In this document: positions 1 to 53,581 of the stretch, one piece after another
Layout: every line of letters begins with the position of its first letter
Position numbering within the stretch: position 1 is the first letter of the stretch
IMG/VR virus record: IMGVR_UViG_3300032223_002826
Span: 1-53,581 of that record
Direction: 5' to 3' (one strand)
Length of the DNA: 53,581 nt
Source of the DNA: a virus
Notes under the pieces: model-generated
Seen by the model: the letters and a program-made list of their open reading frames with translations, nothing else
Database searches by the model: none
Told to the model about the DNA's origin: nothing
Position numbers and translations under genes: made by a program

Positions 1-82
1 ATTTGCACGAACAAATGCATACTGAATAGTTGTTGTAACTAGCGATGCATATGCAGTAAATGTAAGCAAAAATCTTTGCCCA
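1..82. repeat. Terminal direct repeat (circle closure)
   Basis: These 82 bases are identical to 53500-53581. The tail-fibre reading frame continues without interruption from base 1 into base 53499, so the repeat is the overlap of a circular assembly (circular or circularly permuted genome), not two copies of a functional repeat. The unique genome length is 53,499 bp. Confidence 0.95.
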
Positions 83-2646
83 ACAAACTGTGGCGTGAAA
101 CTAACTTCAGCACCTGTTAGTGCGTAATATGTTCCAGCGGTCGTGATTGTTGTGGCATCTGCTGAACCTGCCTTATCATAGTTTCCATATACTGGCGTTG
201 TGATTGCGAAGTTATTGCCAACAGTGAGACCTGCAAATGATGGTGTGCTGGCAGTAGCGATCGACTGCGGAAGACTTAGCGTTACGGCACCATTGCTTGC
301 GCTTGCAGTTACTTGATTGGAAGTTCCTGTAATAGATGTTACGCCAGCGTGAATATGATCTTCGCGGGCTGCTGCGGACCCAGTGCCAACGGTATTCGTC
401 GTGCCAACGCTTGATGGCGTTACGCTTGTAAGAGAGACACCAGAGGCGCCAGCATGCACATGGTCTGCTCGTGCAGCCGTAGTTGCCGTACCAACAACAT
501 TTGACCCACCAACGCTTTGAGGCGCAGTGCTAGTAAGAATGTTCGCGTGCACATGGTCTTCTCTTGATGCAGTAGTGGCAGTTCCAGCGGCAGCAGTGCC
601 AAGAGCAGCAGGTGTTGCTACGCCAACAGCAGCCTTGCCATTTGCCAGATCATAGGCAGACTTGACCGCAGTTGGCGTCGCTGCAATGGTGCTGCTCGTT
701 GTGCTTGTTGAATCAGATAGTTGCACAACTCCAGCAACCGTAGTGCTTGCAGCGGCTGCAGCAATAGTAAGGTTAGCAGATAGTGCTTGACCAGTACCTG
801 AAACACCACCAATGGTAATCGGTGCAGTTCCTGTCAGCGTTCTGGTAGCAGGCACAGCGGCGTTTGCTGTGGTATTCGCGGTGTTTGCAAGGTCATATGC
901 TGACTTTACAGCCGTTGAAGTGGCGGCAAGGGTGCTGCTAGTAGTCGATGTGGAGTCACTCAACTGCACGACACCAGAAGCACTTGTGCTCGCGGCAGTT
1001 GCAGCAATCGTCAGGTTAGAAGAGAGCGCTTGCCCAGTACCAGATACTCCACCAACGGTTACTGGAGCGGTACCAGTTAGCGTACGCGTATTTGGGACTG
1101 CAGCGTTTGCTGTGGTATTTGCAGTATTGGCTAGATCGTATGCTGACTTTACGGCAGTAGGAGTTGCCGCAAGGGTACTACTTGTTGTGCTAGTAGAATC
1201 TGACAACTGAGCAATACCAGCAACGGTAGTGCTTGCAGCAGCGACATCGACCGTAGGCGCGGTAGATGTTCCGCCAATCGTGACGCGTGCAGACCCTGCA
1301 GACACGCTTGCGACCTTTGATGTCGCAGTATCATAGGCAGATTTCACTGCCGTTGAAGTGGCGGCAAGGGTGCTGCTGGTCGTGCTGGTTGAATCGCTCA
1401 ACTGAACAACGCCAGCAACGGTTGTAGACGCGGCTGCCACATCTACGGTAGGAGAGGTTGAGGTGCCACCGATTGTTACACGAGAAGATCCAGCGCTAAC
1501 GCTTGCAACTTTAGATGTTGCTGCATCATATGCTGACTTTACCGCAGTTGGGGTAGCAGCGAGCGTGCTGCTTGTCGTGCTAGTTGAGTCGCTTAACTGA
1601 ACAATACCAGCCGTAGTCGTACTTGCAGAGACGGCGTTCAGCGTTACTGATCCAGATGTTCCGCCACCCGTAAGACCAGTGCCAGCAACAACGGCGGTAA
1701 TATCACCAGTAGGAGCAAGCGCCTTCCACATCTTGACGCTATTATCCCAAGTAAGAACATAGCCGTCTGTCGGATCTGACGGGATGGAGACATCGTGAAG
1801 TTCAGTGAGTTCCAATCCATTTTGAATGGCAACAAAGATGCTACCATTGCCAGTGCTATTTCCCTTTACAACAGTTCCGACAATAACACCGTGAGATGGC
1901 TGCGTTGGTCGGGTCGATACGAATGCTCCAGGGGTAGAGTCAGAAAGGAAGAGTAGCGTACCATCAGCAAATCCATGAGTATCTACTGGGTCAATGACGC
2001 CAAAGTTTACTACATAGCCATTATTATTTCTGGTAATGTCGTTTTCTACCATGGCAAATGTTCGCGCAGATGTCGTATCGCTGGTAGCAATCGCCAGTGT
2101 GATTGTTGGAACTGTGCCACTAGATCCGTTAACATACACGATAGAACCACGAGGAATCGTGGTCGTACCAGTATTGCGAACTTCGGTCTTTAGTTTATAG
2201 GCAAACCCATCAAATGTAGAACCCCCCGAAGAGGCAGACCAAGCAGCAGAGCCATCGGTCTGTCGCGTGAGAACCTGACCAGCAGATCCAATCGTTGGAG
2301 CAGCCGTTCCAGCGCCAGTATAGATAGCGCCATTGCTATAGTCAATGGCAAAGCGCTGATATGCGCTTGCGCCCCAGACATCAATAATCTGATTCTCGCG
2401 CGTGTCTTTGTTCATGCTTACGCGAACACGATCACCTACATTGAGTTTAGCCCAGTCAGGAATGCGAAAATCTGTGCCATAGTCAGAAGATCCGCTACCG
2501 TAGATATACACAGATGCAAGGCGACCATCGCCAGATACCTGAGCAACTTTACCCCAAGTGGTATCTGATGCTGCCTCCGTGCCGACAGCCGTATCAATAC
2601 GGCGATCCATAACATCTAAAATGCGAGAAGCATGATTCTTATTCAT
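1..2646 (-). CDS. Tail fibre protein, N-terminal 882 codons (continues at 53499)
   Basis: The reading frame is open from ATG at 2646 to base 1, then continues at 53499 down to the stop at 53278, giving 955 aa. The start overlaps the stop of the upstream tail gene as ATGA, so translation is coupled. Residues 1-330 form a non-repetitive base-proximal part. From about residue 340 to 670 there are five copies of a tail-fibre repeat built on VQLSDSTSTTSSTLAAT followed by a TAVKSAYD segment, typical of trimeric phage fibres. Three DHVHA/DHIHA motifs follow at about residues 695-765; HxH motifs of this kind bind iron in the T4 gp37 needle. The C-terminal quarter is probably the receptor-binding tip. 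The protein acts outside the cell at the tail end, in host recognition. The repeats also make nucleotides 640-1620 internally repetitive. Confidence 0.9.
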   Translation of the reverse strand, partial: MNKNHASRILDVMDRRIDTAVGTEAASDTTWGKVAQVSGDGRLASVYIYGSGSSDYGTDFRIPDWAKLNVGDRVRVSMNKDTRENQIIDVWGASAYQRFAIDYSNGAIYTGAGTAAPTIGSAGQVLTRQTDGSAAWSASSGGSTFDGFAYKLKTEVRNTGTTTIPRGSIVYVNGSSGTVPTITLAIATSDTTSARTFAMVENDITRNNNGYVVNFGVIDPVDTHGFADGTLLFLSDSTPGAFVSTRPTQPSHGVIVGTVVKGNSTGNGSIFVAIQNGLELTELHDVSIPSDPTDGYVLTWDNSVKMWKALAPTGDITAVVAGTGLTGGGTSGSVTLNAVSASTTTAGIVQLSDSTSTTSSTLAATPTAVKSAYDAATSKVASVSAGSSRVTIGGTSTSPTVDVAAASTTVAGVVQLSDSTSTTSSTLAATSTAVKSAYDTATSKVASVSAGSARVTIGGTSTAPTVDVAAASTTVAGIAQLSDSTSTTSSTLAATPTAVKSAYDLANTANTTANAAVPNTRTLTGTAPVTVGGVSGTGQALSSNLTIAATAASTSASGVVQLSDSTSTTSSTLAATSTAVKSAYDLANTANTTANAAVPATRTLTGTAPITIGGVSGTGQALSANLTIAAAAASTTVAGVVQLSDSTSTTSSTIAATPTAVKSAYDLANGKAAVGVATPAALGTAAAGTATTASREDHVHANILTSTAPQSVGGSNVVGTATTAARADHVHAGASGVSLTSVTPSSVGTTNTVGTGSAAAREDHIHAGVTSITGTSNQVTASASNGAVTLSLPQSIATASTPSFAGLTVGNNFAITTPVYGNYDKAGSADATTITTAGTYYALTGAEVSFTPQFVGQRFLLTFTAYASLVTTTIQYAFVRAN

Positions 2647-3827
2647 CCGATGTCAAACACCCTTTGCACCTTGATCACTTGCTTTGATGTTGCAAGTGGA
2701 ATACTAATGCTACGAATACGATATTTATTTGAGATCTTTGAAAAATCAGATTCCTTGATGGTAACACAATCGTTTTCCATCAATGATGGATTGCAAATAG
2801 TTTCCATCTCGATATCTTCCGTTGTAAATCCAGCCTTGAGGAATAACTTGGTTGCAGCCTTCTTGGCGGCAGCGGTATCGGCGATTGCGGCACTTTGATA
2901 GACATTTGTTCGACGACCAATCTTCGCAATGCTTGTTGGAGATGCAGCATTGTTATCTTCAATCTCATAATACACATTGTCATTTGTTGTTCTGTTGGAG
3001 TTTGTTCCAATAACTACAACATGATTATAAAGATCTTGATCGTTATATGCTGCTCGAAGAGAAAGGAGTGTTCCATTTTGAGAAGAGTCAAATGTCCACA
3101 CAGAAGCAGCATCTGCAGGGTCACGGAAATCCTGAAGCGTCAATGTGCCATTGACATCAAAATAAATGTCAATGCCTTTGCTATCAGCAATAGTCTTAAA
3201 GAATCCACCGATTGGCTCATCTTGACGGAGACTATATGCAGTTCCAAGAGTTTTTACGCTAGTCGGCTGATCTGCCAAATCTGAAAGGTTCATCCTACTT
3301 GCTGGAATACCAGCAAGTAAAGCAAGCGTCTTTACGGTTGCCGCTACGCCTGCAGTTGAAGCAAAGTTGTAGATATTTCCAGTCGTAGCCTTAGATAGCG
3401 CCTTCCAGCCGTCGCTTCCAGAAAGAACAACTGTCGACATACCGCGATCAACGATAACATCTGCGCTATCAATATAGAATGTTCCGACCGTGCAGTATTC
3501 TACATGATCGCCAAAGTCAATCCCTCGTTCAATCCTAACCAATCGATTAACATAAAACAAGCCAGACCAACTTGTATTTGGTCCAAAGACACCATCCTTA
3601 TTGACAAGGGACATAGAGAATGTTCTTCGTGTTTCTCGAGTAACATCCACATCGACAGTGCCGTCAATAATATAGTTCTGAATAAATCGCTCTGAGGGGA
3701 CACCGCTATTGTAGAATGTTCCGCCTGCAACAGGGTTTAGATTTGTATCAAGAACCTGTGCGCGAACAACGCTTCTATGAACTGGCGAGATCAGGGCATT
3801 TTGAAATGCTTGACTTACAGGGAACAT
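2643..3827 (-). CDS. Minor tail / tail-hub protein (DUF5047-like)
   Basis: This encodes 394 aa starting at the ATG at 3827, which overlaps the upstream TGA by one base (TGATG). A longer frame to 3914 exists but would lie inside the upstream gene. The sequence begins FPVSQAF and HRSVVRAQVLD, followed by a TRETRRTFSMSLVNKDG segment. This arrangement is usual in phage tail-tip proteins that follow the tape measure, and I associate it with the DUF5047 type; a structural comparison with gp27-like hubs would decide. The likely role is a tail-tip ring linking tape measure and fibre. Its stop overlaps the fibre start (ATGA). The family name is from memory and moderately sure; the tail role is well supported by position. 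Confidence 0.7.
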   Translation of the reverse strand: MFPVSQAFQNALISPVHRSVVRAQVLDTNLNPVAGGTFYNSGVPSERFIQNYIIDGTVDVDVTRETRRTFSMSLVNKDGVFGPNTSWSGLFYVNRLVRIERGIDFGDHVEYCTVGTFYIDSADVIVDRGMSTVVLSGSDGWKALSKATTGNIYNFASTAGVAATVKTLALLAGIPASRMNLSDLADQPTSVKTLGTAYSLRQDEPIGGFFKTIADSKGIDIYFDVNGTLTLQDFRDPADAASVWTFDSSQNGTLLSLRAAYNDQDLYNHVVVIGTNSNRTTNDNVYYEIEDNNAASPTSIAKIGRRTNVYQSAAIADTAAAKKAATKLFLKAGFTTEDIEMETICNPSLMENDCVTIKESDFSKISNKYRIRSISIPLATSKQVIKVQRVFDIG

Positions 3828-4474
3828 CAGACCACCTGAATCCAGCCAACCGTCATCTCCAGTGCTCCGCGAACAAGATATCGCTTTGACGGCGTGCCAA
3901 ACTCTGCGCTCCAAACATCGCCAAATGGAGACTTGAGGATATGTGGACCAGTTGTATTTGTTAGATACTCAAATAGAATCTGACCGTCCCGAGCCTCAGA
4001 TGGCTCAAAGCGAACGGTAATGGTACCTTCAGCGCCAAGAACATTTCCGCGAACAATCGTTTTGCGCGATGAGCCAAGAGGCTCAAATACTTCTTGCTGA
4101 ACTGGAGTCTGATGGCTTTCTTCTGTAATAACAAGAGTGGCAATATGTGCACGAGCAAAGTCAGCGCCAATCACAGCCCAGTCGTCAACTTCAATGGAAA
4201 CAGTAACAATGTCCCCATCCCCAGATTCTAGCAATGTAGTCTTATTAAACTGTGTTACCTTGTATTCATATGTCTCATTGAAGCCAGCCCCATAGTCTCG
4301 AGTTGTCGTTACAACTTTTGAACTAATCTCTTGAATCTTAGCCCAAACCTGAGCCGCTGGCTCACCAGACGGTTCTCGGCGATAAACAAAATAGCCACCA
4401 AAGTCTGCGTCAGCAATCGTTGAAGCATCCCAAGAGAGAAGTACCGATGTACCCGGAGTTACAATAAGTGCCAT
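3827..4474 (-). CDS. Minor tail protein with Fn3-like N-terminus
   Basis: This 215-aa protein opens with a fibronectin-III-like stretch (SVLLSWDAS, YFVYRREPSG and ETYEYKVTQFN patterns, residues 8-95). A second beta-rich domain follows (residues 100-215) ending in RYLVRGALEMTVGWIQVV. It lies between a large Fn3-repeat tail protein and the tail-hub protein and is one base overlapped with the latter. A distal-tail or tail-tip accessory role is likely. The ribosome binding site is GGAGGAG just upstream. No enzymatic motif is visible. Confidence 0.65.
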   Translation of the reverse strand: MALIVTPGTSVLLSWDASTIADADFGGYFVYRREPSGEPAAQVWAKIQEISSKVVTTTRDYGAGFNETYEYKVTQFNKTTLLESGDGDIVTVSIEVDDWAVIGADFARAHIATLVITEESHQTPVQQEVFEPLGSSRKTIVRGNVLGAEGTITVRFEPSEARDGQILFEYLTNTTGPHILKSPFGDVWSAEFGTPSKRYLVRGALEMTVGWIQVV

Positions 4475-4483
4475 GTCTCCTCC

Positions 4484-7384
4484 TTAGTCTAGCGTAACAG
4501 AGAAGCCAGTCACAGACGCTGGTGGCGTCCACGAGGCATTTACTGTAGCGACATTTGAAACAGATGATACCAGATCAGTATCCTTTGTAACAAGTGTGAT
4601 TTTGTACTGAGTATTGTTCTGGATATATCCATTTGGAATAGTGGCATTTCCAGATGAAGAGATGACCTCGCCAGTGTCATATACCTTAGTATCATCTGCA
4701 GAAAGTGTTACAACAACTTGATATGTATATTGCGACTTACTTCCCGGGCTAGAGAATGACCAGTTGACTTGAACAATCGGAGACGATACAGAACTTGTTG
4801 GGCTAGTAATCGCGGCAGTCGGAATCTTTGTAATCCTAAACTGATTCGCGCTTGTCCAAGCACCAGCCTGCGACTTACTATCTGTATAGCGAACGCGCAC
4901 GCGATAAGTAGTATCATAGGCAAGCGTTGTTCCGCCAGCACCAGCAGTCGTAGTGACTCCTGTTGCTCCCCTAGAAAGACTATTCTGACCAGCAATCAGA
5001 CTTGCAGAGTTTGACATTGTGTACATGACGACGCTATCTGAGTCTTGAGAAACTTCTGCCTCAAATAGTGTTGGATAGTCGCCAAAAACATCTTGGTCTG
5101 CGTCAACAAAAACTGCAGATACAGTTGGGTTTGGAGTTGTGACAGTATCAATAATAATCTGATTTTGAGTTGGCACAAGACCAGTTGAAGGAGATGGAAG
5201 TGCATTAATCTTAAAAGTCTTCAATGCGCTATATGAACCAACTGGACCCGTTGACTTCGTATATCGAGCCTGCCAGTAATATCTGGTGCCAGCCTCCAAA
5301 GCAGTAGATCCGTTATACACCTTTGAGAATGATGTTGCTGCAGTTTGTGAGATATCTCCGCTATTCCAAATCAGAGTTGCTGCGTCACTTCCGTAAAGAA
5401 GAATCCTGTAGGCAGTAGCAGATTCGCTATTATAGGTTGTTCCGCTTAGCGTTGGTGTGAGCGTAGAAATCCAAGCATTGTCGGTTGGAGCAGTAATCGT
5501 TGGAATGCCAGCAGCGTCTGTTGTAAAGTCAACAACTCCTGAATACCCGCTGCCCCAAGTTGATCCGCTATCTGCAGATACGCGTACTTTCCAAGCATAG
5601 TTCGTATTCCAAGTAAGTGCAGTTGAGCCAGCATAAGTATACGACTTTGATGTTGCGCTGGCGTGAGTAACTGTTCCACTATCAAAAATAATGGTGGTAT
5701 TATCGCTTGCGTATACAATCAACTGGTATGCATTGAATGATGCAGTTCTGCTAAACTGGAATGATGGCGTGAGACTTGTGATTGGAGAACCGATTGGCGC
5801 AGTTTGCGTGATTGCGCCAGCCGCTGGAGTGACAAACGAAGAGAATACCGTATAGTCACTTGTTCCGCCAACTGAAGAAGTTACACGAGCCTTCCACTTA
5901 TATGTAGTTGAGTAAGATAGAGTTGTTCCAATATATCCAATCGAGAATGTCGAAGATGTAACTCCAGATGTAAGAACTCCGCTATCCCAGATAAGTGTTG
6001 ACTCGTCATTTGCGTACAAAAGAATCTGAACAGAAGTCAACGATTCGGCTGAAGAGGATCGGTCTCCAGTGAATGTTGGCGCGATGCTCGACGAGACAGT
6101 TGCTCCAGATGGAGCAAGATTGATTGGCGCTCCAGTCTTGTGCGTAGCAAATGACTGATCAGAAGAATAGTTTGATGTTGCATTATTCTGATCTGTTGTG
6201 CTCGCGGATACCTTATAGGATGAGCCCCATGAAAGATTTGGGGTTCCCGGGTATGCAAAGGTAATATTTTGAGCAGTCAGTCCAGTTGCAGTACTCGTTG
6301 CGATTGTGGACCCAGACGAATCTTTCCAAAGAACGGAATATGACTTGATGCTATCCGTCAGATCAGCATCGTTATTGGCAATATTGATTGATGGTGTCAA
6401 GGTTCCAAGGTCAGCAGACGGCTGCGTCGTAATAGTTACAACAGGAGCAGATGGGACATTATTGGCAATGAATGACTGCTGGGCAGAGAAGGCTCCAGCA
6501 ACACCAGCGGCATCCTTCGTTCGTGCTTGCCACTTGTAGGTAACATTACCAGTAAGCGATGAGCCGCCATAGATGTTGCTAAACGATGTTCCAGATGCGG
6601 CAACCCAGCCAGAATCATAAATCAGCGTTGTTCCATCAGATGCGTAGACTTGATAGTTTACTGCAGAAAGCGTATCGCCAGCATCTGGGTCGCTGAATAA
6701 GCCAGAGAGCGTTGGGGTAACAGAGTTAACAACCACACCGCCAGTTGGGGAAAGATTGGTTGGGGCATTTGGAGCAGTATTGGTGGTGTAGGTAATGTTG
6801 AGAGTTGGTCGATATGCTGAAGTCGTATTCTCCCTTGAGCCAAACTCCATGTAATGAGCAGTTGAAGTGAGGTTATTATTATAGAGAACAAATCCATTAT
6901 TTGCTGAGCCAGTAAACCAACTGCGAACAATGTCAGTGACAAGCAATGTGATGGTCGACCCATCAGTCTTTGACCCAATGGCAGTGGTATATGTCTGATC
7001 TGCCGTCGCGTAGTCGCTATCAGGCGTGTCGGTATAAAGATGGCTATTATATGTACCAGATGCATTCGTCCAAGAGTTTTCTGCGCCAGCCTGTTCTGTC
7101 CATGCGCGAAGGCTTCTAGCAGCATAAAGCGTCTTGTTGCTATTCGAACCAAAGGCTCCATGATATGAAGTGACTTTGAGCGTCAAGGTCGCATTAGTAA
7201 TACTCGTCATACCGCTAAAGGAAATAGGGAAATAGATCAATGAGCGGGCAGCAAAGGTTGAAGAGAATGCCCCTACGGGATGATGCTGGTCAAACCCGTT
7301 CCAGTCGGAAGTATAGTTGCTTACTCCGCTTGGGTCATAAATAGCGCTTGCGTCTTTAGTAGAACTATAAGTTACAGAAGCCAT
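4484..7384 (-). CDS. Large tail protein with DNRLRE-like head and Fn3/Ig-like repeats
   Basis: This 966-aa protein starts with a domain of about 200 residues containing ARSLIYFPISF, LTLKVTSYHG, RAWTEQAGAENSW and NGFVLYNNN. That pattern is typical of the DNRLRE/disaggregatase-related carbohydrate-associated family. It is followed by about seven beta-sandwich repeats of roughly 95-105 aa, each with a DGTTLIYDSG or ANDESTLIWDSG strand and a TYKWKARV or YYWQARY strand, as in bacterial Fn3/Ig-like surface modules. The start overlaps the tape-measure stop (TGATG). The protein probably decorates or builds the tail tip and binds cell-surface polysaccharide. There is no catalytic motif. Confidence 0.75.
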   Translation of the reverse strand: MASVTYSSTKDASAIYDPSGVSNYTSDWNGFDQHHPVGAFSSTFAARSLIYFPISFSGMTSITNATLTLKVTSYHGAFGSNSNKTLYAARSLRAWTEQAGAENSWTNASGTYNSHLYTDTPDSDYATADQTYTTAIGSKTDGSTITLLVTDIVRSWFTGSANNGFVLYNNNLTSTAHYMEFGSRENTTSAYRPTLNITYTTNTAPNAPTNLSPTGGVVVNSVTPTLSGLFSDPDAGDTLSAVNYQVYASDGTTLIYDSGWVAASGTSFSNIYGGSSLTGNVTYKWQARTKDAAGVAGAFSAQQSFIANNVPSAPVVTITTQPSADLGTLTPSINIANNDADLTDSIKSYSVLWKDSSGSTIATSTATGLTAQNITFAYPGTPNLSWGSSYKVSASTTDQNNATSNYSSDQSFATHKTGAPINLAPSGATVSSSIAPTFTGDRSSSAESLTSVQILLYANDESTLIWDSGVLTSGVTSSTFSIGYIGTTLSYSTTYKWKARVTSSVGGTSDYTVFSSFVTPAAGAITQTAPIGSPITSLTPSFQFSRTASFNAYQLIVYASDNTTIIFDSGTVTHASATSKSYTYAGSTALTWNTNYAWKVRVSADSGSTWGSGYSGVVDFTTDAAGIPTITAPTDNAWISTLTPTLSGTTYNSESATAYRILLYGSDAATLIWNSGDISQTAATSFSKVYNGSTALEAGTRYYWQARYTKSTGPVGSYSALKTFKINALPSPSTGLVPTQNQIIIDTVTTPNPTVSAVFVDADQDVFGDYPTLFEAEVSQDSDSVVMYTMSNSASLIAGQNSLSRGATGVTTTAGAGGTTLAYDTTYRVRVRYTDSKSQAGAWTSANQFRITKIPTAAITSPTSSVSSPIVQVNWSFSSPGSKSQYTYQVVVTLSADDTKVYDTGEVISSSGNATIPNGYIQNNTQYKITLVTKDTDLVSSVSNVATVNASWTPPASVTGFSVTLD

Positions 7385-10047
7385 CAGCCCACCGCCGCCA
7401 TCTGCTCAAGCGAGCGTACAAGCGCACCAGACTCAATCGCGCCAGCAATCTGCGAAGCAGTAAGCGCATCGACAGCGCCGTCAGGCGAGGTCACCTCAAC
7501 CTTGAGGCTGATTGTTCGCGTATTGTCCGATACCACGCTATATCCTCCGTTTGTTCCAAGCCCAATGTTTGCGGTCGTAGAAGCCGCAGCCTGAGCCAAA
7601 GCCATTGAGTAATCCTGCATTGCAATCAATGCGGAGTCAGTATTGGTAATACCGTTAGCAAGACCTTGAACAATGTTTTCGCCAATGCCAGCCATCAACT
7701 TGCTTGGGCTCTTGATACCAAGGAAATCCTTGATTGGTCCCGGAATCACATCCTTGATGAACTGAGCCACCTTATCGATAAGCCAGCCAATAAGACCAGT
7801 AATACCGTTCCAAAGACCTTGCACAATCGCAGCGCCAATGTCAATAAATGTTTTGATCCCGTCAGTCAGGAACCATTTCATCAGGTTTCCAACAAGTTTT
7901 CCAAGAGCATCAAGCAAGAATGGAATAGCCTTTGGAACCCATGAAATAAATGCATCAATAAAGTTCAGAACTACTTTTTGGATTGTCGGAATATTGTTAA
8001 ACACCCAAATAATAATCATTCCCAAGAACTTGACAAGATTTGCAAGCAGCATTGGGATAGCGTCAACAAGCCACCCAACAAACGCCAAAGCCCATTCCAT
8101 CAACTGATTGACGATGTCCCCAGCATGATCACCAAGCCATGATAGCATACTGCTAAGGAAGTTGCCAATAGCAAGAAGCATGGGAGGAACCGCTTCAAGA
8201 ATCCAGCGGAATAGAGCACTACCTAGTTGCGCAAGTGCTGGCACAAGGGCTGAAAGGAACTCAGCAACTTTTGCAAGAAGATATTGGAATGCACCTGCAA
8301 GGGTAGTCCCCATCTGCGGCATTGCCTGAATGATCCAAACAACGAATGCGCTACCCCACTCAAGGAGAGCATTTGTAATGGCTGGGATTGCGTTAGCAAT
8401 CTCAGTCAAAATGTTTCCAATGAATGTTACAACATCCATCAGCGCAACGCTTAAGGTTGATCCAGCCTTCTTACCAGTATCCATCATGACACTTGCAACG
8501 ATACCGATTGCAATCCCAACTACCGCAAGGGCTGCGGCGAAAGCAAGGGCTGCCGCAATAACTTCTGGCGCAAGCAGCAGGTTCATTACAAAGGTTAGAC
8601 CAGCGACAATCCCAAGAAGACTGCCGATGACTGTAAGTAAACCACCAATAGCAACGGTAATAATGCCAAGGGCTGCAGCAAACCGAACAAGTTGTGGGTT
8701 TTTCTTAATGATTTCGTTAAGAGCAACAACCCACTCTTCAACCTTTTTGACGATTGGCGTTAGGTACTCGGCAGCAACGCGACCGACGGTATTCTTTACC
8801 GCTTCCCATGCACGATTAAGACCTTCGGTAACACCCTTCCAACTGTCAGAGAGCATTGAGAAGTCTTTATCGAGAGACTTTGTTGCATCAGTGCTAACTC
8901 CGCCAAGTACATCGATAGCGCTTGCGTAATCCTTAACATCCTTCTTGCCGCCAGCAAACAGTTCCATCTGCTTATTAAGCAGAGGCATCATCGTTCGAGC
9001 GGCGTTCTGTGTAAATAGTTGATTGATGAGGCGCTGCTTTTCTTCGTCGTTTAGACCCTTCATTGAGTAAGCAAGGATCTTCACAGAGTTGCGCAAACCA
9101 ACAAACTTACCAGCAGGGAAGATCATCTTTGAGAATGTCTTCGTTCCACCATAGACGCTCTTGAACAGTTTATCCATTTCTGTTCGAGCCTGCTTAGATG
9201 GGTTTGCCAACTTATTGAATACCTGGGCAAGTCCGCGACCAGCAATACCGCCTCGGAGACCAAGGTTTCCAAGTGCGCCAAGTGCGGCGGCAACATCCTC
9301 AAATGGAATCTTTAGGTTATGCGCGGCAGTACCAGCGTACTTGAACGCTTCAATCACATTTGGGAACTCGAGTGCGGTAGCCTTAGTGTATCCGTAGAGG
9401 AGATTCGTTACATCTGAGACATTCTTGATACCCTGCTCTGTTCCGTCAAAGGTCATGCCAAACTGCTGCATAACTCCCAAGACGCCCTTAGTTGCCAACT
9501 CGTAGTCAGTCTGAGTAAGCGCCGCCGCCTTCATCACTGGGATGAAGCGTGCCATCAGTTTTTGAATATCATTCTGCTTTGTAATCGTTTCGCCAGTTGC
9601 AGAAGCCCAGAAGTAAAGACCTTGAGCAACATCTGTTGCTGGGAACAACTTGAGTTGAATGGCAGCCTTATTGATGGCATCTTGAAGGTCAATCGTTGTC
9701 GCGGAACCATCCTTAGCCTTGCCATTGAAGAAGTTCAACGCACCAGCGGCTCGATTGACCATAAACTCGAAATCGCCAAACTGCTTTAGTGAATCAGTAA
9801 TCGGGGCAAGCATCGATTGACCAGCAGACATAATCTGTCCACCAAGAATCTGCATACGGAATCCAGCACGGAACACACCGTCAAGACCCTTTTGAGCATC
9901 ATTGACGGCGCCTAGGAATCCACGGCTTGCTCCTTGGGCATTCTCAGCAGCCTTGGAGGTACCATCGATCTGCTTCTTGACATTGTCAAGAGCCTTGCTA
10001 TTCTGGACCGATACCATTACCTTTAGCGCGATTTCGGGATTTGCCAT
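7384..10047 (-). CDS. Tail tape measure protein
   Basis: This 887-aa protein lies directly after the frameshifting chaperones. The N-terminal 400 residues are alpha-helical with a phage minor-tail/tape-measure pattern (AAAALGALGNLGLRGGIAGRGL). Residues about 455-540 contain several hydrophobic segments, then repeated W-rich amphipathic helices (residues 560-740). The C-terminus has FLGIKSPSKLMAGIGENIVQGLANGI, a segment commonly found near the end of tape measures. The protein sets tail length and is ejected with DNA. At about 1.5 angstrom per residue the tail would be near 130 nm, consistent with a siphovirus. Confidence 0.93.
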   Translation of the reverse strand: MANPEIALKVMVSVQNSKALDNVKKQIDGTSKAAENAQGASRGFLGAVNDAQKGLDGVFRAGFRMQILGGQIMSAGQSMLAPITDSLKQFGDFEFMVNRAAGALNFFNGKAKDGSATTIDLQDAINKAAIQLKLFPATDVAQGLYFWASATGETITKQNDIQKLMARFIPVMKAAALTQTDYELATKGVLGVMQQFGMTFDGTEQGIKNVSDVTNLLYGYTKATALEFPNVIEAFKYAGTAAHNLKIPFEDVAAALGALGNLGLRGGIAGRGLAQVFNKLANPSKQARTEMDKLFKSVYGGTKTFSKMIFPAGKFVGLRNSVKILAYSMKGLNDEEKQRLINQLFTQNAARTMMPLLNKQMELFAGGKKDVKDYASAIDVLGGVSTDATKSLDKDFSMLSDSWKGVTEGLNRAWEAVKNTVGRVAAEYLTPIVKKVEEWVVALNEIIKKNPQLVRFAAALGIITVAIGGLLTVIGSLLGIVAGLTFVMNLLLAPEVIAAALAFAAALAVVGIAIGIVASVMMDTGKKAGSTLSVALMDVVTFIGNILTEIANAIPAITNALLEWGSAFVVWIIQAMPQMGTTLAGAFQYLLAKVAEFLSALVPALAQLGSALFRWILEAVPPMLLAIGNFLSSMLSWLGDHAGDIVNQLMEWALAFVGWLVDAIPMLLANLVKFLGMIIIWVFNNIPTIQKVVLNFIDAFISWVPKAIPFLLDALGKLVGNLMKWFLTDGIKTFIDIGAAIVQGLWNGITGLIGWLIDKVAQFIKDVIPGPIKDFLGIKSPSKLMAGIGENIVQGLANGITNTDSALIAMQDYSMALAQAAASTTANIGLGTNGGYSVVSDNTRTISLKVEVTSPDGAVDALTASQIAGAIESGALVRSLEQMAAVG

Positions 10048-10059
10048 TCTACCTCAAAT

Positions 10060-10117
10060 AAAAAAAGGAGCGCACCTGTAAGCCGACCTTAGTCTCTTGG
10101 CTCCAAGTGCGCCCTCC
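10060..10117 (-). terminator. Stem-loop with T-tract between chaperone and tape-measure genes
   Basis: On the minus strand, arms GTGCG plus CTCC (10107-10117) pair with GGAG plus CGCAC (10067-10075), with a two-base bulge, and are followed by a run of seven T (10066-10060). This sits between the chaperone stop and the tape measure start and probably reduces read-through, which would keep the tape measure scarcer than upstream products. It is partial attenuation rather than full termination, because the tail genes downstream need the same transcript. Confidence 0.5.
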
Positions 10118-10752
10118 TCAGCGCGACAAAATCTTATTGGCTGCGGTGACTTCCCCAGCCTTGAAATGCTCAAAAATATCCATTAGCCAGTTTGACTGAT
10201 CAAGCAGTCCCCCAGCCTTTGGTAGACAATGCAGCGCAACTGGAAAACGAACGATTTTTGTTTCGTTCTGCTTTCCACCGTTCTTGCTCACCTCAACGGA
10301 GAACACCTGCAGGGAACGGCACATGGTGTAGACAATATATGATTCGGCAATCCGAGGGTTCTTTGCCCGAAGGCTATCGGTCCTCAGACCCTCTGCGCTT
10401 AGGCGCGCGAGGTCGAAGGCGCTTTTCCCGCGTTGATATCCGGCGTCATCGACGAGAAGTGATCTGCAAGAACCTGATCAAGCGTTGCGCTTGACTCCTG
10501 AGCCAAGGCAAGGTAGTTATCTACATTTGGTTCAACATCAAGTGACCAGCCAAGGACAAGAGCCTCGAATAGCGCGCCTTGAAATGCTAGACCCTCTGAA
10601 ACGGTAAGACCTTCCTTCGAGACATCCTTATCGGGCATCTGACGAACGAGCGAGTTGAAATCGCCCTTGGAAAGATCAGACTTGACTTCGACCCAATCGC
10701 CGTCGCCAAGATCAATGCGCTTTTTTTCTACGGAAGCAATGCGAAGTGCCAT
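10118..10752 (-). CDS. Tail assembly chaperone, -1 frameshift fusion (gpGT-like)
   Basis: Reading in zero frame from 10752 to the AAA codon ending at 10423, then slipping back one base, gives an uninterrupted frame to the TGA at 10118: 110 + 101 = 211 aa. The T part contains IAESYIVYTMCRSLQ and QSNWLMDIFEHFKAGEV. The -1 frame is open all the way from the slippery site, although the only ATG in it lies 33 codons downstream, so this is a fusion rather than a separate gene. The T domain is expected to recruit tail tube subunits to the tape measure. Confidence 0.85.
10399..10752 (-). CDS. Tail assembly chaperone, short form (gpG-like)
   Basis: This 117-aa protein is the zero-frame product. Its position between the major tail protein and tape measure and its size are those of lambda gpG equivalents. 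It is acidic in the centre (VRQMPDKDVSKEGLTVSEG) with a hydrophobic helix, GALFEALVLGWSLDV. A minority of ribosomes are expected to slip at GGGAAAA (10423-10429) and make the longer form ending at 10118. The chaperones coat the tape measure during tail assembly and are not expected in the virion. Confidence 0.85.
   Translation of the reverse strand: MALRIASVEKKRIDLGDGDWVEVKSDLSKGDFNSLVRQMPDKDVSKEGLTVSEGLAFQGALFEALVLGWSLDVEPNVDNYLALAQESSATLDQVLADHFSSMTPDINAGKAPSTSRA
10423..10429 (-). other. Programmed -1 ribosomal frameshift site GGGAAAA
   Basis: The heptamer follows the X XXY YYZ rule in the correct frame (GCG GGA AAA GCG becomes GGG AAA AGC). It lies nine codons before the zero-frame stop at 10401-10399. 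This is the classic slippery type seen in tail-chaperone genes of lambda-like phages. Confidence 0.85.
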
Positions 10753-10778
10753 TTTGTACTCCTCCTCCAGTTTGGGGT

Positions 10779-10812
10779 GCAGCCGAGGGTATCGTATGTG
10801 ACCCTCGGCTGC
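10779..10812 (-). terminator. 12-bp perfect stem-loop after major tail protein
   Basis: Arms 10779-10790 and 10801-10812 are perfectly complementary (arm GCAGCCGAGGGT) around a 10-nt loop, directly between the major tail protein stop and the chaperone start. There is no T-run. It probably stabilises the abundant tail-tube mRNA end or attenuates transcription into the chaperones. Confidence 0.6.
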
Positions 10813-10827
10813 TTACTCCCTTTTAGT

Positions 10828-11865
10828 TTACCAGTTCCAAGAAGTGCCAGTACCAGCGGTACCAACCTTCTCGTTTGTCGTGAGCACCGCGTCAAATGCA
10901 TTCAGCGAAAGATCAGGTCGGGTGACCGTGAACTCAAGCGACTGCGACAGGTGATCAGCGGCATTCAATGGCATGCTTGACGAGTTGATTCGAGCGTAAG
11001 GAATCGTAATCGTCAGGTTATGCTTTGCACCGCTCGTACCAGCAAGATAGCCACCGTCAAGAACGATAACAACCTTGACAGCCTGCTCATTGAGCAAGCG
11101 ATCAACGATTGGCGTAACGGACTCAGCAGCGGTATTGAAGTCAAGCGTAAGAGCCAACTTCACATCGCGCATACCAGCAGTCATGCGCTTGTAAGCGCGT
11201 GTCTGGCGGAGTGTTCCGATTCGCTCAAAGTTGTTGTTAACCGAGAACGAGAAGTCCTTGACCGTAAGAAGGTCAGAGACAGACGAACCAGCATCACCAA
11301 TCTGAACCTTAGCGCCGCTGAAGTGGAACGGGATAAGACCGTTCGCTGCAGTGCTAAAGGACTTGGTAAGACCAGTCTGAACGCTCTTCTTCTGTCGCGC
11401 AAGACCTTCAAGACCAACGGTTGCCATGACGATTTCGCCGTATGCACCCTTGATATCAAGCGTATTCGCTCGAACACCAAGATACTGCATCAAGAGAACA
11501 TCGTTAGCAGCCGATGACTCAAATGAAAGAGTCGCAAGCGTAGTAGGCTCAGTCGTAGGGGTAAAGGTGTAGGTGTAAGCACCCGAACCAAATGCCGCTG
11601 CAACATCAGCATGGAACGCCGACTTGAGGAGGTAGGCGATCGAGTTGGGAATCAACTCGAGGTCTACAGAGCCAGATACGGCATACGGAGCGGCAAGCGA
11701 AATGCCGGGATCGCGAACACCACGAATCTGGTTAGGAACAGTATAATCGTTGGTCTCGTCGAATGCAAACGAAGAAGCAGGGAGGAACTTGTCGATTGAC
11801 GACGCAAGCGTCCCCTCAGTGGCTTCCACGCCGTATGCAACATAACCAAGTGCGCCAAGGCTCAT
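10828..11865 (-). CDS. Major tail (tube) protein
   Basis: This encodes 345 aa. The order of genes (connector, completion protein, terminator, this gene, chaperones) fixes its role. The N-terminus (GALGYVAYGVEATEGT and SSIDKFLPA) is that of the phage tail tube family often labelled Phage_tube_2. Beta-rich repeats (SFSVNNNFERIGTLRQTRAYKRMTAG and LEFTVTRPDLSL) fit the tube fold. It polymerises into the tail tube around the tape measure. A strong hairpin follows the gene, consistent with high expression. Confidence 0.85.
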   Translation of the reverse strand: MSLGALGYVAYGVEATEGTLASSIDKFLPASSFAFDETNDYTVPNQIRGVRDPGISLAAPYAVSGSVDLELIPNSIAYLLKSAFHADVAAAFGSGAYTYTFTPTTEPTTLATLSFESSAANDVLLMQYLGVRANTLDIKGAYGEIVMATVGLEGLARQKKSVQTGLTKSFSTAANGLIPFHFSGAKVQIGDAGSSVSDLLTVKDFSFSVNNNFERIGTLRQTRAYKRMTAGMRDVKLALTLDFNTAAESVTPIVDRLLNEQAVKVVIVLDGGYLAGTSGAKHNLTITIPYARINSSSMPLNAADHLSQSLEFTVTRPDLSLNAFDAVLTTNEKVGTAGTGTSWNW

Positions 11866-11885
11866 ATTACTTGGTACTCCTTACC

Positions 11886-12368
11886 CTATGCAACTCGGCT
11901 GTATTGTTTATTTACAGCCAGAGTAATGCGCGCGGACTTAGCAATAACTGAGCCGCGTACTTGAACCATGTAGTCGGTCTCAGAGACCACTACCTCACGA
12001 ACGCCAGAGAGACCTCCGAGCGTCCTGTTATGCGTCTGTCGCAGATACGACCGCAACGCTTGCATAACTGTTACCATCTTTCGATCGCCAGAAGCCTCAT
12101 CGACTCCAGCGTCAAAATATTCCCTTGAGTCAACGAGCAAGGTGATTTGGACCTCATGGTCTCGAATCTCATAGCCCGTATTCTCGCTTACTGGTGTATC
12201 CCTCACGGGGTCAACAGTAATGCAAGGATACAACTGCGCTGGAATGACACCGGGATCGCCAAAGTAGATCGCTTCTACCTTGAGCACATCCGAGCATCCA
12301 CCATTTGCAGCAGTCGTAGTAGTAAAAGTACTGAGGATTGCGATAATCTTGTCGATTACTTGCTCCAT
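11886..12368 (-). CDS. Tail terminator-like protein
   Basis: This 160-aa protein lies between the gp10-like completion protein and the tail tube gene, the usual place for the tail terminator. The sequence has YPCITVDPVRD, an EVQITLLVDSREYFD strand and MQALRSYLRQ, resembling terminator proteins that cap the tube and join it to the neck. No other function is suggested. The start at 12368 overlaps the upstream stop (TAATG). Confidence 0.65.
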   Translation of the reverse strand: MEQVIDKIIAILSTFTTTTAANGGCSDVLKVEAIYFGDPGVIPAQLYPCITVDPVRDTPVSENTGYEIRDHEVQITLLVDSREYFDAGVDEASGDRKMVTVMQALRSYLRQTHNRTLGGLSGVREVVVSETDYMVQVRGSVIAKSARITLAVNKQYSRVA

Positions 12369-12910
12369 TAGAACCTCAATACATCTTTAGAGACCCAGTC
12401 AAGTAGCCCATCTGCCGCAGCAAAGGCAACCGTTCGGTCAGAATACCAGAATGGTCGCTTTGGGCTATCCTTGGATCCATCATTGTGAACGAACTTCCAA
12501 CCTCGACCATGGAATGTAATCCATCCCTTGTCGCCAGTTGACTTGAACTCTGCGGCAACCTCAACAGGAAGACCGCGATAGTTATCGGTCTTGCTGACAT
12601 GGTACGGTCCATTGATCTTTAGCATCGATTCGATTGCTACAGACTTCAAATGCCCGCTTCGCTCAAGGATTGGAGAGGTTCCAGCAAAGCCAAGAGATTC
12701 TCGACTTCGAATAGTGCTCTCTGCAAGTGGATCCCAAGCCTTATACTTATGACCCTCAGACTCAAAGTTCTCTAGATACTTCTCGCCAGCCTTACGAGTA
12801 GACTTGACAAGACCTTTGTTGATATCCGACCGAAGTCTCTTGTGGATGAGGTTAATCGTTTCCTCAGCCCGCTTGGAATCAACAGTAACAGTAATCGTTG
12901 CGTACGCCAT
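12368..12910 (-). CDS. Head-tail completion / HK97 gp10-like protein
   Basis: This 180-aa protein has a basic, helical N-terminus (RLRSDINKGLVKSTRKAGEKYLENF) and a later SPILERSGHLKSVAIESM segment. These are typical of phage minor tail or virion-morphogenesis proteins of the HK97 gp10 and Mu gpG type. Its start overlaps the connector stop. It acts at the neck, helping to join head and tail. Confidence 0.65.
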   Translation of the reverse strand: MAYATITVTVDSKRAEETINLIHKRLRSDINKGLVKSTRKAGEKYLENFESEGHKYKAWDPLAESTIRSRESLGFAGTSPILERSGHLKSVAIESMLKINGPYHVSKTDNYRGLPVEVAAEFKSTGDKGWITFHGRGWKFVHNDGSKDSPKRPFWYSDRTVAFAAADGLLDWVSKDVLRF

Positions 12911-13464
12911 TAGCCAATCCTACGGCGGCGATACGACTCCAGAAGTTCACCGATCTGCTGAGAAGTCAGTGTAACCAACTCAGGAGCATCGTTTGATGGA
13001 CCAGCATATGCTGGCTGCAGAAGTTCAGTGACCCAGAGTGCGGTAGCGTGCTGAACTGGACCGGGAATGGTATCATATCCAGCGCTGTAGGTGATGTAGT
13101 AGATACGACCCTGAAGGAATGGAGCAGGGAATCGCGTCAACTTCCACTCAATGATACCGCCGGGAAGGATACGAAAATCTGATGGATCATGCGTTCCAGT
13201 CTGACCAGTATCATCAGTCCAACTAATGCTTGTTAGTGAGATAACTGGATATTGCTCAAGGACTAATCGTCGCATGGTCTTCGTGTAATGCGGCTCATTA
13301 GTAATCGTATTAACATCAAACTGGCGATCGCAATACTTTCGAACCTGCTCAGAGGCAGTTGCAATAAAGTTATTGAGCGCAGTGTCGCTCAACTTCTCAA
13401 GCGTAGAAGTCTTGATGCCAAGTGGAAGGCTCTTGAAGTAGTCAAGCGTAATAAGATTACTCAT
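12910..13464 (-). CDS. Head-tail connector protein (gp6-like)
   Basis: This 184-aa protein begins ITLDYFKSLPLGI with a helical region ASEQVRKYCDRQFD, then RLVLEQYPVISLTSISW and GGIIEWKL. That is the pattern of phage head-tail adaptor (gp6/gp15-type) proteins, which dock under the portal. The ATG overlaps the upstream TGA (ATGA). Two neighbouring genes downstream encode the other neck proteins. Confidence 0.7.
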   Translation of the reverse strand: MSNLITLDYFKSLPLGIKTSTLEKLSDTALNNFIATASEQVRKYCDRQFDVNTITNEPHYTKTMRRLVLEQYPVISLTSISWTDDTGQTGTHDPSDFRILPGGIIEWKLTRFPAPFLQGRIYYITYSAGYDTIPGPVQHATALWVTELLQPAYAGPSNDAPELVTLTSQQIGELLESYRRRRIG

Positions 13465-13745
13465 GTTCTAGGCTTTGTCCTCTTTCGTCCCTTCACAATC
13501 AGGAGACCACGACGACCGCCCAGTGAGCGTGCCGTCTTAGCCTTGAGCCCGATTTTTGCTCGGCTTGTTTTAATACGAATAAGAAGTTTCGAAATGCTAC
13601 CATACTTGCGTTTTAGTCGCTGGCGTCCCTTGATCTGAAACCGCTTTTGCGATCGAGTAAGGCGCTTGACTACACCACCAACTGGGGCAAATCCACGCTT
13701 TAGTCGGCTACGGAGCGTACGGTTTGGCGTCCTCAATAGCGTCAC
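13461..13745 (-). CDS. Small highly basic protein of unknown function
   Basis: This gene starts at GTG 13745 with a good AGGAG site eight bases upstream, and encodes 94 aa. About a third of residues are K or R (RSRLKRGFAPVGG, RFQIKGRQRLKRKYG), with few acidic residues. It overlaps the end of the glycosyltransferase gene by 38 bases and the connector start by four. It could be a neck or minor head protein that contacts packaged DNA. I do not recognise a family. Confidence 0.6.
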   Translation of the reverse strand: MTLLRTPNRTLRSRLKRGFAPVGGVVKRLTRSQKRFQIKGRQRLKRKYGSISKLLIRIKTSRAKIGLKAKTARSLGGRRGLLIVKGRKRTKPRT

Positions 13746-14880
13746 AAATCTTCTCCTGAAAGTCGCTCCAGTTCAACTCTGCTGCGCGCTTCAAGCCTGC
13801 TTCTCGCATGCGCTTGAGACGCTTAGGGTCTCGCTTAAGCGAAATAATCGTCTTCGCAATATCGAGCGGAGAAACATTTGCATATCGCGTTCCGCTCTTG
13901 TGAATCTCCCAGTCAGCGACTGGAATGCCAGCACCCTCAGCGCCGCGAGCAACTTCCCATCCAGCAGCATACTTAGTCACTGCAACGGGTGTGCCGCATG
14001 CCATCGCCTCGGCGATTGGCAGCCCAAATCCTTCTACCTGACTTGGCAGTACGAATAGGTCTGCAGCCCTGTAGAGATCTGGAAGCGTTGGCTTATCGCC
14101 ATCGCTTCGCTCTGGGATTCCGTCTCCGAAGTTCTCCATCTCAGGGTTGAACATAATCATATCCTCAACGCCAAGAGATCGAGCAACCTGCGGAAGGTGC
14201 CAGCCCTCAAGCCAGAACCTCTGGAACGGAACGGTGTGGTCGTAAAGTAGAATATCTTTTTGTTTGTAGACATCTCGCAAGATTCCCATAGCCTCAAAAA
14301 GGCGTGGGTGCTGCTTGCGTCTAACATTGGCAGCAACAGTGATTACAACAAACTTGTCGCTCCAGCCAAGGTTCTTTCTCACTTCATCCCTGCGCGTATC
14401 GTCTGGGCGGAATACATCAGTATCCACTCCATGGTAAGCCCAGTCAACTTCTTTGTTAAGCGACTGACGAACTACCTTTGCCCCGTACTCGCTGCAGGTA
14501 ATGAACTGAATCGTTGATAGGAGTGACCGCCACTCTTGAAGTGCAATCGGCTCGCCCTCAATCACGCAATATGCCGTAAACGGAATGCGTGCTGGAATAA
14601 CCATCGAGAGAGCAGATAGAGATCCCGGCTCTCCAGCCGAGAAGATGCGATCAGGCTTGAAATCCTCAATCGCTTCTGGTATTGTTGCCAGACCGATTGG
14701 GTCGTTACTTTTTGGTGCGTACTGTTTTACGGGCAGGTCGGTCTTCACTGGCGCTGTCTGCAGCCCCGTCACCGTTGCCACTTCCCAGCCCTTGCTCAGG
14801 AAGGCTTCCATCGCCATCCTGTGCACTCGACCGAACCCCGTCTTCGAGAATGGGCTGTCGCCCAGAATCAGTACTTTCAC
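13708..14880 (-). CDS. Glycosyltransferase, GT4/GT-B type
   Basis: This gene starts at GTG 14880, six bases after AGGAG, and encodes 390 aa. The N-terminal Rossmann half begins VKVLILGDSPFSKTGFGRV. The C-terminal half has ADLFVLPSQVEGFGLPIAEAMACGTPVAVT, the donor-binding E-x7-E region of GT4 enzymes (E of VEGFGLP and E of IAEAM). It would transfer a sugar from a nucleotide-sugar in the host cytoplasm. Its place within the capsid-neck operon suggests glycosylation of virion proteins, or of host surface sugars late in infection. It overlaps the gene upstream by 176 bases and the basic-protein gene downstream. Confidence 0.88.
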   Translation of the reverse strand: MKVLILGDSPFSKTGFGRVHRMAMEAFLSKGWEVATVTGLQTAPVKTDLPVKQYAPKSNDPIGLATIPEAIEDFKPDRIFSAGEPGSLSALSMVIPARIPFTAYCVIEGEPIALQEWRSLLSTIQFITCSEYGAKVVRQSLNKEVDWAYHGVDTDVFRPDDTRRDEVRKNLGWSDKFVVITVAANVRRKQHPRLFEAMGILRDVYKQKDILLYDHTVPFQRFWLEGWHLPQVARSLGVEDMIMFNPEMENFGDGIPERSDGDKPTLPDLYRAADLFVLPSQVEGFGLPIAEAMACGTPVAVTKYAAGWEVARGAEGAGIPVADWEIHKSGTRYANVSPLDIAKTIISLKRDPKRLKRMREAGLKRAAELNWSDFQEKICDAIEDAKPYAP

Positions 14881-15112
14881 TCTTGACTCCTGCGCTCTTG
14901 GCACTCTGAGGATCTAAAGCCTCGATCCAAACATTTGGATCAACTTCAGCCCCGGTATCTGCGTCTAGACGATAGCCCTTATGGTATGCATTTAGGCACC
15001 ACTCTGGTCGATCGTCTGGGATCTCAACAACTCCATCTACTACGGGAACTTCCCCATCGTAGAAGTAAAGCGCTAGATCTACCTTGTACAACATGTGCTT
15101 TAACTTTGCCAT
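14705..15112 (-). CDS. Small head-associated protein, long overlap with glycosyltransferase
   Basis: This gene encodes 135 aa from an ATG with AAAGGAG upstream. The first 65 residues are compact (LYKVDLALYFYDGEVPVVDG, PEWCLNAYHKGYRL) and look like a small phage head accessory protein, which often follows the capsid gene. The last 60 residues are a low-complexity S/G/D/E tail ending RPARKTVRTKK, and they lie entirely over the start of the glycosyltransferase in another frame. Both frames appear used. Function is unknown; a capsid decoration or head-completion role is possible. Confidence 0.6.
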   Translation of the reverse strand: MAKLKHMLYKVDLALYFYDGEVPVVDGVVEIPDDRPEWCLNAYHKGYRLDADTGAEVDPNVWIEALDPQSAKSAGVKSESTDSGRQPILEDGVRSSAQDGDGSLPEQGLGSGNGDGAADSASEDRPARKTVRTKK

Positions 15113-15135
15113 CAGGTGGCTCCTTTCGCTGCGCT

Positions 15136-15161
15136 GGGCTGGGAGCCGAAGCCCCCAGCCC
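15136..15161 (-). terminator. GC-rich hairpin after the major capsid gene
   Basis: Arms 15136-15146 and 15151-15161 pair over 11 bp with one G-U, closing a TTCG tetraloop when read on the minus strand. It lies between the capsid stop (15206) and the next start (15112) and has no long T-run. It probably stabilises the capsid mRNA or attenuates the genes beyond. Confidence 0.5.
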
Positions 15162-15205
15162 GTAGCAACAACCTATCCTAGCACGCTAGGCTAGGTTTGA
15201 CCAAA

Positions 15206-16081
15206 TCACGAGACGGCGGTGAAGCCAGTCAGGACCGTTGGACGACCTTCGAGCGCGAACCCGAAGTAGCCCTTGATCATGAAGTCCGTGGAGTCCTTGG
15301 TCTTTGCCAGTTCCTCATAGGTGAAGTCCTGGTGAACAAGGAGTTTCGCATCCGAGCGGCGGACAAAGGCAATCTTGTCCGACTTCTCGTCATGCAGATC
15401 CGTAACGATCGGAATACCATCATAGGTCATGACGCGGAAGCCAGCGGCAATCTCAGTCTGATCCATGAAGCGCTGTTGCGCAACAAGGAGCGAGTTGATC
15501 TTGCGCTTGACAGCGCGACCAGCCACGATGAGGTCAACCTGACCAAGGGAAGCGTCGATCGCTGAATCGATCGCGGCGAGGGTGAGTGCACCGCTCGTCG
15601 TAACCGTCGAAGCGGCGTTGGCGCCGTCCGCATCAGTAACCTGCTGGTAGATACCCTTGATGCCATTGCCCGTGCCGTCGCCAGTGGCGAGGTCGGTTGA
15701 CAACTTCTCGGCAAGAACGCGGCTGTGAGCCTCGATCTCGAGCGCGAGCGCATCGATAAGCGAGCCAGCGGCGCGCTGAAGGGGACCAGTCACCTCACCA
15801 CGGGTGTACAGGTAAGCAACAGGAACAGCAACGCGGACATGCGTCGTGTTCGTTGCCGACGGAAGCGAGCCGCCGTCGGTCGCCCACGAAGCGGTTGGGT
15901 TAGCCGTGCGCTTGCGGACGAAATAGGTGTTCGTCGCCCAAGGCATCTTGGTGACGGCATTATAAAGAACAGGCTCCTTCGACACATAGTCGCGGATAGC
16001 CTCATCGATCACCAGAGGGATCAGATAAGCGCTAGAACCAGCGGCAATGTCGAGCGCCTTGCGAACGCTAGTGACATCCAT
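15206..16081 (-). CDS. Major capsid protein (HK97 fold)
   Basis: This 291-aa protein lies directly after the protease-scaffold gene. The sequence IPLVIDEAIRDYVSKEPVLYNAVTKMPW, then TASWATDGGSLPSATNTTHVRV, followed by long helical EIEAHSRVLAEKLSTDLATGDG, is the N-arm, E-loop and spine-helix pattern of compact HK97-type capsid proteins. QVDLIVAGRAVKRKINSLLVAQQRFM belongs to the A-domain. Its codons are more GC-rich than those of its neighbours, as expected for a highly expressed gene. It forms the icosahedral shell after processing by the upstream protease. Sequence alone does not show covalent cross-linking residues. Confidence 0.88.
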   Translation of the reverse strand: MDVTSVRKALDIAAGSSAYLIPLVIDEAIRDYVSKEPVLYNAVTKMPWATNTYFVRKRTANPTASWATDGGSLPSATNTTHVRVAVPVAYLYTRGEVTGPLQRAAGSLIDALALEIEAHSRVLAEKLSTDLATGDGTGNGIKGIYQQVTDADGANAASTVTTSGALTLAAIDSAIDASLGQVDLIVAGRAVKRKINSLLVAQQRFMDQTEIAAGFRVMTYDGIPIVTDLHDEKSDKIAFVRRSDAKLLVHQDFTYEELAKTKDSTDFMIKGYFGFALEGRPTVLTGFTAVS

Positions 16082-16105
16082 TTGGGTTATTTCCTTCTTT
16101 TATCG

Positions 16106-18433
16106 CTACTTGCGGTGAGCAAGAGCAAGACCCAGTCGCAAACGCTCAGAAGGCGAAATGCTGGCAAGATTTGCCATCACATCGTCCTGAGTCGTCTCAC
16201 CACGCTCAATGAGAGGCGGGGCTGAAACGGCAGGGCTATTTTCCAGTTCCACAATGCGAGCGGATGCCTCAGCAAGAGCACGCTTGAGTTCCTCAGTTTC
16301 GTCGACAACGGTTTCCTTCTCAGGTTCGATGGCGACTTCCTCAAGGTTAGACTCATCGGCGTTAGAGACCGACTTCGCAGTTTCATCTTCAACCTCTTCG
16401 CTAAGGAGACCAAACTCCTTTAGCGCAGCGGTCATTTCTTCGTGGAGGGCAAGGAGACGAGAGGCGGTCTCGGCGCTAATCTTGCGCCCAACCTTCTCTA
16501 CATCAGCCTCAACCTCAACTTCTGGGACAACTACCTCGGCACCGCACTCACCGCATTCGCAGGGAGTTTCATGCTCTGGATTGCTATCCTTTTCAACTTC
16601 GCCCTCAGAAACGACAGCCTCCTCAAGAGGTGCCTCTGCTGGCTCAGATGTTTCAATAACAGGAGCCTCAGGCTCGGCGACAACAGCCTCAGCCTCAGGA
16701 GCAACAACGGTCTCAACCTCTTCGGCTGGAACATCGTCGATCGCCTTGTGCAGAACCGTTCCGAAGGAAGGGGTCCACGCAGGTCGAGTGGTGTTGCTAA
16801 TCTCGTTCAAGGTCACATCGTAATAGGTACGAATGTTCTTGCCAAGATCTGGCATGAACTCATCCTTATACGATCGGACTGCTCCAGCAACGGACATGCC
16901 AAACTGCTTGCCCTTCTGGAGTTGAGCGAACAAATACATTGCTGCAGGATTCGCCTCATCAAGTTTGACCTCGACACCGAGGTGCATCTTATCGGTAATC
17001 CATGCACGGACGATCGAGCCAAGATCACGAAGAACGCCATCTTGAGCATGCGCATCGCGATATGGAAGAGGATTGGTCAATGCATTCTGGCTGATCTGCT
17101 CAGCGAATCGCTGAATAGCATCAGGAGCCATACGCTCATCAGTTGCATCAATCTCTGGACCAGAAGCCTCGCCAAGGATGTAGAATCCGTCAGCGCGCTG
17201 CTCAGCCTTCGAGATAGGGAAAGTAATCTTCCAAGGAGCATTGACGCTCTTAGCAATGCTTTTCATAGACATATCCTCTGGAGTGTTGACATTAGGATCT
17301 TCAACATCCTCCACAACTTCTACGCCAGAGGCGCGAAGTTGCCAAGTCCACTTCTGAAGCATTTCTGCTCGACCAGCAAGGAAGTTTGCAATGCCCTGCT
17401 CATTAGCAGCGCTTGCAACATTGAACATGCGGGTGGTCTCGGCGAGGAGAACATTCAATCGATTGAGGAGGTCCTCAGTCATAAGGTCAGGGTCATCCTG
17501 AACGCCAGTCTCATCTGCGGAAACAAGCCCAGCATCACCAATAGATCGAAGGGCAACAAAGTCTCCAAGACGGAATGGAGCGTCAACAGATAACTTCAAT
17601 AGGCTCTCGGCAATAGGGTCAACTGATTCATAAAGGTCGCTATAGATCTCGCCGAACAGTTCATGATACTGCGAGAAAAGTTCGCCTTTTGCATTCCAGT
17701 GATAGCCATGAGCAGTAAAGTACACGGTAACGGTATCGGACAAAAGTGCCTTGAGCCCATCAACAAGTTCAGGGGTCGCAGTCTTCTGCACTGATTCGCT
17801 CTTTGCGAGATCAGATTCGCTAATAATCCACAACTTACAAACCGCCTCTCCGGGGATTACCCCAGCAACGATCTCGCACTGACCGCCGTTTGCTGCGTCC
17901 CAAAAGACACAGTTCTTGCACATCAGTCCGGCATCCTTGAAGGGGTTCTTATCAGGCGGCGCATAGTGAGCACCGTTAGCCCCCTCTGTTTGGTCAAACT
18001 TACCGAACTCCGATGCAATCTGCTTGTAAGCAGCATACATCGCTTTCTGGCGCTCGTTCAGCATTACGCCCTCACCAAGATCTTTCTTGGTTGAGCCGCT
18101 GGCGACACGCTCAGCCCACGCTCGAGCACGGGCATTATCTGTCTTTGAGCCACCGCCCCAAAGGGCTGCAGCAACAACTCCGGGAGATGGATAGTCAGGA
18201 TGCCCACGCTTTGCAGCAGGAGCACTCATGTCAGGCTCATGGCGAGCAAACCATGCTGCCATACGCTTTGCCTTCTCTCGGCTGATTTTCTTGGACTGAA
18301 CAATGCGCTTCGCTTCAGCAACAGTCTTAGGCTTTAGCCCACTACCAGCCTTGCCCTGCGCATACCAGTTCAAACCATCATTCATGTTGGTAACAAGCCA
18401 ATCGGCTGCGGAAACGAGATCAGATTCAGCCAT
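16106..18433 (-). CDS. Prohead protease-scaffold polyprotein with HiPIP-like and Dps-like domains
   Basis: This 775-aa protein lies between portal and capsid. (1) Residues 1-115 hold a helical module with KAKRMAAWFARHEPD and YPSPGVVAAALWGGG, common at the start of phage head proteins. (2) C172, C175, C186 and C199 (CKNCVFW to VCKLWII) have the spacing of a HiPIP-type Fe-S domain. (3) Residues about 223-370 resemble Dps/ferritin: YHWNAKGELF, QYHELF and SVDPIAES align with the Dps ferroxidase motifs, keeping both His, the later Asp and the Glu, while the position of Dps D67 is Gly. (4) Residues about 400-565 form an XkdF-like prohead protease (YILGEASGPEIDATDERM, FGMSVAGAV). (5) An acidic linker carries CECGEC, and the C-terminus is scaffold-like (VMANLASISPSERLRLG). 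The fusion of (2) and (3) to (4) and (5) is unusual. Domains (2) and (3) rest on motif recall, without a search. Confidence 0.85.
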   Translation of the reverse strand: MAESDLVSAADWLVTNMNDGLNWYAQGKAGSGLKPKTVAEAKRIVQSKKISREKAKRMAAWFARHEPDMSAPAAKRGHPDYPSPGVVAAALWGGGSKTDNARARAWAERVASGSTKKDLGEGVMLNERQKAMYAAYKQIASEFGKFDQTEGANGAHYAPPDKNPFKDAGLMCKNCVFWDAANGGQCEIVAGVIPGEAVCKLWIISESDLAKSESVQKTATPELVDGLKALLSDTVTVYFTAHGYHWNAKGELFSQYHELFGEIYSDLYESVDPIAESLLKLSVDAPFRLGDFVALRSIGDAGLVSADETGVQDDPDLMTEDLLNRLNVLLAETTRMFNVASAANEQGIANFLAGRAEMLQKWTWQLRASGVEVVEDVEDPNVNTPEDMSMKSIAKSVNAPWKITFPISKAEQRADGFYILGEASGPEIDATDERMAPDAIQRFAEQISQNALTNPLPYRDAHAQDGVLRDLGSIVRAWITDKMHLGVEVKLDEANPAAMYLFAQLQKGKQFGMSVAGAVRSYKDEFMPDLGKNIRTYYDVTLNEISNTTRPAWTPSFGTVLHKAIDDVPAEEVETVVAPEAEAVVAEPEAPVIETSEPAEAPLEEAVVSEGEVEKDSNPEHETPCECGECGAEVVVPEVEVEADVEKVGRKISAETASRLLALHEEMTAALKEFGLLSEEVEDETAKSVSNADESNLEEVAIEPEKETVVDETEELKRALAEASARIVELENSPAVSAPPLIERGETTQDDVMANLASISPSERLRLGLALAHRK

Positions 18434-19730
18434 TTTGCTTTGTCCCCAAACCAGTAATCAACGAAGAAGCCGAAGCATTCCCGTCAACAATCTTTTGACC
18501 AAGCGCTTCAATCAACTTGAGCGGAATCATTCCCGCCGCAGTCTGAACGAAGTGAATGTCTCCACCTTCGACATGCCCAAGACCAAGATCAGATCGAATG
18601 TCGTCAGCATTGAGAACACCCATCTTCTGAAGTTCAGTCAAGAACTTAGTATTTTCCATCTGGTCGCGTCGGCTAATCTCGCGATGAGCAAATACGACAT
18701 CATCCCAGCCAATCATGCGAAGAATCAACTTATTATTGATCTCTTCCTCAACGATGCTTTGAAGCGGAAGGATAGTTTCCTGACGGAATGAGTTATCCGA
18801 TTCCTTGCTGGTTGATCGGTTAGAGTTCTCTAGGAACCCAACCTTATCGGGTGGAATATCAAGAACAGAAAGGATCTCGTCTCGGTTAAACTTGCGACCT
18901 TCGACAAACTGCATTTCCTGAGGCGTAGAGACAGCCTTGGAAACCGTAATGTCACCTTCAAGAAGAAGAGGTCGGTGAGCATTAGCAGACCCGACATAGT
19001 TAGCCTCAAGCCACTCACGGTTTCTGAAAATCTCATCAACGCTGGCATTCTTCATGTTGAAGATGATGCCCGTCTGAGCGCTATTCTCGAAGAAGGAGCC
19101 ATTATATTCCTGAGCATATAGATCGCTTGCGACCGTTGTCTGAAGAGAATGAAGAAGACTTAGACCGTAGATATCGCTCTCAGGGTCATCCAACTTGAAA
19201 TCGCAGATATCCTCGATAGCATAGGTAATCGTTCCCGGCTCGCCATTGGCTCCGTACTTATAGGAGACAAGAACGCCATCCTTGACAACTTTTTCAATAT
19301 ACTTTGGATTCAGACGAAGGGACTCAATAGGCTTGCCAGACTTTGTCTTGCGAACAAGCCAGAATGCCTGACCGTAGATTACAAGATCCTTATATGTCAA
19401 TCGAAGCAACTGAAGACCATCGCTTTCGCGGAATAGTCGCTGCAGTTCCTTGATCTTGTCAGGACTGGTTGGATTCTCTGGATCAAGCGACTTGAACAAG
19501 AACCCGTTGGCGGTGGCAACCTTTGCAATCTTTTCGGTCGCAGCACGAACGACTGGGTGCGTGCTATACATTCGATAGTAAATATCGAGCAGACCGCGAC
19601 GAGCGTTAGTAACAAGAGTAGTATCCGTTCGATTGCCAAGTAGGGCAAATCGAGTTGCTACGCCGGGTGCTGATACTGAGACATCTGACTTCTTCATCTG
19701 TGGCTCTGTGACCTTCTTACGAGACGCCAT
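18426..19730 (-). CDS. Portal protein (HK97 type)
   Basis: This encodes 434 aa from the ATG at 19730, five bases after AAAGGGA; an in-frame ATG at 19748 is a less likely start. The sequence has YYRMYSTHPVVRAATEKIAKV, LTYKDLVIYGQAFWLVRKTKSGKP, LRLNPKYIEKVV and a wing/stem region, matching phage portals of the HK97/SPP1 class. FVEGRKFNRDEILSVLDIPPDKVGFLENSNRSTSKESDNSFRQE has the PP and N-S-T elements of the portal crown. It forms the dodecameric DNA gate at the head vertex, where terminase and neck proteins bind. It overlaps the protease gene by eight bases. Confidence 0.9.
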   Translation of the reverse strand: MASRKKVTEPQMKKSDVSVSAPGVATRFALLGNRTDTTLVTNARRGLLDIYYRMYSTHPVVRAATEKIAKVATANGFLFKSLDPENPTSPDKIKELQRLFRESDGLQLLRLTYKDLVIYGQAFWLVRKTKSGKPIESLRLNPKYIEKVVKDGVLVSYKYGANGEPGTITYAIEDICDFKLDDPESDIYGLSLLHSLQTTVASDLYAQEYNGSFFENSAQTGIIFNMKNASVDEIFRNREWLEANYVGSANAHRPLLLEGDITVSKAVSTPQEMQFVEGRKFNRDEILSVLDIPPDKVGFLENSNRSTSKESDNSFRQETILPLQSIVEEEINNKLILRMIGWDDVVFAHREISRRDQMENTKFLTELQKMGVLNADDIRSDLGLGHVEGGDIHFVQTAAGMIPLKLIEALGQKIVDGNASASSLITGLGTKQNG

Positions 19731-19929
19731 TATTGTCCCTTTCAACATTCTTTTCGATTGTCATCTCGAGAGGGTATTTGACCATCTCGCCGCACTTTCT
19801 GCACGGACCTTCGACAGAACCACCACGGACCTGTCGGTAGACATCGCGATATTTCATATTCAAGACGCCATTTACTTCGATTCCGAAGAGGCATCCGCAT
19901 GCTGGGCAAAGAATCTTTTTAGGTGTCAT
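19717..19929 (-). CDS. Small zinc-ribbon protein
   Basis: This 70-aa protein has two CxxC knuckles, C8-x2-C11 and C43-x2-C46 (CPACG and CRKCG), an ordinary zinc-ribbon arrangement. It lies between terminase and portal, overlapping both by a few bases (four with terminase, 14 with portal), so it is translated with them. It might be a packaging accessory or regulator. No family assignment. Confidence 0.7.
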   Translation of the reverse strand: MTPKKILCPACGCLFGIEVNGVLNMKYRDVYRQVRGGSVEGPCRKCGEMVKYPLEMTIEKNVERDNNGVS

Positions 19930-21362
19930 AGGAAGGACATTCTCGCGGCATTCCGACCATGCCCGTAAAGCGCTAGGCAGAGAGACCAGAAGTAGTCGTC
20001 TCGCTTTGCCCCTGAACCGCCGGAGAACTTGTAGAATCCAGCCTCTGACTTTGTTCGGCGGATCCCATGGATCTGACGCATCAGATCGCTATGACGGGGA
20101 TATCGGACGGTCGGCACCCCCTGAAGTTCTCCCTTGAACTTCGTTGCCCAGCGCTCTTTGATCGCATTGGTGAATACTACACCCTCAATCATTGAGGAGC
20201 CAACTTGCGACTTTGCGCTTTCGACGAACATTGCACCAACGCCAGTTTGGTCGATAGAGACCCTTGTGGCTTTAGACTGCTTGATTAGTTTCAAAAGATA
20301 TGACAACTGTGAATCGTATGTATCCTGAGACGATTTCACCAGTCGAACATGCGCAGTTCGCTCGCCATCCTCAGCCTCAATAAACTCAACGACTGTAAAT
20401 ACAGACTCATCTCGTTCTTTTGCTAGGTCGACGCCGATAGCGACTGATCCCTGTGGCTCCCAGCCCGGTGGAAGTTCACGCCACATTGAATGCGTGTCAT
20501 CTACCGCATTGACGATAAGTTCCCACGGATAGTAGGCACTTGTTTCGTCTACGAATGTCGCCTCGTATTCCGTGGCGAACGACTGAAAGTCCCCTCCGAA
20601 GGAGCGTAGAATGGTGAGCAACTTTGGCGTACCAAACTTTTGTACTCGCTCGGCGGTACCCATATCCGCAGCGCTGGCGATGGCTTCCTCAATGAAGCCA
20701 TCCTTGACCATTGCTTGGCACTCCCACCACGGAACAGAGTGGCGAGAATACTCAGGATACGCATCTGAGTTGCTTGCGATATCGTAGAAAAGACCGCTTT
20801 GACCAAGCGGTGTAGAAACAATAGTTAGCCGTGAATCGCCGCGAGTAATAGCAGGGATCGCTGCCTGATACAACTTCTTGGCGTCGCGAATGTGCGCAAA
20901 CTCGTCAAAGTAGATATCTTTTCGACCACCACGAATGGCGGAAGAGGCTGGCTGGCTTACCATGGTCGCAACATTTGGCGGGCGATGGAACGAGAGTTCC
21001 TGTTCGGAGTCGTTCCAGAGCACGGGCTTGATTCCCGCTTCCCCGCCAAAATCGTCGCTAATAGAATGATAAAGATTACGAGCAATCTCAATCTTATCAG
21101 ACGCCTCGGTCTGGTTGACTGAAACATAGTTTGCTCGGTATCCCGGATTCATGATTGCCTTAGCAAACCCTTCGCCGGAAATAACAGTAGAGAATCCAAT
21201 CTGCCGTGACTTATTGACAATGCGGAAGTTGGAGTGATCATTCAAAAACCTGATCTGATACGGTTCCAACTTTAGTGGACCACCATTCAGTTCAGTCAGC
21301 GTCTCCAGAAACAGTGCTGGGCTCTGAGCCAACAGGATCTTGAGATCCTGAATCGTAGGCAT
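19926..21362 (-). CDS. terL: Terminase large subunit
   Basis: This is the packaging motor ATPase and nuclease. I place the start at ATG 21362, just before MPTIQDLKILLAQSPALF, giving 478 aa. An alternative frame runs up to 21494 but its first 44 residues are S/T-rich and lie on the conserved-looking end of the preceding gene. Motifs: ATPase P-loop VNKSRQIGFST (about residues 49-59), Walker B DIYFDEFAHI, a downstream TIVSTPLGQSGLFYD coupling motif, and nuclease acidic residues in AIGVDLAKERDE, VSIDQTGVGA and KRDDYFWSLCLALYG. It cuts concatemeric DNA and pumps it through the portal. Confidence 0.92.
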   Translation of the reverse strand: MPTIQDLKILLAQSPALFLETLTELNGGPLKLEPYQIRFLNDHSNFRIVNKSRQIGFSTVISGEGFAKAIMNPGYRANYVSVNQTEASDKIEIARNLYHSISDDFGGEAGIKPVLWNDSEQELSFHRPPNVATMVSQPASSAIRGGRKDIYFDEFAHIRDAKKLYQAAIPAITRGDSRLTIVSTPLGQSGLFYDIASNSDAYPEYSRHSVPWWECQAMVKDGFIEEAIASAADMGTAERVQKFGTPKLLTILRSFGGDFQSFATEYEATFVDETSAYYPWELIVNAVDDTHSMWRELPPGWEPQGSVAIGVDLAKERDESVFTVVEFIEAEDGERTAHVRLVKSSQDTYDSQLSYLLKLIKQSKATRVSIDQTGVGAMFVESAKSQVGSSMIEGVVFTNAIKERWATKFKGELQGVPTVRYPRHSDLMRQIHGIRRTKSEAGFYKFSGGSGAKRDDYFWSLCLALYGHGRNAARMSFL

Positions 21363-21879
21363 TGCCTTCGATGACTCGAGGCTGCTCGCTGTATCCGATG
21401 AGGACACGAAGCCTGTCTGGGTCGATACCCCGGTTTGCGTAGATCCTGAGGAGCGGCTCTGAGCCATCGTCGACATTATCATCTCGCTTGTCAATCTGGT
21501 TCCTTAGCCCCAAGAGGCTGTTCAGAACCTTTAGCCGTTCCGTAACATCTTTTCGGAACTTTGGCTCTTCTAGTGGGTCGTCTTGCTTCATCTCTCCTAC
21601 GAGCGCAGGATAGAGGTTTCTCGAAAGAAGTAGGACAAGTGTGTCCAACTCTGACTTGGTAGAGATGGTCTTGCCTTGGAGGATCACACCCCGCATATAC
21701 TCAAAATGCTCGGGAGGAAGTTGATCCTTCATAGCCAGCAACATTTCATTTGCCAGTTCTTTGGGCACAAGGCTCTTAGGCTTATTAGACGAGCCCTGCG
21801 GTCTTCCGCGTTTTCCCCGTGATACGGCGCCCTCGCGCGACCCTTCGGTCGAGCGTGCTCCTGCGTTCTGCTCAGTCAT
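21292..21879 (-). CDS. Probable terminase small subunit
   Basis: This 195-aa protein lies immediately upstream of terL. It has a basic, glycine- and proline-rich N-terminus (RGKRGRPQGSSNKPKS, AT-hook-like GRPQG), a helical central part (PKELANEMLLAMKDQLPPEHFEYMRGV) and an acidic C-terminus ending in TVSGDAD. Position and a DNA-binding-like N-terminus suggest the DNA-recognition subunit of the packaging motor. No confident family match is visible. It overlaps the zinc-ribbon gene upstream by eight bases and terL by 71. Confidence 0.6.
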   Translation of the reverse strand: MTEQNAGARSTEGSREGAVSRGKRGRPQGSSNKPKSLVPKELANEMLLAMKDQLPPEHFEYMRGVILQGKTISTKSELDTLVLLLSRNLYPALVGEMKQDDPLEEPKFRKDVTERLKVLNSLLGLRNQIDKRDDNVDDGSEPLLRIYANRGIDPDRLRVLIGYSEQPRVIEGNAYDSGSQDPVGSEPSTVSGDAD

Positions 21880-22066
21880 TTGAACCCTTTCGCGCCCAGC
21901 CGCTGCCGTGGTAAATCACAGCGGGGACTGCGTCGGAGAATCGGTAAAGTCGATCGCATACCTTGCCACATTCAGGGCAAAGTGCTGGGTCATCGCTATT
22001 GCACATTGGCTTGCGATCTTCAAATGTGCTGTCGCACACATCGCAATAATAGGCATATGTTGGCAT
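21872..22066 (-). CDS. FmdB-type zinc-ribbon protein
   Basis: This 64-aa protein starts MPTYAYYCDVCDSTFEDRKPM, with CxxC (C8, C11) and a second CPECG knuckle. This is the FmdB/Zn-ribbon_8 family, widespread in bacteria and phages. Its function is unsettled; a regulatory role is often presumed. It is the first gene of the packaging group and overlaps the next gene. Confidence 0.85.
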   Translation of the reverse strand: MPTYAYYCDVCDSTFEDRKPMCNSDDPALCPECGKVCDRLYRFSDAVPAVIYHGSGWARKGSND

Positions 22067-22157
22067 CTTCGTACCTTTAGATTAGTGCTAATAGGAATAT
22101 AGGGCGAAAGCGCCTCTACTTATATAGGTGGGTTGAAGGGCATTTTGTGACATATGT

Positions 22158-22778
22158 TTAGATCTTTTTATAAACAAAGAATCTGCCAAACCAGTCGCAA
22201 TCCCTAAACATAGCGTCTAGAGCAGCCTCAGGCTCTGGTTGGCGAGCAAGCCCAGCCTGATCAAACCGCCAGCGCCACCAAGTCCGTGGCTGCATAGTAA
22301 AGTGGGTAGAGTCAGCATCGTGGGTATGTTCCTCAAAAGGAGCGTCTGAGACCCCAATCTTGAGCCAAAGTTCCCCACCCGGCTTCAGAAGTTTGATAAA
22401 GTTTTGAATCGTCTGGTCGATTAGATGGTCCTCAATATGCTCAAAGAACTCCCAAGCGCAAACAATATCCTTTCCAGAAACATGTGCCGGAAGCGGTTCA
22501 GTAGCGTCATGCTCATAAAGGTATCCCACAGCACGAGGGGCAGGATTCGATGTGGCATATTTGCTGATGTCATATCCAGTAACATCATTTCCTGCGGCTC
22601 TGGCATGGTGAACAAACCATCCTTTTGCAGCGCCAAACTCAATGATATCTAATCCTTTTCCATGATAGGTATCAATAATCTCCACAATACCAGCCCATCG
22701 CGAGTCATCGCCATAGTTAGTATAGTTTGATCCTTCAGCACGCTCGTAATATTCCTCTGGGTATAGATCGTTAGACAT
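22158..22778 (-). CDS. SAM-dependent methyltransferase, class I
   Basis: This 206-aa protein has motif I IIEFGAAKGWFVHHARA (residues about 43-59), an acidic residue ending strand 2 (VTGYDISKYA), DIVCAWEFFEHIED and the LLKPGGELWLKIGV loop. That is the order of small-molecule methyltransferases of the Methyltransf_23 type. The DNA methyltransferase motif DPPY/NPPY is absent, so the substrate is probably a sugar, protein or lipid head group. It could act with the glycosyltransferase at 13708 on a glycan. It overlaps the upstream stop (TAATG). Confidence 0.85.
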   Translation of the reverse strand: MSNDLYPEEYYERAEGSNYTNYGDDSRWAGIVEIIDTYHGKGLDIIEFGAAKGWFVHHARAAGNDVTGYDISKYATSNPAPRAVGYLYEHDATEPLPAHVSGKDIVCAWEFFEHIEDHLIDQTIQNFIKLLKPGGELWLKIGVSDAPFEEHTHDADSTHFTMQPRTWWRWRFDQAGLARQPEPEAALDAMFRDCDWFGRFFVYKKI

Positions 22779-23095
22779 TAGTCAGTCCCAGCATAAGGGG
22801 CATATTCTTGGTGAATGCTGGCATAGACAGGCATCCCTTCCTGAAGATATGCTCCCTCAATATTAAAGGAGATAAACTCATCAGCCTCTAGCCAGTGATC
22901 ACATTCGTCAAGGTCATGATCGCCACTTTCAATGCAGGAATCAGTAAACTCTTTGCAAAGATGTGAAGACATAAGGTCGCGATCGTAGATTGCAACCTGT
23001 TGAATACCCTTGCTTGTGAATGTCAAACCATGACCAATAAGGCAATGATCCCATCCTTCTGCATAGACTACATCGTCAATCAGTTCTACTGCCAC
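22778..23095 (-). CDS. Hypothetical acidic protein
   Basis: I place the start at GTG 23095, seven bases after GGAGG; a TTG at 23101 is possible. This encodes 105 aa, acidic, with several His and Cys residues (HDLDECDHWLEADEF, SHLCKEFTDSC). It lies between a zincin-like protein and a methyltransferase and overlaps both. I do not recognise it. Confidence 0.6.
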   Translation of the reverse strand: MAVELIDDVVYAEGWDHCLIGHGLTFTSKGIQQVAIYDRDLMSSHLCKEFTDSCIESGDHDLDECDHWLEADEFISFNIEGAYLQEGMPVYASIHQEYAPYAGTD

Positions 23096-23531
23096 GGGCA
23101 ATCCTCCTCTGCTCGGATCTCTTCATATTCCTGACAACCCTAGCCGAGTCTGGGTAGTCTTTGATTAGGGTCTTAGTATACTCTACCATTTGATCTGGCA
23201 CATACTTTCTGTATAGGACCAGCATGCATCGTGCCCACTTTTTATTATGGTCTTCCTGAGACCATAGATGCGCGATTTCATGAATAGCAGTCTCTACACT
23301 GTTGTCGCAGAGCGAAATCTCTTTAGAGTCGAGATCTGCCCAAGCAAGACTATGATCGTGCTTAGGACTATTCTTATGGTTATGAAGCCTTACAGCCTTG
23401 ACCTTGATTGACATTTCTCGCGAGATTTTTGCGAGCATCGCAAGGGCTGGTTCCCACTCGGGAAGGTCGTCCTGCGTCATTGGTCTTGCTGGCTTTACTC
23501 TAAATGGCAAATCCAAGTGTGATGTGTCCAT
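23076..23531 (-). CDS. Zincin-like metallopeptidase (HExxH)
   Basis: This 151-aa protein contains TAIHEIAHLWS with the HExxH zinc site at H84-E85-H88, preceded by a strand ISLCDNS as in SprT/WLM-like or small putative phage metalloproteases. A third zinc ligand may be supplied by residues around EDHNKKW. It may act on host proteins, or only bind zinc. It lies in the small-gene group between the nucleotide-metabolism and packaging genes. Confidence 0.75.
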   Translation of the reverse strand: MDTSHLDLPFRVKPARPMTQDDLPEWEPALAMLAKISREMSIKVKAVRLHNHKNSPKHDHSLAWADLDSKEISLCDNSVETAIHEIAHLWSQEDHNKKWARCMLVLYRKYVPDQMVEYTKTLIKDYPDSARVVRNMKRSEQRRIARGSRTD

Positions 23532-23604
23532 TGATCACCTATCTTCTCGCCCAGCCTCGGGAAACCGAGGGTCAGTTGGTTGAGTTGTCGCTAGCAGATA
23601 CGCC

Positions 23605-23808
23605 TCAGGACGCACGGTCACCGCGCAATCGATAGAGTTCAGTCATCGGACCACCGCAGTTATCACAGGCGGGTCCCTTCTTCCACTTTCGATCAGAGTA
23701 TGCCTTGCCAAAATATTGGCTTTGCCCCTTGTCGTCCACCTTTTTGCAGCACGAATCACATCGTGCCCATACGCGCGGATCGTCAAAGTTCATGCGGATC
23801 TCGTCCAT
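23605..23808 (-). CDS. Small zinc-ribbon protein
   Basis: The start is ATG 23808 with GTGAGG five bases upstream; a longer open frame to 23949 runs over the next gene and lacks a ribosome site. It encodes 67 aa with two knuckles, CDSCC and CDNCGG, separated by about 30 residues. Unknown function. Confidence 0.65.
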   Translation of the reverse strand: MDEIRMNFDDPRVWARCDSCCKKVDDKGQSQYFGKAYSDRKWKKGPACDNCGGPMTELYRLRGDRAS

Positions 23809-23815
23809 CAAAACC

Positions 23816-24037
23816 TCACTTATTTGGGTCTGGGTTCTTCGTCTCACCATTGGCAGGATTGCCATCGGTATACTGCTCGCAGTTTTTTGCTGCGACATTG
23901 GCAACAGCAAAAGCACGGCTCTCGTTTTTGTTGCGCTTGTAATCGGCATTAAACGCTTCGCGGAACACTGTCTGGCAGCGTTCCTTGTAGTTGTCTCGAA
24001 CTGCCTGAGGCAGGTCGCTGTTCTTATCGTACGGCAT
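23816..24037 (-). CDS. ChaB-like protein
   Basis: This 73-aa protein starts MPYDKNSDLPQAVRDNY, then helical CQTVFREAFNADYKRN and AFAVANVAAKNCEQY. The opening and helix pattern is that of the ChaB family, small helical proteins found in bacteria and many phages, of uncertain function. It lies downstream of thioredoxin. Confidence 0.75.
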   Translation of the reverse strand: MPYDKNSDLPQAVRDNYKERCQTVFREAFNADYKRNKNESRAFAVANVAAKNCEQYTDGNPANGETKNPDPNK

Positions 24038-24038
24038 G

Positions 24039-24302
24039 TTACTCCTTTGTTAGCGCGTCTTTGATAAAGGCTGGATCGTTACGCGCGCCAACGATCCTTC
24101 CAATCTCTTTTCCACCAGCGTCAAGCATGACAACGGTCGGAACCGACCGAATGCCATACTCTTCAGCAAGTGGTCCTTGTTGATCTACATCCACCTTGAC
24201 GAGAGTGACTCCTGTCTCCTCTGCAACCTTGGTCAATACTGGACCGAAGACCTTACATGGGCTACACCAAGTGGCGGAGAAATACAACGCTCTCGCTGCC
24301 AT
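24039..24302 (-). CDS. Thioredoxin
   Basis: The start is ATG 24302, which shares one base with the TAA of the reductase gene. It encodes 87 aa, short for the family (about 105) because the first strand and helix are trimmed. The active site is W12-C13-S14-P15-C16-K (ATWCSPCK). The cis-proline loop RSVPTVVML and VKVDVDQQ strand are present. It is expected to re-reduce the active-site disulphide of the class II ribonucleotide reductase encoded by the overlapping gene. Confidence 0.92.
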   Translation of the reverse strand: MAARALYFSATWCSPCKVFGPVLTKVAEETGVTLVKVDVDQQGPLAEEYGIRSVPTVVMLDAGGKEIGRIVGARNDPAFIKDALTKE

Positions 24303-26569
24303 TAGCAGGCGCTCCATCCGCACGAGAGGCACTTCATGCACCCCTCTTCGCGAACAAGTGAAGTATTTCCGCACTCTGTGCACAGGTCAGCACTGACCTG
24401 CTTGGCTGGCTTTGGCGCAGCATCGACAGCCTCAACCGTTGCCCCGTCTTCCGACGACGCAAGGAGCGCCTCTCCAATCGCGTGCGGGATAGCCTTGGCG
24501 AACTTGCCAAACCCTCCGACACCGAGCAACTGGCTGCCCACCTGTTTCAGGGTCGCGCCCTGCTGCAGGCTAAGGCTGACCAGTCGCCCAAGTGCCTCCC
24601 CCAACTCCATTACATCGGAACCAGCCTTACCGATTGCAACGAAGACCTCAACAGGTCGCCCCTCATCGGAGTTCACTGTTAGGTACGCTGTGCCTGCATT
24701 GGTAGAGACCTTCGTTGTCTTACCATCAAGCACCGCAGGGCGCGTCCAAGACTTTGGAGCCGTAACCTCCGTAGGCTTCTTCGGCTCCTCCTTGTAGAGA
24801 ACTTGCGTTCGCCCACAACCGTCTCGGAAATATGCAACGCCCTTGAGACCAGAATCATATGCCAGCGTATATGCCTTCTCAACATCCTCAATGGTGTGGC
24901 TGTTTGGCGCATTGATCGTCTTGCTGACTGACGAGTCAATGTGCTTCTGAGCAGCAGCCTGCACTGCAATATGCTCCTCAACCGTCACATCGTTCGAAGT
25001 AACAAAGTATGGCGGGAATGGCTTGTCGCTATTGATCTCGCGCCAGTTATCTGCAGGAGGCGCATAAACCTTGTGCGTACCCGTGCGGTCAACTCGCGTA
25101 TACTCAAAGGCAAAATAGGGCTCGATGCCACTATTTACGCCTGCGAGGATCGAGGTCGTTCCCGTCGGAGCCTGCGTGAGCAAGAAGATGTTACGCAGTC
25201 CGCTCTCCACAATCTCGCGATGGATCTTATATGGTAGTTCGCTCAGGTATGGTCGCTGCAGCATATTGTTCTTCCATGCTGGAGCAGCACCCAGTTGACC
25301 AGCCAGTTTTGCCGACTTGGAAATCGCCTCAATCTTCATCAGTTGAAAAACGCGACTCGTAAAGGTCACAGCCTCAGATGAGCCATAGCGAATGCCAAGG
25401 GAAATCATGGCGTCAGCCAAGCCCATGACGCCAAGCCCGATTCGGCGCAGTTTCTTCTGAATGTCCTCATTGTCTGGAAGGAAGTAGTAGTTCTTGTCGA
25501 CCACCTTGTCGAGGAACTCCACTGCTGTGCCGATATCTTGCGAGAAGTTATTCCAGTCAAAGACTGAGCCCTCAGCGCTATGACGAACATATGCCGCAAG
25601 GTTCATCGCACCAAGGTTGCAGACAGAGTAGGCGCCAAGACCCTGCTCGCCGCACGGGTTCACGCAAATGATGCGCTCAACCGCTGCGCCAGTGGATTCC
25701 TTGTTGTAGCGGTCAAGGAAGACAATCCCCGGCTCGCCATTGTCCCATGCTGCCTCAGCAATCTTGCGCCAGATCTCACGCGCCTTGACAGTTGCATAGA
25801 CCTTGACGGGATAGCCGTTCGCACGCCACTTGGCAATATCGCCGTCCCACTCCTCATCATAGGCTGGGTGAGCCGTATCTGGGAAACAAAGATCCCACTT
25901 GCCGTCAGACTTGACCTGCGCCATGAAGTGGTCAGAGACCGCAACCGACACATTGGCGTTGGTGATCTTAGTCAGGTCGCGCTTTGCCTCAATGAAGTCG
26001 ATGACATTTGGGTGCCAGTCGTCAATCATGAACATGGCAGCACCACGGCGCGAACCGCCCTGCTCCACCTCACCGACCGCCTTCGACGCCACATCCATCC
26101 AGCCGATAGGACCAGACGAAGTACCATTGATGCGCTTCAGGTATGCACCCTTCGGACGAAGCACCGACCAGTTGATGCCGACACCACCGCCACGGGACAT
26201 AATGTCCACCATCACGCCGATAGTATCAAAGATCGCCTCGCGGCTATCGCGCCCCTTCTCGATTGTTACTTTATCGTTCTTGCGCGCCTCTCGATGGGAT
26301 CGCGTCTCGACAGGGATCACATAGCAGTTGTAGTAAGTAACTTCTGAGTTAGCGCCAGCGCCAGCAAGGATACGCCCACCAGGGACGAACTTAAAGTTCT
26401 CGAGGATGGCACGGAAGCGTGAGGACTGGAGGGAGTCTTCGCCGATCTCGGCAGCGACACGGTCCCACATTTCTTCAGGGGTCGACTCGACGGGCTGTCC
26501 GTCAGGACCCTTCTTGGCATAACGGTCGAGGAAGACCTTAGTTCGCTGGGCATTGAGTGAGACAGGCAT
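24302..26569 (-). CDS. nrdJ: Class II (adenosylcobalamin-dependent) ribonucleotide reductase
   Basis: This encodes 755 aa from ATG 26569 (GGAA nine bases upstream); a longer frame to 26686 has an unlikely N-terminus. Catalytic features are YYNCYVIP (C82), the ICVNPCGEQGLG loop (N304, C306, E308), and C317, the partner of C82. APTGTTSILAGVNSGIEP is the phosphate-binding region. A C-terminal zinc ribbon (CTECG and CMKCLSCGWSAC) is typical of NrdJ. It reduces ribonucleotides to deoxyribonucleotides, feeding replication, and needs vitamin B12 coenzyme from the host. It is the first gene of the leftward block and is coupled to thioredoxin. Confidence 0.93.
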   Translation of the reverse strand: MPVSLNAQRTKVFLDRYAKKGPDGQPVESTPEEMWDRVAAEIGEDSLQSSRFRAILENFKFVPGGRILAGAGANSEVTYYNCYVIPVETRSHREARKNDKVTIEKGRDSREAIFDTIGVMVDIMSRGGGVGINWSVLRPKGAYLKRINGTSSGPIGWMDVASKAVGEVEQGGSRRGAAMFMIDDWHPNVIDFIEAKRDLTKITNANVSVAVSDHFMAQVKSDGKWDLCFPDTAHPAYDEEWDGDIAKWRANGYPVKVYATVKAREIWRKIAEAAWDNGEPGIVFLDRYNKESTGAAVERIICVNPCGEQGLGAYSVCNLGAMNLAAYVRHSAEGSVFDWNNFSQDIGTAVEFLDKVVDKNYYFLPDNEDIQKKLRRIGLGVMGLADAMISLGIRYGSSEAVTFTSRVFQLMKIEAISKSAKLAGQLGAAPAWKNNMLQRPYLSELPYKIHREIVESGLRNIFLLTQAPTGTTSILAGVNSGIEPYFAFEYTRVDRTGTHKVYAPPADNWREINSDKPFPPYFVTSNDVTVEEHIAVQAAAQKHIDSSVSKTINAPNSHTIEDVEKAYTLAYDSGLKGVAYFRDGCGRTQVLYKEEPKKPTEVTAPKSWTRPAVLDGKTTKVSTNAGTAYLTVNSDEGRPVEVFVAIGKAGSDVMELGEALGRLVSLSLQQGATLKQVGSQLLGVGGFGKFAKAIPHAIGEALLASSEDGATVEAVDAAPKPAKQVSADLCTECGNTSLVREEGCMKCLSCGWSAC

Positions 26570-26689
26570 CTGTGCTGGTTCCTTTCTGCTATAGGGGTTT
26601 TGAGTGGATAGGTAGTATATACGCTCTTTTTCATATCTCCAAATCCTGCCGGGCGAAGAGACTGATCTAAAATGATCCATTATCACGCA

Positions 26690-27000
26690 TAATGCCTTGT
26701 ACGCTCTATACCCCTATACCAGTATAGTATATATAATATATATAACATAGTATAGGTATTAGTATGTATAACGCGTATAGCGCTTATATCCTTTATCTCC
26801 TTATCCCTACCTATCACCCTTATCCTCTTATTGCTATTAGAAGGGCTCATATGCTTAGTAGTACTTAGACACTATAAGCCAATAAACGCCTCTCCTAGGG
26901 CTTCCTAGGGGCTTCTGAGGGCATTATAACCCTAGGTCGTAAATACAAAAATAATACAAAAATAATCAATATCCCCTCGACTTTTAAAACGACATGTATT
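26690..27000. other. AT-rich intergenic tract, possible DNA-unwinding region
   Basis: This non-coding stretch upstream of nrdJ is dominated by TATA steps (around 26710-26765, runs such as TATATAATATATATAAC) and later by three CCTAGG palindromes (26893-26936). It borders the iteron-like array at 27289. No convincing promoter for nrdJ could be fixed, although its transcript must start here. The DNA-unwinding role is inferred from composition and position. Confidence 0.45.
26919..26936. promoter_or_regulatory. GGCATTATAA-CCCTAGG motif, copy 1
   Basis: GGCATTATAACCCTAGG recurs with one inserted G at 46618-46635, immediately upstream of the SSB-like gene. Both copies lie in divergent intergenic regions. 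The shared motif may be an operator or promoter core. Confidence 0.4.
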
Positions 27001-27288
27001 TTGTTTAGTCACCAGCGCACTAATAAATGGGGTGGTTTGGAGCCCCCCAAAGGGGGGCTAACCAAGCACGAAGGGATCACGGCTTACCTACGCCGACCCT
27101 TACAACGCGTGCAGGAGCGCGCGCTAAATACCATGACGCGCACGAAGGCAGGTGCGCGCGGAGCGAGCACGGTAGTTTTACGCGTGCGGTAATCGCGCAG
27201 GAAACTACGCGCCTAGGTAGGCGCCTCAAGGTATCCCGAAGGGATACAAACCGCGCGAGCGTAGCGCCTAGGGGTGCATGCGGGAATA

Positions 27289-27443
27289 CCTTGTCGCGCG
27301 CTCAAGGCGTGCGACTTACCTTGTCGCGCACGCGAGGGTACGCGTGGTTTACCTCGTCGCGGGTAGGGGCGCATGGGGTTCCTTGTCGCGCGCGCAGGCA
27401 TGGGGTTTCCTCGTCGCGGGTAGGGGCGCGTTTCCTTGTCGCG
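27289..27443 (+). repeat. Iteron-like array of six CCTYGTCGCG repeats
   Basis: Direct copies of CCT(T/C)GTCGCG begin at 27289, 27319, 27352, 27381, 27409 and 27434, with spacings of 30, 33, 29, 28 and 25 bases. The flanks are also similar (GGGGTTTCC before, CGCGxAGG after). Regular spacing near three helical turns suggests a protein-binding array such as a replication origin or partition/regulatory site. Variable, short units and irregular spacers rule out a CRISPR array. Confidence 0.6.
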
Positions 27444-28170
27444 GGCGTAGGGGTAGGCGCCTTGCGCGCGGTCAAGGATAAATAACACGCGCACGGAAAA
27501 CGGCGCCCGTTGTCGCGCAGGGTTTTTACGCCTAGGCGCGCAGGGATTCTTTGACGCGGGCGTAGGCGCCTAGGCACGCGCGAAAAGGAAATCAGGCGGG
27601 CGTGGTTCATTGACGCGGGCGCGTACACCCCCGCAGGCGCGGCAAGGAAAAACACGCGCGCAGGGTTCTTTGACGCGCGTATGGGCGTAGGCGCGCGCGG
27701 AGAATAGTAAACACGCGCGTAGGCGCCCAGCGCGCGGAAATGGATAAATAACACGCGTACATGCGCACGCGTAGAAAACCCTGCGCGGTTGATCTGCGCG
27801 GGGTTTTACGCCTAGGCGCGCGGCAAGGAAGTTGCCCGCACGGGATTCCTTGGCACGCGTGCGGGTATGCGCCTATGCGCGGCAAGGAAAACATGCGCCC
27901 GTGCGGTTCATTGACGCGCCCACGGGCATGCACGCGCACGCGTAGAAGGAAAACCGCAGGCGCAGGAAAACCGCGCAGGATTGATCTGCGCGTGGTTTTT
28001 ACACGCAGGCGCGTGATTTTCATTTCTGCGCGTGCAGGGGTAGGCATGCGCGCGCGTCAAGGAAAACCTGCGGGCGTGTATGCCTAGGGGCGCGTCAATG
28101 AATCCTGCAGGGGCATGGAGACCGCAGGGAGCAACGCCCGCAGTCTCCGTGCGCCGCGCGAAGGCAAAAC
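27444..28170. repeat. Non-coding region with dispersed CAAGGAA/TTCCTTG and CGCG-rich repeats
   Basis: Degenerate copies of TTC(C/A/T)TTG(A/T/G)CGCG occur on the plus strand at about 27547, 27606, 27666 and 27906. Inverted copies (GCGCGGCAAGGAA, GCGCGTCAAGGAA) occur near 27638, 27818, 27877 and 28055. Small frames here are Arg/Ala/Pro-rich by composition, overlap on both strands and lack ribosome sites, so I read no gene. Many CGCGCG steps and short hairpins are present. Confidence 0.6.
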
Positions 28171-28216
28171 AACCCCCTAAAGGGGGTTGACAAACCAAAA
28201 TCCGCCGTGGGATGCT
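28171..28216 (+). promoter_or_regulatory. Promoter with inverted repeat touching the -35 box
   Basis: A perfect 8-bp inverted repeat (AACCCCCT, loop AA, AGGGGGTT; 28171-28188) runs directly into TTGACA (28187-28192). The -10 candidate GATGCT at 28211-28216 is weak. The repeat could be an operator or an upstream terminator. It would drive the 90-aa gene at 28277. Confidence 0.5.
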
Positions 28217-28276
28217 TGCAAAAGCAACGCCGATGACGGCGGAGCACAAGTCCCCCGAAGGGGGAAGGAGGGCAAC

Positions 28277-28549
28277 ATGACCGAAGCGAAGATGAGCACT
28301 AAGACCCTACGGGTCTTTTTCGGCTCGGCAAGCGATGACGGCGACCTGAACGAGACCGAAGGTCTCGCGGAGCGGCTTGCCGCTCGGATCGGCTTCTCCG
28401 AAGCCTATGAGACCTCTTGGGTTGATGGATCTCCGAAGGAGATCATGAGCAATGCTCGGTATCGTGAAGCCATCGCCGTGCTCTTTACTGGCGATGGCTT
28501 CGGCTTGTGCTTGATCCCCGAAGCCGTCGTCATGGCTCGCCTAGCCTGA
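28277..28549 (+). CDS. Hypothetical 90-aa early protein
   Basis: The start is ATG 28277 after GGAGGGCAAC; an upstream in-frame ATG at 28187 lies in the promoter and is rejected. The protein begins MTEAKMSTKTLRVFFGSASDDGD and has ETSWVDGSPKEIMSNARYREAIAVLFTGDGFG. I do not recognise it. The coding DNA holds at least four perfect inverted repeats (for example arms AAGACCC, GAGACC, GAGCGGC, GATCTCC). A strong terminator follows. It stands alone within the non-coding region and may be the first early protein. Confidence 0.7.
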   Translation: MTEAKMSTKTLRVFFGSASDDGDLNETEGLAERLAARIGFSEAYETSWVDGSPKEIMSNARYREAIAVLFTGDGFGLCLIPEAVVMARLA

Positions 28550-28566
28550 TCCCCTTCGGGGATCCG

Positions 28567-28601
28567 CCCCCTGATCCCTTCGGGGATCAGGGGGTTTTTT
28601 T
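28567..28601 (+). terminator. Rho-independent terminator
   Basis: A perfect 12-bp stem (arm CCCCCTGATCCC, 28567-28578 with 28583-28594) closes a TTCG tetraloop and is followed by seven T (28595-28601). A second 7-bp hairpin lies directly before it at 28548-28564. This ends the 90-aa gene transcript. Confidence 0.92.
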
Positions 28602-29603
28602 ATTCCCTTCGGGAATAAAACACGCGCGTATACGCGCCTCAAGGATAGTTATCCTTGAGGCGCCCGCAGGCACATATACGCACGCGCCTCAAGGAATATA
28701 TATTCCTTGCCGCGTAGCGCGGGCGCTTTTCATTGCCGCGCAGCGGGCGCGCTTTTCATTGTCGCGGGCGCATACACGCGCCCCTGCACGCGTAAAAAAG
28801 AACACCCGTGCTTAGGCGGATCTGAAGACTTTCACTTTAGTGAAAGTCTTCTTTACGCACCTGACTGACTACCAGCGACGCGGCTAGGCTAAACCTTCGC
28901 GCGGAGATCAAACGCGCGAGGTTTTTACGCGTGTTTTTCCTTGTCGCGCGCAGAGGCACCGAAGCAGGCGCGAAGACTGAAATCCGCACCCTAAAAACGG
29001 CGCGGGACTAAGTCGCACAGGGTTTTGTGAAGCCATCCGAAGCGCTGCCAATGCCGACGGCGTGGTTTTGGATTCCCCTTAGGGGAATCTCCGAAGCGGT
29101 CGGCAAGGGCTGCTAAAACCCCCTGAAAGGGGGTTTTCCGACACGCTAAGCGGTGTTTGGGCTTTGGGTAGGGTTCTCCCCTTCGGGGAGAAAAAACCGC
29201 GTTTATGCTCGCTTTTCATTGTCGCGCGCTCAACGCGCCCGCGCACGCGGATAAATGAACCGCGCTCCAAAAACAGCGCGCAGTAAACGGCGCCCAGTTT
29301 TTGAGTAGCCACGCGGAAATCAACTAACGCGCGCAGGTGTATACGCGCGCACGCGCGTAAAAGGAAATAACGCGCGCTACTTAGACGCGCCAGCGAACAC
29401 ACCTAGCGACGCGCCCGTGCACATATATACGCATGTACGCGCGCGCCTAACGCGCGAGCGCAGGGCTACGGCTCGTAAAACTCCGCAGAGTTTTACAGCG
29501 CGCAGGGCTGAAGAGAGCAAAATCCTACGGATTTTGCGACTTCGCAACGCAGGCACGCGCGCGAGTATCCGACCGCTTTTTCTTTGCGAAGAAAAAGCGA
29601 CTT

Positions 29604-29701
29604 CATCGCTATACCCTAAAGGGTATAGCGATGTCATCCCTTTACTCCAAGAGGAGTAAAGGGATGTTTTCTATTCTCGTGGCAATCGTAGATTGCCACG
29701 A
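29604..29701. repeat. Cluster of three long perfect hairpins
   Basis: Three inverted repeats stand almost end to end. Arms CATCGCTATACCC (29604-29616 with 29621-29633) are 13 bp, loop TAAA. Arms CATCCCTTTACTCC (29635-29648 with 29653-29666) are 14 bp, loop AAGA, then TTTT. Arms TCGTGGCAATC (29677-29687 with 29691-29701) are 11 bp, loop GTA. They could terminate transcription in both directions or form a processed structured RNA. Confidence 0.7.
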
Positions 29702-29906
29702 TAATAGGGATTTGCGGCGATTTGAGGCTGCCGACCCCCCTTTTTGGGCTGCCATGGCTCCCCCTTTTCCAAACGAGCCTATCCCTCGTTCTTTTACTTC
29801 GGTGTAAACACCTCGTAAAATAACTTCGGTCTAGGCTCGTTTGCGTGCGCGCTCGGGGGCGCAAAAGTTTTGCGCGCCTCATGATGCGCAAGCGCGTAGC
29901 GCGTAA

Positions 29907-29977
29907 GTGTGTGCGCGTGTACATGTGCGCGTATACGCGTATACATGTGCGCGTATATGTGTACATATGCGCGCGTG
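29907..29977. repeat. 71-nt perfect alternating purine-pyrimidine tract
   Basis: All 71 bases alternate purine and pyrimidine without a break (GTGTGTGCGCGTGTAC and so on). Such DNA, especially with GC/CG and GT/CA steps, is the classic substrate for Z-DNA under negative supercoiling. It lies in the non-coding region before the first multi-gene early transcript. Confidence 0.85.
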
Positions 29978-30136
29978 GAAAGGCTGAATATTTTTCGTAG
30001 AAAAATATTTTATATGTGCATAATGCGAAGGGACGCCATGATGTGAGCAGCGTTCAGAATCTCTTTTTTCAGTAAGAAAAAGAGATTTTACTACGCGCGT
30101 ATTTATACGCATGCGACGCATACGCGCATCACACGG

Positions 30137-30196
30137 CGTGTCAATACTAAATACCTTCGGTATTTACCCTTACTTCGTAAGGGTCGTATTGACACG
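30137..30196 (+). promoter_or_regulatory. 60-nt three-way-junction element, copy 1
   Basis: The plan is: closing stem of 11 bp (CGTGTCAATAC, 30137-30147, with GTATTGACACG, 30186-30196), one T, hairpin with 7-bp arm AAATACC and loop TTC, one A, hairpin with 7-bp arm CCCTTAC and loop TTC, then TC. An element with identical dimensions and junction bases but almost wholly different hairpin stems lies at 31652-31711. TTGACA (30189-30194) is inside the 3' closing strand, so folding as DNA cruciform would hide the -35 box. Confidence 0.75.
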
Positions 30197-30217
30197 CGAG
30201 GAAGGCTCTGGGATTGT
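30189..30217 (+). promoter_or_regulatory. Candidate promoter for 30266-31085 genes
   Basis: TTGACA at 30189-30194 is followed after 17 bases by GATTGT (30212-30217). The -35 is perfect and the -10 is weak. It is located about 50 bases upstream of the gene at 30266. Confidence 0.4.
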
Positions 30218-30265
30218 TGTTGAGGAAGCGGCGCCAAATCGCCGCATCGGATCGGAGGTCTCGCA

Positions 30266-30643
30266 ATGGCTAGGACAGCACGAACACTCGTCAAGCAGCA
30301 CACTCTGGTTGCAACCACATATGAGGCAGCGGTTCTCGCCGCAACTATTGCCCCCTACGGGGCAAATGCGATTGCCCTTGACACTGATGGGGTAATCGCC
30401 GCAGTAGTCTATAAGACTACTTGCGGTTGGCAGATTGAGCGTTCCGCCGATTGCCCTTGGGCAATCCGTGGTCTTGTGATGCAGTTTACTGCATCACATA
30501 TGCTCATGAAGGATGCGATTCGCCGCCTTCGCCAGATTCAGCGCCTCGCCGTTGCAGATCCTAATGAGGATCTGCATGAGTACGAGGAGGATGAGACCAA
30601 TACCTATAAGGTATTGTGCAACAAGTGCAACCAGTATGCCTGA
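30266..30643 (+). CDS. Hypothetical 125-aa early protein
   Basis: The ATG follows GGAGGTCTCGCA. The protein is mixed alpha/beta (HTLVATTYEAAVLAATIAPYG, IRRLRQIQRLAVADPNEDLHEYEEDE) with a final CNKCNQYA knuckle. No recognised family. The coding sequence holds six perfect inverted repeats: 30348-30365, 30414-30430, 30449-30466, 30476-30497, 30554-30575 and 30598-30616. A seventh (30640-30658) straddles the stop. A 10-bp GC stem with a TTCG loop precedes the next ribosome site. Confidence 0.75.
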   Translation: MARTARTLVKQHTLVATTYEAAVLAATIAPYGANAIALDTDGVIAAVVYKTTCGWQIERSADCPWAIRGLVMQFTASHMLMKDAIRRLRQIQRLAVADPNEDLHEYEEDETNTYKVLCNKCNQYA

Positions 30644-30707
30644 TCCCTTTGGGATCAGATACAATCGCCCCTCCCCTTCGGGGGAGGGGCAAGCAGGAGG
30701 TGTAAAC

Positions 30708-31085
30708 ATGGCGGAATCCCTTCGGGATTATGTTCTTGCAAACGGCGGTGCAACTATTCTCCTTGAGAATAGTTCGCCATACACTGCAGAAAACGGCTAC
30801 GCCGTTGGCGTTGCGACTGGCACATACTTTCGGGTACCAGTTGCTACAGCAACTGCAGAGCAACTTGGAGCGCTTGTGAATAATATCAAGGATATTATTC
30901 ATCTAGGCGGCACGATTCTTGACGAAGCCAACGCAGTTGGCTTTTGGGTGAATGATGGATGGATCCACATTGACCCAGTGCAGATCGTCCCTTCGGGACG
31001 AGACGCCATCAACCTAGGGTATGAGCGAAAGCAGGAAGCGATCTATGACTTCCGTAGGAAGTCAGAAATCTTCTTGCCCCGCTAA
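30708..31085 (+). CDS. Hypothetical 125-aa early protein
   Basis: The ATG at 30708 follows AGGAGGTGTAAAC. An upstream in-frame start lies inside the previous gene and is rejected. The protein reads MAESLRDYVLANGGATILLENSSPY with AEQLGALVNNIKDIIHLGGTILDEANAVGFW; it resembles no family I know. Eight inverted repeats interrupt 378 bases, including 10-bp arms AACTATTCTC (30752-30774) and GAATAATATC (30878-30900). It is probably co-transcribed with the gene at 30266. Confidence 0.75.
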   Translation: MAESLRDYVLANGGATILLENSSPYTAENGYAVGVATGTYFRVPVATATAEQLGALVNNIKDIIHLGGTILDEANAVGFWVNDGWIHIDPVQIVPSGRDAINLGYERKQEAIYDFRRKSEIFLPR

Positions 31086-31105
31086 TCCCAAAGGGATTAC
31101 CAAAG

Positions 31106-31129
31106 CCCCGCCCTCTTCGGAGGGCGGGG
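31106..31129 (+). terminator. 10-bp GC stem with TTCG loop
   Basis: Arms CCCCGCCCTC (31106-31115) and the complement (31120-31129) close TTCG. There is no T-run, so termination would be Rho-assisted or the stem may protect the mRNA 3' end. A smaller hairpin, arms TAATCCC, overlaps the stop codon just upstream. Confidence 0.6.
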
Positions 31130-31196
31130 TGAGCACATATATGTAGAGGTGTGTGCATACACCTAGCCGTATGCACACACTCCTGCAGATATGCAG

Positions 31197-31257
31197 GCGC
31201 ACACACATACACGCGTGCGGGCGCGCACGCACGCACACACGCGTACATACGCGCGTA
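31197..31257. repeat. Alternating purine-pyrimidine tract (31197-31219 and 31221-31257)
   Basis: Two perfect alternations of 23 and 37 bases are broken by one G-G step. The composition is CG/CA/TA steps with Z-DNA potential. It occupies the gap between two early transcripts, like the tracts at 29907 and 33413. Confidence 0.8.
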
Positions 31258-31353
31258 AAAACCTCTCCAAAAAAACAAAGTTTTTTTAGTAGGGGCAGTG
31301 CTAGTAGCGACGCGGATCGGAAGCAATCCCTAAAGGGATTGGGAAGGAGAAAC

Positions 31354-31644
31354 ATGCAGAAAAACGATCACAGTCAGGTAGGTTATACGCAGGAGCAAAT
31401 CAATAAGTTCATGGAAATGCATACCCTTGTCGTAGACAAGGAAGCGATGCAGGCTCTTCGTGATGAAGTCAAATGGCTTCGTGAGGTGATCGCCAATCTC
31501 CGTAAGGAGATTGATAACCTCCAAGCAGAGAAGTTGCCTATGGCAACTTGTGCCGCTTGCCACGAAGACTTTCCACATAACAAAGTTATGTGGGTCGCCA
31601 ATCGCTACGAATGCGAATGGTGCTACGAGCGCTTGTCCATATGA
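31354..31644 (+). CDS. Small coiled-coil zinc-finger protein
   Basis: The ATG at 31354 follows GGAAGGAGAAAC. It encodes 96 aa. Residues 10-60 form a coiled coil (EAMQALRDEVKWLREVIANLRKEIDNLQ). The C-terminus is a treble-clef or ribbon-like zinc site with CAACHEDF and CEWCYERL. Such coiled-coil plus zinc-knuckle proteins can bind nucleic acid or host proteins; no specific family. Perfect inverted repeats lie at 31494-31513 (GTAA loop) and three other places in the gene. Confidence 0.8.
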   Translation: MQKNDHSQVGYTQEQINKFMEMHTLVVDKEAMQALRDEVKWLREVIANLRKEIDNLQAEKLPMATCAACHEDFPHNKVMWVANRYECEWCYERLSI

Positions 31645-31651
31645 GCGCACA

Positions 31652-31711
31652 CTTGTCAAGACTAAAACCCTACGGGTTTTACCTATACGAAGTATAGGTC
31701 GTCTTGACAAG
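31652..31711 (+). promoter_or_regulatory. 60-nt three-way-junction element, copy 2
   Basis: The closing stem is CTTGTCAAGAC (31652-31662) with GTCTTGACAAG (31701-31711). Then come T, hairpin arm AAAACCC (loop TAC), A, hairpin arm CCTATAC (loop GAA) and TC. Every length and the T, A and TC junction bases equal those of copy 1 at 30137, while most stem bases differ in compensating pairs. It begins seven bases after the stop of the coiled-coil gene and embeds TTGACA (31704-31709). Confidence 0.75.
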
Positions 31712-31732
31712 CGGGAAGGGTTGCCGTACCTT
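31704..31732 (+). promoter_or_regulatory. Promoter for the 31803-33354 genes
   Basis: TTGACA (31704-31709), 17 bases, then TACCTT (31727-31732). The first gene of the group starts 70 bases downstream. Confidence 0.5.
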
Positions 31733-31802
31733 GGAAATCGTCAAGCCGCCGACGGCAAACGGCGGAGATCGGTAAGTGCCCTAAAGGGCAAGGAGGTCGC
31801 TC

Positions 31803-32297
31803 ATGTCGCTCAACTGGAATGTTGCAAAGGTAGCAGACGGAGTCTGCTGGGAGCCTAAGTTTGACAGCAAGGGCAACCCCGTCATCGGAGATGACGGCAA
31901 GCAGGTTGAGACTATGCGTTGGGAAACGGATGCGCTCATCTGGCAGACGATGATAATCGGGCTCAACAACATTACCGAAGGTAATGTGGATGAATGGGTC
32001 TACCGATTGTCGCTTCTCGCGGTGTTGGACAACGGAGTTGGGACTCGCTTTGTTGATGACAAATGGGTTCGGACTTATCTGACGGAGTCAGATGTTCGCC
32101 GCCACATTGGGCTCTATACGAATGCGACGCAGCAAACTCGTAAAGAGTTTGAGAAGCGATTCCTTGAGTGGGTTCACGAAAGGGGTATCGGCACCCTTCG
32201 GGATGCCGAAGAGGATCAGGCAGACTTTGAGCAGCGCCACACCTATGTCGTAGACAAGGGATGGTACTCGGTTGAGAAGTTGGCGGAAGCAATCTAG
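31803..32297 (+). CDS. Hypothetical 164-aa early protein
   Basis: The ATG follows CAAGGAGGTCGCTC. The sequence has DALIWQTMIIGLNNITEGNVDEWVYRLSLLAVLDNGVGTRF and RKEFEKRFLEWVHERGIGTLRD, a mostly helical acidic protein. I do not recognise it. Perfect inverted repeats include arms GCAGAC, CGTCATC, ACATTACC, ATCTGAC and CAAACTC, spaced across the frame. It is first in a four-gene transcript. Confidence 0.8.
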   Translation: MSLNWNVAKVADGVCWEPKFDSKGNPVIGDDGKQVETMRWETDALIWQTMIIGLNNITEGNVDEWVYRLSLLAVLDNGVGTRFVDDKWVRTYLTESDVRRHIGLYTNATQQTRKEFEKRFLEWVHERGIGTLRDAEEDQADFEQRHTYVVDKGWYSVEKLAEAI

Positions 32298-32327
32298 CAA
32301 TGCCCCTTCGGGGCAAGGAGGTACAAC

Positions 32328-32882
32328 ATGACGGACACTGAAGTTCTACACCCTGAAGGGTGTAAGGTAGACGGCGCAACTTGTATCTCATGCAATGAGC
32401 ATGAGTGCGACACCTCTAGCACGGATTGGCAGTATGCCAATCGTCAAGAAGGTTGGCTCTGCTACTCCTGCTATTGCTCCGACACTGAACATGGTTCAGT
32501 GATCACGACGATTGAGCAGGACGGGACGGAGTCCCGTACGCTTATCGGGGATTATGTGGCGATGGACGCGGAGTTTGGCGACTTCGTGAATAGCGAGAAT
32601 GTGGTTCGCGAATACCATCGTACCGATGGTTGGCGAGGACACTACTGCACAACCCTAAAGGGTTGGACGGAAGTTGAGGATGGCGTTGCCCTTGCTGGCA
32701 TGCCGACTCCTGCTACTGATCTTGCAAGCAAGATCAAGGATGCACAAGAGGAGGGTTTCTTGCCTTGCAAGATTGCCATCATCTCCGATCCTACGAGCAA
32801 TGTGTTCTCGGTTGGCGTGTCCTTCTTCGTAGAAGAAGGCAATGAGGAAGTGTTTACCCAATGGGTAAAGGAGGTTGCATGA
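32328..32882 (+). CDS. Hypothetical 184-aa early protein with Cys motifs
   Basis: The ATG follows GGCAAGGAGGTACAAC, itself preceded by a hairpin (32301-32315). The N-terminal half carries CISCNEHEC and CYSCYC (zinc-binding candidates). The C-terminal half is alpha/beta (KIAIISDPTSNVFSVGVSFFVEEGNEEVF). No family recognised. This is the densest gene for inverted repeats: ten in 555 bases, at 32347-32364, 32387-32405, 32424-32442, 32483-32501, 32521-32537, 32614-32630, 32650-32665, 32718-32735, 32821-32839 and 32853-32869. Confidence 0.8.
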   Translation: MTDTEVLHPEGCKVDGATCISCNEHECDTSSTDWQYANRQEGWLCYSCYCSDTEHGSVITTIEQDGTESRTLIGDYVAMDAEFGDFVNSENVVREYHRTDGWRGHYCTTLKGWTEVEDGVALAGMPTPATDLASKIKDAQEEGFLPCKIAIISDPTSNVFSVGVSFFVEEGNEEVFTQWVKEVA

Positions 32883-33094
32883 GCAAGGTTTTGTGCCATC
32901 GTTGCAATAAAACGATCCGTAAGGATCGTGTCTTCATGCTGTTGTTCACCCCATTCCATAAGGAATGTGCCATGATCTTCGGCGGGATGATGATTATGGC
33001 AACTCCCGATCCTATAGATCGGGATATTCTTACCCGTATTGTGTACGGCGACAAAGTCGCCGACAACATCAAAAACAAGGAGGTGCAAGCATGA
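32879..33094 (+). CDS. Small zinc-knuckle protein
   Basis: The ATG overlaps the upstream TGA (ATGA). It encodes 71 aa: MSKVLCHRCNKTIRKDRVFM, then HKECAMIFGG, a C-x2-C plus H-x2-C arrangement fitting a zinc knuckle. Four perfect inverted repeats are present, including 32912-32929 (GTAA loop). Function unknown. Confidence 0.75.
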   Translation: MSKVLCHRCNKTIRKDRVFMLLFTPFHKECAMIFGGMMIMATPDPIDRDILTRIVYGDKVADNIKNKEVQA

Positions 33095-33354
33095 ATCGGA
33101 TCGCTATCATCATTCTGATGATTATGGCTGCTTTTGTTGGGTTCTTTTTGCCGCCATCAGCCGCCGTTGAGACGCTTCTCAACGGCGAACACTTCCGACA
33201 AAACTACCCTGATGGTAGTTTTATGGTTGGTGTTATCTACTACGACGAAGTCGTAGGGGATCGTTGCGCAATGGGAACAATGCACACCGCTGATGGCAAG
33301 GTTTACAACCTTGACAAGTGGTGCGGCGATGACCTACTCCCCGTTGGGGAGTAG
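33091..33354 (+). CDS. Secreted or membrane-anchored small protein
   Basis: The start overlaps the upstream stop (ATGA). It encodes 87 aa with an N-terminal hydrophobic segment (IAIIILMIMAAFVGFFL, residues 4-20) followed by PPSAAVETL, so it is either a signal peptide or a membrane anchor. The outer part has two Cys (DRCAMGTMH, DKWCGDD) that could form a disulphide. Inverted repeats lie at 33163-33186, 33201-33221, 33240-33256, 33297-33313 and 33334-33354, the last covering the stop. Possibly superinfection exclusion, by analogy only. Confidence 0.75.
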   Translation: MNRIAIIILMIMAAFVGFFLPPSAAVETLLNGEHFRQNYPDGSFMVGVIYYDEVVGDRCAMGTMHTADGKVYNLDKWCGDDLLPVGE

Positions 33355-33412
33355 CGCTTTGCTCACACCCCTGCCCTCTATGTGAGGGTAGGAGCGTGTG
33401 CAATCGCACATG

Positions 33413-33489
33413 GTGTATGTATATGCATACGCACATATACACATGGGCGCGCGTATACGCACGCGCTCGCTCGCGCACATATACGCGCG
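33413..33489. repeat. Alternating purine-pyrimidine tracts
   Basis: Perfect alternations occur at 33413-33445 (33 nt), 33447-33466 and 33473-33489, broken only by single steps. It is the third such tract in a gap between early transcripts. Nothing here looks coding. Confidence 0.75.
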
Positions 33490-33561
33490 GGAAAAAGTTG
33501 GAAAACCAACTAGCATGACGGCATAGGTTAGCGACGCGTAAGAAAAGCGACGCAGCCCAAT

Positions 33562-33605
33562 CCCCCTAAAGGGGGTTGACAACCAGTTTTTTGAGATGCT
33601 ATCAT
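33562..33605 (+). promoter_or_regulatory. Strong early promoter with abutting inverted repeat
   Basis: The inverted repeat CCCCCT-AA-AGGGGG (33562-33575) runs directly into TTGACA (33576-33581). After 18 bases comes TATCAT (33600-33605), close to consensus. It matches the arrangement at 28171 and 34524. It drives the gene at 33652. Confidence 0.8.
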
Positions 33606-33651
33606 GTATATAGGCGAGGGAAGTCCCCTTGGCAGATCGGGAGGTGCAAAC

Positions 33652-34074
33652 ATGAAGGTTCTGAAGGTATCGCTAAGCAACGAGGATGTTGCAGGCATTA
33701 TTCATACCGCCGTTGAGGGTGGTACGAACTACTGGGGCGAAGTGCGCGGCTACAAGTGGACGACTTGGTATGAACCAGACCCCGAAAAGTCGTACGACGA
33801 CGAGTATGGATCGTACAAGGCGGAGCGTGTCAAGGGTCTCCCCAAAGACTTTGTCTTTGTTGAGATTCGCGAGGATGAGGATCTTACTGATCCTGAACGC
33901 AAACCGAATACTTGGTTCCCTCTTACAAGGGAAGCGATTGAGCGAGGAGTTTGCATGGTTCTTGAGAACCATGGGCACCTTATCAACATTCGGGATGGCG
34001 AGATTGACACTGATGCCTACGGCGCCGATGCCATCGTTCAGATGGCAGTGTTCGGTGAACTCGTCTATGGGTGA
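33652..34074 (+). CDS. Hypothetical 140-aa early protein
   Basis: The ATG at 33652 follows GGGAGGTGCAAAC. The protein has LSNEDVAGIIHTAVEGGTNYWGEVRGYKW and VCMVLENHGHLINIRDGEIDTDAYGADAIVQMAVFGELVYG. A segment of the form NYW near the N-terminus with a C-terminal DADAIVQ-like part is common in small phage proteins of unknown role, and I have seen similar sequences without function. Inverted repeat 33954-33973 has 8-bp arms CATGGTTC. Confidence 0.8.
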   Translation: MKVLKVSLSNEDVAGIIHTAVEGGTNYWGEVRGYKWTTWYEPDPEKSYDDEYGSYKAERVKGLPKDFVFVEIREDEDLTDPERKPNTWFPLTREAIERGVCMVLENHGHLINIRDGEIDTDAYGADAIVQMAVFGELVYG

Positions 34075-34243
34075 GCGATGGGAGCAGCGAGCGGCGGCGC
34101 GAGATGCCAAGCGCCGTCGCCGCAACAATCCGATGGACACCTTCTATCAGAAGGTATGGCACGATATTGATCGGCTACGAGCCGATCGCAACAAGGAGGT
34201 GCGACATGATCGTAAGGGCACACGCTCGTCAACGACTCGCTGA
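34067..34243 (+). CDS. Small basic protein
   Basis: This 58-aa protein overlaps the upstream stop by eight bases and the next gene by 38. It is rich in Arg (RAAARDAKRRRRNN), with WHDIDRLRADRNK. No recognisable family. The overlaps on both sides and a tightly packed operon support it; the ribosome site is weak. Confidence 0.5.
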   Translation: MGERWEQRAAARDAKRRRRNNPMDTFYQKVWHDIDRLRADRNKEVRHDRKGTRSSTTR

Positions 34244-34514
34244 GCGTCTATCTGCTGCAGAGCAGCAGCAGGCTATCAGTCATGCTGCTCAGATCGCCCC
34301 TTCCGTAAGGAAGGGAGATGGAGTGGCAGCCGTGCTTCTCCGACTGGAGAAGCGACGCAACAATGGCAAGCGCTCCGTTTCTAACGGAGACATGGTTGTC
34401 GGCATCATTCGGGATGGCGAACTTATCACCATCATGATGCGCCGCGCTAGTCAGGTATTGGACGCAGCGACGCTACGCGTTCAGCAAGTGGTTGATGCAA
34501 CATTGGCGGCATGA
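34206..34514 (+). CDS. DUF4258-like small protein
   Basis: The ATG follows AAGGAGGTGCGAC. It encodes 102 aa: IVRAHARQRLAERLSAAEQQQ, then VGIIRDGELITIMMRR. A conserved HARxRLxER start and a final ITxMxRR strand resemble the DUF4258/BECR (RelE-like) group, but the toxin identity is uncertain. No antitoxin partner is obvious, so I do not call a toxin-antitoxin pair. An inverted repeat at 34298-34315 has a GTAA loop. Confidence 0.65.
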   Translation: MIVRAHARQRLAERLSAAEQQQAISHAAQIAPSVRKGDGVAAVLLRLEKRRNNGKRSVSNGDMVVGIIRDGELITIMMRRASQVLDAATLRVQQVVDATLAA

Positions 34515-34523
34515 AAACCAATC

Positions 34524-34567
34524 CCCCACAAGGGGGGTTGACAAGCCGAAAAACGGCAGGTTATCAT
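34524..34567 (+). promoter_or_regulatory. Strong early promoter with abutting inverted repeat
   Basis: An inverted repeat CCCCC-ACAA-GGGGGG leads directly into TTGACA (34538-34543). After 18 bases TATCAT (34562-34567) follows. Transcription would start near 34575. Confidence 0.8.
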
Positions 34568-34574
34568 GTATATA

Positions 34575-34905
34575 CACGAGACGGCTTCATCGGCTGTCTC
34601 GGATCGGCTCGGTACCAACAGGTTCCTAGGACTGCTGTTGGACTGAGCACGGGGTGAGATTGGACGAGCGAGCGATCCGCAGCCCTAAGTGCGGAAGAGA
34701 GGCATGGCAGAGCGATGGCAACTAGGACAGACGCTGTAAGTCTGGGAGTTGTAGGTGGTTCGGTTGTAGCCGACGGGCATGACAACCGAGCAGCCAACGA
34801 GCGGCGTATCGCTACCGACGGGTGGCGATGCGTTGCTCGGATCGTGGCGGAAGGGTGCATACGAAAGTTCAGCCCCTTCCGCCACCATTGTTTGGAAAAC
34901 AAAAG
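34575..34905 (+). ncRNA. Candidate structured leader or non-coding RNA, ~330 nt
   Basis: This 330-nt stretch between a strong promoter and the next start (34919) has no gene. It contains several substantial stems: arms CGAGAC/GTCTCG near 34577-34601; CCAACAG/CTGTTGG near 34615-34641; an 11-bp stem GTATCGCTACC pairing across GACG near 34806-34831; and a perfect 12-bp stem GTGGCGGAAGGG (near 34846) with an 18-nt loop just before the next ribosome site. It may be a riboregulator, a long 5' leader, or a processed RNA. It does not look like tRNA. Confidence 0.45.
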
Positions 34906-34918
34906 TAGGAGGTGCAAC

Positions 34919-35197
34919 ATGGGGTACGCAACGGCAATCGGCATAGCCGATAGTGGATTGGATTTGGATGTTCAGTTGCAGTGGCATTTCACGAGCAACT
35001 GCTACCCGCCTATTCCGCTCGGAATGATTGAGCCAGCAAAGGCAGCCATTGCGCTTGCGCAAAGTGGCGAGTCGGACAAGATGGTAGCGATGCCAGAAGG
35101 CGTTGAGCACCGAAAGTATGGGACGCAGGTTCCTGCATGGGTGCTCATTCATTCGCTGCACTTGGAAGCATTCGCAGACGCAAGCGAGGAGGAGTAA
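34919..35197 (+). CDS. Hypothetical 92-aa early protein
   Basis: The ATG follows AAGTAGGAGGTGCAAC. The protein begins MGYATAIGIADSGLDLDVQLQWHF and continues NCYPPIPLGMIEPAKAAIALAQSGE. Similar short NCYPP-containing proteins occur in phages without known function. Perfect small palindromes (ATCGGC/GCCGAT, TTGCGC/GCGCAA) persist. The frame further upstream lies in the structured leader and has no start signal. Confidence 0.75.
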   Translation: MGYATAIGIADSGLDLDVQLQWHFTSNCYPPIPLGMIEPAKAAIALAQSGESDKMVAMPEGVEHRKYGTQVPAWVLIHSLHLEAFADASEEE

Positions 35198-35199
35198 GC

Positions 35200-35469
35200 A
35201 TGTATAAGCATATTGGTTGCAACAGGAACATTGGCGTTGGCTTGACAGCCAAAGCGATTGTCAACCTAACGACAACCTCATATGACAAGGAAAAGTTCTG
35301 GCTTGAAGAGCCAGAAGGCATGAGCGAAGATCTCGTAGAGATCATTGGTATTTATTGCTATGAGTGCAACGAAACAATCAAGGAGATTGAACCCGTTGAC
35401 CTTCAGACCTTTGAGAGCGAGATGTCCATTGGCGCGCATAACGATGTGCTAACATGGGACGCCGACTAG
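35200..35469 (+). CDS. Small zinc-knuckle protein
   Basis: The ATG is two bases after the preceding stop, with GAGGAGTAAGC. It encodes 89 aa: MYKHIGCNRNIGVGLTAKA, then IIGIYCYECNETIKEIEP, a CxxC knuckle in a small alpha/beta protein. Inverted repeats CTGGCT/AGCCAG, GATCTC/GAGATC and TTGGCT/AGCCAA are present. A palindrome over the stop (ACGCCGACTAGTCGGCGT) then TTTT resembles a terminator. Confidence 0.75.
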   Translation: MYKHIGCNRNIGVGLTAKAIVNLTTTSYDKEKFWLEEPEGMSEDLVEIIGIYCYECNETIKEIEPVDLQTFESEMSIGAHNDVLTWDAD

Positions 35470-35481
35470 TCGGCGTTTTGC

Positions 35482-35510
35482 TTGACAAGGTTTTTGGCAG
35501 ACTGTATCAT
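35482..35510 (+). promoter_or_regulatory. Strong early promoter
   Basis: TTGACA (35482-35487), 17 bases, TATCAT (35505-35510). It follows directly after the palindrome at the end of the previous gene. It drives the DUF4241-like gene at 35555. Confidence 0.8.
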
Positions 35511-35554
35511 ATAGGTATGCGAGGGACAATCTCTCGCCAAGTAGGAGGTGCAAC

Positions 35555-35911
35555 ATGGATCGGAAGAATGGTCGCTATCGGGTTGGTAGCGTTGGAGTTG
35601 ATGCAGGTATGGTCATGGTCGGAGACCCTTGCTACCTAGACAAGTTCACAGATCACGACTTTGACGACGCAAAGGTAGAGGCGCAAAAGGCGAATGGCAA
35701 GTACGAATACTCGTACAGCGGCGCTTGCGCCGCAACGCTATCGGACAATAGCGCAGGTGAGTTGGGTAATGCTGATGCCGTTGCGGTAAGCAGTGGGTAC
35801 GGCGACGGGGTTTACCCCGTCTTCGCAACTTACAATCATGATGGTCGTATCGTCAAGTTGGAAGTCATCTTTGATGGCGACCATGGCGACGAAGACAGCG
35901 ACGAAAAGTAA
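35555..35911 (+). CDS. DUF4241-like protein
   Basis: The ATG follows AAGTAGGAGGTGCAAC. It encodes 118 aa. VGSVGVDAGMVMVGDPCYLDKF and VAVSSGYGDGVYPVFATYNHDGRIVKLEVIF match the pattern of DUF4241-type proteins, common in phages and bacteria, function unknown. Inverted repeats: arms GCGGCGC and GACGGGG. The C-terminus is strongly acidic (DGDHGDEDSDEK). Confidence 0.75.
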   Translation: MDRKNGRYRVGSVGVDAGMVMVGDPCYLDKFTDHDFDDAKVEAQKANGKYEYSYSGACAATLSDNSAGELGNADAVAVSSGYGDGVYPVFATYNHDGRIVKLEVIFDGDHGDEDSDEK

Positions 35912-35925
35912 GCAGGAGGTGCAAC

Positions 35926-36249
35926 ATGGCTAACCCAGAAGACGCAGACTACACGCCGTGCCAGAAGTGCGGCAATGAGTGGGCTGAAACACTCCATCAG
36001 GAGTGTGGCATCGTTTGTGAAGAGTGCTACAACGCATGGAAGGAGCCAGACATGGGAACAACCTATAGGGTTGTGCGAATGTACTTTGAGGATCACCCTC
36101 GCAAGGTGATTGTTGCTGGCAAGACGCTGGAGGAGGTTCAGCGCTGGTGCAGCGACCCAGACACGAGCAGCAGCACGACAACGAGCGAAGCAGGAAAAGC
36201 CCATACTGAAAAGTATGGGGCATGGTTTGACGGATACGAGGAGGAATAG
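35926..36249 (+). CDS. Conserved small phage protein with zinc knuckle N-terminus
   Basis: The ATG follows AGCAGGAGGTGCAAC. It encodes 107 aa in two parts. Residues 1-45 carry CQKCGNEWAETLHQECGIVCEECY, a zinc ribbon. Residues 46-107 match a widespread small phage family: YRVVRMYFEDHPRKVI, TLEEVQRWCSDPDTSSST, AWFDGYEEE. That C-terminal half also occurs as a stand-alone protein in many phages, function unknown. Inverted repeat 36200-36219 has a GAAA loop. Confidence 0.8.
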   Translation: MANPEDADYTPCQKCGNEWAETLHQECGIVCEECYNAWKEPDMGTTYRVVRMYFEDHPRKVIVAGKTLEEVQRWCSDPDTSSSTTTSEAGKAHTEKYGAWFDGYEEE

Positions 36250-36251
36250 GA

Positions 36252-36542
36252 ATGTCGGCGGATATCAATCAAAAACGCTTCCTTGTGAAGTATCACACAA
36301 TGGTTGTCAAGCATCTGCTCGTTTGGGCGGATGACGAAAGCGATGCAGAGGGGCGCCTCATGACCACGGATTCGGAGTTGTTTTTCTCCCCTTCTGGGGA
36401 GGAAGATCTTCGTGCCCTTGGCATTGAGGTGCTCGGCGACGAACCCGCTGGTCATGGGTACGCAGAAGCGATATCCCTTGGCGAGGTTGACGAAAAAAAG
36501 TCAGTTGACAGCAATACGATTGTGGTCAAGGAGGGCGAGTGA
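36252..36542 (+). CDS. Hypothetical 96-aa early protein
   Basis: The ATG lies two bases after the previous stop with GAGGAGGAATAGGA. The sequence runs FLVKYHTMVVKHLLVWADDESDAEGRLMTTDSELFFSPSGEEDL, an alpha/beta protein, acidic at the end. No recognised family. The palindrome CTCCCC/GGGGAG lies in frame. The next gene starts within its stop (GTGA). Confidence 0.75.
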   Translation: MSADINQKRFLVKYHTMVVKHLLVWADDESDAEGRLMTTDSELFFSPSGEEDLRALGIEVLGDEPAGHGYAEAISLGEVDEKKSVDSNTIVVKEGE

Positions 36543-36787
36543 ACAGGCTCACATTGGACGGACAGAACAGCGTGCAGGTCATGGGCTTCACAGCCCATGA
36601 TGTGCAGGAACTTGCATACGAGGCAGGCTATGAGATCAGCCGCGAAGAAGCGAACGCGTTTCTTGCGCAGCATTCCATAAAGTTTCGCAACAAGATGGTG
36701 GAGTTCGGCAACGAACTCCTTGAGCAGATGATGTTTGGCGGCGAGCCGAACGATTTGACAGCAGCAAAGCAGGCTGCTAATATGTAG
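36539..36787 (+). CDS. Hypothetical 82-aa early protein
   Basis: A GTG start overlaps the upstream TGA and follows AAGGAGGGCGA. The protein is helical: FTAHDVQELAYEAGYEISREEANAFLAQHSIKFRNKMVEFGNELL. It may be a small DNA-binding protein, but no helix-turn-helix is certain. A palindrome with 8-bp arms CATGGGCT occurs. The last 33 bases contain a promoter (36755-36783). Confidence 0.7.
   Translation: MNRLTLDGQNSVQVMGFTAHDVQELAYEAGYEISREEANAFLAQHSIKFRNKMVEFGNELLEQMMFGGEPNDLTAAKQAANM
36755..36783 (+). promoter_or_regulatory. Early promoter within end of 36539 gene
   Basis: TTGACA (36755-36760), 17 bases, TAATAT (36778-36783). It overlaps the end of the preceding gene and drives the gene at 36827. 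Confidence 0.75.
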
Positions 36788-36826
36788 GTATCATGCATTT
36801 GCATGAGTAAGCATAGGAGGTGTGTT

Positions 36827-37300
36827 ATGGCAGGCGAATGGAAGAATATCCACGATGAGTCGCCACGGGGCGATATTACGATTTCGGTGCTTGCGACAAC
36901 CGTGGATGAGGATGAGTCGGACTACTGGTCAAACAACTACAATGTGTTGTTTGAGCGCAACTATCAGGGGATTGTATACTCGTACCATCTTACGATGGAG
37001 GATGCAATCAAGAACGAGCGCCCAGTGTTTGAGCAGTGCTATTACTATGACCTCTGGCTCTACGAGGGAGAGCCTTCGGCTAACATCGGCAGCAATCGCA
37101 ACAAGTATCTTGATGCGATTCATAAGTGCGGTGTTGAAGATGGCAACCCTAAGTCCTACGGACTTATCTCGCACGATTGCAAGGATTGCGCCTTGGCAAT
37201 CTGGTGGGAAGAGTACCAAGACGGCAATGCATCCTATGAGGATGCAGAAAAGTATATGGACGAGCATAAGTATGCTCTTCTCAAGGAGGTGCAATCATGA
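36827..37300 (+). CDS. Hypothetical 157-aa early protein
   Basis: The ATG follows ATAGGAGGTGTGTT. It has ISVLATTVDEDESDYWSNNYNVLFERNYQG, aromatic-rich YYYDLWLYEG, and SHDCKDCALAIWWEEY, so a possible zinc or redox CxxC. No family recognised. Inverted repeats: arms CAAACAAC, GGCTCT, AAGTCC, GCATCC. It overlaps the next gene by four bases. Confidence 0.75.
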   Translation: MAGEWKNIHDESPRGDITISVLATTVDEDESDYWSNNYNVLFERNYQGIVYSYHLTMEDAIKNERPVFEQCYYYDLWLYEGEPSANIGSNRNKYLDAIHKCGVEDGNPKSYGLISHDCKDCALAIWWEEYQDGNASYEDAEKYMDEHKYALLKEVQS

Positions 37301-37554
37301 CGATCCTAACGAACGAACAGGTTCAGCGACGGTCTGAGCAGTTAGCGCTCGGCTTTGCGCTCACGGATTGGGGAGACCTAACCTATGAGCAGGCAATCAG
37401 CGCATTGGAAGCCGCAGGCAATGACAGTTTTGCGTTTCCCGATCCGATTGTGCCATGGGAGGCATTTGAGCATTGGAGCCCGCAATCGGTAGCCAACGAG
37501 ATTGATGGCATGCGAGCCGCAATCTATCTGGCTTTCAGCCAAGAAGAGGCGTAG
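37297..37554 (+). CDS. Hypothetical 85-aa early protein
   Basis: The start overlaps the previous stop (ATGA) after AAGGAGGTGCAATC. It is a small helical acidic protein (LTNEQVQRRSEQLALGFALTDWGDLTYEQAISALEAAG). Unrecognised. Confidence 0.7.
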   Translation: MTILTNEQVQRRSEQLALGFALTDWGDLTYEQAISALEAAGNDSFAFPDPIVPWEAFEHWSPQSVANEIDGMRAAIYLAFSQEEA

Positions 37555-37555
37555 C

Positions 37556-37729
37556 ATGAGTGGCAAGAAAACTGAGTGGGCGGAGCAACCAGATGAGCCG
37601 CGATGTCCGAACAACACGCGACATGGCGAACTTGTGCCGCACGAAAAGGGCGGATATGTTTGCCGCGATTGTGAGTCTGCCCACACCAAGCGCTCTCGTG
37701 TAGCGTATCGCTTCTCCGTGCCTAGGTAG
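37556..37729 (+). CDS. Small zinc-ribbon protein
   Basis: This 57-aa protein starts one base after the previous stop. It carries CPNNTRHGELVPHEKGG and CRDCESAH, with a basic C-terminus (TKRSRVAYRFSVPR). Function unknown. It is the last gene before a GC-rich intergenic stretch. Confidence 0.65.
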   Translation: MSGKKTEWAEQPDEPRCPNNTRHGELVPHEKGGYVCRDCESAHTKRSRVAYRFSVPR

Positions 37730-37872
37730 GCACTCGCCCCCTCGCGGGGGCGGATCGCGTGGTGCGCGGGCACTTCCCGCACCACGCATAACGCATGCAC
37801 TCGCGCGCGTTATATTTCTTCAATCAAACGCCTCCGCTGCAAAAGTAGCGACGCGGTGTTTTGCCATGCGGT
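37730..37872. other. Intergenic hairpins
   Basis: Two strong stems follow the zinc-ribbon gene: a 7-bp stem (arms CGCCCCC) with loop TCGC, and a 10-bp stem (arms GCGTGGTGCG) around an 11-nt loop. They probably end or stabilise the upstream transcript before the ArdC promoter. Confidence 0.55.
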
Positions 37873-37902
37873 TTGACAGGGTTGGAGTTGGGGTGCTAAT
37901 AT
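37873..37902 (+). promoter_or_regulatory. Promoter for ardC-like gene
   Basis: TTGACA (37873-37878), 18 bases, TAATAT (37897-37902). Confidence 0.75.
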
Positions 37903-37945
37903 GTATGAGTAGGTGCTTACCTACGCAAGAGAAGGAGGTGCTCAG

Positions 37946-38818
37946 ATGAGCAACAAGGTTTACGAGGTGATCGCCGAAAGCATCACCAATGCACTGGACA
38001 AAGGCGTCGTGCCATGGCGCAAGCCGTGGAACGCGGAGCAGATGACGCCACGCAACATGAAGGGCGTGCCGTATCGTGGCATCAATGTGTGGTTGCTCAT
38101 GCTGCAGGGTCATGGTAGCCCGTATTGGGCAACCTACAAGCAGGTCAACGAGGCTGGCGGCACGATTGTGGCAGGCGCAGAAGGTACGCCTATTGTGTTC
38201 TGGTCGCGCTACGAGGTTGAAGACGAGAATGCAGGCGGCGAAAAAACCGTCAAGAGCATCCCTGTGATTCGCTACTACAAGGTGTTCAATCAGTCGCAGA
38301 TCAAGGGCATTGAGTTCCCTCCGCTGCCTACGGTAGGCAAGAGCGAGTTCTCGCCGATTGAGGCTGCAGAGCGTGTGATTTCATCTATGCCAAAGCGCCC
38401 AGACATTAGCGATAATGGTGGAGCCAAGGCGTATTATGTCCCCTCGCAGGATAGTATTCACATGCCAAGCAAGGATACCTTTGAGAGCGCAAATGGGTAT
38501 TATGCGACGCTCTTCCACGAGATGGCGCATAGCACTGGGCATTCGTCTCGCCTCGCTCGCAAGAGCGTTGATGAAGCGGCGCCATTCGGTAGCGACATCT
38601 ACGCTCAGGAAGAGTTGATTGCTGAGTTTGCTTCGGCGTTCCTCTGCGGAGAGACTGGCATCTCGCCGTCGGTGATTGAGAACGCTGCAGCATATATTGC
38701 TGGCTGGAAGCGAGCGATCAAGGACGACACCCGTGCCGTGATCTCCGCAGCAAGCAAGGCGCAGAAGGCGGCTGACTACATCCTCGGACGGGAGGATGCA
38801 GTTGCCAAGGCAGCGTAG
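37946..38818 (+). CDS. ArdC-like antirestriction protein
   Basis: The ATG at 37946 follows GAAGGAGGTGCTCAG. It encodes 290 aa. The N-terminal domain (residues 1-110) has VVPWRKPWN, YRGINVWLL, YWATYKQVNEAGG and FWSRYE, the ssDNA-binding domain of the ArdC/TraC family. The C-terminal zincin domain has FHEMAHSTGHSSRL with HExxH at 191-195 and the downstream EELIAEFASAFLC. Family members protect incoming DNA against restriction. The gene has its own promoter and lies in the early block, consistent with rapid expression after injection. Confidence 0.88.
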   Translation: MSNKVYEVIAESITNALDKGVVPWRKPWNAEQMTPRNMKGVPYRGINVWLLMLQGHGSPYWATYKQVNEAGGTIVAGAEGTPIVFWSRYEVEDENAGGEKTVKSIPVIRYYKVFNQSQIKGIEFPPLPTVGKSEFSPIEAAERVISSMPKRPDISDNGGAKAYYVPSQDSIHMPSKDTFESANGYYATLFHEMAHSTGHSSRLARKSVDEAAPFGSDIYAQEELIAEFASAFLCGETGISPSVIENAAAYIAGWKRAIKDDTRAVISAASKAQKAADYILGREDAVAKAA

Positions 38819-38963
38819 TCGCTGCAACACATGCTTCCGTCCGAGCGAAGGCTCGGAGTGCAGGAAGTGCAAAGGCAAGCGAGAGGCGGCGGAGATTGTC
38901 CGTCGCCTCATCGCAGAGTTAGAGAAGGAGATTCAGGATGGCAAACAGCGAGTTCAAGATTGA
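38796..38963 (+). CDS. Small zinc-ribbon protein overlapping both neighbours
   Basis: This 55-aa frame starts within the end of the ardC-like gene and ends within the next gene. It encodes CNTCFRP and CRKCKGK (C10, C13, C22, C25), then a helix EIVRRLIAELEKEIQ. The four-cysteine arrangement supports a real protein. The ribosome site (GGGAGG) is very close to the ATG, so the start is uncertain. Confidence 0.55.
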   Translation: MQLPRQRSRCNTCFRPSEGSECRKCKGKREAAEIVRRLIAELEKEIQDGKQRVQD

Positions 38964-39237
38964 GGATTTCATGAACGCAGTCGCAGAGGTTATGGGGTTC
39001 GGCAGCGCGTGGAGTAAGGACATTGACGGCACAATCGTGGAAGAGAATATCTTCTTCCATGGGGCTGAGGTATCCGATGATAATGGTCGCGTACATGTGC
39101 AGTTTGCGCTTTCATATCCAAGCCGAGAGCATTCGGAGGCTGGTCTTGCACTGCTCTTGACGGCAGGCGAGGCTCGTCAGTTCGCCAAGGTTTTCACCGT
39201 AGCGGCAGACCTGCTTGACGCGCAGGAAGGTATCTAG
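38938..39237 (+). CDS. Hypothetical 99-aa protein
   Basis: The ATG follows AGAAGGAGATTCAGG. It is alpha/beta: FKIEDFMNAVAEVMGFGSAWSKDIDGTIVEENIFFHGAEV, then LLTAGEARQFAKVFTVAADLLDAQEG. Unrecognised. Its end overlaps the promoter for the recombinase. Confidence 0.7.
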   Translation: MANSEFKIEDFMNAVAEVMGFGSAWSKDIDGTIVEENIFFHGAEVSDDNGRVHVQFALSYPSREHSEAGLALLLTAGEARQFAKVFTVAADLLDAQEGI

Positions 39238-39243
39238 TACACT
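39215..39243 (+). promoter_or_regulatory. Promoter for tyrosine recombinase
   Basis: TTGACG (39215-39220), 17 bases, TACACT (39238-39243). It lies over the end of the preceding gene. Confidence 0.6.
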
Positions 39244-39307
39244 CGGGGGCAACCCCGATCGGGTGAGTCTGAGTGGCTCACAAAACGGGTATATAGGAGG
39301 GTGCAAC

Positions 39308-40186
39308 ATGGACATGAACGCAGCAGTCAGCCTATTCGTTAGCCAGCGGCAGTCAAGCGAGACGCGCCGTTCGTATGCTCAGGATCTTGCGCGATGGCAG
39401 TCGTGGCTGGATGAGAAGCAGTTGAGCCCGCAGATTGCGGTGGCGTATCGCGACTATCTTAGCGGCAAGTATGCCTCTGCGACAGCCGCCCGCGCGTTCC
39501 ATACGGTTCGCGTGTTCTATCGCTGGCTGCAATCCGCAGGCATTGTGGCGTCCAATCCGTTTGACGGCATTGAGGCGCCAAAGAAGGTCAAGAATCTAAC
39601 GCCAAAGGTTCCCGCAGATGCGGATATTGAGGCGCTTGTCGCAGCGTCTCTTCGCGAAGATGCGCCCGCTCGCTATGCGGCAGTGATCGCGTTGCTGCTC
39701 AACGGGCTGCGAGCCAGCGAGGTGCGTATGCTTCGCAAGGATGCGATTGAGAAGACGGACTACGGGACGATCCTGCGCGTGGTGGGCAAGGGCGTGAAAG
39801 AGCGCCTTGTGCCAGCAACCAGTGAATCAATCTATGCCTTGCAGCGCTATTGGAGCGACGCGGGAAGCAAGGAGATGAGTTCAGTCTGGGCGTTGCCTGA
39901 TACCAATGGCGAGATGCTCACGGTTCGTCAGGTGCAGCACGCAGTATACAAGTGCGCTGAGTGGGCGGGCATTCATGGGATGCATGCTCACGCCTTGCGG
40001 CATCACTATGCCACGCGGCTAATCCGCAATGGCGCTGGGGTGCTTCAAGTATCTAAGTTGCTTGGGCACTCTCGAGCAGATACCACGCAGGTATATGTGA
40101 CGCTGGACTTGGCAGACCTCGTAGAGGCAGCCAGTGTAGATCCAAGGGCGGTACCTGATAAGCCACGCCTTGTCGCTATCGCATAA
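39308..40186 (+). CDS. Tyrosine recombinase (XerC/D-like integrase)
   Basis: The ATG follows AGGAGGGTGCAAC. It encodes 292 aa. The N-terminal SAM-like domain covers residues 1-95. Catalytic residues: R135 (NGLRASEVR), K161 (VVGKGVKER), H228 and R231 (HALRHHYATRL), H254 (LLGHSRADTT) and nucleophile Y263 (QVYVTL). All are present. It could integrate the phage or resolve genome multimers. No excisionase or repressor is evident and no attachment site was identified. Confidence 0.92.
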   Translation: MDMNAAVSLFVSQRQSSETRRSYAQDLARWQSWLDEKQLSPQIAVAYRDYLSGKYASATAARAFHTVRVFYRWLQSAGIVASNPFDGIEAPKKVKNLTPKVPADADIEALVAASLREDAPARYAAVIALLLNGLRASEVRMLRKDAIEKTDYGTILRVVGKGVKERLVPATSESIYALQRYWSDAGSKEMSSVWALPDTNGEMLTVRQVQHAVYKCAEWAGIHGMHAHALRHHYATRLIRNGAGVLQVSKLLGHSRADTTQVYVTLDLADLVEAASVDPRAVPDKPRLVAIA

Positions 40187-40191
40187 GTAAA

Positions 40192-40226
40192 GGGGCTGAG
40201 CCGCTTGGTGGCTCAGCCCCTTTTTT
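40192..40226. terminator. Bidirectional terminator between convergent genes
   Basis: An 11-bp perfect stem (arm GGGGCTGAGCC, 40192-40202 with 40210-40220) is followed by six T on the plus strand and preceded by AAA on the other side. It separates the recombinase and the leftward replication genes. Confidence 0.92.
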
Positions 40227-40227
40227 C

Positions 40228-40716
40228 TTACTTGCGCTTTCGCGCTAACTGCTGTTGCTTCGTGTACGCTTTTATTTCAACATCTTGCTGGGGCTGTTCG
40301 CCCTCAATGTCGAGCAAGCGACGCTCTGCTTCAAGCAGTTCGCGATGGCGCTCCTCCGTGATGATGTGGAGATAAGGAATCAGTTTGCCATTTACATGTG
40401 TCGGCGATGCATTCGTCGGCTCAATGCGAATCAGCGGCTTCTTCCCGTTCTGAAAGGACACCTCATTGATGAGGATCCACCACTTCCACAACTTCGCAGG
40501 AACGATTACTTGCTTTGATTCACCAGCATAGGTTCGGCTCAGCGTATCAAAACGCAGAGCGGTAATGTGACCCACGCGCCCAGTACTGCTGACAGTCCCC
40601 ATCCCCGGACGCATCCGAGGATCGGGACCATCATAGGCGAGTAGCCATTTGCCCATTCGCCGCTCCGCGTCCTTTGATCGGCGCAACCTGCGCTTGATCT
40701 CGGACGCCTCGCTCAT
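40228..40716 (-). CDS. Holliday-junction-resolvase-like PD-(D/E)XK protein
   Basis: This 162-aa protein has a basic N-terminus (EIKRRLRRSKDAERRMGKWLL), a glycine-rich GMGTVSSTGRVGH, then RTYAGESKQVIVPAKLWKWWILINEVS. The E-x-K in GESKQV after a strand, with an LRFDTLS acidic residue before it, suggests a PD-(D/E)XK endonuclease as in phage or archaeal resolvases. That is inference from motif only. It overlaps the exonuclease by four bases (ATGA). Confidence 0.6.
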   Translation of the reverse strand: MSEASEIKRRLRRSKDAERRMGKWLLAYDGPDPRMRPGMGTVSSTGRVGHITALRFDTLSRTYAGESKQVIVPAKLWKWWILINEVSFQNGKKPLIRIEPTNASPTHVNGKLIPYLHIITEERHRELLEAERRLLDIEGEQPQQDVEIKAYTKQQQLARKRK

Positions 40717-41489
40717 CGGTGGATGCTGCGAATGCTACGCTTGAGGTGACCAAAGGTCTGGCGAAGAACCTCGACATCCGCATCGCAGTGTTCTGCGATG
40801 AGGTCGTAGGCGGTATTGTCGCCAGAGACAGCCCTGTCCCAAGTGACCACATCAAGTGGGGTCTTCTTGGCTGCAGTGCCAAAGTACTTGCTCACGGACT
40901 CAAGTGAGCGACGACCAATCCGCATGGATGAGCCGCTCGCCTGATACATCAAGTCGATGTGCATCCAAGGATCAAGACGCTTGCTTGAGCCGTGGAATGC
41001 TGTACGCCCATTAAGCACGGGAATATCAAACAACTTGCCGTTCCATGAGACAAGGATGTCGAACTGGTTTAGGCGATCAATATACGCTTCCACCAACTCC
41101 TTGTCATCGAGAAGACGATTCGTGCCAGGGAACATGTCACGGCTGAATCGCTCGACCTTACCCCACTCGTCAGTGACGGCGGCATAAAGGACGCGTGGCT
41201 GCGTCGAGAAGGTCGTCTCGATATCGAAGAAACCAATCGTGAAGCCGAGATAATCAGCCCCAGTCGCAGCGTTCTTCTTGGTCTTTGGGAGTTTCGCTGG
41301 CTTTAGCGTCTGGCTCTTGAGAGCCTTCACAGCCTGTGCCTCGAGATTCCCGTCTCGCTGCAACTTCCCCTTACGCTGCCGATAGGCATCGTAGGAGATG
41401 TCGGGATATCGAACCTTGAAGTCCGACCATCCAAGAACGGAGACAGCCTTGTCCTCGTCCTTAGCCCAGAAATGATTGCCATTTGGCAT
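40713..41489 (-). CDS. DEDD 3'-5' exonuclease (RNase H-like)
   Basis: The start is ATG 41489, seven bases after GAGGAG. It encodes 258 aa. The N-terminal 50 residues (DEDKAVSVLGWSDFKVRYPDISYDAYRQRKGKL) look like a small helical DNA-binding domain. The exonuclease fold has Exo I (IGFFDIETTF), Exo II (FDILVSWNGKLFDIPVL) and Exo III (HCDADVEVL), as in polymerase-B proofreading-like or RNase_H_2 enzymes. No polymerase domain is attached and none is seen elsewhere. It could proofread for a host polymerase or trim recombination ends. Confidence 0.85.
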   Translation of the reverse strand: MPNGNHFWAKDEDKAVSVLGWSDFKVRYPDISYDAYRQRKGKLQRDGNLEAQAVKALKSQTLKPAKLPKTKKNAATGADYLGFTIGFFDIETTFSTQPRVLYAAVTDEWGKVERFSRDMFPGTNRLLDDKELVEAYIDRLNQFDILVSWNGKLFDIPVLNGRTAFHGSSKRLDPWMHIDLMYQASGSSMRIGRRSLESVSKYFGTAAKKTPLDVVTWDRAVSGDNTAYDLIAEHCDADVEVLRQTFGHLKRSIRSIHR

Positions 41490-41493
41490 CACT

Positions 41494-41706
41494 CTACTCC
41501 TCTGCATCCTTACGCCTGAACAACCGAGACATAGGGATCTCCCTTCGGTAGACCACTCGTCGCTGTCGCTCCTCGCTGAGGACACCTACTTCGCGCAAGG
41601 ATTTTCCTTGCGCATTTGATGCCTGCGTGAGCAGGCATTCTGTCATTGCCTCCAAATCTTGGAGGTCAGGCATTGGCGGCATCGGCTTTACCTTGCGGCG
41701 TGCCAT
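41494..41706 (-). CDS. Small basic protein
   Basis: This 70-aa protein has MARRKVKPMPPMPDLQDLEAM and ERQRRVVYRREIPMSRLFRRKD. It lies four bases before the exonuclease and overlaps the upstream gene by 41. Unknown function. Confidence 0.6.
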   Translation of the reverse strand: MARRKVKPMPPMPDLQDLEAMTECLLTQASNAQGKSLREVGVLSEERQRRVVYRREIPMSRLFRRKDAEE

Positions 41707-42070
41707 CGTTCAACCTCTTTACCGCTTTCTTGGCGGCTCGACTGCGTCGCTGCCGTAAGGCAGCGGGGGTTGCAGTGGTGAAATCAGTAGCCTGCTCTGC
41801 CTTCAGGCTATCTGCCCACCCTGTAAGAGCCACTCTATCGGCGGTCGACATCTCCGTTAGCATTTCCTCTGCCTCAAGGAGGTCAAGATGAAAATCGTTT
41901 CCAATCGCTGACGGATACGAGAAGTCAATACCAACGCGATTGTATCCCTGAAGGATGATGCTGCCACCGTGATTCTTCAAGGCTGAGCGAATCGCGTGGC
42001 GCTCAGCAAGCAGGCGAAGAAAGTACTTCGTCGTGTATGAGAGCGCTTTGATTTCAGTTGCGTTTGCCAT
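41666..42070 (-). CDS. Hypothetical 134-aa protein
   Basis: The ATG at 42070 is located three bases after the clamp stop. The protein reads KALSYTTKYFLRLLAERHAIRSALKNHGGSIILQGYNRVGIDFSYP, helical, with a basic C-terminus (RQRRSRAAKKAVKRLND). A role in replication is suggested only by its place between clamp and nuclease genes. Confidence 0.65.
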   Translation of the reverse strand: MANATEIKALSYTTKYFLRLLAERHAIRSALKNHGGSIILQGYNRVGIDFSYPSAIGNDFHLDLLEAEEMLTEMSTADRVALTGWADSLKAEQATDFTTATPAALRQRRSRAAKKAVKRLNDGTPQGKADAANA

Positions 42071-42072
42071 AT

Positions 42073-43113
42073 CTATAGGATAACAGGTGCAAGGTGATAT
42101 GACCAACTTACATCAAGATCGGAGATCTTGATTGGCGTGGTCTTATCGTGGTTCCAAGAAAGGCGAATCTTCTTTCCAGAGAGCCCCCTGACGGCATCTT
42201 CAAGTAGGCTGGCGGCAAGCCAGATGGATCCGCGCCCATCGCTTGTCGCAGGCATGCGGATGGCGGCTCCTTCGTTTGCCTTTGGGAACAGCGTAAGCGT
42301 CTCGCTTTCGGCAAGCAATCGCACCCTGCCAAACTCATCGCCATTAGACGACATCTTTAGATTCTCAAGCAACGGCTTCCGATCGACAACCACACTGGCT
42401 GAATACTGATCTACCGATGGCAAAAGCGGAGGCGTGTTATCCAAGTCGGAACGATGGATTGCAAGATATTTACCAGCCTTGATGCTAGTCATTCGTTCGC
42501 CATGGTGCGTAGCGATACCAGCGCTATCAATCCCCTTGACTGACTTGCAAAACGATGCAAAAACAGCATGCAGTGGAGCATTACCGTGGCGTGCGTCAAC
42601 AGCAAGGGTATGCTTCAGGGCATAAAATCCAAGGCGATCAGCATACTCAAAGTATGCATACTTGCCAGTGCCAAACTTCTCCTCCACGCCATCTACAGCC
42701 TTTGCCAAAGTCTCAAGGAACCCAGCAGGAAATGGCGCAGAAGAAACTACGGTGCTAGGCGCTCGATTCCATTCAGATGGAACCTTATTATCACCGACGA
42801 TAGGGAGATCGACTGAGGCGGCGCCGAAGCGAAGGCGCACTCCAGTATTGCCGACCGTCAAGTCGACCTCCCCTTTCCCCTTGAGGCTCTTTGCTGCGGA
42901 CAGGAGCAGCCGAGCGGGGACAATAGCCAAACCGTTTTCTTTGGTCTCAGCGGCGTCAACGATAAGGGTGCTGCTGTCATCACCAGCGATGAACTTGAGT
43001 CGACCAGCCGCAGCCTGAATAAGGATGCGGTCTGTCGGCGTTGGTGCCTTCTCCCTAATCGCAGCAAAACGACCAAGGTTTTCGCAGACTTCACGCAGTT
43101 CTTCGACGAGCAA
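42073..43113 (-). CDS. DNA sliding clamp-like protein (DnaN-type)
   Basis: A TTG start follows GGGGGTAAACA; 346 aa. Three similar domains are expected. LKFIAGDDSSTLIVDAAE, NGLAIVPARLLLSAAKSLKGKGEVDLTVG and RLRFGAASVDLPIVGDNKVP match the first and second beta-clamp domains. The C-terminal part (SLNGDEF-type, IWLAASLLEDAVRGL, SYHLAPVIL) is like the third. It would encircle DNA as a processivity factor, probably for the host replicative polymerase because no phage polymerase is found. Confidence 0.78.
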   Translation of the reverse strand: MLVEELREVCENLGRFAAIREKAPTPTDRILIQAAAGRLKFIAGDDSSTLIVDAAETKENGLAIVPARLLLSAAKSLKGKGEVDLTVGNTGVRLRFGAASVDLPIVGDNKVPSEWNRAPSTVVSSAPFPAGFLETLAKAVDGVEEKFGTGKYAYFEYADRLGFYALKHTLAVDARHGNAPLHAVFASFCKSVKGIDSAGIATHHGERMTSIKAGKYLAIHRSDLDNTPPLLPSVDQYSASVVVDRKPLLENLKMSSNGDEFGRVRLLAESETLTLFPKANEGAAIRMPATSDGRGSIWLAASLLEDAVRGLSGKKIRLSWNHDKTTPIKISDLDVSWSYHLAPVIL

Positions 43114-43156
43114 TGTTTACCCCCAATATGTTGTGTTGTTGACATCAATAACAATA

Positions 43157-43639
43157 CTAACGCCCGCCTTTTCGATCTCCAACTTTTCCATAGTCCCAGT
43201 CAATCCTTACATAGATAACGCCTCTGCCAAGACTGGCAAGTTGCGAGAAAGCAGTTGGAGACAAATCAATGATTCGAGAGTTCCTTGTCCATGGTCTTTT
43301 TGCCGCATCTGTTGCGCCTTGGCAAAAATCCCTTACGATGACAACAACACATCTGTTATAACCGATTCGGCAAACTCTTACTTTATATGGATGATTGGTA
43401 GAAAGCCTGTAATGAGCAACTGCTGCGTACATCACTAGTTCACCGCCACGACCACCCTTAGCCTTGCTTAAATATGGAGAACAAGTATTCCTTCTTCCAA
43501 GGTAAGTTTGATGATGCAAGCAATGAGCGCCATACCATGTTGCAGTGCCGTATTTATGCTCATAAGGATTGCCCTCTGCTGGTGTCCACACTCCTCCTGC
43601 CGCCATTGCAAGTGAAAGGATTGCGGCAACCATTGTCAT
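43157..43639 (-). CDS. RlpA-like double-psi beta-barrel secreted protein
   Basis: This 160-aa protein has a short N-terminal hydrophobic signal (VAAILSLAMAAGGVW). The barrel has YGTATWYGAHCLHH, VRVCRIGYNRCVVVIVRDFC and SRIIDLSPTAFSQLASLGRGVIYVRIDW, matching the RlpA/expansin-like DPBB domain. RlpA-type proteins cleave or bind peptidoglycan. Its position in the replication block is odd; it may help cell-wall passage or be an extra lysis function. Confidence 0.8.
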   Translation of the reverse strand: MTMVAAILSLAMAAGGVWTPAEGNPYEHKYGTATWYGAHCLHHQTYLGRRNTCSPYLSKAKGGRGGELVMYAAVAHYRLSTNHPYKVRVCRIGYNRCVVVIVRDFCQGATDAAKRPWTRNSRIIDLSPTAFSQLASLGRGVIYVRIDWDYGKVGDRKGGR

Positions 43640-44016
43640 CCTCCGTTCCTTCCAAGGAACTTGATTGCATTTATTGCCTGCTCGACTGAGTATAGCAGAT
43701 TCTTTAACTTTCGAGCCTTCTCATAAGCGCGAATCTCAGCCTTCTTATGATCGTATGTTAGCACAAGTGCCTTCGCATTGACCGACGATTCTGTGACCTT
43801 TTCGCCAGATACAGCCGCCTTATCGCGAATATCTGCCGCAGTCGTAGCCTCAGCATGCTTGCGTTCAGCCTCTGCCATCTCAGCATCTGACTCAGCCTGC
43901 GCCGCAAGATAGCCAATGTAGGTGTATTGCGAAACAAGGTAGTCAAGGTCTGCAGTTGTTGGACTTGTTGCAAGGATTGTCATCAACTGCGTTAGTTTAT
44001 CTTGATCTGCTGTCAC
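43636..44016 (-). CDS. Hypothetical coiled-coil protein
   Basis: This 126-aa, almost wholly helical protein (AAQAESDAEMAEAERKHAEATTAADIRD, KAEIRAYEKARKLKNLLYSVEQAINAIKFL) resembles small phage recombination-associated helical proteins by general pattern only. It overlaps both neighbours by four bases (ATGA), so it is part of the replication transcript. Confidence 0.65.
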   Translation of the reverse strand: MTADQDKLTQLMTILATSPTTADLDYLVSQYTYIGYLAAQAESDAEMAEAERKHAEATTAADIRDKAAVSGEKVTESSVNAKALVLTYDHKKAEIRAYEKARKLKNLLYSVEQAINAIKFLGRNGG

Positions 44017-44210
44017 TTGCCCACCTCATGCTTATGAATCCATACAAAACGGCTATGCCCACGCGGACCATCAAACATAATGGTTTTGATACGCGCGCTT
44101 TCTGCAAGGCTCTCAATGGATCCGCCGCACTTGAAGCAGTGCTGCATTCTCCAGCGCGAACCAGCGCCCTTGGCATCACTTGTTGCCGTCTTCTTTTTTC
44201 CTGGTGCCAT
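44013..44210 (-). CDS. Small basic zinc-knuckle protein
   Basis: This 65-aa protein starts MAPGKKKTATSD and has CFKCGGSIESLAES plus a C-terminal VWIHKHEVGK, giving one clear CxxC and two His. It lies directly after the helicase. Unknown function. Confidence 0.6.
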   Translation of the reverse strand: MAPGKKKTATSDAKGAGSRWRMQHCFKCGGSIESLAESARIKTIMFDGPRGHSRFVWIHKHEVGK

Positions 44211-45491
44211 TTAGTCCTCCTCTCCTGCTTCCATCTCCGTGATCTTTCCAGTCGGAAGATCAAGGTGCGTAGGAACAACGCTTAGTTCACCATGTCGATT
44301 CTTGACAATATGGAAGTCAAGGATCGGGCTCTGCTTGACGCGATCGCGCTTGAGCATGATGCCAACATCAGCAGCATCTCGGATCGCACCGCTACCCTTG
44401 AATGAATAATAGTTATTGTCGCCGCCGTCCTGCTGGTATCGCGCCATTTCGTTTGATACCTGCGAGAAAGCAATGACCGTGCAGTTCAGTTCCTTTGCCA
44501 GCAACTGACTCTGAATCGCCACTTCCCGAGCATCGCCAACCTCATCGCCAGATGAGCCAGAGACATTCTGCAAGAAGTCAATCAGAAGGACATCAAGCCC
44601 CGTTGTTTCCTTCATGCGCTGAGCCTGCAACCGAATGTCCGCCATGCGATAGACCGTGTCAAAAACACGCAAGTTCGCACGGGCAATCTCTGCCTCTGCA
44701 TCCTTTAGCGCCTGCGCAGAGTCGAAGGAATCTGTCGGAAGACGATCACGAATGGCGCGTTGCGGTACATTAGAGATTAGGGATAAAAGTCGGACAAGAT
44801 ACTGCTCCTGCGTCATCTCTGTTGAGATAATACCCACCCAGCGACCACGCTCTCGCATGACATCGCGCACAATATTGCAGGCGACGGCACTCTTGCCAGT
44901 CGAAGAGAAGCCACCAACAACCCAGAAGTGCCCAGCATGAAGTCCGCCAGTCAAGGTCTGAATCGTGGGCGAGAAACGCAACGGAATGCCCGACGATGGT
45001 CCTGCTGTGCGCATGCGCCGCAGGATGTCTGTAGGGTCTGGGCTGCGCTCTGGTGCTGGCATTGCATCCCGAACCTTGCGGAGCATGGTTTCAGCCTCAC
45101 TGATAGCAGCATCGGTATCGCTTCGGTGCTCGCGGGCAATCTCAATAATGCCTGCACCAACACTCGCAAGTTCGCGACTGACCGCAAGCCCCTTGACTGT
45201 GCGTGCGTACTCAATCGCCTGAGGAACGCTTACCACAAGCGTTGATAGTCGTGCAAGATATTCATGCGTCGTTCCAGCATCGCTCACGCGAAGTTCCTCA
45301 AGGATCAGTGGCATATCTGGCTGCTTACGCTCGGATACAACCGCATCGATTGCCTTGAAGACGCGACGGTTCTCGCTGCCAAGGAAGTCTTCCGACTTTA
45401 GTGCGACCTCATTGATACTCCAGAATGCGTCTGGGTGTTTAAGCATGCCTGCCAGCACCAATGCCTCTGCTTCCTGATTGTATAGTTCCAT
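44211..45491 (-). CDS. Replicative DNA helicase (DnaB-like)
   Basis: This 426-aa protein has an N-terminal helical domain (YNQEAEALVLAGMLKHPDAFWSI) as in DnaB. The RecA core has Walker A GGFSSTGKS (residues 193-201), H1a IISTEMTQEQ, Walker B VLLIDFLQNV (301-310), and H3 VIAFSQVSNEMAR, plus the arginine-finger region near LKRDRVKQ. It unwinds DNA 5' to 3' at the fork and partners with the primase at 47306. Confidence 0.93.
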   Translation of the reverse strand: MELYNQEAEALVLAGMLKHPDAFWSINEVALKSEDFLGSENRRVFKAIDAVVSERKQPDMPLILEELRVSDAGTTHEYLARLSTLVVSVPQAIEYARTVKGLAVSRELASVGAGIIEIAREHRSDTDAAISEAETMLRKVRDAMPAPERSPDPTDILRRMRTAGPSSGIPLRFSPTIQTLTGGLHAGHFWVVGGFSSTGKSAVACNIVRDVMRERGRWVGIISTEMTQEQYLVRLLSLISNVPQRAIRDRLPTDSFDSAQALKDAEAEIARANLRVFDTVYRMADIRLQAQRMKETTGLDVLLIDFLQNVSGSSGDEVGDAREVAIQSQLLAKELNCTVIAFSQVSNEMARYQQDGGDNNYYSFKGSGAIRDAADVGIMLKRDRVKQSPILDFHIVKNRHGELSVVPTHLDLPTGKITEMEAGEED

Positions 45492-45492
45492 A

Positions 45493-46464
45493 TTATTTCC
45501 TCTTCCCCTTCTCCTTCGCGCGATCGCGCGGTGGGATCTTCCCTACAGAGTTGCCTTTCTTCCACTCAGCCTCAGCCTCTTTTGCCGCAAGCGAATGGCA
45601 CAGATCTTTTGCTCGGCAATAGCCGCATTGCCAAAGATCGTCCGTTGGAACCATAGCATACGGCAGTGGTTTCTTTGCATTTTTGGTTGCCGCAAGCGTC
45701 AGCAGTCGGTCGTCAAGGAATGCATCTGCCTCCTCGTCCGTCCAGATCTGTCGTGGCTTTGCGCGACCATTTGCATGCGTGCCACCGTCCGTGAGAGGGA
45801 TCAACTTGACGCCCTCCATAGCGATGTACACAAACTCAATGTCGGTAATCTTCGGGTCAATGCGTAGAAGCCAACGATATAGGTTCCCCTGCTTCTGATG
45901 GCTTGGTGCCGCATAGTTATATGAAGGAAGTTCATTCTTTGTCTTCCAGTCGCGAATCAAGAACCGCGCCCCATCAGGAATCTTTGGCGCTTCTGGAATC
46001 GGCTGATTCTCGTTCTCGGCAGCATATGCCAAGTCGCACCAATCCAGCCAGCCCGCTAGGAACTCTTTTGCATTCTCAACGCCCGTCACGCGGACTGAGT
46101 CAATCTGACCGCTGATGGTTACGCCCTTATAGACGCGCCAAAGACGGCGCTCAACCACTGCATCCTCTGGCTTATTTGCCTCAAGCATGCTGTGTGCAAG
46201 CGTGCCGCGCCACATGATGAAGTTGCTTGTGGGCTCTGCATAATATTCATGCTGCTTCTCAAGGGTCACGGCGCGAGCACAGCCAAGAATCTGCGTGACG
46301 GAAATACCGTCAGGGCGATTCTTCTGCGTCATGTCCTTGTAAAGACCTTGCAGAATCTCATATGGAAAATCCAGAGCCGCTCCGTAGGCATTTGCCTCGT
46401 TAAGCCACTCTTCAAACGGCGCTTCTTTACCCGTTGCTGGGTCGCGCCAACCAATCTGTCCCAT
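45493..46464 (-). CDS. Cas4/RecB-type PD-(D/E)XK exonuclease with Fe-S cluster motif
   Basis: This 323-aa protein has C62 in QILGCARAV and a terminal C280-x2-C283-x5-C289 (WQCGYCRAKDLCHSL), the 4Fe-4S arrangement of Cas4/AddB nucleases. The nuclease core shows H91 (GTLAHSMLE), IRDWKTKN (D172, K174) and Q-motif HQKQGNLYRWLL. It would process DNA ends in recombination or replication. No CRISPR genes are nearby, so this is not an adaptation Cas4. It starts the leftward replication transcript. Confidence 0.88.
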   Translation of the reverse strand: MGQIGWRDPATGKEAPFEEWLNEANAYGAALDFPYEILQGLYKDMTQKNRPDGISVTQILGCARAVTLEKQHEYYAEPTSNFIMWRGTLAHSMLEANKPEDAVVERRLWRVYKGVTISGQIDSVRVTGVENAKEFLAGWLDWCDLAYAAENENQPIPEAPKIPDGARFLIRDWKTKNELPSYNYAAPSHQKQGNLYRWLLRIDPKITDIEFVYIAMEGVKLIPLTDGGTHANGRAKPRQIWTDEEADAFLDDRLLTLAATKNAKKPLPYAMVPTDDLWQCGYCRAKDLCHSLAAKEAEAEWKKGNSVGKIPPRDRAKEKGKRK

Positions 46465-46531
46465 GGTGCCTCCTTCTCGCTAGGTTGATAAGGTAGCATC
46501 TCGGCAAGAAACCACCAACTTCGTGCTGCAT

Positions 46532-46560
46532 TTGGAGAAAGTTTCGACAAGCGTTATGAT
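46532..46560 (+). promoter_or_regulatory. Candidate promoter for SSB-like gene
   Basis: TTGGAG (46532-46537), 17 bases, TATGAT (46555-46560), in the divergent gap between the nuclease and SSB-like genes. Confidence 0.5.
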
Positions 46561-46617
46561 GTCGACATGCCAAACACGCTAGAAGCGTTTAGGTACTCAC
46601 AGGGAGTATCTAGTAAA

Positions 46618-46635
46618 GGCATTATAAGCCCTAGG
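46618..46635 (+). promoter_or_regulatory. GGCATTATAAGCCCTAGG motif, copy 2
   Basis: This matches the motif at 26919-26936 apart from one extra G. Its end is part of the ribosome binding site (CCTAGGAGGG) of the next gene, so a protein bound here could also block translation start or transcription. Confidence 0.4.
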
Positions 46636-46643
46636 AGGGTATA

Positions 46644-47225
46644 ATGGGATTTAACATTCCTAGCGAGCAGGAACTCGCAAGCCGTGGTAACGGAGGTAAC
46701 TATTCACTTCTGCCTGAGGACGAGTATCTCGTCGAAATCAAGCAGATTGATGTTGAGAAGCAGCCTGACACCTTTAATGGTGGGGCTCTTCGCGATGTAG
46801 CCAAGGTTCGCCTCGGCATTGTATCGTTTGCAGATGGCAGCCCTGCTGTGGATGTCGATGGTAAAGAGGCAAATGATCGCCTCTTCTTTGACTTCATTGA
46901 CATCAACAAGGTTGGCATGAAGCCGCGTCCGTCCAAGGCGCGCAAGTTCTTTGCTGCCTGCCTTAATCAGGCGGTCGGCGATGCGCTGACGCTTTCGTCG
47001 TTTGACGAACTGCTTGGCAAGCGCATTGTTGTTGCAACGATTCACCGTACCAGTCAGGCTGGCGTGACTCGCAACACCATCACTGAGTACCGTGCACAGC
47101 GTGCACGCACTCGCCCAACCCCTGCTGCTGGCACTACCACTGCGGTATCTGCCCCAGCCGAGCAGCCAGTCGATCTCGCTTCTAAGGCGAAGGAGATCTT
47201 TGGCAGCGAGGAAGTCCCGTTCTAA
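46644..47225 (+). CDS. Single-stranded DNA-binding-like protein
   Basis: The ATG follows TAGGAGGGTATA. It encodes 193 aa. An OB-fold-like beta region (YSLLPEDEYLVEIKQIDVEKQP, DRLFFDFIDINKVG, GKRIVVATIHRTSQAG) is followed by a disordered P/T/A linker and a terminal GSEEVPF. This acidic tip mirrors the conserved DDIPF tail of SSB that recruits replication partners. It is located directly upstream of the primase. The fold identity is inference, while the tail motif is plain. Confidence 0.7.
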   Translation: MGFNIPSEQELASRGNGGNYSLLPEDEYLVEIKQIDVEKQPDTFNGGALRDVAKVRLGIVSFADGSPAVDVDGKEANDRLFFDFIDINKVGMKPRPSKARKFFAACLNQAVGDALTLSSFDELLGKRIVVATIHRTSQAGVTRNTITEYRAQRARTRPTPAAGTTTAVSAPAEQPVDLASKAKEIFGSEEVPF

Positions 47226-47244
47226 GAAACCCATCCTAGGGGGC

Positions 47245-47273
47245 TTGACGCGGGTCTGGTGGGCATGTACTGT
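47245..47273 (+). promoter_or_regulatory. Promoter for primase operon
   Basis: TTGACG (47245-47250), 17 bases, TACTGT (47268-47273), in the 80-base gap before the primase. Confidence 0.55.
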
Positions 47274-47305
47274 CAGACCCGCAACCAAGCAAAGAAGGAG
47301 GGGAA

Positions 47306-48160
47306 ATGAGGTATGCACTAACAGATGTCATTGAAGGCATCGTTGGACGACCGATTGCAGAACGGAGCGAAAACGCAATGGTGCGTTGCCCGCTTCACGA
47401 AGACCGACGACCATCGTTGTCGGTTAACTTGGAGTCGGGGGTATGGGTTTGCTTTTCATGTGGAGAGCGTGGGAAGACTGGCAAGTTAGCGCGCGTATTT
47501 GAGAAGCACTACGATTCAAGCGAGGTAGCGCTTCGCTCGGTACGCGGCATTGGCGAAGAGATCTCTGAAGAAGAGTCTGATTTTGCCGAACTTGCCAAGA
47601 GTCTTTATCAACGAGCACAAAAAGAAAAGCCACAGGCAATCATTTCCTACATTTCATCAAAGGGGCTTTCCCCTGCCGTATTCAACCATTTTCAAATGGG
47701 ATGGGATGGCAGCAGGATTGCCTTGCCGTATTGGGATGGGGATAAATGCGTGGGGATCAAGTACCGAAATCTTTTCGGGCAGAAGTCCTCAGAAAAAGGT
47801 AGCCGTAGGGCTATCTATAACATCGATGATATTGGCGGAAAGTCAGAGATCATTGTATGCGAAGGCGAAAGCGATACACAGGCAGTGTGGTCACACCTGA
47901 AGGCACAGGGAAAACTTGATACCATTGCGGCAGTAGGCGTCCCAGGTGCAATGGTGAGCAAGAGCCAATGGGAACTTTGGAATCTAGATTTCCTGTGGGC
48001 GAAGCGCGTACACATTGCGTGGGACGCAGATGATGCTGGTGACAATGGATCGGTACAGGCGATTCAGATCATTGGCGAGAAGGCAATCCGCATGCGCCCA
48101 ACAATGGGCAAAGACATGGCGGAACATTTGATGAATGGAGGAGATCTTGGAAACATCTGA
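47306..48160 (+). CDS. DNA primase (CHC2 zinc finger + Toprim)
   Basis: The ATG follows GAAGGAGGGGAA. It encodes 284 aa. The zinc site is C28-x2-H31, C49-x2-C52 (RCPLHEDRRPS, WVCFSCGE), the CHC2-type DNA-binding finger. The Toprim domain has IIVCEGESD (catalytic Glu) and AWDADDAGDNG (metal-binding Asp residues). It is shorter than DnaG (about 580 aa) and lacks the C-terminal helicase-binding domain, common in phage primases. It primes synthesis with the DnaB-like helicase. Confidence 0.92.
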   Translation: MRYALTDVIEGIVGRPIAERSENAMVRCPLHEDRRPSLSVNLESGVWVCFSCGERGKTGKLARVFEKHYDSSEVALRSVRGIGEEISEEESDFAELAKSLYQRAQKEKPQAIISYISSKGLSPAVFNHFQMGWDGSRIALPYWDGDKCVGIKYRNLFGQKSSEKGSRRAIYNIDDIGGKSEIIVCEGESDTQAVWSHLKAQGKLDTIAAVGVPGAMVSKSQWELWNLDFLWAKRVHIAWDADDAGDNGSVQAIQIIGEKAIRMRPTMGKDMAEHLMNGGDLGNI

Positions 48161-48530
48161 TTGGCAGAAACAGGTTGTTACATGGGAAATGCTGAGGAGC
48201 AAGCAGACATATATATCTCAGGCGCAGCCGATTTTTGATTGGCTAAAAGACATTGGCATTGTTCCTAGAGATGTTGAGCGAGTCAATGTTGCTCCTGCAA
48301 AAATGAAACTAGATCCATTGCACATTGAGGCTGGTTATATCGCTTCTTGTGCATACGAATGGGATTCGTGGACGCGAGAGGCTGGGGATGACTGGCATTA
48401 CCCAGTGCAGTTCCTTGACGCTATCGAAGCAGAGTTGGAAGGCAACGAGGCTAATGATACTATTAGGGAAATCCTTAGCGCATTAGGTCAACGAGAACCA
48501 GAGCCAGAAGAAGAGGTGGTAAATGCCTGA
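48135..48530 (+). CDS. Hypothetical 131-aa protein
   Basis: This overlaps the primase end by 26 bases. It is acidic, with QPIFDWLKDIGIVPRDVERVNVAPAKMKLDPLHIEAGYIASCAYEWDSW and a poly-Glu tail (EPEPEEEVV). It is co-transcribed with the primase. No family recognised. Confidence 0.7.
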   Translation: MEEILETSDWQKQVVTWEMLRSKQTYISQAQPIFDWLKDIGIVPRDVERVNVAPAKMKLDPLHIEAGYIASCAYEWDSWTREAGDDWHYPVQFLDAIEAELEGNEANDTIREILSALGQREPEPEEEVVNA

Positions 48531-48927
48531 GAATATGGTTGTTCGCGTCATGGAGTTGGGAAAGCGCCCATCACTCTGGACTAAGGCGCGTATGTTTGCG
48601 CCTCAGGGGGCGAAAGTATTTGCTGAGTTGTTTGAGCAACAAAACTTCGCAGAGGCTGCAATGATTATTATTGACTGGACAAACGAACTAAAACTGCAGC
48701 CAGTCGAGGCAGCAAAGCCAGTCTTGATTATGCGTATTGCAAATCACTATCAAGATCTTGAAGAGACGCTCACAGTAGAATCTCGGATTGACATCGATGA
48801 TGTCTTTGGTGGAGAAGCCATTGACCGCAGCCTTATGGTTGATTTGGTCAACGAGATGAAAATCAAAGTCGGTCAATCATATGATCGACGCAAGCATGAG
48901 AAGGCAGGACAAAAATGGCGGAAGTAG
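48523..48927 (+). CDS. Hypothetical 134-aa protein
   Basis: The start overlaps the upstream end by eight bases. It is helical, with AKVFAELFEQQNFAEAAMIIIDWTNELKL and a basic C-terminus SYDRRKHEKAGQKWRK. Unknown function. It overlaps the holin start by 13 bases. Confidence 0.7.
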   Translation: MPENMVVRVMELGKRPSLWTKARMFAPQGAKVFAELFEQQNFAEAAMIIIDWTNELKLQPVEAAKPVLIMRIANHYQDLEETLTVESRIDIDDVFGGEAIDRSLMVDLVNEMKIKVGQSYDRRKHEKAGQKWRK

Positions 48928-49262
48928 TTGGTTCGATTGTTCTAGCGATTATTGGATTCTTTGTAACGGCAGTTGTTGCGGGAATCAGCAGTGTTATTCG
49001 CGCTCATGTTCGGGATAAGAACTATGAGTTCCTTCATGCAGTTGCCCTAGACGCGGTTCATGCCGCTGAGCAGGGACACATTGCTGGCATTATCAAGAAT
49101 AAGAAAGAGTCTGCAATGCGCTTAGCGGTAGAGACCCTTTCTGCTAACGGCGTCAAGGTAACAATCAACCAGTTGGATGCTGCGATTGAGGCGGCTGTCC
49201 TTCGAGGTCTGCATACTGGAGGGAAGACAGCAGATGGAGCAGTTGACTCTTTGGACAAGTGA
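48915..49262 (+). CDS. Holin of LL-H type
   Basis: This 115-aa protein has one N-terminal transmembrane segment (VVGSIVLAIIGFFVTAVVAGISSVI, residues 4-28). The amphipathic rest (LDAVHAAEQGHIAGIIKNKKESAMRLAVETLSANGVKVTINQLDAAIEAAVLRGL) is the hallmark of the phage LL-H holin family. It would form membrane lesions letting endolysin out. It lies in the rightward block, away from the endolysin at 50494, which carries its own holin-like end. Confidence 0.8.
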   Translation: MAEVVGSIVLAIIGFFVTAVVAGISSVIRAHVRDKNYEFLHAVALDAVHAAEQGHIAGIIKNKKESAMRLAVETLSANGVKVTINQLDAAIEAAVLRGLHTGGKTADGAVDSLDK

Positions 49263-49291
49263 TGAACTAGAAAAGAGCGAGGAGGCAGAAG

Positions 49292-49732
49292 ATGTCGAAC
49301 GAGTTGAAGAATGCGGTGACTGAGCGAGACAATATGGCGATTGATGCAGGTCATCCACCATCGGCAGAGGGCTGGGTTTGCGTTGATTTTGATGGAACGC
49401 TGTATCCATTTGGATATCTTCTTGATGGTCCAGAGCCGCTTCAAGGCGCAGTCGCAGCAATGATGGCGCTACGCAATGAGGGATTCAAGATTGCGATCTA
49501 TACCAGTCGGCTATCACCGTCTTGGTACCGTTCAGAGGGCTGGGATCGCAATGAGGCAGAGATGGAACAGTTTGCTTATATCTCGCAAATCCTTACACGC
49601 GACGGAATCCCTTTTGACAAGATTACTTGCGAGAAGATTCCTGCTATTGCATATATTGACGACAAGGCAGTTGAGTTTAAGGGTGACTGGGGACAGACTC
49701 TTGAGAACTTCTTCAAGAAGGTAGATGGATAA
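49292..49732 (+). CDS. HAD-family phosphatase
   Basis: The ATG follows GAGGAGGCAGAAG. It encodes 146 aa. Motif I is CVDFDGTLYPFG (D32 nucleophile, D34). Motif II region is AIYTSRLSP (Thr/Ser), and the last acidic motif is AIAYIDDKAVEF. These match small HAD hydrolases found in phages, perhaps 5'-nucleotidase- or polynucleotide-phosphatase-like. It shares its last base with the start of the kinase, suggesting a nucleotide role. Confidence 0.85.
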   Translation: MSNELKNAVTERDNMAIDAGHPPSAEGWVCVDFDGTLYPFGYLLDGPEPLQGAVAAMMALRNEGFKIAIYTSRLSPSWYRSEGWDRNEAEMEQFAYISQILTRDGIPFDKITCEKIPAIAYIDDKAVEFKGDWGQTLENFFKKVDG

Positions 49733-50322
49733 TGCAAAACATTGCCATTACTGGATTGATGACATCAGGCAAAACGACTCTTGCTCGCGACATTGCAGAT
49801 GCAACTGATTACGAGGTCATCTCTTTTGCCGGAGCGCTAAAGCAGTTTGCAGCAGATGGTCTGAACTGGGGAAAGCCAATCGAGAAGAGTAAGACCTACA
49901 CTTTTGTTCCCTACGGCGCGGATGAAAACCTTATTCTTTCTGGCAGGGAAGTCCTGCAGCGATTCGGCGACGCAGTAAAGACCATTGATACAAACTTCTG
50001 GACTCGTCTTGTGTTAGCACAAACAATGAAGAATCCAACCAAGGGCTATATCATTGACGACCTTCGGTATCATTTCGAGGAGTATACACTAAAGGATATG
50101 GGCTGGAAGATTGTCCGAATAAATACTTCAGAAGATATCCGAATGCAACGGTATACTAATCTTTATGGTCGCACCCCAACTGCGGCAGAGATGAATCATT
50201 CATCAGAGCAGCAGATTCTTGAGATTGCTCATGATATCGAGATCGACGGCACAGCAGACCGAAGCGCTAATGCGGCATCTGTGATGAAATCATTGGGCAT
50301 TCTTGCTAGGTTGATGTATTGA
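49732..50322 (+). CDS. Deoxynucleoside monophosphate kinase
   Basis: This 196-aa protein has a P-loop GLMTSGKTT (residues 8-16), then VISFAGALKQFAADGL and a LID-like region DDLRYHFEEYTLKDMGWKIVRINTSEDIRMQRYTNLYG. This is the pattern of T4 gp1-like dNMP kinases or adenylate-kinase relatives in phages. It phosphorylates dNMPs for DNA synthesis, complementing the ribonucleotide reductase. The start overlaps the HAD stop. Confidence 0.88.
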   Translation: MQNIAITGLMTSGKTTLARDIADATDYEVISFAGALKQFAADGLNWGKPIEKSKTYTFVPYGADENLILSGREVLQRFGDAVKTIDTNFWTRLVLAQTMKNPTKGYIIDDLRYHFEEYTLKDMGWKIVRINTSEDIRMQRYTNLYGRTPTAAEMNHSSEQQILEIAHDIEIDGTADRSANAASVMKSLGILARLMY

Positions 50323-50489
50323 TTGAGTTGCCTCGTTTCCTTGTCGCAGGATTCCTGTTCTTTCAGTTTGTATTGCTACTAACAATCTGGCAGCAAATAA
50401 AAAAGGGGCAGGCTACGCAGTGGGAGGAGATCACCACGCAGCCTGCCTTAGAGAACGACCAGCCCGATTATGAGGACTGGAAGAAGTAA
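50319..50489 (+). CDS. Small single-pass membrane protein
   Basis: A TTG start overlaps the kinase stop and an AGG lies eight bases upstream; 56 aa. There is one hydrophobic segment (FLVAGFLFFQFVLLLTIW, residues 7-24), then a charged tail ending EDWKK. It resembles phage spanin- or Rz-like or small holin-associated proteins only in layout. It ends at the convergent palindrome. Confidence 0.55.
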   Translation: MIELPRFLVAGFLFFQFVLLLTIWQQIKKGQATQWEEITTQPALENDQPDYEDWKK

Positions 50490-50502
50490 CGACTTACTTC
50501 TT
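50481..50502. terminator. Palindrome made by two convergent stop codons
   Basis: Arms AAGAAGTAA (50481-50489) and TTACTTCTT (50494-50502) are perfectly complementary, with a four-base loop CGAC. Each arm contains the Lys-Lys-stop end of one of two convergent genes. It is AT-rich and short, with no long T-run, but its placement suggests bidirectional transcript ends. Confidence 0.6.
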
Positions 50503-51654
50503 GATACCGAACTGGGTTTGATTTGGGTCGAGGAACTTCACAACCGTCTGGAGAGCAGATGCAAGTCCAGCCGAGAGGATGACTCTGAAGTCACCACCTT
50601 GAATGTCAAGAAGCGGAATGCCAAGACCAAGTGCAACTGAAATGCTTACAAGCACGAATGCTCGAAGCGCGTCAAGCAATGCCTCGTCGACCTGAGTGTT
50701 TTTGAAGATCCAACCCATAGCAGCAACAAGTCGCTTCATAGGATTCTTTTCTCCTTTCGTCGCTTCGGCAGCATTGCCAAGCGTTTCCAATGCCTCTGCA
50801 CCAGCGTGCTCCCAATCGACCTTACTTAGGTCTGGCATCTCAATCTTGGGATAGTTGCGCGATTTAACCGCAGGCTTTTCCTCTTCTGGGACGATATCCC
50901 CAAGGGCAAGATTTCGCGACCCACCACCAGAAACTGGCTTAGGAGCGACTTGAGTCACTGGCACCGTAGGCTTAGGAGCCTCTGGAGCAGGGGCAGGAGC
51001 CACGGAGACAGGAGTTTCTGCCTTAGGAGCCACCTTGACAGGGTACTCAATAATAATGCAGTGCTTGTAGTCTGGCAAAGAATCAGACTTAGACACTCGC
51101 TTTGAGTCTGCGATGGCGCGAAGTTGCTCTTCAGTCACCTTAACTGCAAACTCTTCTGCGCCCTTACCGCTTCGCGTTGGGCAGCACCACTGCCAGCCCT
51201 CTTCAGGATCCCAGCCAGCAGAGGTCATATGCCCATACCCAGCCTTAACATGGCTTGGGTCTTTCTTGGACCAATACTTTGCCCACTTAACATGCCAAGC
51301 ACTTATTTCCTGTCCAGCAGGATAGCCAATAGGTTGCTGAACCCAGACGCCGATACCCGCACCGCGCTTGCCTGAATCAACAACATCTTGCCAAGATTTT
51401 GCATAGCGAGCCGTAGCGCCAAGAACCTTTGCGGTGGCAATCAACTGAGGAAGTGAAGACCCGTTATCCGAGACCCCATCCTTGTCGACCTGACCAGTTG
51501 CCTTGAACTTAGCCTTAATGCCATCGCCAGCCGACGGATCGAACTGGTACTTGGCTGCCCACGCGACGGCGGCAGCAACACTGGAAGGACCGCAATCGTC
51601 TAGAATGCCACCCTTCTCAATGTAATCAAGTTGTGACTTTACTTTGTACTTCAT
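50494..51654 (-). CDS. Endolysin with C39-like peptidase and C-terminal holin-like membrane domain
   Basis: The start is ATG 51654 after GTAGGAGAAGT; 386 aa. Residues 1-170 have QLDYIEKGGILDDCGPSSVAAAVAW (C21 nucleophile, as in C39/papain-like peptidases) and AGYGHMTSAGWD (H142 candidate). A Pro/Ala-rich linker covers about residues 220-260. The C-terminus has two hydrophobic segments (AFVLVSISVALGLGIPLL and VILSAGLASALQTVVKFL) of the kind found in phage holins. The fusion would tether the lytic domain to the membrane. It would cut peptidoglycan cross-bridges; the catalytic assignment is from motif only. Confidence 0.72.
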   Translation of the reverse strand: MKYKVKSQLDYIEKGGILDDCGPSSVAAAVAWAAKYQFDPSAGDGIKAKFKATGQVDKDGVSDNGSSLPQLIATAKVLGATARYAKSWQDVVDSGKRGAGIGVWVQQPIGYPAGQEISAWHVKWAKYWSKKDPSHVKAGYGHMTSAGWDPEEGWQWCCPTRSGKGAEEFAVKVTEEQLRAIADSKRVSKSDSLPDYKHCIIIEYPVKVAPKAETPVSVAPAPAPEAPKPTVPVTQVAPKPVSGGGSRNLALGDIVPEEEKPAVKSRNYPKIEMPDLSKVDWEHAGAEALETLGNAAEATKGEKNPMKRLVAAMGWIFKNTQVDEALLDALRAFVLVSISVALGLGIPLLDIQGGDFRVILSAGLASALQTVVKFLDPNQTQFGIKK

Positions 51655-51664
51655 ACTTCTCCTA

Positions 51665-51838
51665 CTACTCGCCAACGATCCTGAGCGGCATCGTTAGCAC
51701 CCAAACTAGCGTCATTCCAGCAAGAACACTCCCCACAATGTCGCGGGTAGCACCGTCCGGAAGGACAGCCCATGCAATAGCAAGACCAAAGATAGTCCAG
51801 CCTGTTGCAACAATCTCATTGATTACTCTTTTAATCAC
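51665..51838 (-). CDS. Small two-segment membrane protein (holin-like)
   Basis: This 57-aa gene has a GTG start that overlaps the upstream TGA (GTGA). Two hydrophobic stretches (ATGWTIFGLAIAWAVL and IVGSVLAGMTLVWVLTM) are separated by PDGATRD, with a charged start (IKRVINE). This is a small class II holin layout. It lies just before the endolysin. Confidence 0.6.
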   Translation of the reverse strand: MIKRVINEIVATGWTIFGLAIAWAVLPDGATRDIVGSVLAGMTLVWVLTMPLRIVGE

Positions 51839-52923
51839 TTTTGCTTCCTCGTACTACTAGAACCAGACGACGGAGGCGTTGGTCGAGCCGCCAATCCAGC
51901 GGCTGCAACGGCTGCCTGCGCAACCTGAGTTATAATGATTGCGGGGAGCACGGCTTCTCGAGCCTTCTGCCTCTCTTCTGGAGACAGGTCCTTTCCTAGA
52001 TTGGTAACTGCAGATACTGCTTCGCCAACTGCTTGAGAGACTGCCTCTGCTACCGCAGCAACTTCTTGAGGGACTTGAATGTCAATCAATGGCTGCTCAG
52101 TTGGCATTGCGCTAGGCTCTGCAGATGGCAAAGTAGTCGGAACTACAGATGGCTCTACCGAAGGCTGCACAACGGGCTGTGTTGGCTCAGGAGTAGCCAC
52201 AGGAGTGGGATGAGCAGTAGGAACGACTGTCGGAGTAGCCACTGGCGTTGACTCGGGCGTCGGCGTCGGAGTGGGCTCGGGAGTCGCGGAAGGAGTTGGT
52301 TCGACTGTTGGGCTTGGCTCATTTGTCACCTCTGGAGTTTGCGTCGGCTCGGCAGTGGGCGTCGGCTCCACTGTTGGAGTCGGCGTTGGTTCGACGGTTG
52401 GCTCTGGGGTGGGCTCTGATGTTGGTTCTGGCGTTGGAAGAACCGATGGAATAGGCTCTGGAGAAGCCTGCGGCGGAGTCGGATCGAGAACGATTGGAAG
52501 GTTTGTGACAAGATCATAGTATCCGCCCTCGGGGAACGGAGCCTCTGGATGCATGCATGAGTTGTCGTAGCAAACAAACCGACCAGCACGAAGACGGTAG
52601 ACGCCTGCGCTCAACTGGATAGAAACAATAGAAGCCCATGAAACGCCGTCATCGTCGTCGGCGGTAATCATGTTTCCTTGCTCGTCATACAGCCAAAGGA
52701 CACTGTCGGTAAAGTGTCCGCCTTGTTCGGCGCGACGGCACCAGAGTTCCCCAGTGTCAGAACAGAGAAGCGTTCTAGCAGTAAACTGCGTTGGCTCATT
52801 GACCACGACAAAGAAGTCCATTGTGTGGTCAACGGTAACAGTATATTGCTCTTCCATCGCCATGATTGGCGCTTGGATTGAAAATAAAAGAATGGTTGCT
52901 ATAGCAACTCTGAGTAGGTTCAT
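51835..52923 (-). CDS. Secreted protein with PT/PEPT-rich repeats
   Basis: This 362-aa protein has a signal peptide (NLLRVAIATILLFSIQAPIMA). A globular N-terminal domain (residues 25-145) has four Cys (LLCSDTGELWCRR, FVCYDNSCMHPE) and a YRLRAGRF strand, resembling secreted pre-peptidase C-terminal-type beta modules. It is followed by about 120 residues of PTPEPT repeats and a hydrophobic C-terminus (AIIITQVAQAAVAAAGLAA). It may be an exported cell-envelope protein. The role is not clear. Confidence 0.7.
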   Translation of the reverse strand: MNLLRVAIATILLFSIQAPIMAMEEQYTVTVDHTMDFFVVVNEPTQFTARTLLCSDTGELWCRRAEQGGHFTDSVLWLYDEQGNMITADDDDGVSWASIVSIQLSAGVYRLRAGRFVCYDNSCMHPEAPFPEGGYYDLVTNLPIVLDPTPPQASPEPIPSVLPTPEPTSEPTPEPTVEPTPTPTVEPTPTAEPTQTPEVTNEPSPTVEPTPSATPEPTPTPTPESTPVATPTVVPTAHPTPVATPEPTQPVVQPSVEPSVVPTTLPSAEPSAMPTEQPLIDIQVPQEVAAVAEAVSQAVGEAVSAVTNLGKDLSPEERQKAREAVLPAIIITQVAQAAVAAAGLAARPTPPSSGSSSTRKQK

Positions 52924-52942
52924 AGTACCCCCTCAGGTGTTA

Positions 52943-53128
52943 TTACTTTCCTTGGCTGCTGATCCATGCGGTAATACCGCCAAGCCCAGAAAGACCAAGA
53001 AGCGCGATCACAAACTTGGCAAGTCTATATGCACCGCGCGTTTCCGCTAGTTCAACCTTGATCTCTGCAAGGTCGGTCTCAATGCGTTCAAGTCGCTCTA
53101 GAATCTGATCTACTTGACTCTTAGTCAC
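52943..53128 (-). CDS. XhlA-like coiled-coil membrane protein
   Basis: I choose GTG 53128, six bases after TAGGTG; a GTG at 53137 is also in frame. It encodes 61 aa: coiled coil VDQILERLERIETDLAEIKVELAETRG, then a membrane segment FVIALLGLSGLGGITAWI. This is the layout of XhlA/haemolysin-like phage lysis-associated proteins. It lies between the tail fibre and lysis genes. Confidence 0.7.
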   Translation of the reverse strand: MTKSQVDQILERLERIETDLAEIKVELAETRGAYRLAKFVIALLGLSGLGGITAWISSQGK

Positions 53129-53146
53129 AACAAACACCTATAAAGT

Positions 53147-53269
53147 TTATTCTGATGGCTTCTGATAAAGAGCGCCACACGACTCACAACAATACCATTC
53201 TTGAAAACCAATCGATTGAGGAATACCTTGCTTTTCGCAATCAGTAACTGTGCAAATAAGTTCCCACAT
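53147..53269 (-). CDS. 40-aa zinc-ribbon protein
   Basis: The ATG follows TAGGAGTAAAT, a strong ribosome site that contains the fibre stop. The frame gives C6-x4-C11 and C27-C28-x2-C31, ending ALYQKPSE. It is too short for most gene callers but well supported by its ribosome site and zinc-ribbon cysteines. Confidence 0.65.
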   Translation of the reverse strand: MWELICTVTDCEKQGIPQSIGFQEWYCCESCGALYQKPSE

Positions 53270-53277
53270 ATTTACTC

Positions 53278-53581
53278 CTAGTTCAATGACATAACTGTCA
53301 TTTGTGTATACGCAAGACTTAATGTTAATCCGTTAGTGGTTTGTGCGGTTCCGTAAAGTTTAAACTTGCGAGCACTTGTTGTATCTGCTACCCAAATCTT
53401 CGTAAAGGCAACTGCTGATCCACGACCAGACTGACCATAGTTATCAGATCGGCTAAATCCTAAGTCGCTTCCCACAATAGTATTAGAAGCATCAGTAATA
53501 TTTGCACGAACAAATGCATACTGAATAGTTGTTGTAACTAGCGATGCATATGCAGTAAATGTAAGCAAAAATCTTTGCCCA
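53278..53581 (-). CDS. Tail fibre protein, C-terminal part (continues from base 1)
   Basis: This is the distal end of the fibre whose start lies at 2646. Bases 53499-53278 give its last 73 residues and a TAG stop; 53500-53581 repeats the start of the window. The tip is rich in S, T, A and aromatic residues and has no obvious enzymatic motif. The TAG stop lies inside the ribosome binding site (TAGGAGTAAAT) of the following 40-aa gene, so the two are tightly coupled. Confidence 0.9.
   Translation of the reverse strand, partial: GQRFLLTFTAYASLVTTTIQYAFVRANITDASNTIVGSDLGFSRSDNYGQSGRGSAVAFTKIWVADTTSARKFKLYGTAQTTNGLTLSLAYTQMTVMSLN
53500..53581. repeat. Terminal direct repeat (circle closure), second copy
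   Basis: Identical to bases 1-82; see the first copy. Confidence 0.95.

Follow-up and report, generated by a model that had tools for sequence, protein, structure and literature searches.

A predicted Dps ferroxidase and a HiPIP-like domain within the prohead protease polypeptide of uncultured tailed phages

Introduction

Many phages carry a free-standing Dps gene, for which a role in protecting the infected host has been proposed (gut phages, PMC8008677), and in Proteus phage Privateer the free Dps was found by mass spectrometry in purified virions (PMC7881722). HK97 shell proteins of archaeal encapsulins carry fused ferritin-like domains, and those of anammox encapsulins a cytochrome domain (PMC8346489). 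Polyvalent proteins of phages and conjugative elements are multidomain proteins thought to be packaged in capsids; a term search of the paper that describes them found no mention of Dps or ferritin (PMC5512222).

Here we analyse a viral DNA of 53,581 nucleotides (IMG/VR record IMGVR_UViG_3300032223_002826; the whole stretch is called the window), whose source is an uncultured tailed phage. A sequence-only reading of this DNA had proposed that one head protein joins Dps-like and HiPIP-like domains to a prohead protease and scaffold, and had pointed to HK97-fold encapsulins as shells with ferritin-like cargo, of which the archaeal fusions above are examples. In the window the ferritin-like domain is not fused to the shell protein, which has a separate gene (15206–16081).

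Results

A 775-residue protein in the head gene cluster

The protein of interest is encoded on the minus strand, within a run of head genes:

16106–18433, minus strand: head-protein ORF, 775 residues from ATG, translated without a break
18426–19748, minus strand: portal protein gene, sharing 8 bases with the 775-residue ORF
15206–16081, minus strand: major capsid protein gene of the HK97 fold family, next downstream (SU10_MCP 5e-13, Phage_capsid 2e-11)
19926–21494, minus strand: large terminase gene, upstream of the portal gene, by family matches

From N- to C-terminus, the protein consists of a phrog_2859-like head domain, a HiPIP-like Cys4 domain, a Dps domain, an S78-type prohead protease and an acidic, scaffold-like tail:

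18098–18376, minus strand: N-terminal phage-head domain, phrog_2859-like (residues 20–112)
17801–18085, minus strand: HiPIP-like domain, cysteines C172, C175, C186 and C199 (residues 117–211)
17327–17797, minus strand: Dps domain, ferroxidase positions H245, H257, (G261), D272 and E276 (residues 213–369)
17234–17317, minus strand: variable linker between Dps and protease, a candidate processing region (residues 373–400)
16745–17110, minus strand: prohead serine protease domain, S78-like, with His462 and Ser514 aligned as catalytic (residues 442–563)
16109–16744, minus strand: acidic, Glu/Ala/Val-rich C-terminal part, by composition (residues 564–775)

Copies of the ORF that are 97% identical are present in two other assemblies, the first full-length and the second running from residue 273, and both keep the same domain order, so the ORF is not a misassembly. 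Together with the unbroken frame and the head-gene neighbours, these copies show that all domains truly belong to a single protein encoded among the head genes, as the sequence-only reading had claimed. Misassembly or a frame artefact is ruled out by the near-identical copies in other assemblies and by the many divergent fusions described below.

Elsewhere in the window, a family 4 glycosyltransferase gene (13708–14904) lies just downstream of the major capsid gene, as it does in Pontimonas phage phiPsal1, and a large ribonucleotide reductase with a TSCPD domain is encoded at 24302–26686. An integrase gene (39215–40186) and a polyvalent-type antirestriction protein with ArdC-N and zincin domains (37913–38818) suggest that the phage may be temperate.

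The Dps domain

Residues 225–368 match Pfam Ferritin above its cut-off (E 3.4e-9), and the Dps segment matches PHROG 3636 (3e-22) and the PDB Dps entry 8ff9 (4.9e-14). An AlphaFold model built with 66 related sequences has a pLDDT above 95 across most of the domain. Predicting the fold had been set beforehand as a test, and the model is a four-helix bundle with the short BC helix of Dps (model helices 107–133, 139–166, 175–181, 201–228 and 232–255); both Foldseek and VIA-align rank Dps-type proteins highest, with a Z of 22.5 to a solved Dps. By sequence and by model, then, the segment is a true Dps; chance similarity between four-helix proteins is ruled out by the match to a PDB Dps and by the Z score.

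The ferroxidase residues ascribed to this segment from the letters alone were found in place. H245, H257, D272 and E276 correspond to H51, H63, D78 and E82 of E. coli Dps, with W246 beside H245, so that four of the five ligands are kept; the fifth position, D67 in E. coli, is G261, again as first read. The His, His, Asp and Glu ligands are invariant in all 48 protease-fused Dps domains compared, although conservation of the two histidines is biased, as both belonged to the search pattern. The D78 and E82 positions lay outside that pattern and are invariant in 48/48 protease-fused domains and in 129/129 free viral Dps proteins fetched. At the D67 position, protease-fused domains have Q, L, G, N, E or M, and free viral Dps proteins mostly G, E, D or A; the residue is thus not Asp in any of the 48 fused domains or in most free ones, making loss of D67 a general trait of viral Dps. 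With glycine at this position, the second iron site may be weaker. Comparison of the window with its 97% copy shows 19 synonymous codon changes in the Dps part and two non-synonymous, conservative ones (dN/dS 0.029), a pattern that marks this part as being under purifying selection.

The HiPIP-like domain and its pairing with Dps

The cysteines of residues 117–211 are spaced as the sequence-only reading gave them, C172-x2-C175-x10-C186-x12-C199. Alone, the window domain scores 21.2 bits against Pfam HIPIP, just under the 22-bit cut-off, and the same family matches 15 of 19 phage segments. When a profile of these 19 segments is compared with the PDB, the six top-ranking matches are all HiPIPs (E-values 3e-5 for the first and 1.2e-4 for the second; PioC third), and a longer profile agrees. 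The four Cys, a Tyr, a Gly and an Asn make up the invariant columns; HiPIPs are known for a conserved Tyr close to their cluster. The structure model of the domain is poor (mean pLDDT 50), and its identity therefore rests on the sequence profile, which supports the assignment as HiPIP-like.

HiPIP-like motifs recur next to Dps: they share an ORF with it in the window and at six other loci (L095, L098, L261, L262, L278 and L307), and lie in an ORF adjoining Dps, within 450 bases, at five more (L102, L127, L247, L279 and L305). The pair is not obligate, since HiPIP-like domains are found without Dps in head proteins of Pontimonas phage phiPsal1 and phage DSL-LC01; in the latter, one gene of the head cluster was named "high potential iron-sulfur protein" by its annotators.

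Protease, linker and flanking regions

The N-terminal domain also occurs in the phiPsal1 prohead protease and in capsid polyproteins from Roseobacter phages. Pfam S78 matches the window protease below its cut-off (0.0058), while PHROG 4523 and NCBIfam NF045541 also match, and a profile built from relatives aligns residues 442–563 such that His462 and Ser514 fall on catalytic positions. These alignments, and a gene position flanked by the portal and capsid genes, mark the domain as a genuine, though divergent, prohead protease. The tail, with 22% Glu, is probably a scaffold by its composition, not by a scaffold family match. In the linker, six of 28 codons carry amino-acid changes relative to the 97% copy, against two of 160 in Dps, making it a possible processing region.

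Recurrence of the fusion

A general Dps motif scan of IMG/VR gave at least 120 loci, at 15 of which Dps lies inside an ORF of 280–1073 residues; all 15 were searched against protein families. Nine carry head-protease signals (L100, L107, L123, L146, L151, L154, L176, L186 and L195), and the signal is weak in L205. A phrog_2859 domain is present in L199 and HiPIP-like domains in L095 and L098. With an added clade-specific scan, at least 50 Dps ORFs of IMG/VR have an S78 domain, the window and at least 49 further ones. Among the 50 listed, 30 have the order N-terminal domain, Dps, protease; 17 have Dps followed by protease; two have protease followed by Dps; and one is the window. Besides these S78 fusions, Dps ORFs bear a portal/protease protein (L107) or different protease families. 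All four domains occur together, among the matches listed, only in the window and its 97% copies.

In a tree built from 131 Dps domains, the label "protease-fused" requires at least five changes, at least two of them forced by starred branches, and the fused Dps domains form 11 groups that share less than 50% identity. Both results indicate that the fusion probably arose more than once, or was repeatedly lost. Sequence comparison thus places the Dps–protease fusion in dozens of unrelated environmental phages, probably through several fusion events. A host origin of the gene was also considered and rejected: of the 24 clade-motif matches in 84,980 genomes scanned, 22 are Dps ORFs that lack the fusion. 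The two that carry it are on an Actinomycetota contig and a contig of a Betaproteobacteria MAG, both probably phage.

A tblastn search of 50,697 phage records, with three fused Dps domains including that of the window as queries, found no Dps–protease fusion, although divergent ones could escape it; it returned free Dps, plus one unannotated match (L013) without a Dps ORF. The literature searched, which leaves out most subscription journals, held no paper on such a fusion ("DPS" in the Lacusarx paper is a sequencing method, not the protein). As far as that literature and those phage records go, the original expectation of a capsid cargo that is "new or nearly so" stands for the fusion; a free Dps was already known in Privateer virions.

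Further domains were seen in these proteins. A HAD phosphatase-like domain of the acid phosphatase B/polynucleotide kinase type lies alongside Dps in six protease ORFs (L100, L154, L218, L220, L228 and L249), and it can be regarded as a second enzyme-like cargo of Dps–protease polyproteins. A TUDOR-like domain (Hva1_TUDOR) recurs in three others (L186, L195 and L260). The products of L107:6307–8979 and, in phage DSL-LC01, L007:7536–10091 are homologous head proteins of the portal/protease type: that of L107 has Dps mid-protein, whereas its DSL-LC01 homologue lacks Dps there and has a HiPIP-like C-terminus.

Free Dps genes beside head genes

Of 47 free Dps genes that bear the clade signature, 29 have a portal gene, a protease gene, a related head gene or a HiPIP-type gene within 100 bases, compared with 7 of 100 other free viral Dps genes (Fisher p 3e-12), a contrast that is descriptive because the signature was picked after the fused proteins had been seen and the head-gene seeds came partly from these same loci; the adjacency itself is observed directly. 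Most of these neighbouring clade genes overlap or directly follow the portal gene, which is the position of the window ORF. Beside one Dps gene lies an ORF (L182:6407–10015) in which a head maturation protease is joined to an Alt-like ADP-ribosyltransferase.

Discussion

We favour, with a probability of about 0.58, the reading that the protease is a head-targeting carrier and that Dps, perhaps with the HiPIP-like domain as its electron partner, is packaged against DNA damage by iron and peroxide. The maturation protease would carry the Dps ferroxidase, and here also the HiPIP-like electron-transfer domain, into the prohead, many copies being taken up by the procapsid as with other prohead proteases. 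It would then cut itself out and free Dps, which would remain beside the packaged DNA, binding Fe(II) and oxidising it with peroxide such that the genome in the particle would be spared damage by hydroxyl radicals. Alternatively, Dps could be ejected with the DNA and act in the same way early in infection. The HiPIP-like domain would exchange electrons with the iron site or core of Dps, which is plausible by analogy with ferredoxin–bacterioferritin pairs.

Three other explanations, which sequence does not separate from this one, deserve weight. Dps might act in the cytoplasm of the infected cell, where, once self-cleaved, it would counter oxidative stress, its fusion to a head protein ensuring late expression and nothing else. 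Such a role would agree with the host protection proposed for the free Dps genes of many phages (PMC8008677); it accounts poorly for the repeated coupling to portal and protease genes specifically, rather than to other late genes, and for the Dps detected in virions of Privateer (PMC7881722), and we consider it unlikely. Slightly less probable still is a purely structural role, with Dps as an oligomerising core that aids prohead nucleation without iron chemistry. Dps forms symmetric 12-mers, and the domain sits inside a protease and scaffold protein beside the portal gene, as such a core might. Against this stand the ferroxidase residues, invariant in every one of the fused domains compared, and the recurrence of a HiPIP-like redox domain beside Dps. 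The position of Dps also varies, being before the protease, after it or in a separate gene, which would not be favoured for a fixed structural part.

We give the least weight to a role for Dps, with the HiPIP-like domain, as an effector that enters the next cell with the DNA and there, for example, binds host iron or blunts an oxidative response. T4 packages and injects an Alt-class ADP-ribosyltransferase, and the Alt-like fusion beside the Dps gene of L182 is suggestive in this respect, as is the theme of packaged multidomain phage proteins (PMC5512222). An assembled Dps 12-mer, at about 9 nm, is too wide for a siphophage tail, however, so that only unfolded subunits could pass. Sequence does not tell an ejected effector from protection within the capsid.

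Returning to Dps as a packaged, DNA-protecting enzyme, its presence in the head protease of dozens of unrelated phages implies that some phages probably load an iron-detoxifying protein beside their DNA. A broader and more tentative proposal, to which we give somewhat less than even odds, is that many uncultured tailed phages possess an iron-detoxifying compartment of their own, in which Dps, with or without HiPIP, is loaded via the protease or a portal-adjacent gene, and the head is an iron- and redox-active structure that protects DNA; under the same reservation, phages with Dps-loaded heads would constitute a widespread, undescribed group. The shell is usually seen as giving phage DNA passive protection. 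If Dps is active once packaged, the virions of many environmental phages would bear an antioxidant enzyme, with consequences for survival in light and in iron-rich water, and the maturation protease would represent a general route for loading enzymes into heads. Such heads would be a natural phage counterpart of the ferritin-loaded encapsulins, which have the same shell fold.

The internal proteins and Alt of T4 bear capsid-targeting sequences that are cut by gp21. In both T4 and our proposal, cargo enters the prohead and is freed by the prohead protease; the T4 cargo has a short targeting peptide, whereas that of the window belongs to the protease polypeptide itself, with putative cleavage. 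Known HiPIPs (PioC, 6xyv; 3h31) have in common with the window domain the C-x2-C-x(n)-C-x(11–13)-C spacing and a significant profile match, but are small, separate and mostly periplasmic proteins, while the window domain forms an internal part of a head protein. Polyvalent proteins (PMC5512222) are, like the window protein, multidomain, and are thought to be packaged, as we infer here; they are of the effector type, in contrast to a maturation protease and scaffold with an iron enzyme. Free phage Dps (PHROG 3636; PMC8008677; PMC7881722) belongs to the same protein family as the window domain and is virion-associated in Privateer, but is encoded by single-domain genes for which no head-protein fusion or HiPIP partner is reported. 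In the Flp-fusion encapsulins of Pyrococcus furiosus and Sulfolobus solfataricus (PMC8346489), a ferritin-like domain is put in an HK97-fold shell by fusion on the N-terminal side, an arrangement like that of the phage; in these encapsulins the fusion partner builds the shell of a cellular compartment and the ferritin-like domain forms an open decamer, whereas in the window the partner is a maturation protease, the cargo is Dps and the shell is one that packages DNA.

Follow-up and report, generated by a model that had tools for sequence, protein, structure and literature searches.

What we take to be the first early transcription unit of a viral genome, analysed here as the complete 53,581-bp record IMGVR_UViG_3300032223_002826 (the window), bears a dense array of mini-hairpins laid over coding and non-coding DNA. 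We put at about 55% the probability that these are selected, cruciform-capable DNA mini-hairpins of the immediate-early unit, which template switching diversifies and repairs.

Density, position and anatomy of the hairpins

The structural genes of the window (portal, tail, terminase and RNR) run leftward and its early genes rightward, past a divergent junction at 26.7–28.3 kb; the cumulative GC skew reaches its minimum at 25–27 kb. The layout around the array is:

24302–26686, minus strand: RNR gene, last of the leftward block
26700–28276, no strand: divergent junction, where the leftward block stops and the rightward early genes start
28195–34400, no strand: core hairpin zone, coding and non-coding, with ~100 perfect inverted repeats of arm ≥6
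34400–37300, no strand: fading tail of the zone, 9–11 repeats per kb, down to background beyond ~38 kb
37913–38818, plus strand: ArdC-type anti-restriction gene, immediately downstream of the zone

Counted as perfect inverted repeats with arms of at least 6 nt and loops of at most 8 nt, the hairpins reach 16–24 per kb across 28–34 kb and 9–11 per kb at 34–38 kb, against ~3 per kb in the remainder of the window. The original prediction was that the early genes from 28277 to 37300 are repeat-dense, to be checked against codon-preserving shuffles. The excess is present and stronger than claimed: the eight genes at 28277–33354 contain 52 perfect repeats (45–50 had been estimated), as compared with 8.4 ± 2.8, and at most 18, in 200 permutations of synonymous codons that retained the protein and codon usage. 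Under the same kind of control, the genes at 33652–37554 contain 34 repeats versus 7.4 expected, and the leftward structural genes (18.6 kb), rightly predicted to be less dense, show a mild excess (49 versus 28.6) and no GNA/TNC loops. The proposed extent needed adjustment, since the zone starts at ~28195, is densest until ~34.4 kb and fades toward 37.3 kb; it also includes the non-coding stretch at 28.55–30.2 kb. Its individual genes and elements, with expectations from codon shuffles where given, are:

28277–28549, plus strand: early gene, 5 hairpins
28567–28594, plus strand: intrinsic-terminator-like hairpin with a ttcg tetraloop and a T run downstream
28634–28663, no strand: hairpin with 14-bp arms, loop GT in the window and inverted to AC in the sister contig L002
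30140–30193, plus strand: three-way-junction leader, copy 1, read directly
30266–30643, plus strand: early gene, 7 repeats versus 1.7 expected
30708–31085, plus strand: early gene of the phrog_17808 family, 8 hairpins
31354–31644, plus strand: early gene, 4 repeats versus 0.45 expected
31653–31710, plus strand: three-way-junction leader, copy 2, read directly
31803–32297, plus strand: early gene, 6 repeats versus 0.9 expected
32328–32882, plus strand: early gene, 11 repeats (ten in the earlier count) versus 2.0 expected
32879–33094, plus strand: early gene, 5 repeats versus 0.5 expected
33091–33354, plus strand: early gene, 6 repeats versus 0.8 expected

The first leader copy reads GTCAATAC [TAAATACC ttc GGTATTTA][CCCTTAC ttc GTAAGGG] GTATTGAC, and the second differs from it by compensatory changes in all three stems. 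In L002, the gene at 28277–28549 is substituted by a diverged homologue, with hairpins bounding the swap on both sides, and the hairpin at 28634–28663 carries one arm mismatch besides its inverted loop. Hairpins at 30.2–33.4 kb are spaced more evenly than random (CV 0.64 versus 0.97, p 0.0002); regular spacing as a general rule was rejected, because the hairpins of other phages are spaced differently.

As claimed from the outset, the repeats differ in sequence, nearly all stems being distinct in a list of 137, and their phase relative to codons varies (18/9/8 for the loops). Loops are short, as had been noted, although instead of being spread mostly over 2–6 nt their lengths peak sharply at 3 nt (57 of 137). 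The stems form one discrete size class of about 6–8 bp in the window (about 6–9 bp when the other phages are included): between 28.27 and 33.36 kb, stems of 1–5 bp with a 3-nt loop are about as frequent as in the structural half, and those of 7 and 8 bp number 17 versus 0.8 and 18 versus 0, respectively. This bimodality, with background frequencies up to 4–5 bp and a mode at ~7 bp, is found in the window and in phage groups A, B, C and D (see below), group A having an excess of 3–5 bp stems too.

In the window, C-G closes 44 of 55 triloops and G-C only one; among 394 distinct triloops, the closing pair is C-G in 293, T-A in 75, A-T in 16 and G-C in 10. The same 394 include 159 GNA or TNC loops versus 70 expected, so that the prevailing loop is C(GNA)G or its complement. 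In general, loops of GNA and AAA closed by C-G make unusually stable DNA mini-hairpins. Nearest-neighbour energy tables, for either DNA or RNA, did not predict the loop preference, and their use for telling DNA from RNA loops was rejected because C-closed triloops score nearly alike in both.

Hairpin zones in other phages

A search for neighbours of ArdC led to a phage, L035, with the same hairpin cluster, and two further scans used a leader hairpin motif. Together they gave 43 non-redundant viral loci with hairpin clusters, a sample that is not unbiased, since a single hairpin motif seeded the scans. The loci fall into about eight groups, between which nucleotide similarity is not substantial: groups A, B, C and D and the window are clear and groups E, F and G weak; all the phages are uncultured, and mostly known as fragments. 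Hairpin density per locus is bimodal. Where long contigs were read completely or almost completely, they generally have one zone, with 11–18 repeats per kb versus 0–4 elsewhere, located where the leftward block ends and the rightward block starts; the zone of group C is weaker (6 per kb) and that of group F weaker still.

Few genes, and these scattered, are common to the groups, and a single gene shared by all of them was sought and rejected, none being found. ArdC also adjoins the zone in group A phages, but it was discarded as an obligatory partner because it had no match in the searched records of the other groups. The window ArdC had no close host or prophage match in bacterial genomes. 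The phrog_17808 family gene of the window contains 8 hairpins and its homologue in L229 contains 5, placed differently, whereas the homologue in the cultured Microbacterium phage IAmGroot lacks them, indicating that the hairpins are a property of the region and not of the gene. No zone was present in seven records whose ArdC, terminase or early genes are related. The early genes of the window gave remote matches or none, as DNA or protein, in phage records and IMG/VR; no cultured relatives were found for a group B zone gene or, except for a tRNA, for the zone of L231. At the Rfam gathering score there was no match in the window, L035 or L245, and only a tRNA in L231.

Change between relatives and the level of constraint

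We compared 1491 stem base pairs in 16 sequence pairs, using each sequence once. Single changes in stems were fewer than expected (132 versus 328), and compensatory double changes more numerous (43 versus 9.6). Compensatory change between relatives, which the original prediction had named as a test, was thus found, using relatives in other phage groups: groups A and B, with a few others, supply the evidence, since L002, the only near relative of the window, reaches 29074 and allows comparison over 28.2–29.07 kb. An 18-sequence alignment of a group B gene showed covariation above 500 of 500 shuffles and above every slid control, the latter comparison being favoured by a structure derived from the same sequences. 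Stems diverge by ~8%, versus ~12% (12.4%) for other zone sequence, a contrast whose background pools sites inside and outside genes and in which conserved hairpins are favoured by the gap-free alignment; stem conservation was absent from the pairs L097/L153 and L265/L298.

These data also bear on a purely mutational origin, in which template switching linked to transcription or replication would make and perfect functionless hairpins, tolerated by early accessory genes. Template-switch mutations create and maintain hairpins in rRNA and microRNA loci (Mönttinen and Löytynoja 2022, PMC8794818), leaving as footprints the loop inversions and both-arm changes that we observe: of 71 loops that changed, 12 became the exact reverse complement, in most cases with arms still fully paired, and the GT-to-AC change at 28634–28663 between the window and L002 is one of them. 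Gaps of 15 nt adjoin hairpins in two alignments, L099 is a palindrome with 4.9-kb arms whose axis is a hairpin (possibly a chimera), and quasi-palindrome mutations are reported to increase in highly transcribed DNA (PMC3820800). However, neutral homogenisation of the arms predicts ~185 both-arm changes (1491 pairs × 12.4%), far from the 43 observed, and the window has no excess of short or decayed stems, from which we infer purifying selection besides template switching. Nor would mutation alone predict the stem-length class, the lower divergence of stems than of their surroundings or a single zone at the early junction. Counted per hairpin, loop inversions reach only about half the per-site frequency of substitutions. 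Strand-switch mutagenesis, one of the causes first proposed, thus stands as a process but not as the sole cause, and we consider a mutational origin without function unlikely, even if the stem-length peaks could come in part from some mutational step size.

The composition of stems and loops distinguishes DNA from RNA. With all zones pooled, there are 397 perfect stems of 7 bp or longer versus 34 expected from the flanks, whereas stems in which a single G·T or A·C replaces a Watson–Crick pair remain at background (48 versus 49); oriented by transcription, there are 14 with G·T, 11 with A·C and 207 perfect ones. Outside genes the loops are strand-symmetric (GNA 38 versus TNC 37, ANA 28 versus TNT 30). 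Within genes, GNA outnumbers TNC 96 to 40 on the sense strand, a bias that is plausibly driven by amino acids because symmetry holds outside genes. Stems restricted to Watson–Crick pairs and symmetric loops outside genes point to a cause at the DNA level, which argues that the hairpins are preserved as DNA structures and disfavours mRNA folds.

Watson–Crick-only stems and strand symmetry, together with unique sequences and an early position, would be accounted for by camouflage against guide-based immunity, in which self-complementary protospacers yield self-folded guides from either strand; misfolded guides are reported to weaken Cas9 (PMC8789806). We regard this as improbable, because only 27–37% of 32-nt windows hold a whole hairpin, as in random placement. 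About as improbable is selection for structured early mRNA, whether for stability or for evasion of nucleases or RNA-targeting defences, which had been among the causes first proposed. The zone does lie within a transcription unit, is promoter-proximal and declines downstream, some ribosome-binding sites are preceded by hairpins, and the GNA bias of the sense strand inside genes would fit; but G·T is no more frequent than A·C, the bias disappears outside genes, and UUCG tetraloops, whose stability is specific to RNA, are confined in the window to intergenic terminator-like sites.

The loop and closing-pair rule is identical to that of the early promoters of phage N4, whose DNA hairpins require a C-G closing pair and a G and an A in the loop for extrusion at physiological supercoiling (PMC4496689). 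Resemblance extends to the short stem, the 3-nt loop with 5'G and 3'A and the location in a phage early region, raising the idea that each hairpin is a promoter read by a phage virion RNA polymerase. Yet the three promoters of N4 share conserved stem bases, whereas here there are ~100 or more hairpins with no shared stem, mostly inside genes, in both loop orientations and with no fixed orientation to the gene start. The phage RNA polymerase profile PF00940 had no match in 14 records, controls being likewise unmatched. We hold this reading to be very improbable. Explanations by artefact or chance, whether through composition, codon bias or assembly, have only possible chimeras such as L099 in their favour and are already refuted by the codon shuffles, the covariation in multiple genomes, the intact reading frames and the eight groups.

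A possible structural signal in early DNA and its relation to known systems

Under our preferred reading of selected DNA mini-hairpins, selection would keep the hairpins for the structure formed in DNA, either as cruciforms extruded in negatively supercoiled early DNA or as hairpins in transiently single-stranded DNA, with a probable stem threshold of ~6–7 bp. Formation of cruciforms or single-strand hairpins would fit the constant position of the zone, loops that obey the rule for extrusion, the threshold in stem length and a constraint acting on DNA. Template switching during replication would supply and repair the arms and flip the loops. The hairpins may act as a structural signal in transcription or in replication, absorb supercoils or hinder host factors whose substrate is double-stranded DNA; speculatively, a sequence-independent signal or a supercoil sink might keep the early unit accessible after entry. 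Of the protein-recognised cruciforms originally suggested, the structure is upheld by the C(GNA)G loops, the symmetry and the Watson–Crick stems, but not the reader, as no hairpin-binding gene was recognised, nor any resolvase, transposase or reverse-transcriptase gene. More tentatively, and with somewhat less than even confidence, we propose that the immediate-early unit carries a second, structural DNA code: selected, extrudable mini-hairpins without shared sequence, read or felt by the cell as structure, that have arisen or spread in several unrelated lineages.

If this is true, protein-coding phage DNA in several unrelated lineages would be under strong selection to form DNA secondary structure at a single, constant position. 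The long-debated formation of cruciforms in living cells would become testable in natural genomes, which would also offer a natural laboratory for template switching. As the zone can be detected from sequence alone, its spread, hosts and link with defence or early transcription are directly testable.

No published description of such hairpin arrays was found in the open-access literature, most subscription journals lying outside this coverage. The hairpins produced by template switching share with it compensatory changes in both arms, loop inversion and insertions beside stems (PMC8794818), but those are scattered events, whereas here we find a dense array in one zone, with DNA-type loops, a size class and evidence of purifying selection. 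Most hairpins lie within genes and lack a T run, so that intrinsic terminators were rejected for them; between genes, a few hairpins with ttcg loops do resemble terminators, and that at 28567–28594 is distinct from the in-gene class. REP, BIME, REPIN and other palindromic repeats also populate bacterial or phage genomes with numerous short palindromes, but they are copies of one sequence family, whereas here stems differ and arms covary; REP, BIME or other mobile palindromes were rejected because nearly all stems differ among the 137 repeats. Structured RNA genomes and mRNAs also have many hairpins laid over coding sequence and compensatory changes, unlike the zones in which G·U is not tolerated and loops outside genes are strand-symmetric, pointing to DNA. 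Finally, the target-site hairpin of DGRs and the integron attC are structure-specific DNA hairpins, used there in recombination; neither a reverse transcriptase nor an integron integrase was recognised here, and in contrast to one hairpin per site in those systems, the zone has one every 30–60 nt.

Leader hairpins and three-way-junction leaders

Leader hairpins precede early genes in L035, another phage with the same hairpin cluster, and in the viral contig L099; the window carries two paralogous leaders of three-way-junction form.

L035, 8620-8670, about 9930 and about 10905: leader hairpins, 5' of early genes
L099, at least five places: leader hairpins, 5' of early genes
Window, 30140-30193 and 31653-31710: paralogous three-way-junction leaders

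The tip of the leader hairpin, TGAACGNAGTGA, comprising a GNA loop and tandem G-A steps, is conserved between copies, and the stem sequences vary from copy to copy with retention of complementarity. Exact 17-mer tips gave at least 120 matches in each of two viral scans, and many contigs without hairpin zones were also among the matches listed. Comparison of the two window leaders revealed compensatory change in all three stems.

Early region of the window

Apart from the first early gene (28277-28549), which is replaced by a diverged homologue in the sister contig L002, the two sequences are 94-98% identical. Hairpins bound this exchange on both sides, just 5' of the start and just past the stop.

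The non-coding stretches 27000-28200 and 28600-30200 have a G+C content of about 0.6 and are saturated with CGCGCG/GCGCGC-type words. Downstream early genes are preceded by repeated sigma70-like promoters (TTGACA, 17-18 nt, then TATCAT/TAATAT), and some of these promoters immediately follow a CCCCC..GGGGG hairpin.

Window, 33580-33610: sigma70-like promoter
Window, 34537-34570: sigma70-like promoter
Window, 35483-35515: sigma70-like promoter
Window, 37873-37905: sigma70-like promoter

Other loci and the L099 palindrome

At the viral locus L267, perfect repeats reach at most 9 per kb, and the locus did not qualify as a hairpin zone.

The entire L099 contig (IMGVR_UViG_3300006919_002226, 1-9750) is one giant palindrome with arms of ~4.9 kb, centred on an axial hairpin, TTAATACTAAC-ta-GTTAGTATTAA. 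Its sister, L203, contains the axis hairpin and lacks the mirrored copy. The palindrome may have originated either by fold-back synthesis in the cell or as an amplification chimera.

Follow-up and report, generated by a model that had tools for sequence, protein, structure and literature searches.

The window analyzed here, a record of 53,581 bases from an uncultivated phage, carries siphophage genes for a tape measure protein, a portal, a terminase, a reductase, a DnaB-like helicase, an ArdC-like protein and a XerC/D-like recombinase. Two elements in this record, E1 and E2, fold into three-way junctions (table 1). Folding of both strands bore out the 60-nt plan of the original prediction (an 11-bp closing stem, two 7-bp hairpins with 3-nt loops and the linkers T, A, and TC) as well as its perfect pairing, with 25 out of 25 bp formed in each element. 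As predicted, the 3′ strand of both closing stems contains a TTGACA hexamer (30189–30194 in E1 and 31704–31709 in E2). The junctions are real and far beyond chance, with z scores against dinucleotide shuffles of −7.5 to −7.7 as RNA and −7.3 to −9.5 as DNA, and 0 out of 200 shuffles folded as well. The A between the inner hairpins has two alternative partners, the T preceding hairpin 1 and the T following hairpin 2, and either inner hairpin may reach 8 bp.

Table 1. Positions of the junctions, promoter-associated hairpins, and early reading frames within the window.
Feature	Position	Strand	Description
Hairpin-saturated zone	28150–33400		66 perfect hairpins (stem at least 7 bp, loop 3–4 nt) in the best 5 kb; thinner tail to ~37300
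Simple hairpin CAACCCCC-taaa-GGGGGTTG	28170–28192	+	3′ arm overlaps TTGACA (28187); same in L121
E1 three-way junction	30137–30196	+	Closing stem 11 bp (12 with flanking G-C); triloop hairpins 30149–30165 and 30167–30183
Putative E1 promoter	30189–30217	+	TTGACA, 17 nt, GATTGT (weak −10); missed by consensus scan
Early ORF after E1	30266–30643	+	125 aa; six hairpins (stem at least 7 bp) inside; stop codon covered by hairpin arm
Early ORF (probable gene)	30708–31085	+	125 aa; weak homologues in actinobacterial phages; contains six hairpins; stop codon covered by hairpin arm
E2 three-way junction	31652–31711	+	Plan as E1; triloop hairpins 31664–31680 and 31682–31698
Putative E2 promoter	31704–31732	+	TTGACA, 17 nt, TACCTT (weak −10); missed by consensus scan
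Early ORF after E2	31803–32297	+	164 aa; no family found
Imperfect hairpin	33556–33605	+	Runs into TTGACA (33576), 18 nt, TATCAT
Hairpin with one T-G pair	34519–34567	+	Runs into TTGACA (34538), 18 nt, TATCAT

A total of 6 out of 25 pairs differ between E1 and E2, all of them altered on both sides and none broken. Two of the 11 closing pairs differ, in agreement with the original prediction, but the inner hairpins, which had been described as almost fully different, are mostly alike and differ in only two out of seven pairs each. The double changes were matched by 12 out of 500 column shuffles of this alignment of only two rows, and disappear (0 double changes) if the register is slid by one to three columns. 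The inner loops are TTC/TAC and TTC/GAA, the latter pair being an exact reverse complement, and all four are C-G closed loops of the form TNC or GNA, as in N4-type triloops.

Both elements had been placed upstream of early operons. The gene layout fits this placement, with the reading frames at 30266–30643 and 31803–32297 next in line, but the two putative promoters have weak −10 boxes and neither passes a consensus scan. The same scan found no excess of promoter-like sites between 26.5 and 38.5 kb (9 found, 10.3 expected from shuffles). The reading frame 30708–31085 is probably a true gene, judging from its weak homologues; neither it nor 31803–32297 has protein relatives in viral contigs, where the helicase matches two loci (L119 and L120) and the reductase 18 loci.

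With closing-stem patterns, neither IMG/VR nor a GTDB set of one genome for each species yielded a further junction copy; records very near the window may be absent from these collections. All pattern-matched stretches (117 and 10 from two scans of viral contigs and four from genome contigs) were refolded individually and rejected as none gave a junction. A covariance model built from E1 and E2 had no match at E ≤ 1 in 13 relative records, which shows little given that the search had no positive control, and within the window it recovered E1, E2, their reverse strands and chance-level matches only. Searching by structure through 221 loci plus the window (2.36 Mb, with double counting of overlapping loci) gave no other junction whose closing stem reaches 9 bp and whose inner stems reach 6 bp; three weak A+T-rich junctions (closing 8 bp, inner 5–6 bp) are present in L016, L025, and L085. 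The absence of further instances in relatives, which the original prediction had itself named as a ground for doubt, speaks partly against it, although the sole close relative (G001, reductase 99% identical) is a contig that ends at the equivalent of ~29.63 kb in the window, before the position of E1.

Several known element types were compared with the junctions. Rfam gave 0 matches at the gathering score across the window. Integron attC sites are folded single-strand sites of ~60 nt or more with RYYYAAC/GTTRRRY boxes. The fold size is similar and the window encodes a tyrosine recombinase of the XerC/D type, but the closing stem of E1 and E2 lacks the attC boxes, and the recombinase scores 59 bits against an integron-integrase cut-off of 265. 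The mobile-element and integron readings were dropped because E1 and E2 show no evident target-site duplication and have dissimilar flanks save for a few bases at the right. Alternatively, the inverted TGTCAA/TTGACA arms could be two regulator sites over the −35 box to which the inner hairpins are incidental: TGTCAANAC is inverted over the −35 box in both E1 and E2, and some repressor sites of Cluster A mycobacteriophages lie within an early promoter (PMC6550527). This paired operator is very unlikely. The Cluster A sites are asymmetric single sites, perfectly paired inner hairpins would be superfluous for binding sites alone, and no repressor was recognized among the ORFs scanned. TGTCAA or TTGACA occurs at 50 sites in the window, among which there is no other inverted pair, and identity with Cluster A (L5-type) stoperators or operators was rejected because the inverted pair is found at two places only and does not recur genome-wide.

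A Zone Saturated with Short Perfect Hairpins

The zone that surrounds the junctions was not mentioned in the original prediction and is more surprising than the junctions themselves. Among 127 background loci the best 5 kb contains a maximum of 8 (median 1) hairpins of the kind counted in table 1, and the maximum is 7 in 119 other loci. Hairpins with stems of at least 7 bp number 63 with 3-nt loops and 48 with 4-nt loops in the window, compared with 5.0 and 3.4 in shuffles. The stems are perfect, with few internal mismatches, and the stem lengths of the triloop hairpins are bimodal (3 bp 63, 4 bp 17, 5 bp 3, 6 bp 6, 7 bp 17, and 8 bp 18). The hairpins occur both within and between genes; 53 are located inside 19 gene intervals with loops in every codon phase, and the even distribution over phases (12, 13, and 10 triloops) does not discriminate between the readings discussed below. 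The covariation between E1 and E2 is genuine, yet typical of the whole hairpin zone.

Functional genes densely filled with perfect hairpins are considered rare, and the open-access literature searched gave no report of a comparable phage zone. A scan for AACCCCC-loop-GGGGGTTGACA yielded 11 loci and a wider scan 40 loci, of which eight contain at least 10 hairpins per 5 kb (8/40 vs. 0/127 background loci); as zone loci were picked via the promoter hairpin, these counts give no share of phages that have such zones. Six of the eight dense loci form one family (L173, L179, L185, L190, L195, and L202) and the others are L125 (G003) and L176. Overall, at least five zone lineages were distinguished (window/L121, G002/G004, the L190 family, L125, and L176), judged to be unlike by GC content and absent protein matches in a comparison that covered window/L121, G002/G004, and L125. 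In records read whole, the zone is a local feature. Related records (G014, G005, and G006) are without a zone, hairpins are sparse across the complete records of L133, L119, and L120, and likewise in four named phages with a gene resembling one of G004's (4, 3, 2, and 3 hairpins in the best 5 kb of the stretches read, 50.0 out of 52.7, 40 out of 76, 30 out of 55, and 34.8 out of 54.8 kb). The zone is therefore no trait of whole phage groups. A hairpin of the form AACCCC(C)-loop-(G)GGGGTT with its 3′ arm running into a TTGACA box was found in many unlike phage contigs, even in those without a dense zone, and is perhaps an insulator-promoter fusion.

Two further observations concern the left part of the region. 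About 2 kb (27000–28160 and 28620–29500) is mostly non-coding and G+C-rich with repeated CGCGC/CCTTGTCGCG-like words, and L121 differs here by inserted repeat units. A small gene (28277–28549) is swapped for a distant homologue in L121 (3292–3567, protein 35% identical) between near-identical flanks; the swap is enclosed by one hairpin that precedes the ribosome-binding site and another at the stop codon, as though gene cassettes were delimited by hairpins.

Loop Type and Strand Bias

Within the zone and its tail (28.15–37.3 kb) 30 out of 51 triloops are of the GNA/TNC type compared with 8 out of 127 in the 127 background loci (Fisher 2e-13), and those that are also C-G closed number 25 out of 51 and 1 out of 127, respectively. 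According to PMC4496689, the early-promoter hairpins of phage N4 require a GNA-type loop and a C-G closing pair to extrude, which they do at physiological supercoiling. The GNA/TNC class is evenly distributed between the strands (19:16 in the window and 41:28 over the five lineages, stems of at least 6 bp). By comparison, GNRA/UNCG tetraloops are biased towards the sense strand over the five lineages (17 vs. 4, p = 0.007), with hairpins that contain a single internal wobble leaning the same way (15 vs. 6, p = 0.08). Based on strand evenness and the N4-type loop and closing pair on the one hand and the sense bias on the other, the triloop class looks DNA-like and the tetraloop class partly RNA-like.

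The sense bias is the first of several observations that would fit a role in RNA, in which zone transcripts are hairpin chains that protect or organize early mRNA, and E1 and E2 are 3′-end or operon-boundary structures whose overlap with the next −35 box is fortuitous. In 6 out of 13 gene starts examined the ribosome-binding site is immediately preceded by the end of a hairpin, four stop codons lie within hairpin arms, and E2 starts 8 nt past the stop codon of the ORF at 31354–31644. Terminator-like sites are in excess (35 found, 11.4 expected), and hairpin spacing between 30266 and 33360 is more regular than chance (P = 0.003), an effect that is absent over 28250–33360 (P = 0.48). Against this reading, the triloops have no strand bias and the coding strand of the zones folds no better as RNA than the antisense strand (difference 0.16 ± 0.46 kcal/mol in the window). 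Between G002 and G004, arm changes to G-U are equally frequent on the two strands. E1 itself may not be transcribed, as it is preceded by ~1.5 kb without convincing genes and by a terminator-like hairpin at 28566. In a separate comparison with intrinsic terminators, neither E1 nor E2 was among the 35 terminator-like sites, their 3′ flanks (CGAGGAAGG and CGGGAAGGG) differing from the stem followed by a T run of an intrinsic terminator. An RNA boundary structure ranks second among the explanations and is, on balance, somewhat doubtful.

Retention and Template Switching among Relatives

Among the 22 hairpins shared between the window and L121, 20 are identical in their loop and two have loops that are reverse complements (in one case a single-base difference); two arm differences are uncompensated. 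G002 and G004 differ at 18% of sites. In four gene pairs of these two phages 26 hairpins were retained in place compared with 5.4 expected (maximum 12 in 1000 runs) from a neutral simulation that does not include template switching; one of the four genes is singly non-significant (P = 0.057), and a fifth gene whose proteins are 50% identical was excluded. In CDS1 of the L190/L185 pair all 16 out of 16 hairpins were retained (4.3 expected, maximum 11), with 4 changes in 220 arm positions and 35 in 337 positions elsewhere. The arms in cds0 of G004/G002 change as fast as the remainder of the gene (47/287 vs. 49/348), so that pairing is kept rather than sequence. Overall, the in-gene hairpins of these two phage pairs persist well beyond neutral expectation. 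The retention test applies to class members in other phages, E1 and E2 having no orthologues, and was relied on instead of constraint at third codon positions. The latter is evident in six pooled gene pairs (65/306 changes in arms vs. 265/841 elsewhere, p = 0.0007; no difference at positions 1 and 2) but was set aside as partly an artefact of hairpin picking, with the neutral simulation for L190/L185 giving an arm/other ratio of 0.72.

Template switching homogenizes arms and inverts spacers (PMC8604942), and a single event can yield perfect stems (PMC8794818); loop inversion is its mark, and it can produce compensated arms without selection (PMC8604942 and PMC8794818). Four distinct loop inversions between relatives were identified in the hairpin class, which show that DNA template switching also acts in the zone. 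The junctions could thus be the extreme outcome, without a function of their own, of a process that repeatedly makes and perfects short inverted repeats in this region. The perfect stems with few mismatches, the loops in all codon phases, the reverse-complementary loop pair and the 6 out of 6 compensated changes between E1 and E2 agree with such an origin, and the coding palindromes of nematomorph mitochondria have been attributed to a process of this kind (PMC6649704). Those palindromes are likewise numerous perfect inverted repeats in functional genes with few imperfect ones, but their mean arm is 43 bp and their mean spacing 37 bp, whereas the zone hairpins have 7–8-bp arms, 3–4-nt loops and a GNA/TNC bias and are confined to the phage early zone. 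The compensated arms and inverted loops also resemble the template-switch hairpins of PMC8794818 and PMC8604942, from which the zone differs by a higher density, locality and in-gene retention than the accessible parts of these papers describe. Retention at the level expected without selection was not observed (26 vs. 5.4 and 16 vs. 4.3, both for class members and against a null model without template switching), and the L190/L185 pattern resembles purifying selection as conversion alone would admit paired changes. A pure by-product, which ranks third and is unlikely, leaves unexplained why the zone is restricted to early genes, why stem lengths have a sharp 7–8-bp mode, and why hairpins are located at −35 boxes, ribosome-binding sites and stop codons. 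Selection seems to be needed besides template switching and, given the four inversions and the excess retention, both seem to act on the zone hairpins.

These results bear on the claim that covariation within one genome is a strong sign of a functional fold. Maintenance of the fold is supported, mainly via the hairpin class that is retained in two other phage pairs, but the covariation between E1 and E2 is by itself no strong sign of function because compensated short hairpins occur throughout the region and template switching can make compensated arms without selection. For the same reason, paired changes within one genome alone do not prove a functional RNA. The recurrence of the zone in unlike phages and its above-neutral retention demand a cause, be it DNA extrusion, mRNA armour against host nucleases or unusual replication, and functional RNA could be told apart from template switching by synonymous recoding within this compact system.

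A Proposed DNA Element at Early Promoters

The explanation ranked first, with a probability of about 0.38, is that E1 and E2 are composite members of the zone and act as a DNA element at an early promoter, the −35 box being held in an extrudable stem. They would be two copies of one promoter-proximal module and the most elaborate members of an early minihairpin zone whose hairpins most likely act as DNA. Stems of 7–8 bp with C-GNA-G triloops are of the type that extrudes from negatively supercoiled duplex at physiological density. The two inner hairpins may nucleate extrusion of a Y-shaped arm with the −35 hexamer of the early promoter in its stem, such that the promoter would be accessible as long as the incoming DNA is relaxed, and be shut or come under regulation after supercoiling of the genome. 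The paired changes that selection would then keep probably originate from template switching during replication. The data show the fold, its two copies, the position of the −35 box, the loop class, the zone and the in-gene retention in two other phage pairs; we infer extrusion of E1 and E2 in vivo, their promoter activity and the gating step. Gating by supercoiling is suggested by analogy with N4, one of whose hairpins, placed between −35 and −10, shut off an E. coli promoter, an effect relieved by gyrase inhibition (PMC4496689).

The DNA element is supported by the strands of E1 and E2 folding equally well as DNA, by the strand-even C-G-closed GNA/TNC triloops, by the missing folding advantage of the sense strand, by the simple hairpins that run into TTGACA at 28187, 33576, and 34538, and by the in-gene retention in G004/G002 and L190/L185. 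It is weakened by the weak −10 boxes, the lack of a promoter-site excess and of another junction copy in the collections scanned, by the sense bias of the tetraloops (17:4), and by the in-gene hairpins, which cannot all be promoter gates. The likeness to the promoter hairpins of the N4 virion RNA polymerase comprises the 7-bp-class stem, the 3-nt loop with 5′ G and 3′ A, the C-G closing pair and the location at early promoters, with extrusion from supercoiled DNA shown for N4 (PMC4496689). Unlike in N4, a host-type promoter here has its −35 box in the stem, a third stem carries the two hairpins and dozens more hairpins are located in genes. The longest open frame in the window (966 aa, in a record that may be incomplete) is too short for a giant N4-like virion RNA polymerase, which also weakens the DNA element. 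The broader proposition, that the early zones of unrelated phages are strings of extrudable C-GNA-G minihairpins under structural selection in which E1 and E2 would be a compound supercoil-sensitive Y-gate for promoters of the host RNA polymerase, is rather unlikely.

Outside the early zone, inverted TGTCAATG/CATTGACA and TCTTGAC-att-GTCAAGA repeats are located in reading frames at 3139–3174 and 9975–9991. In the head region, a gene on the minus strand (16106–18433) encodes a 775-aa protein that combines, in one chain, a match to a ferritin-like (Dps-type) domain with a weak match to a prohead protease family.
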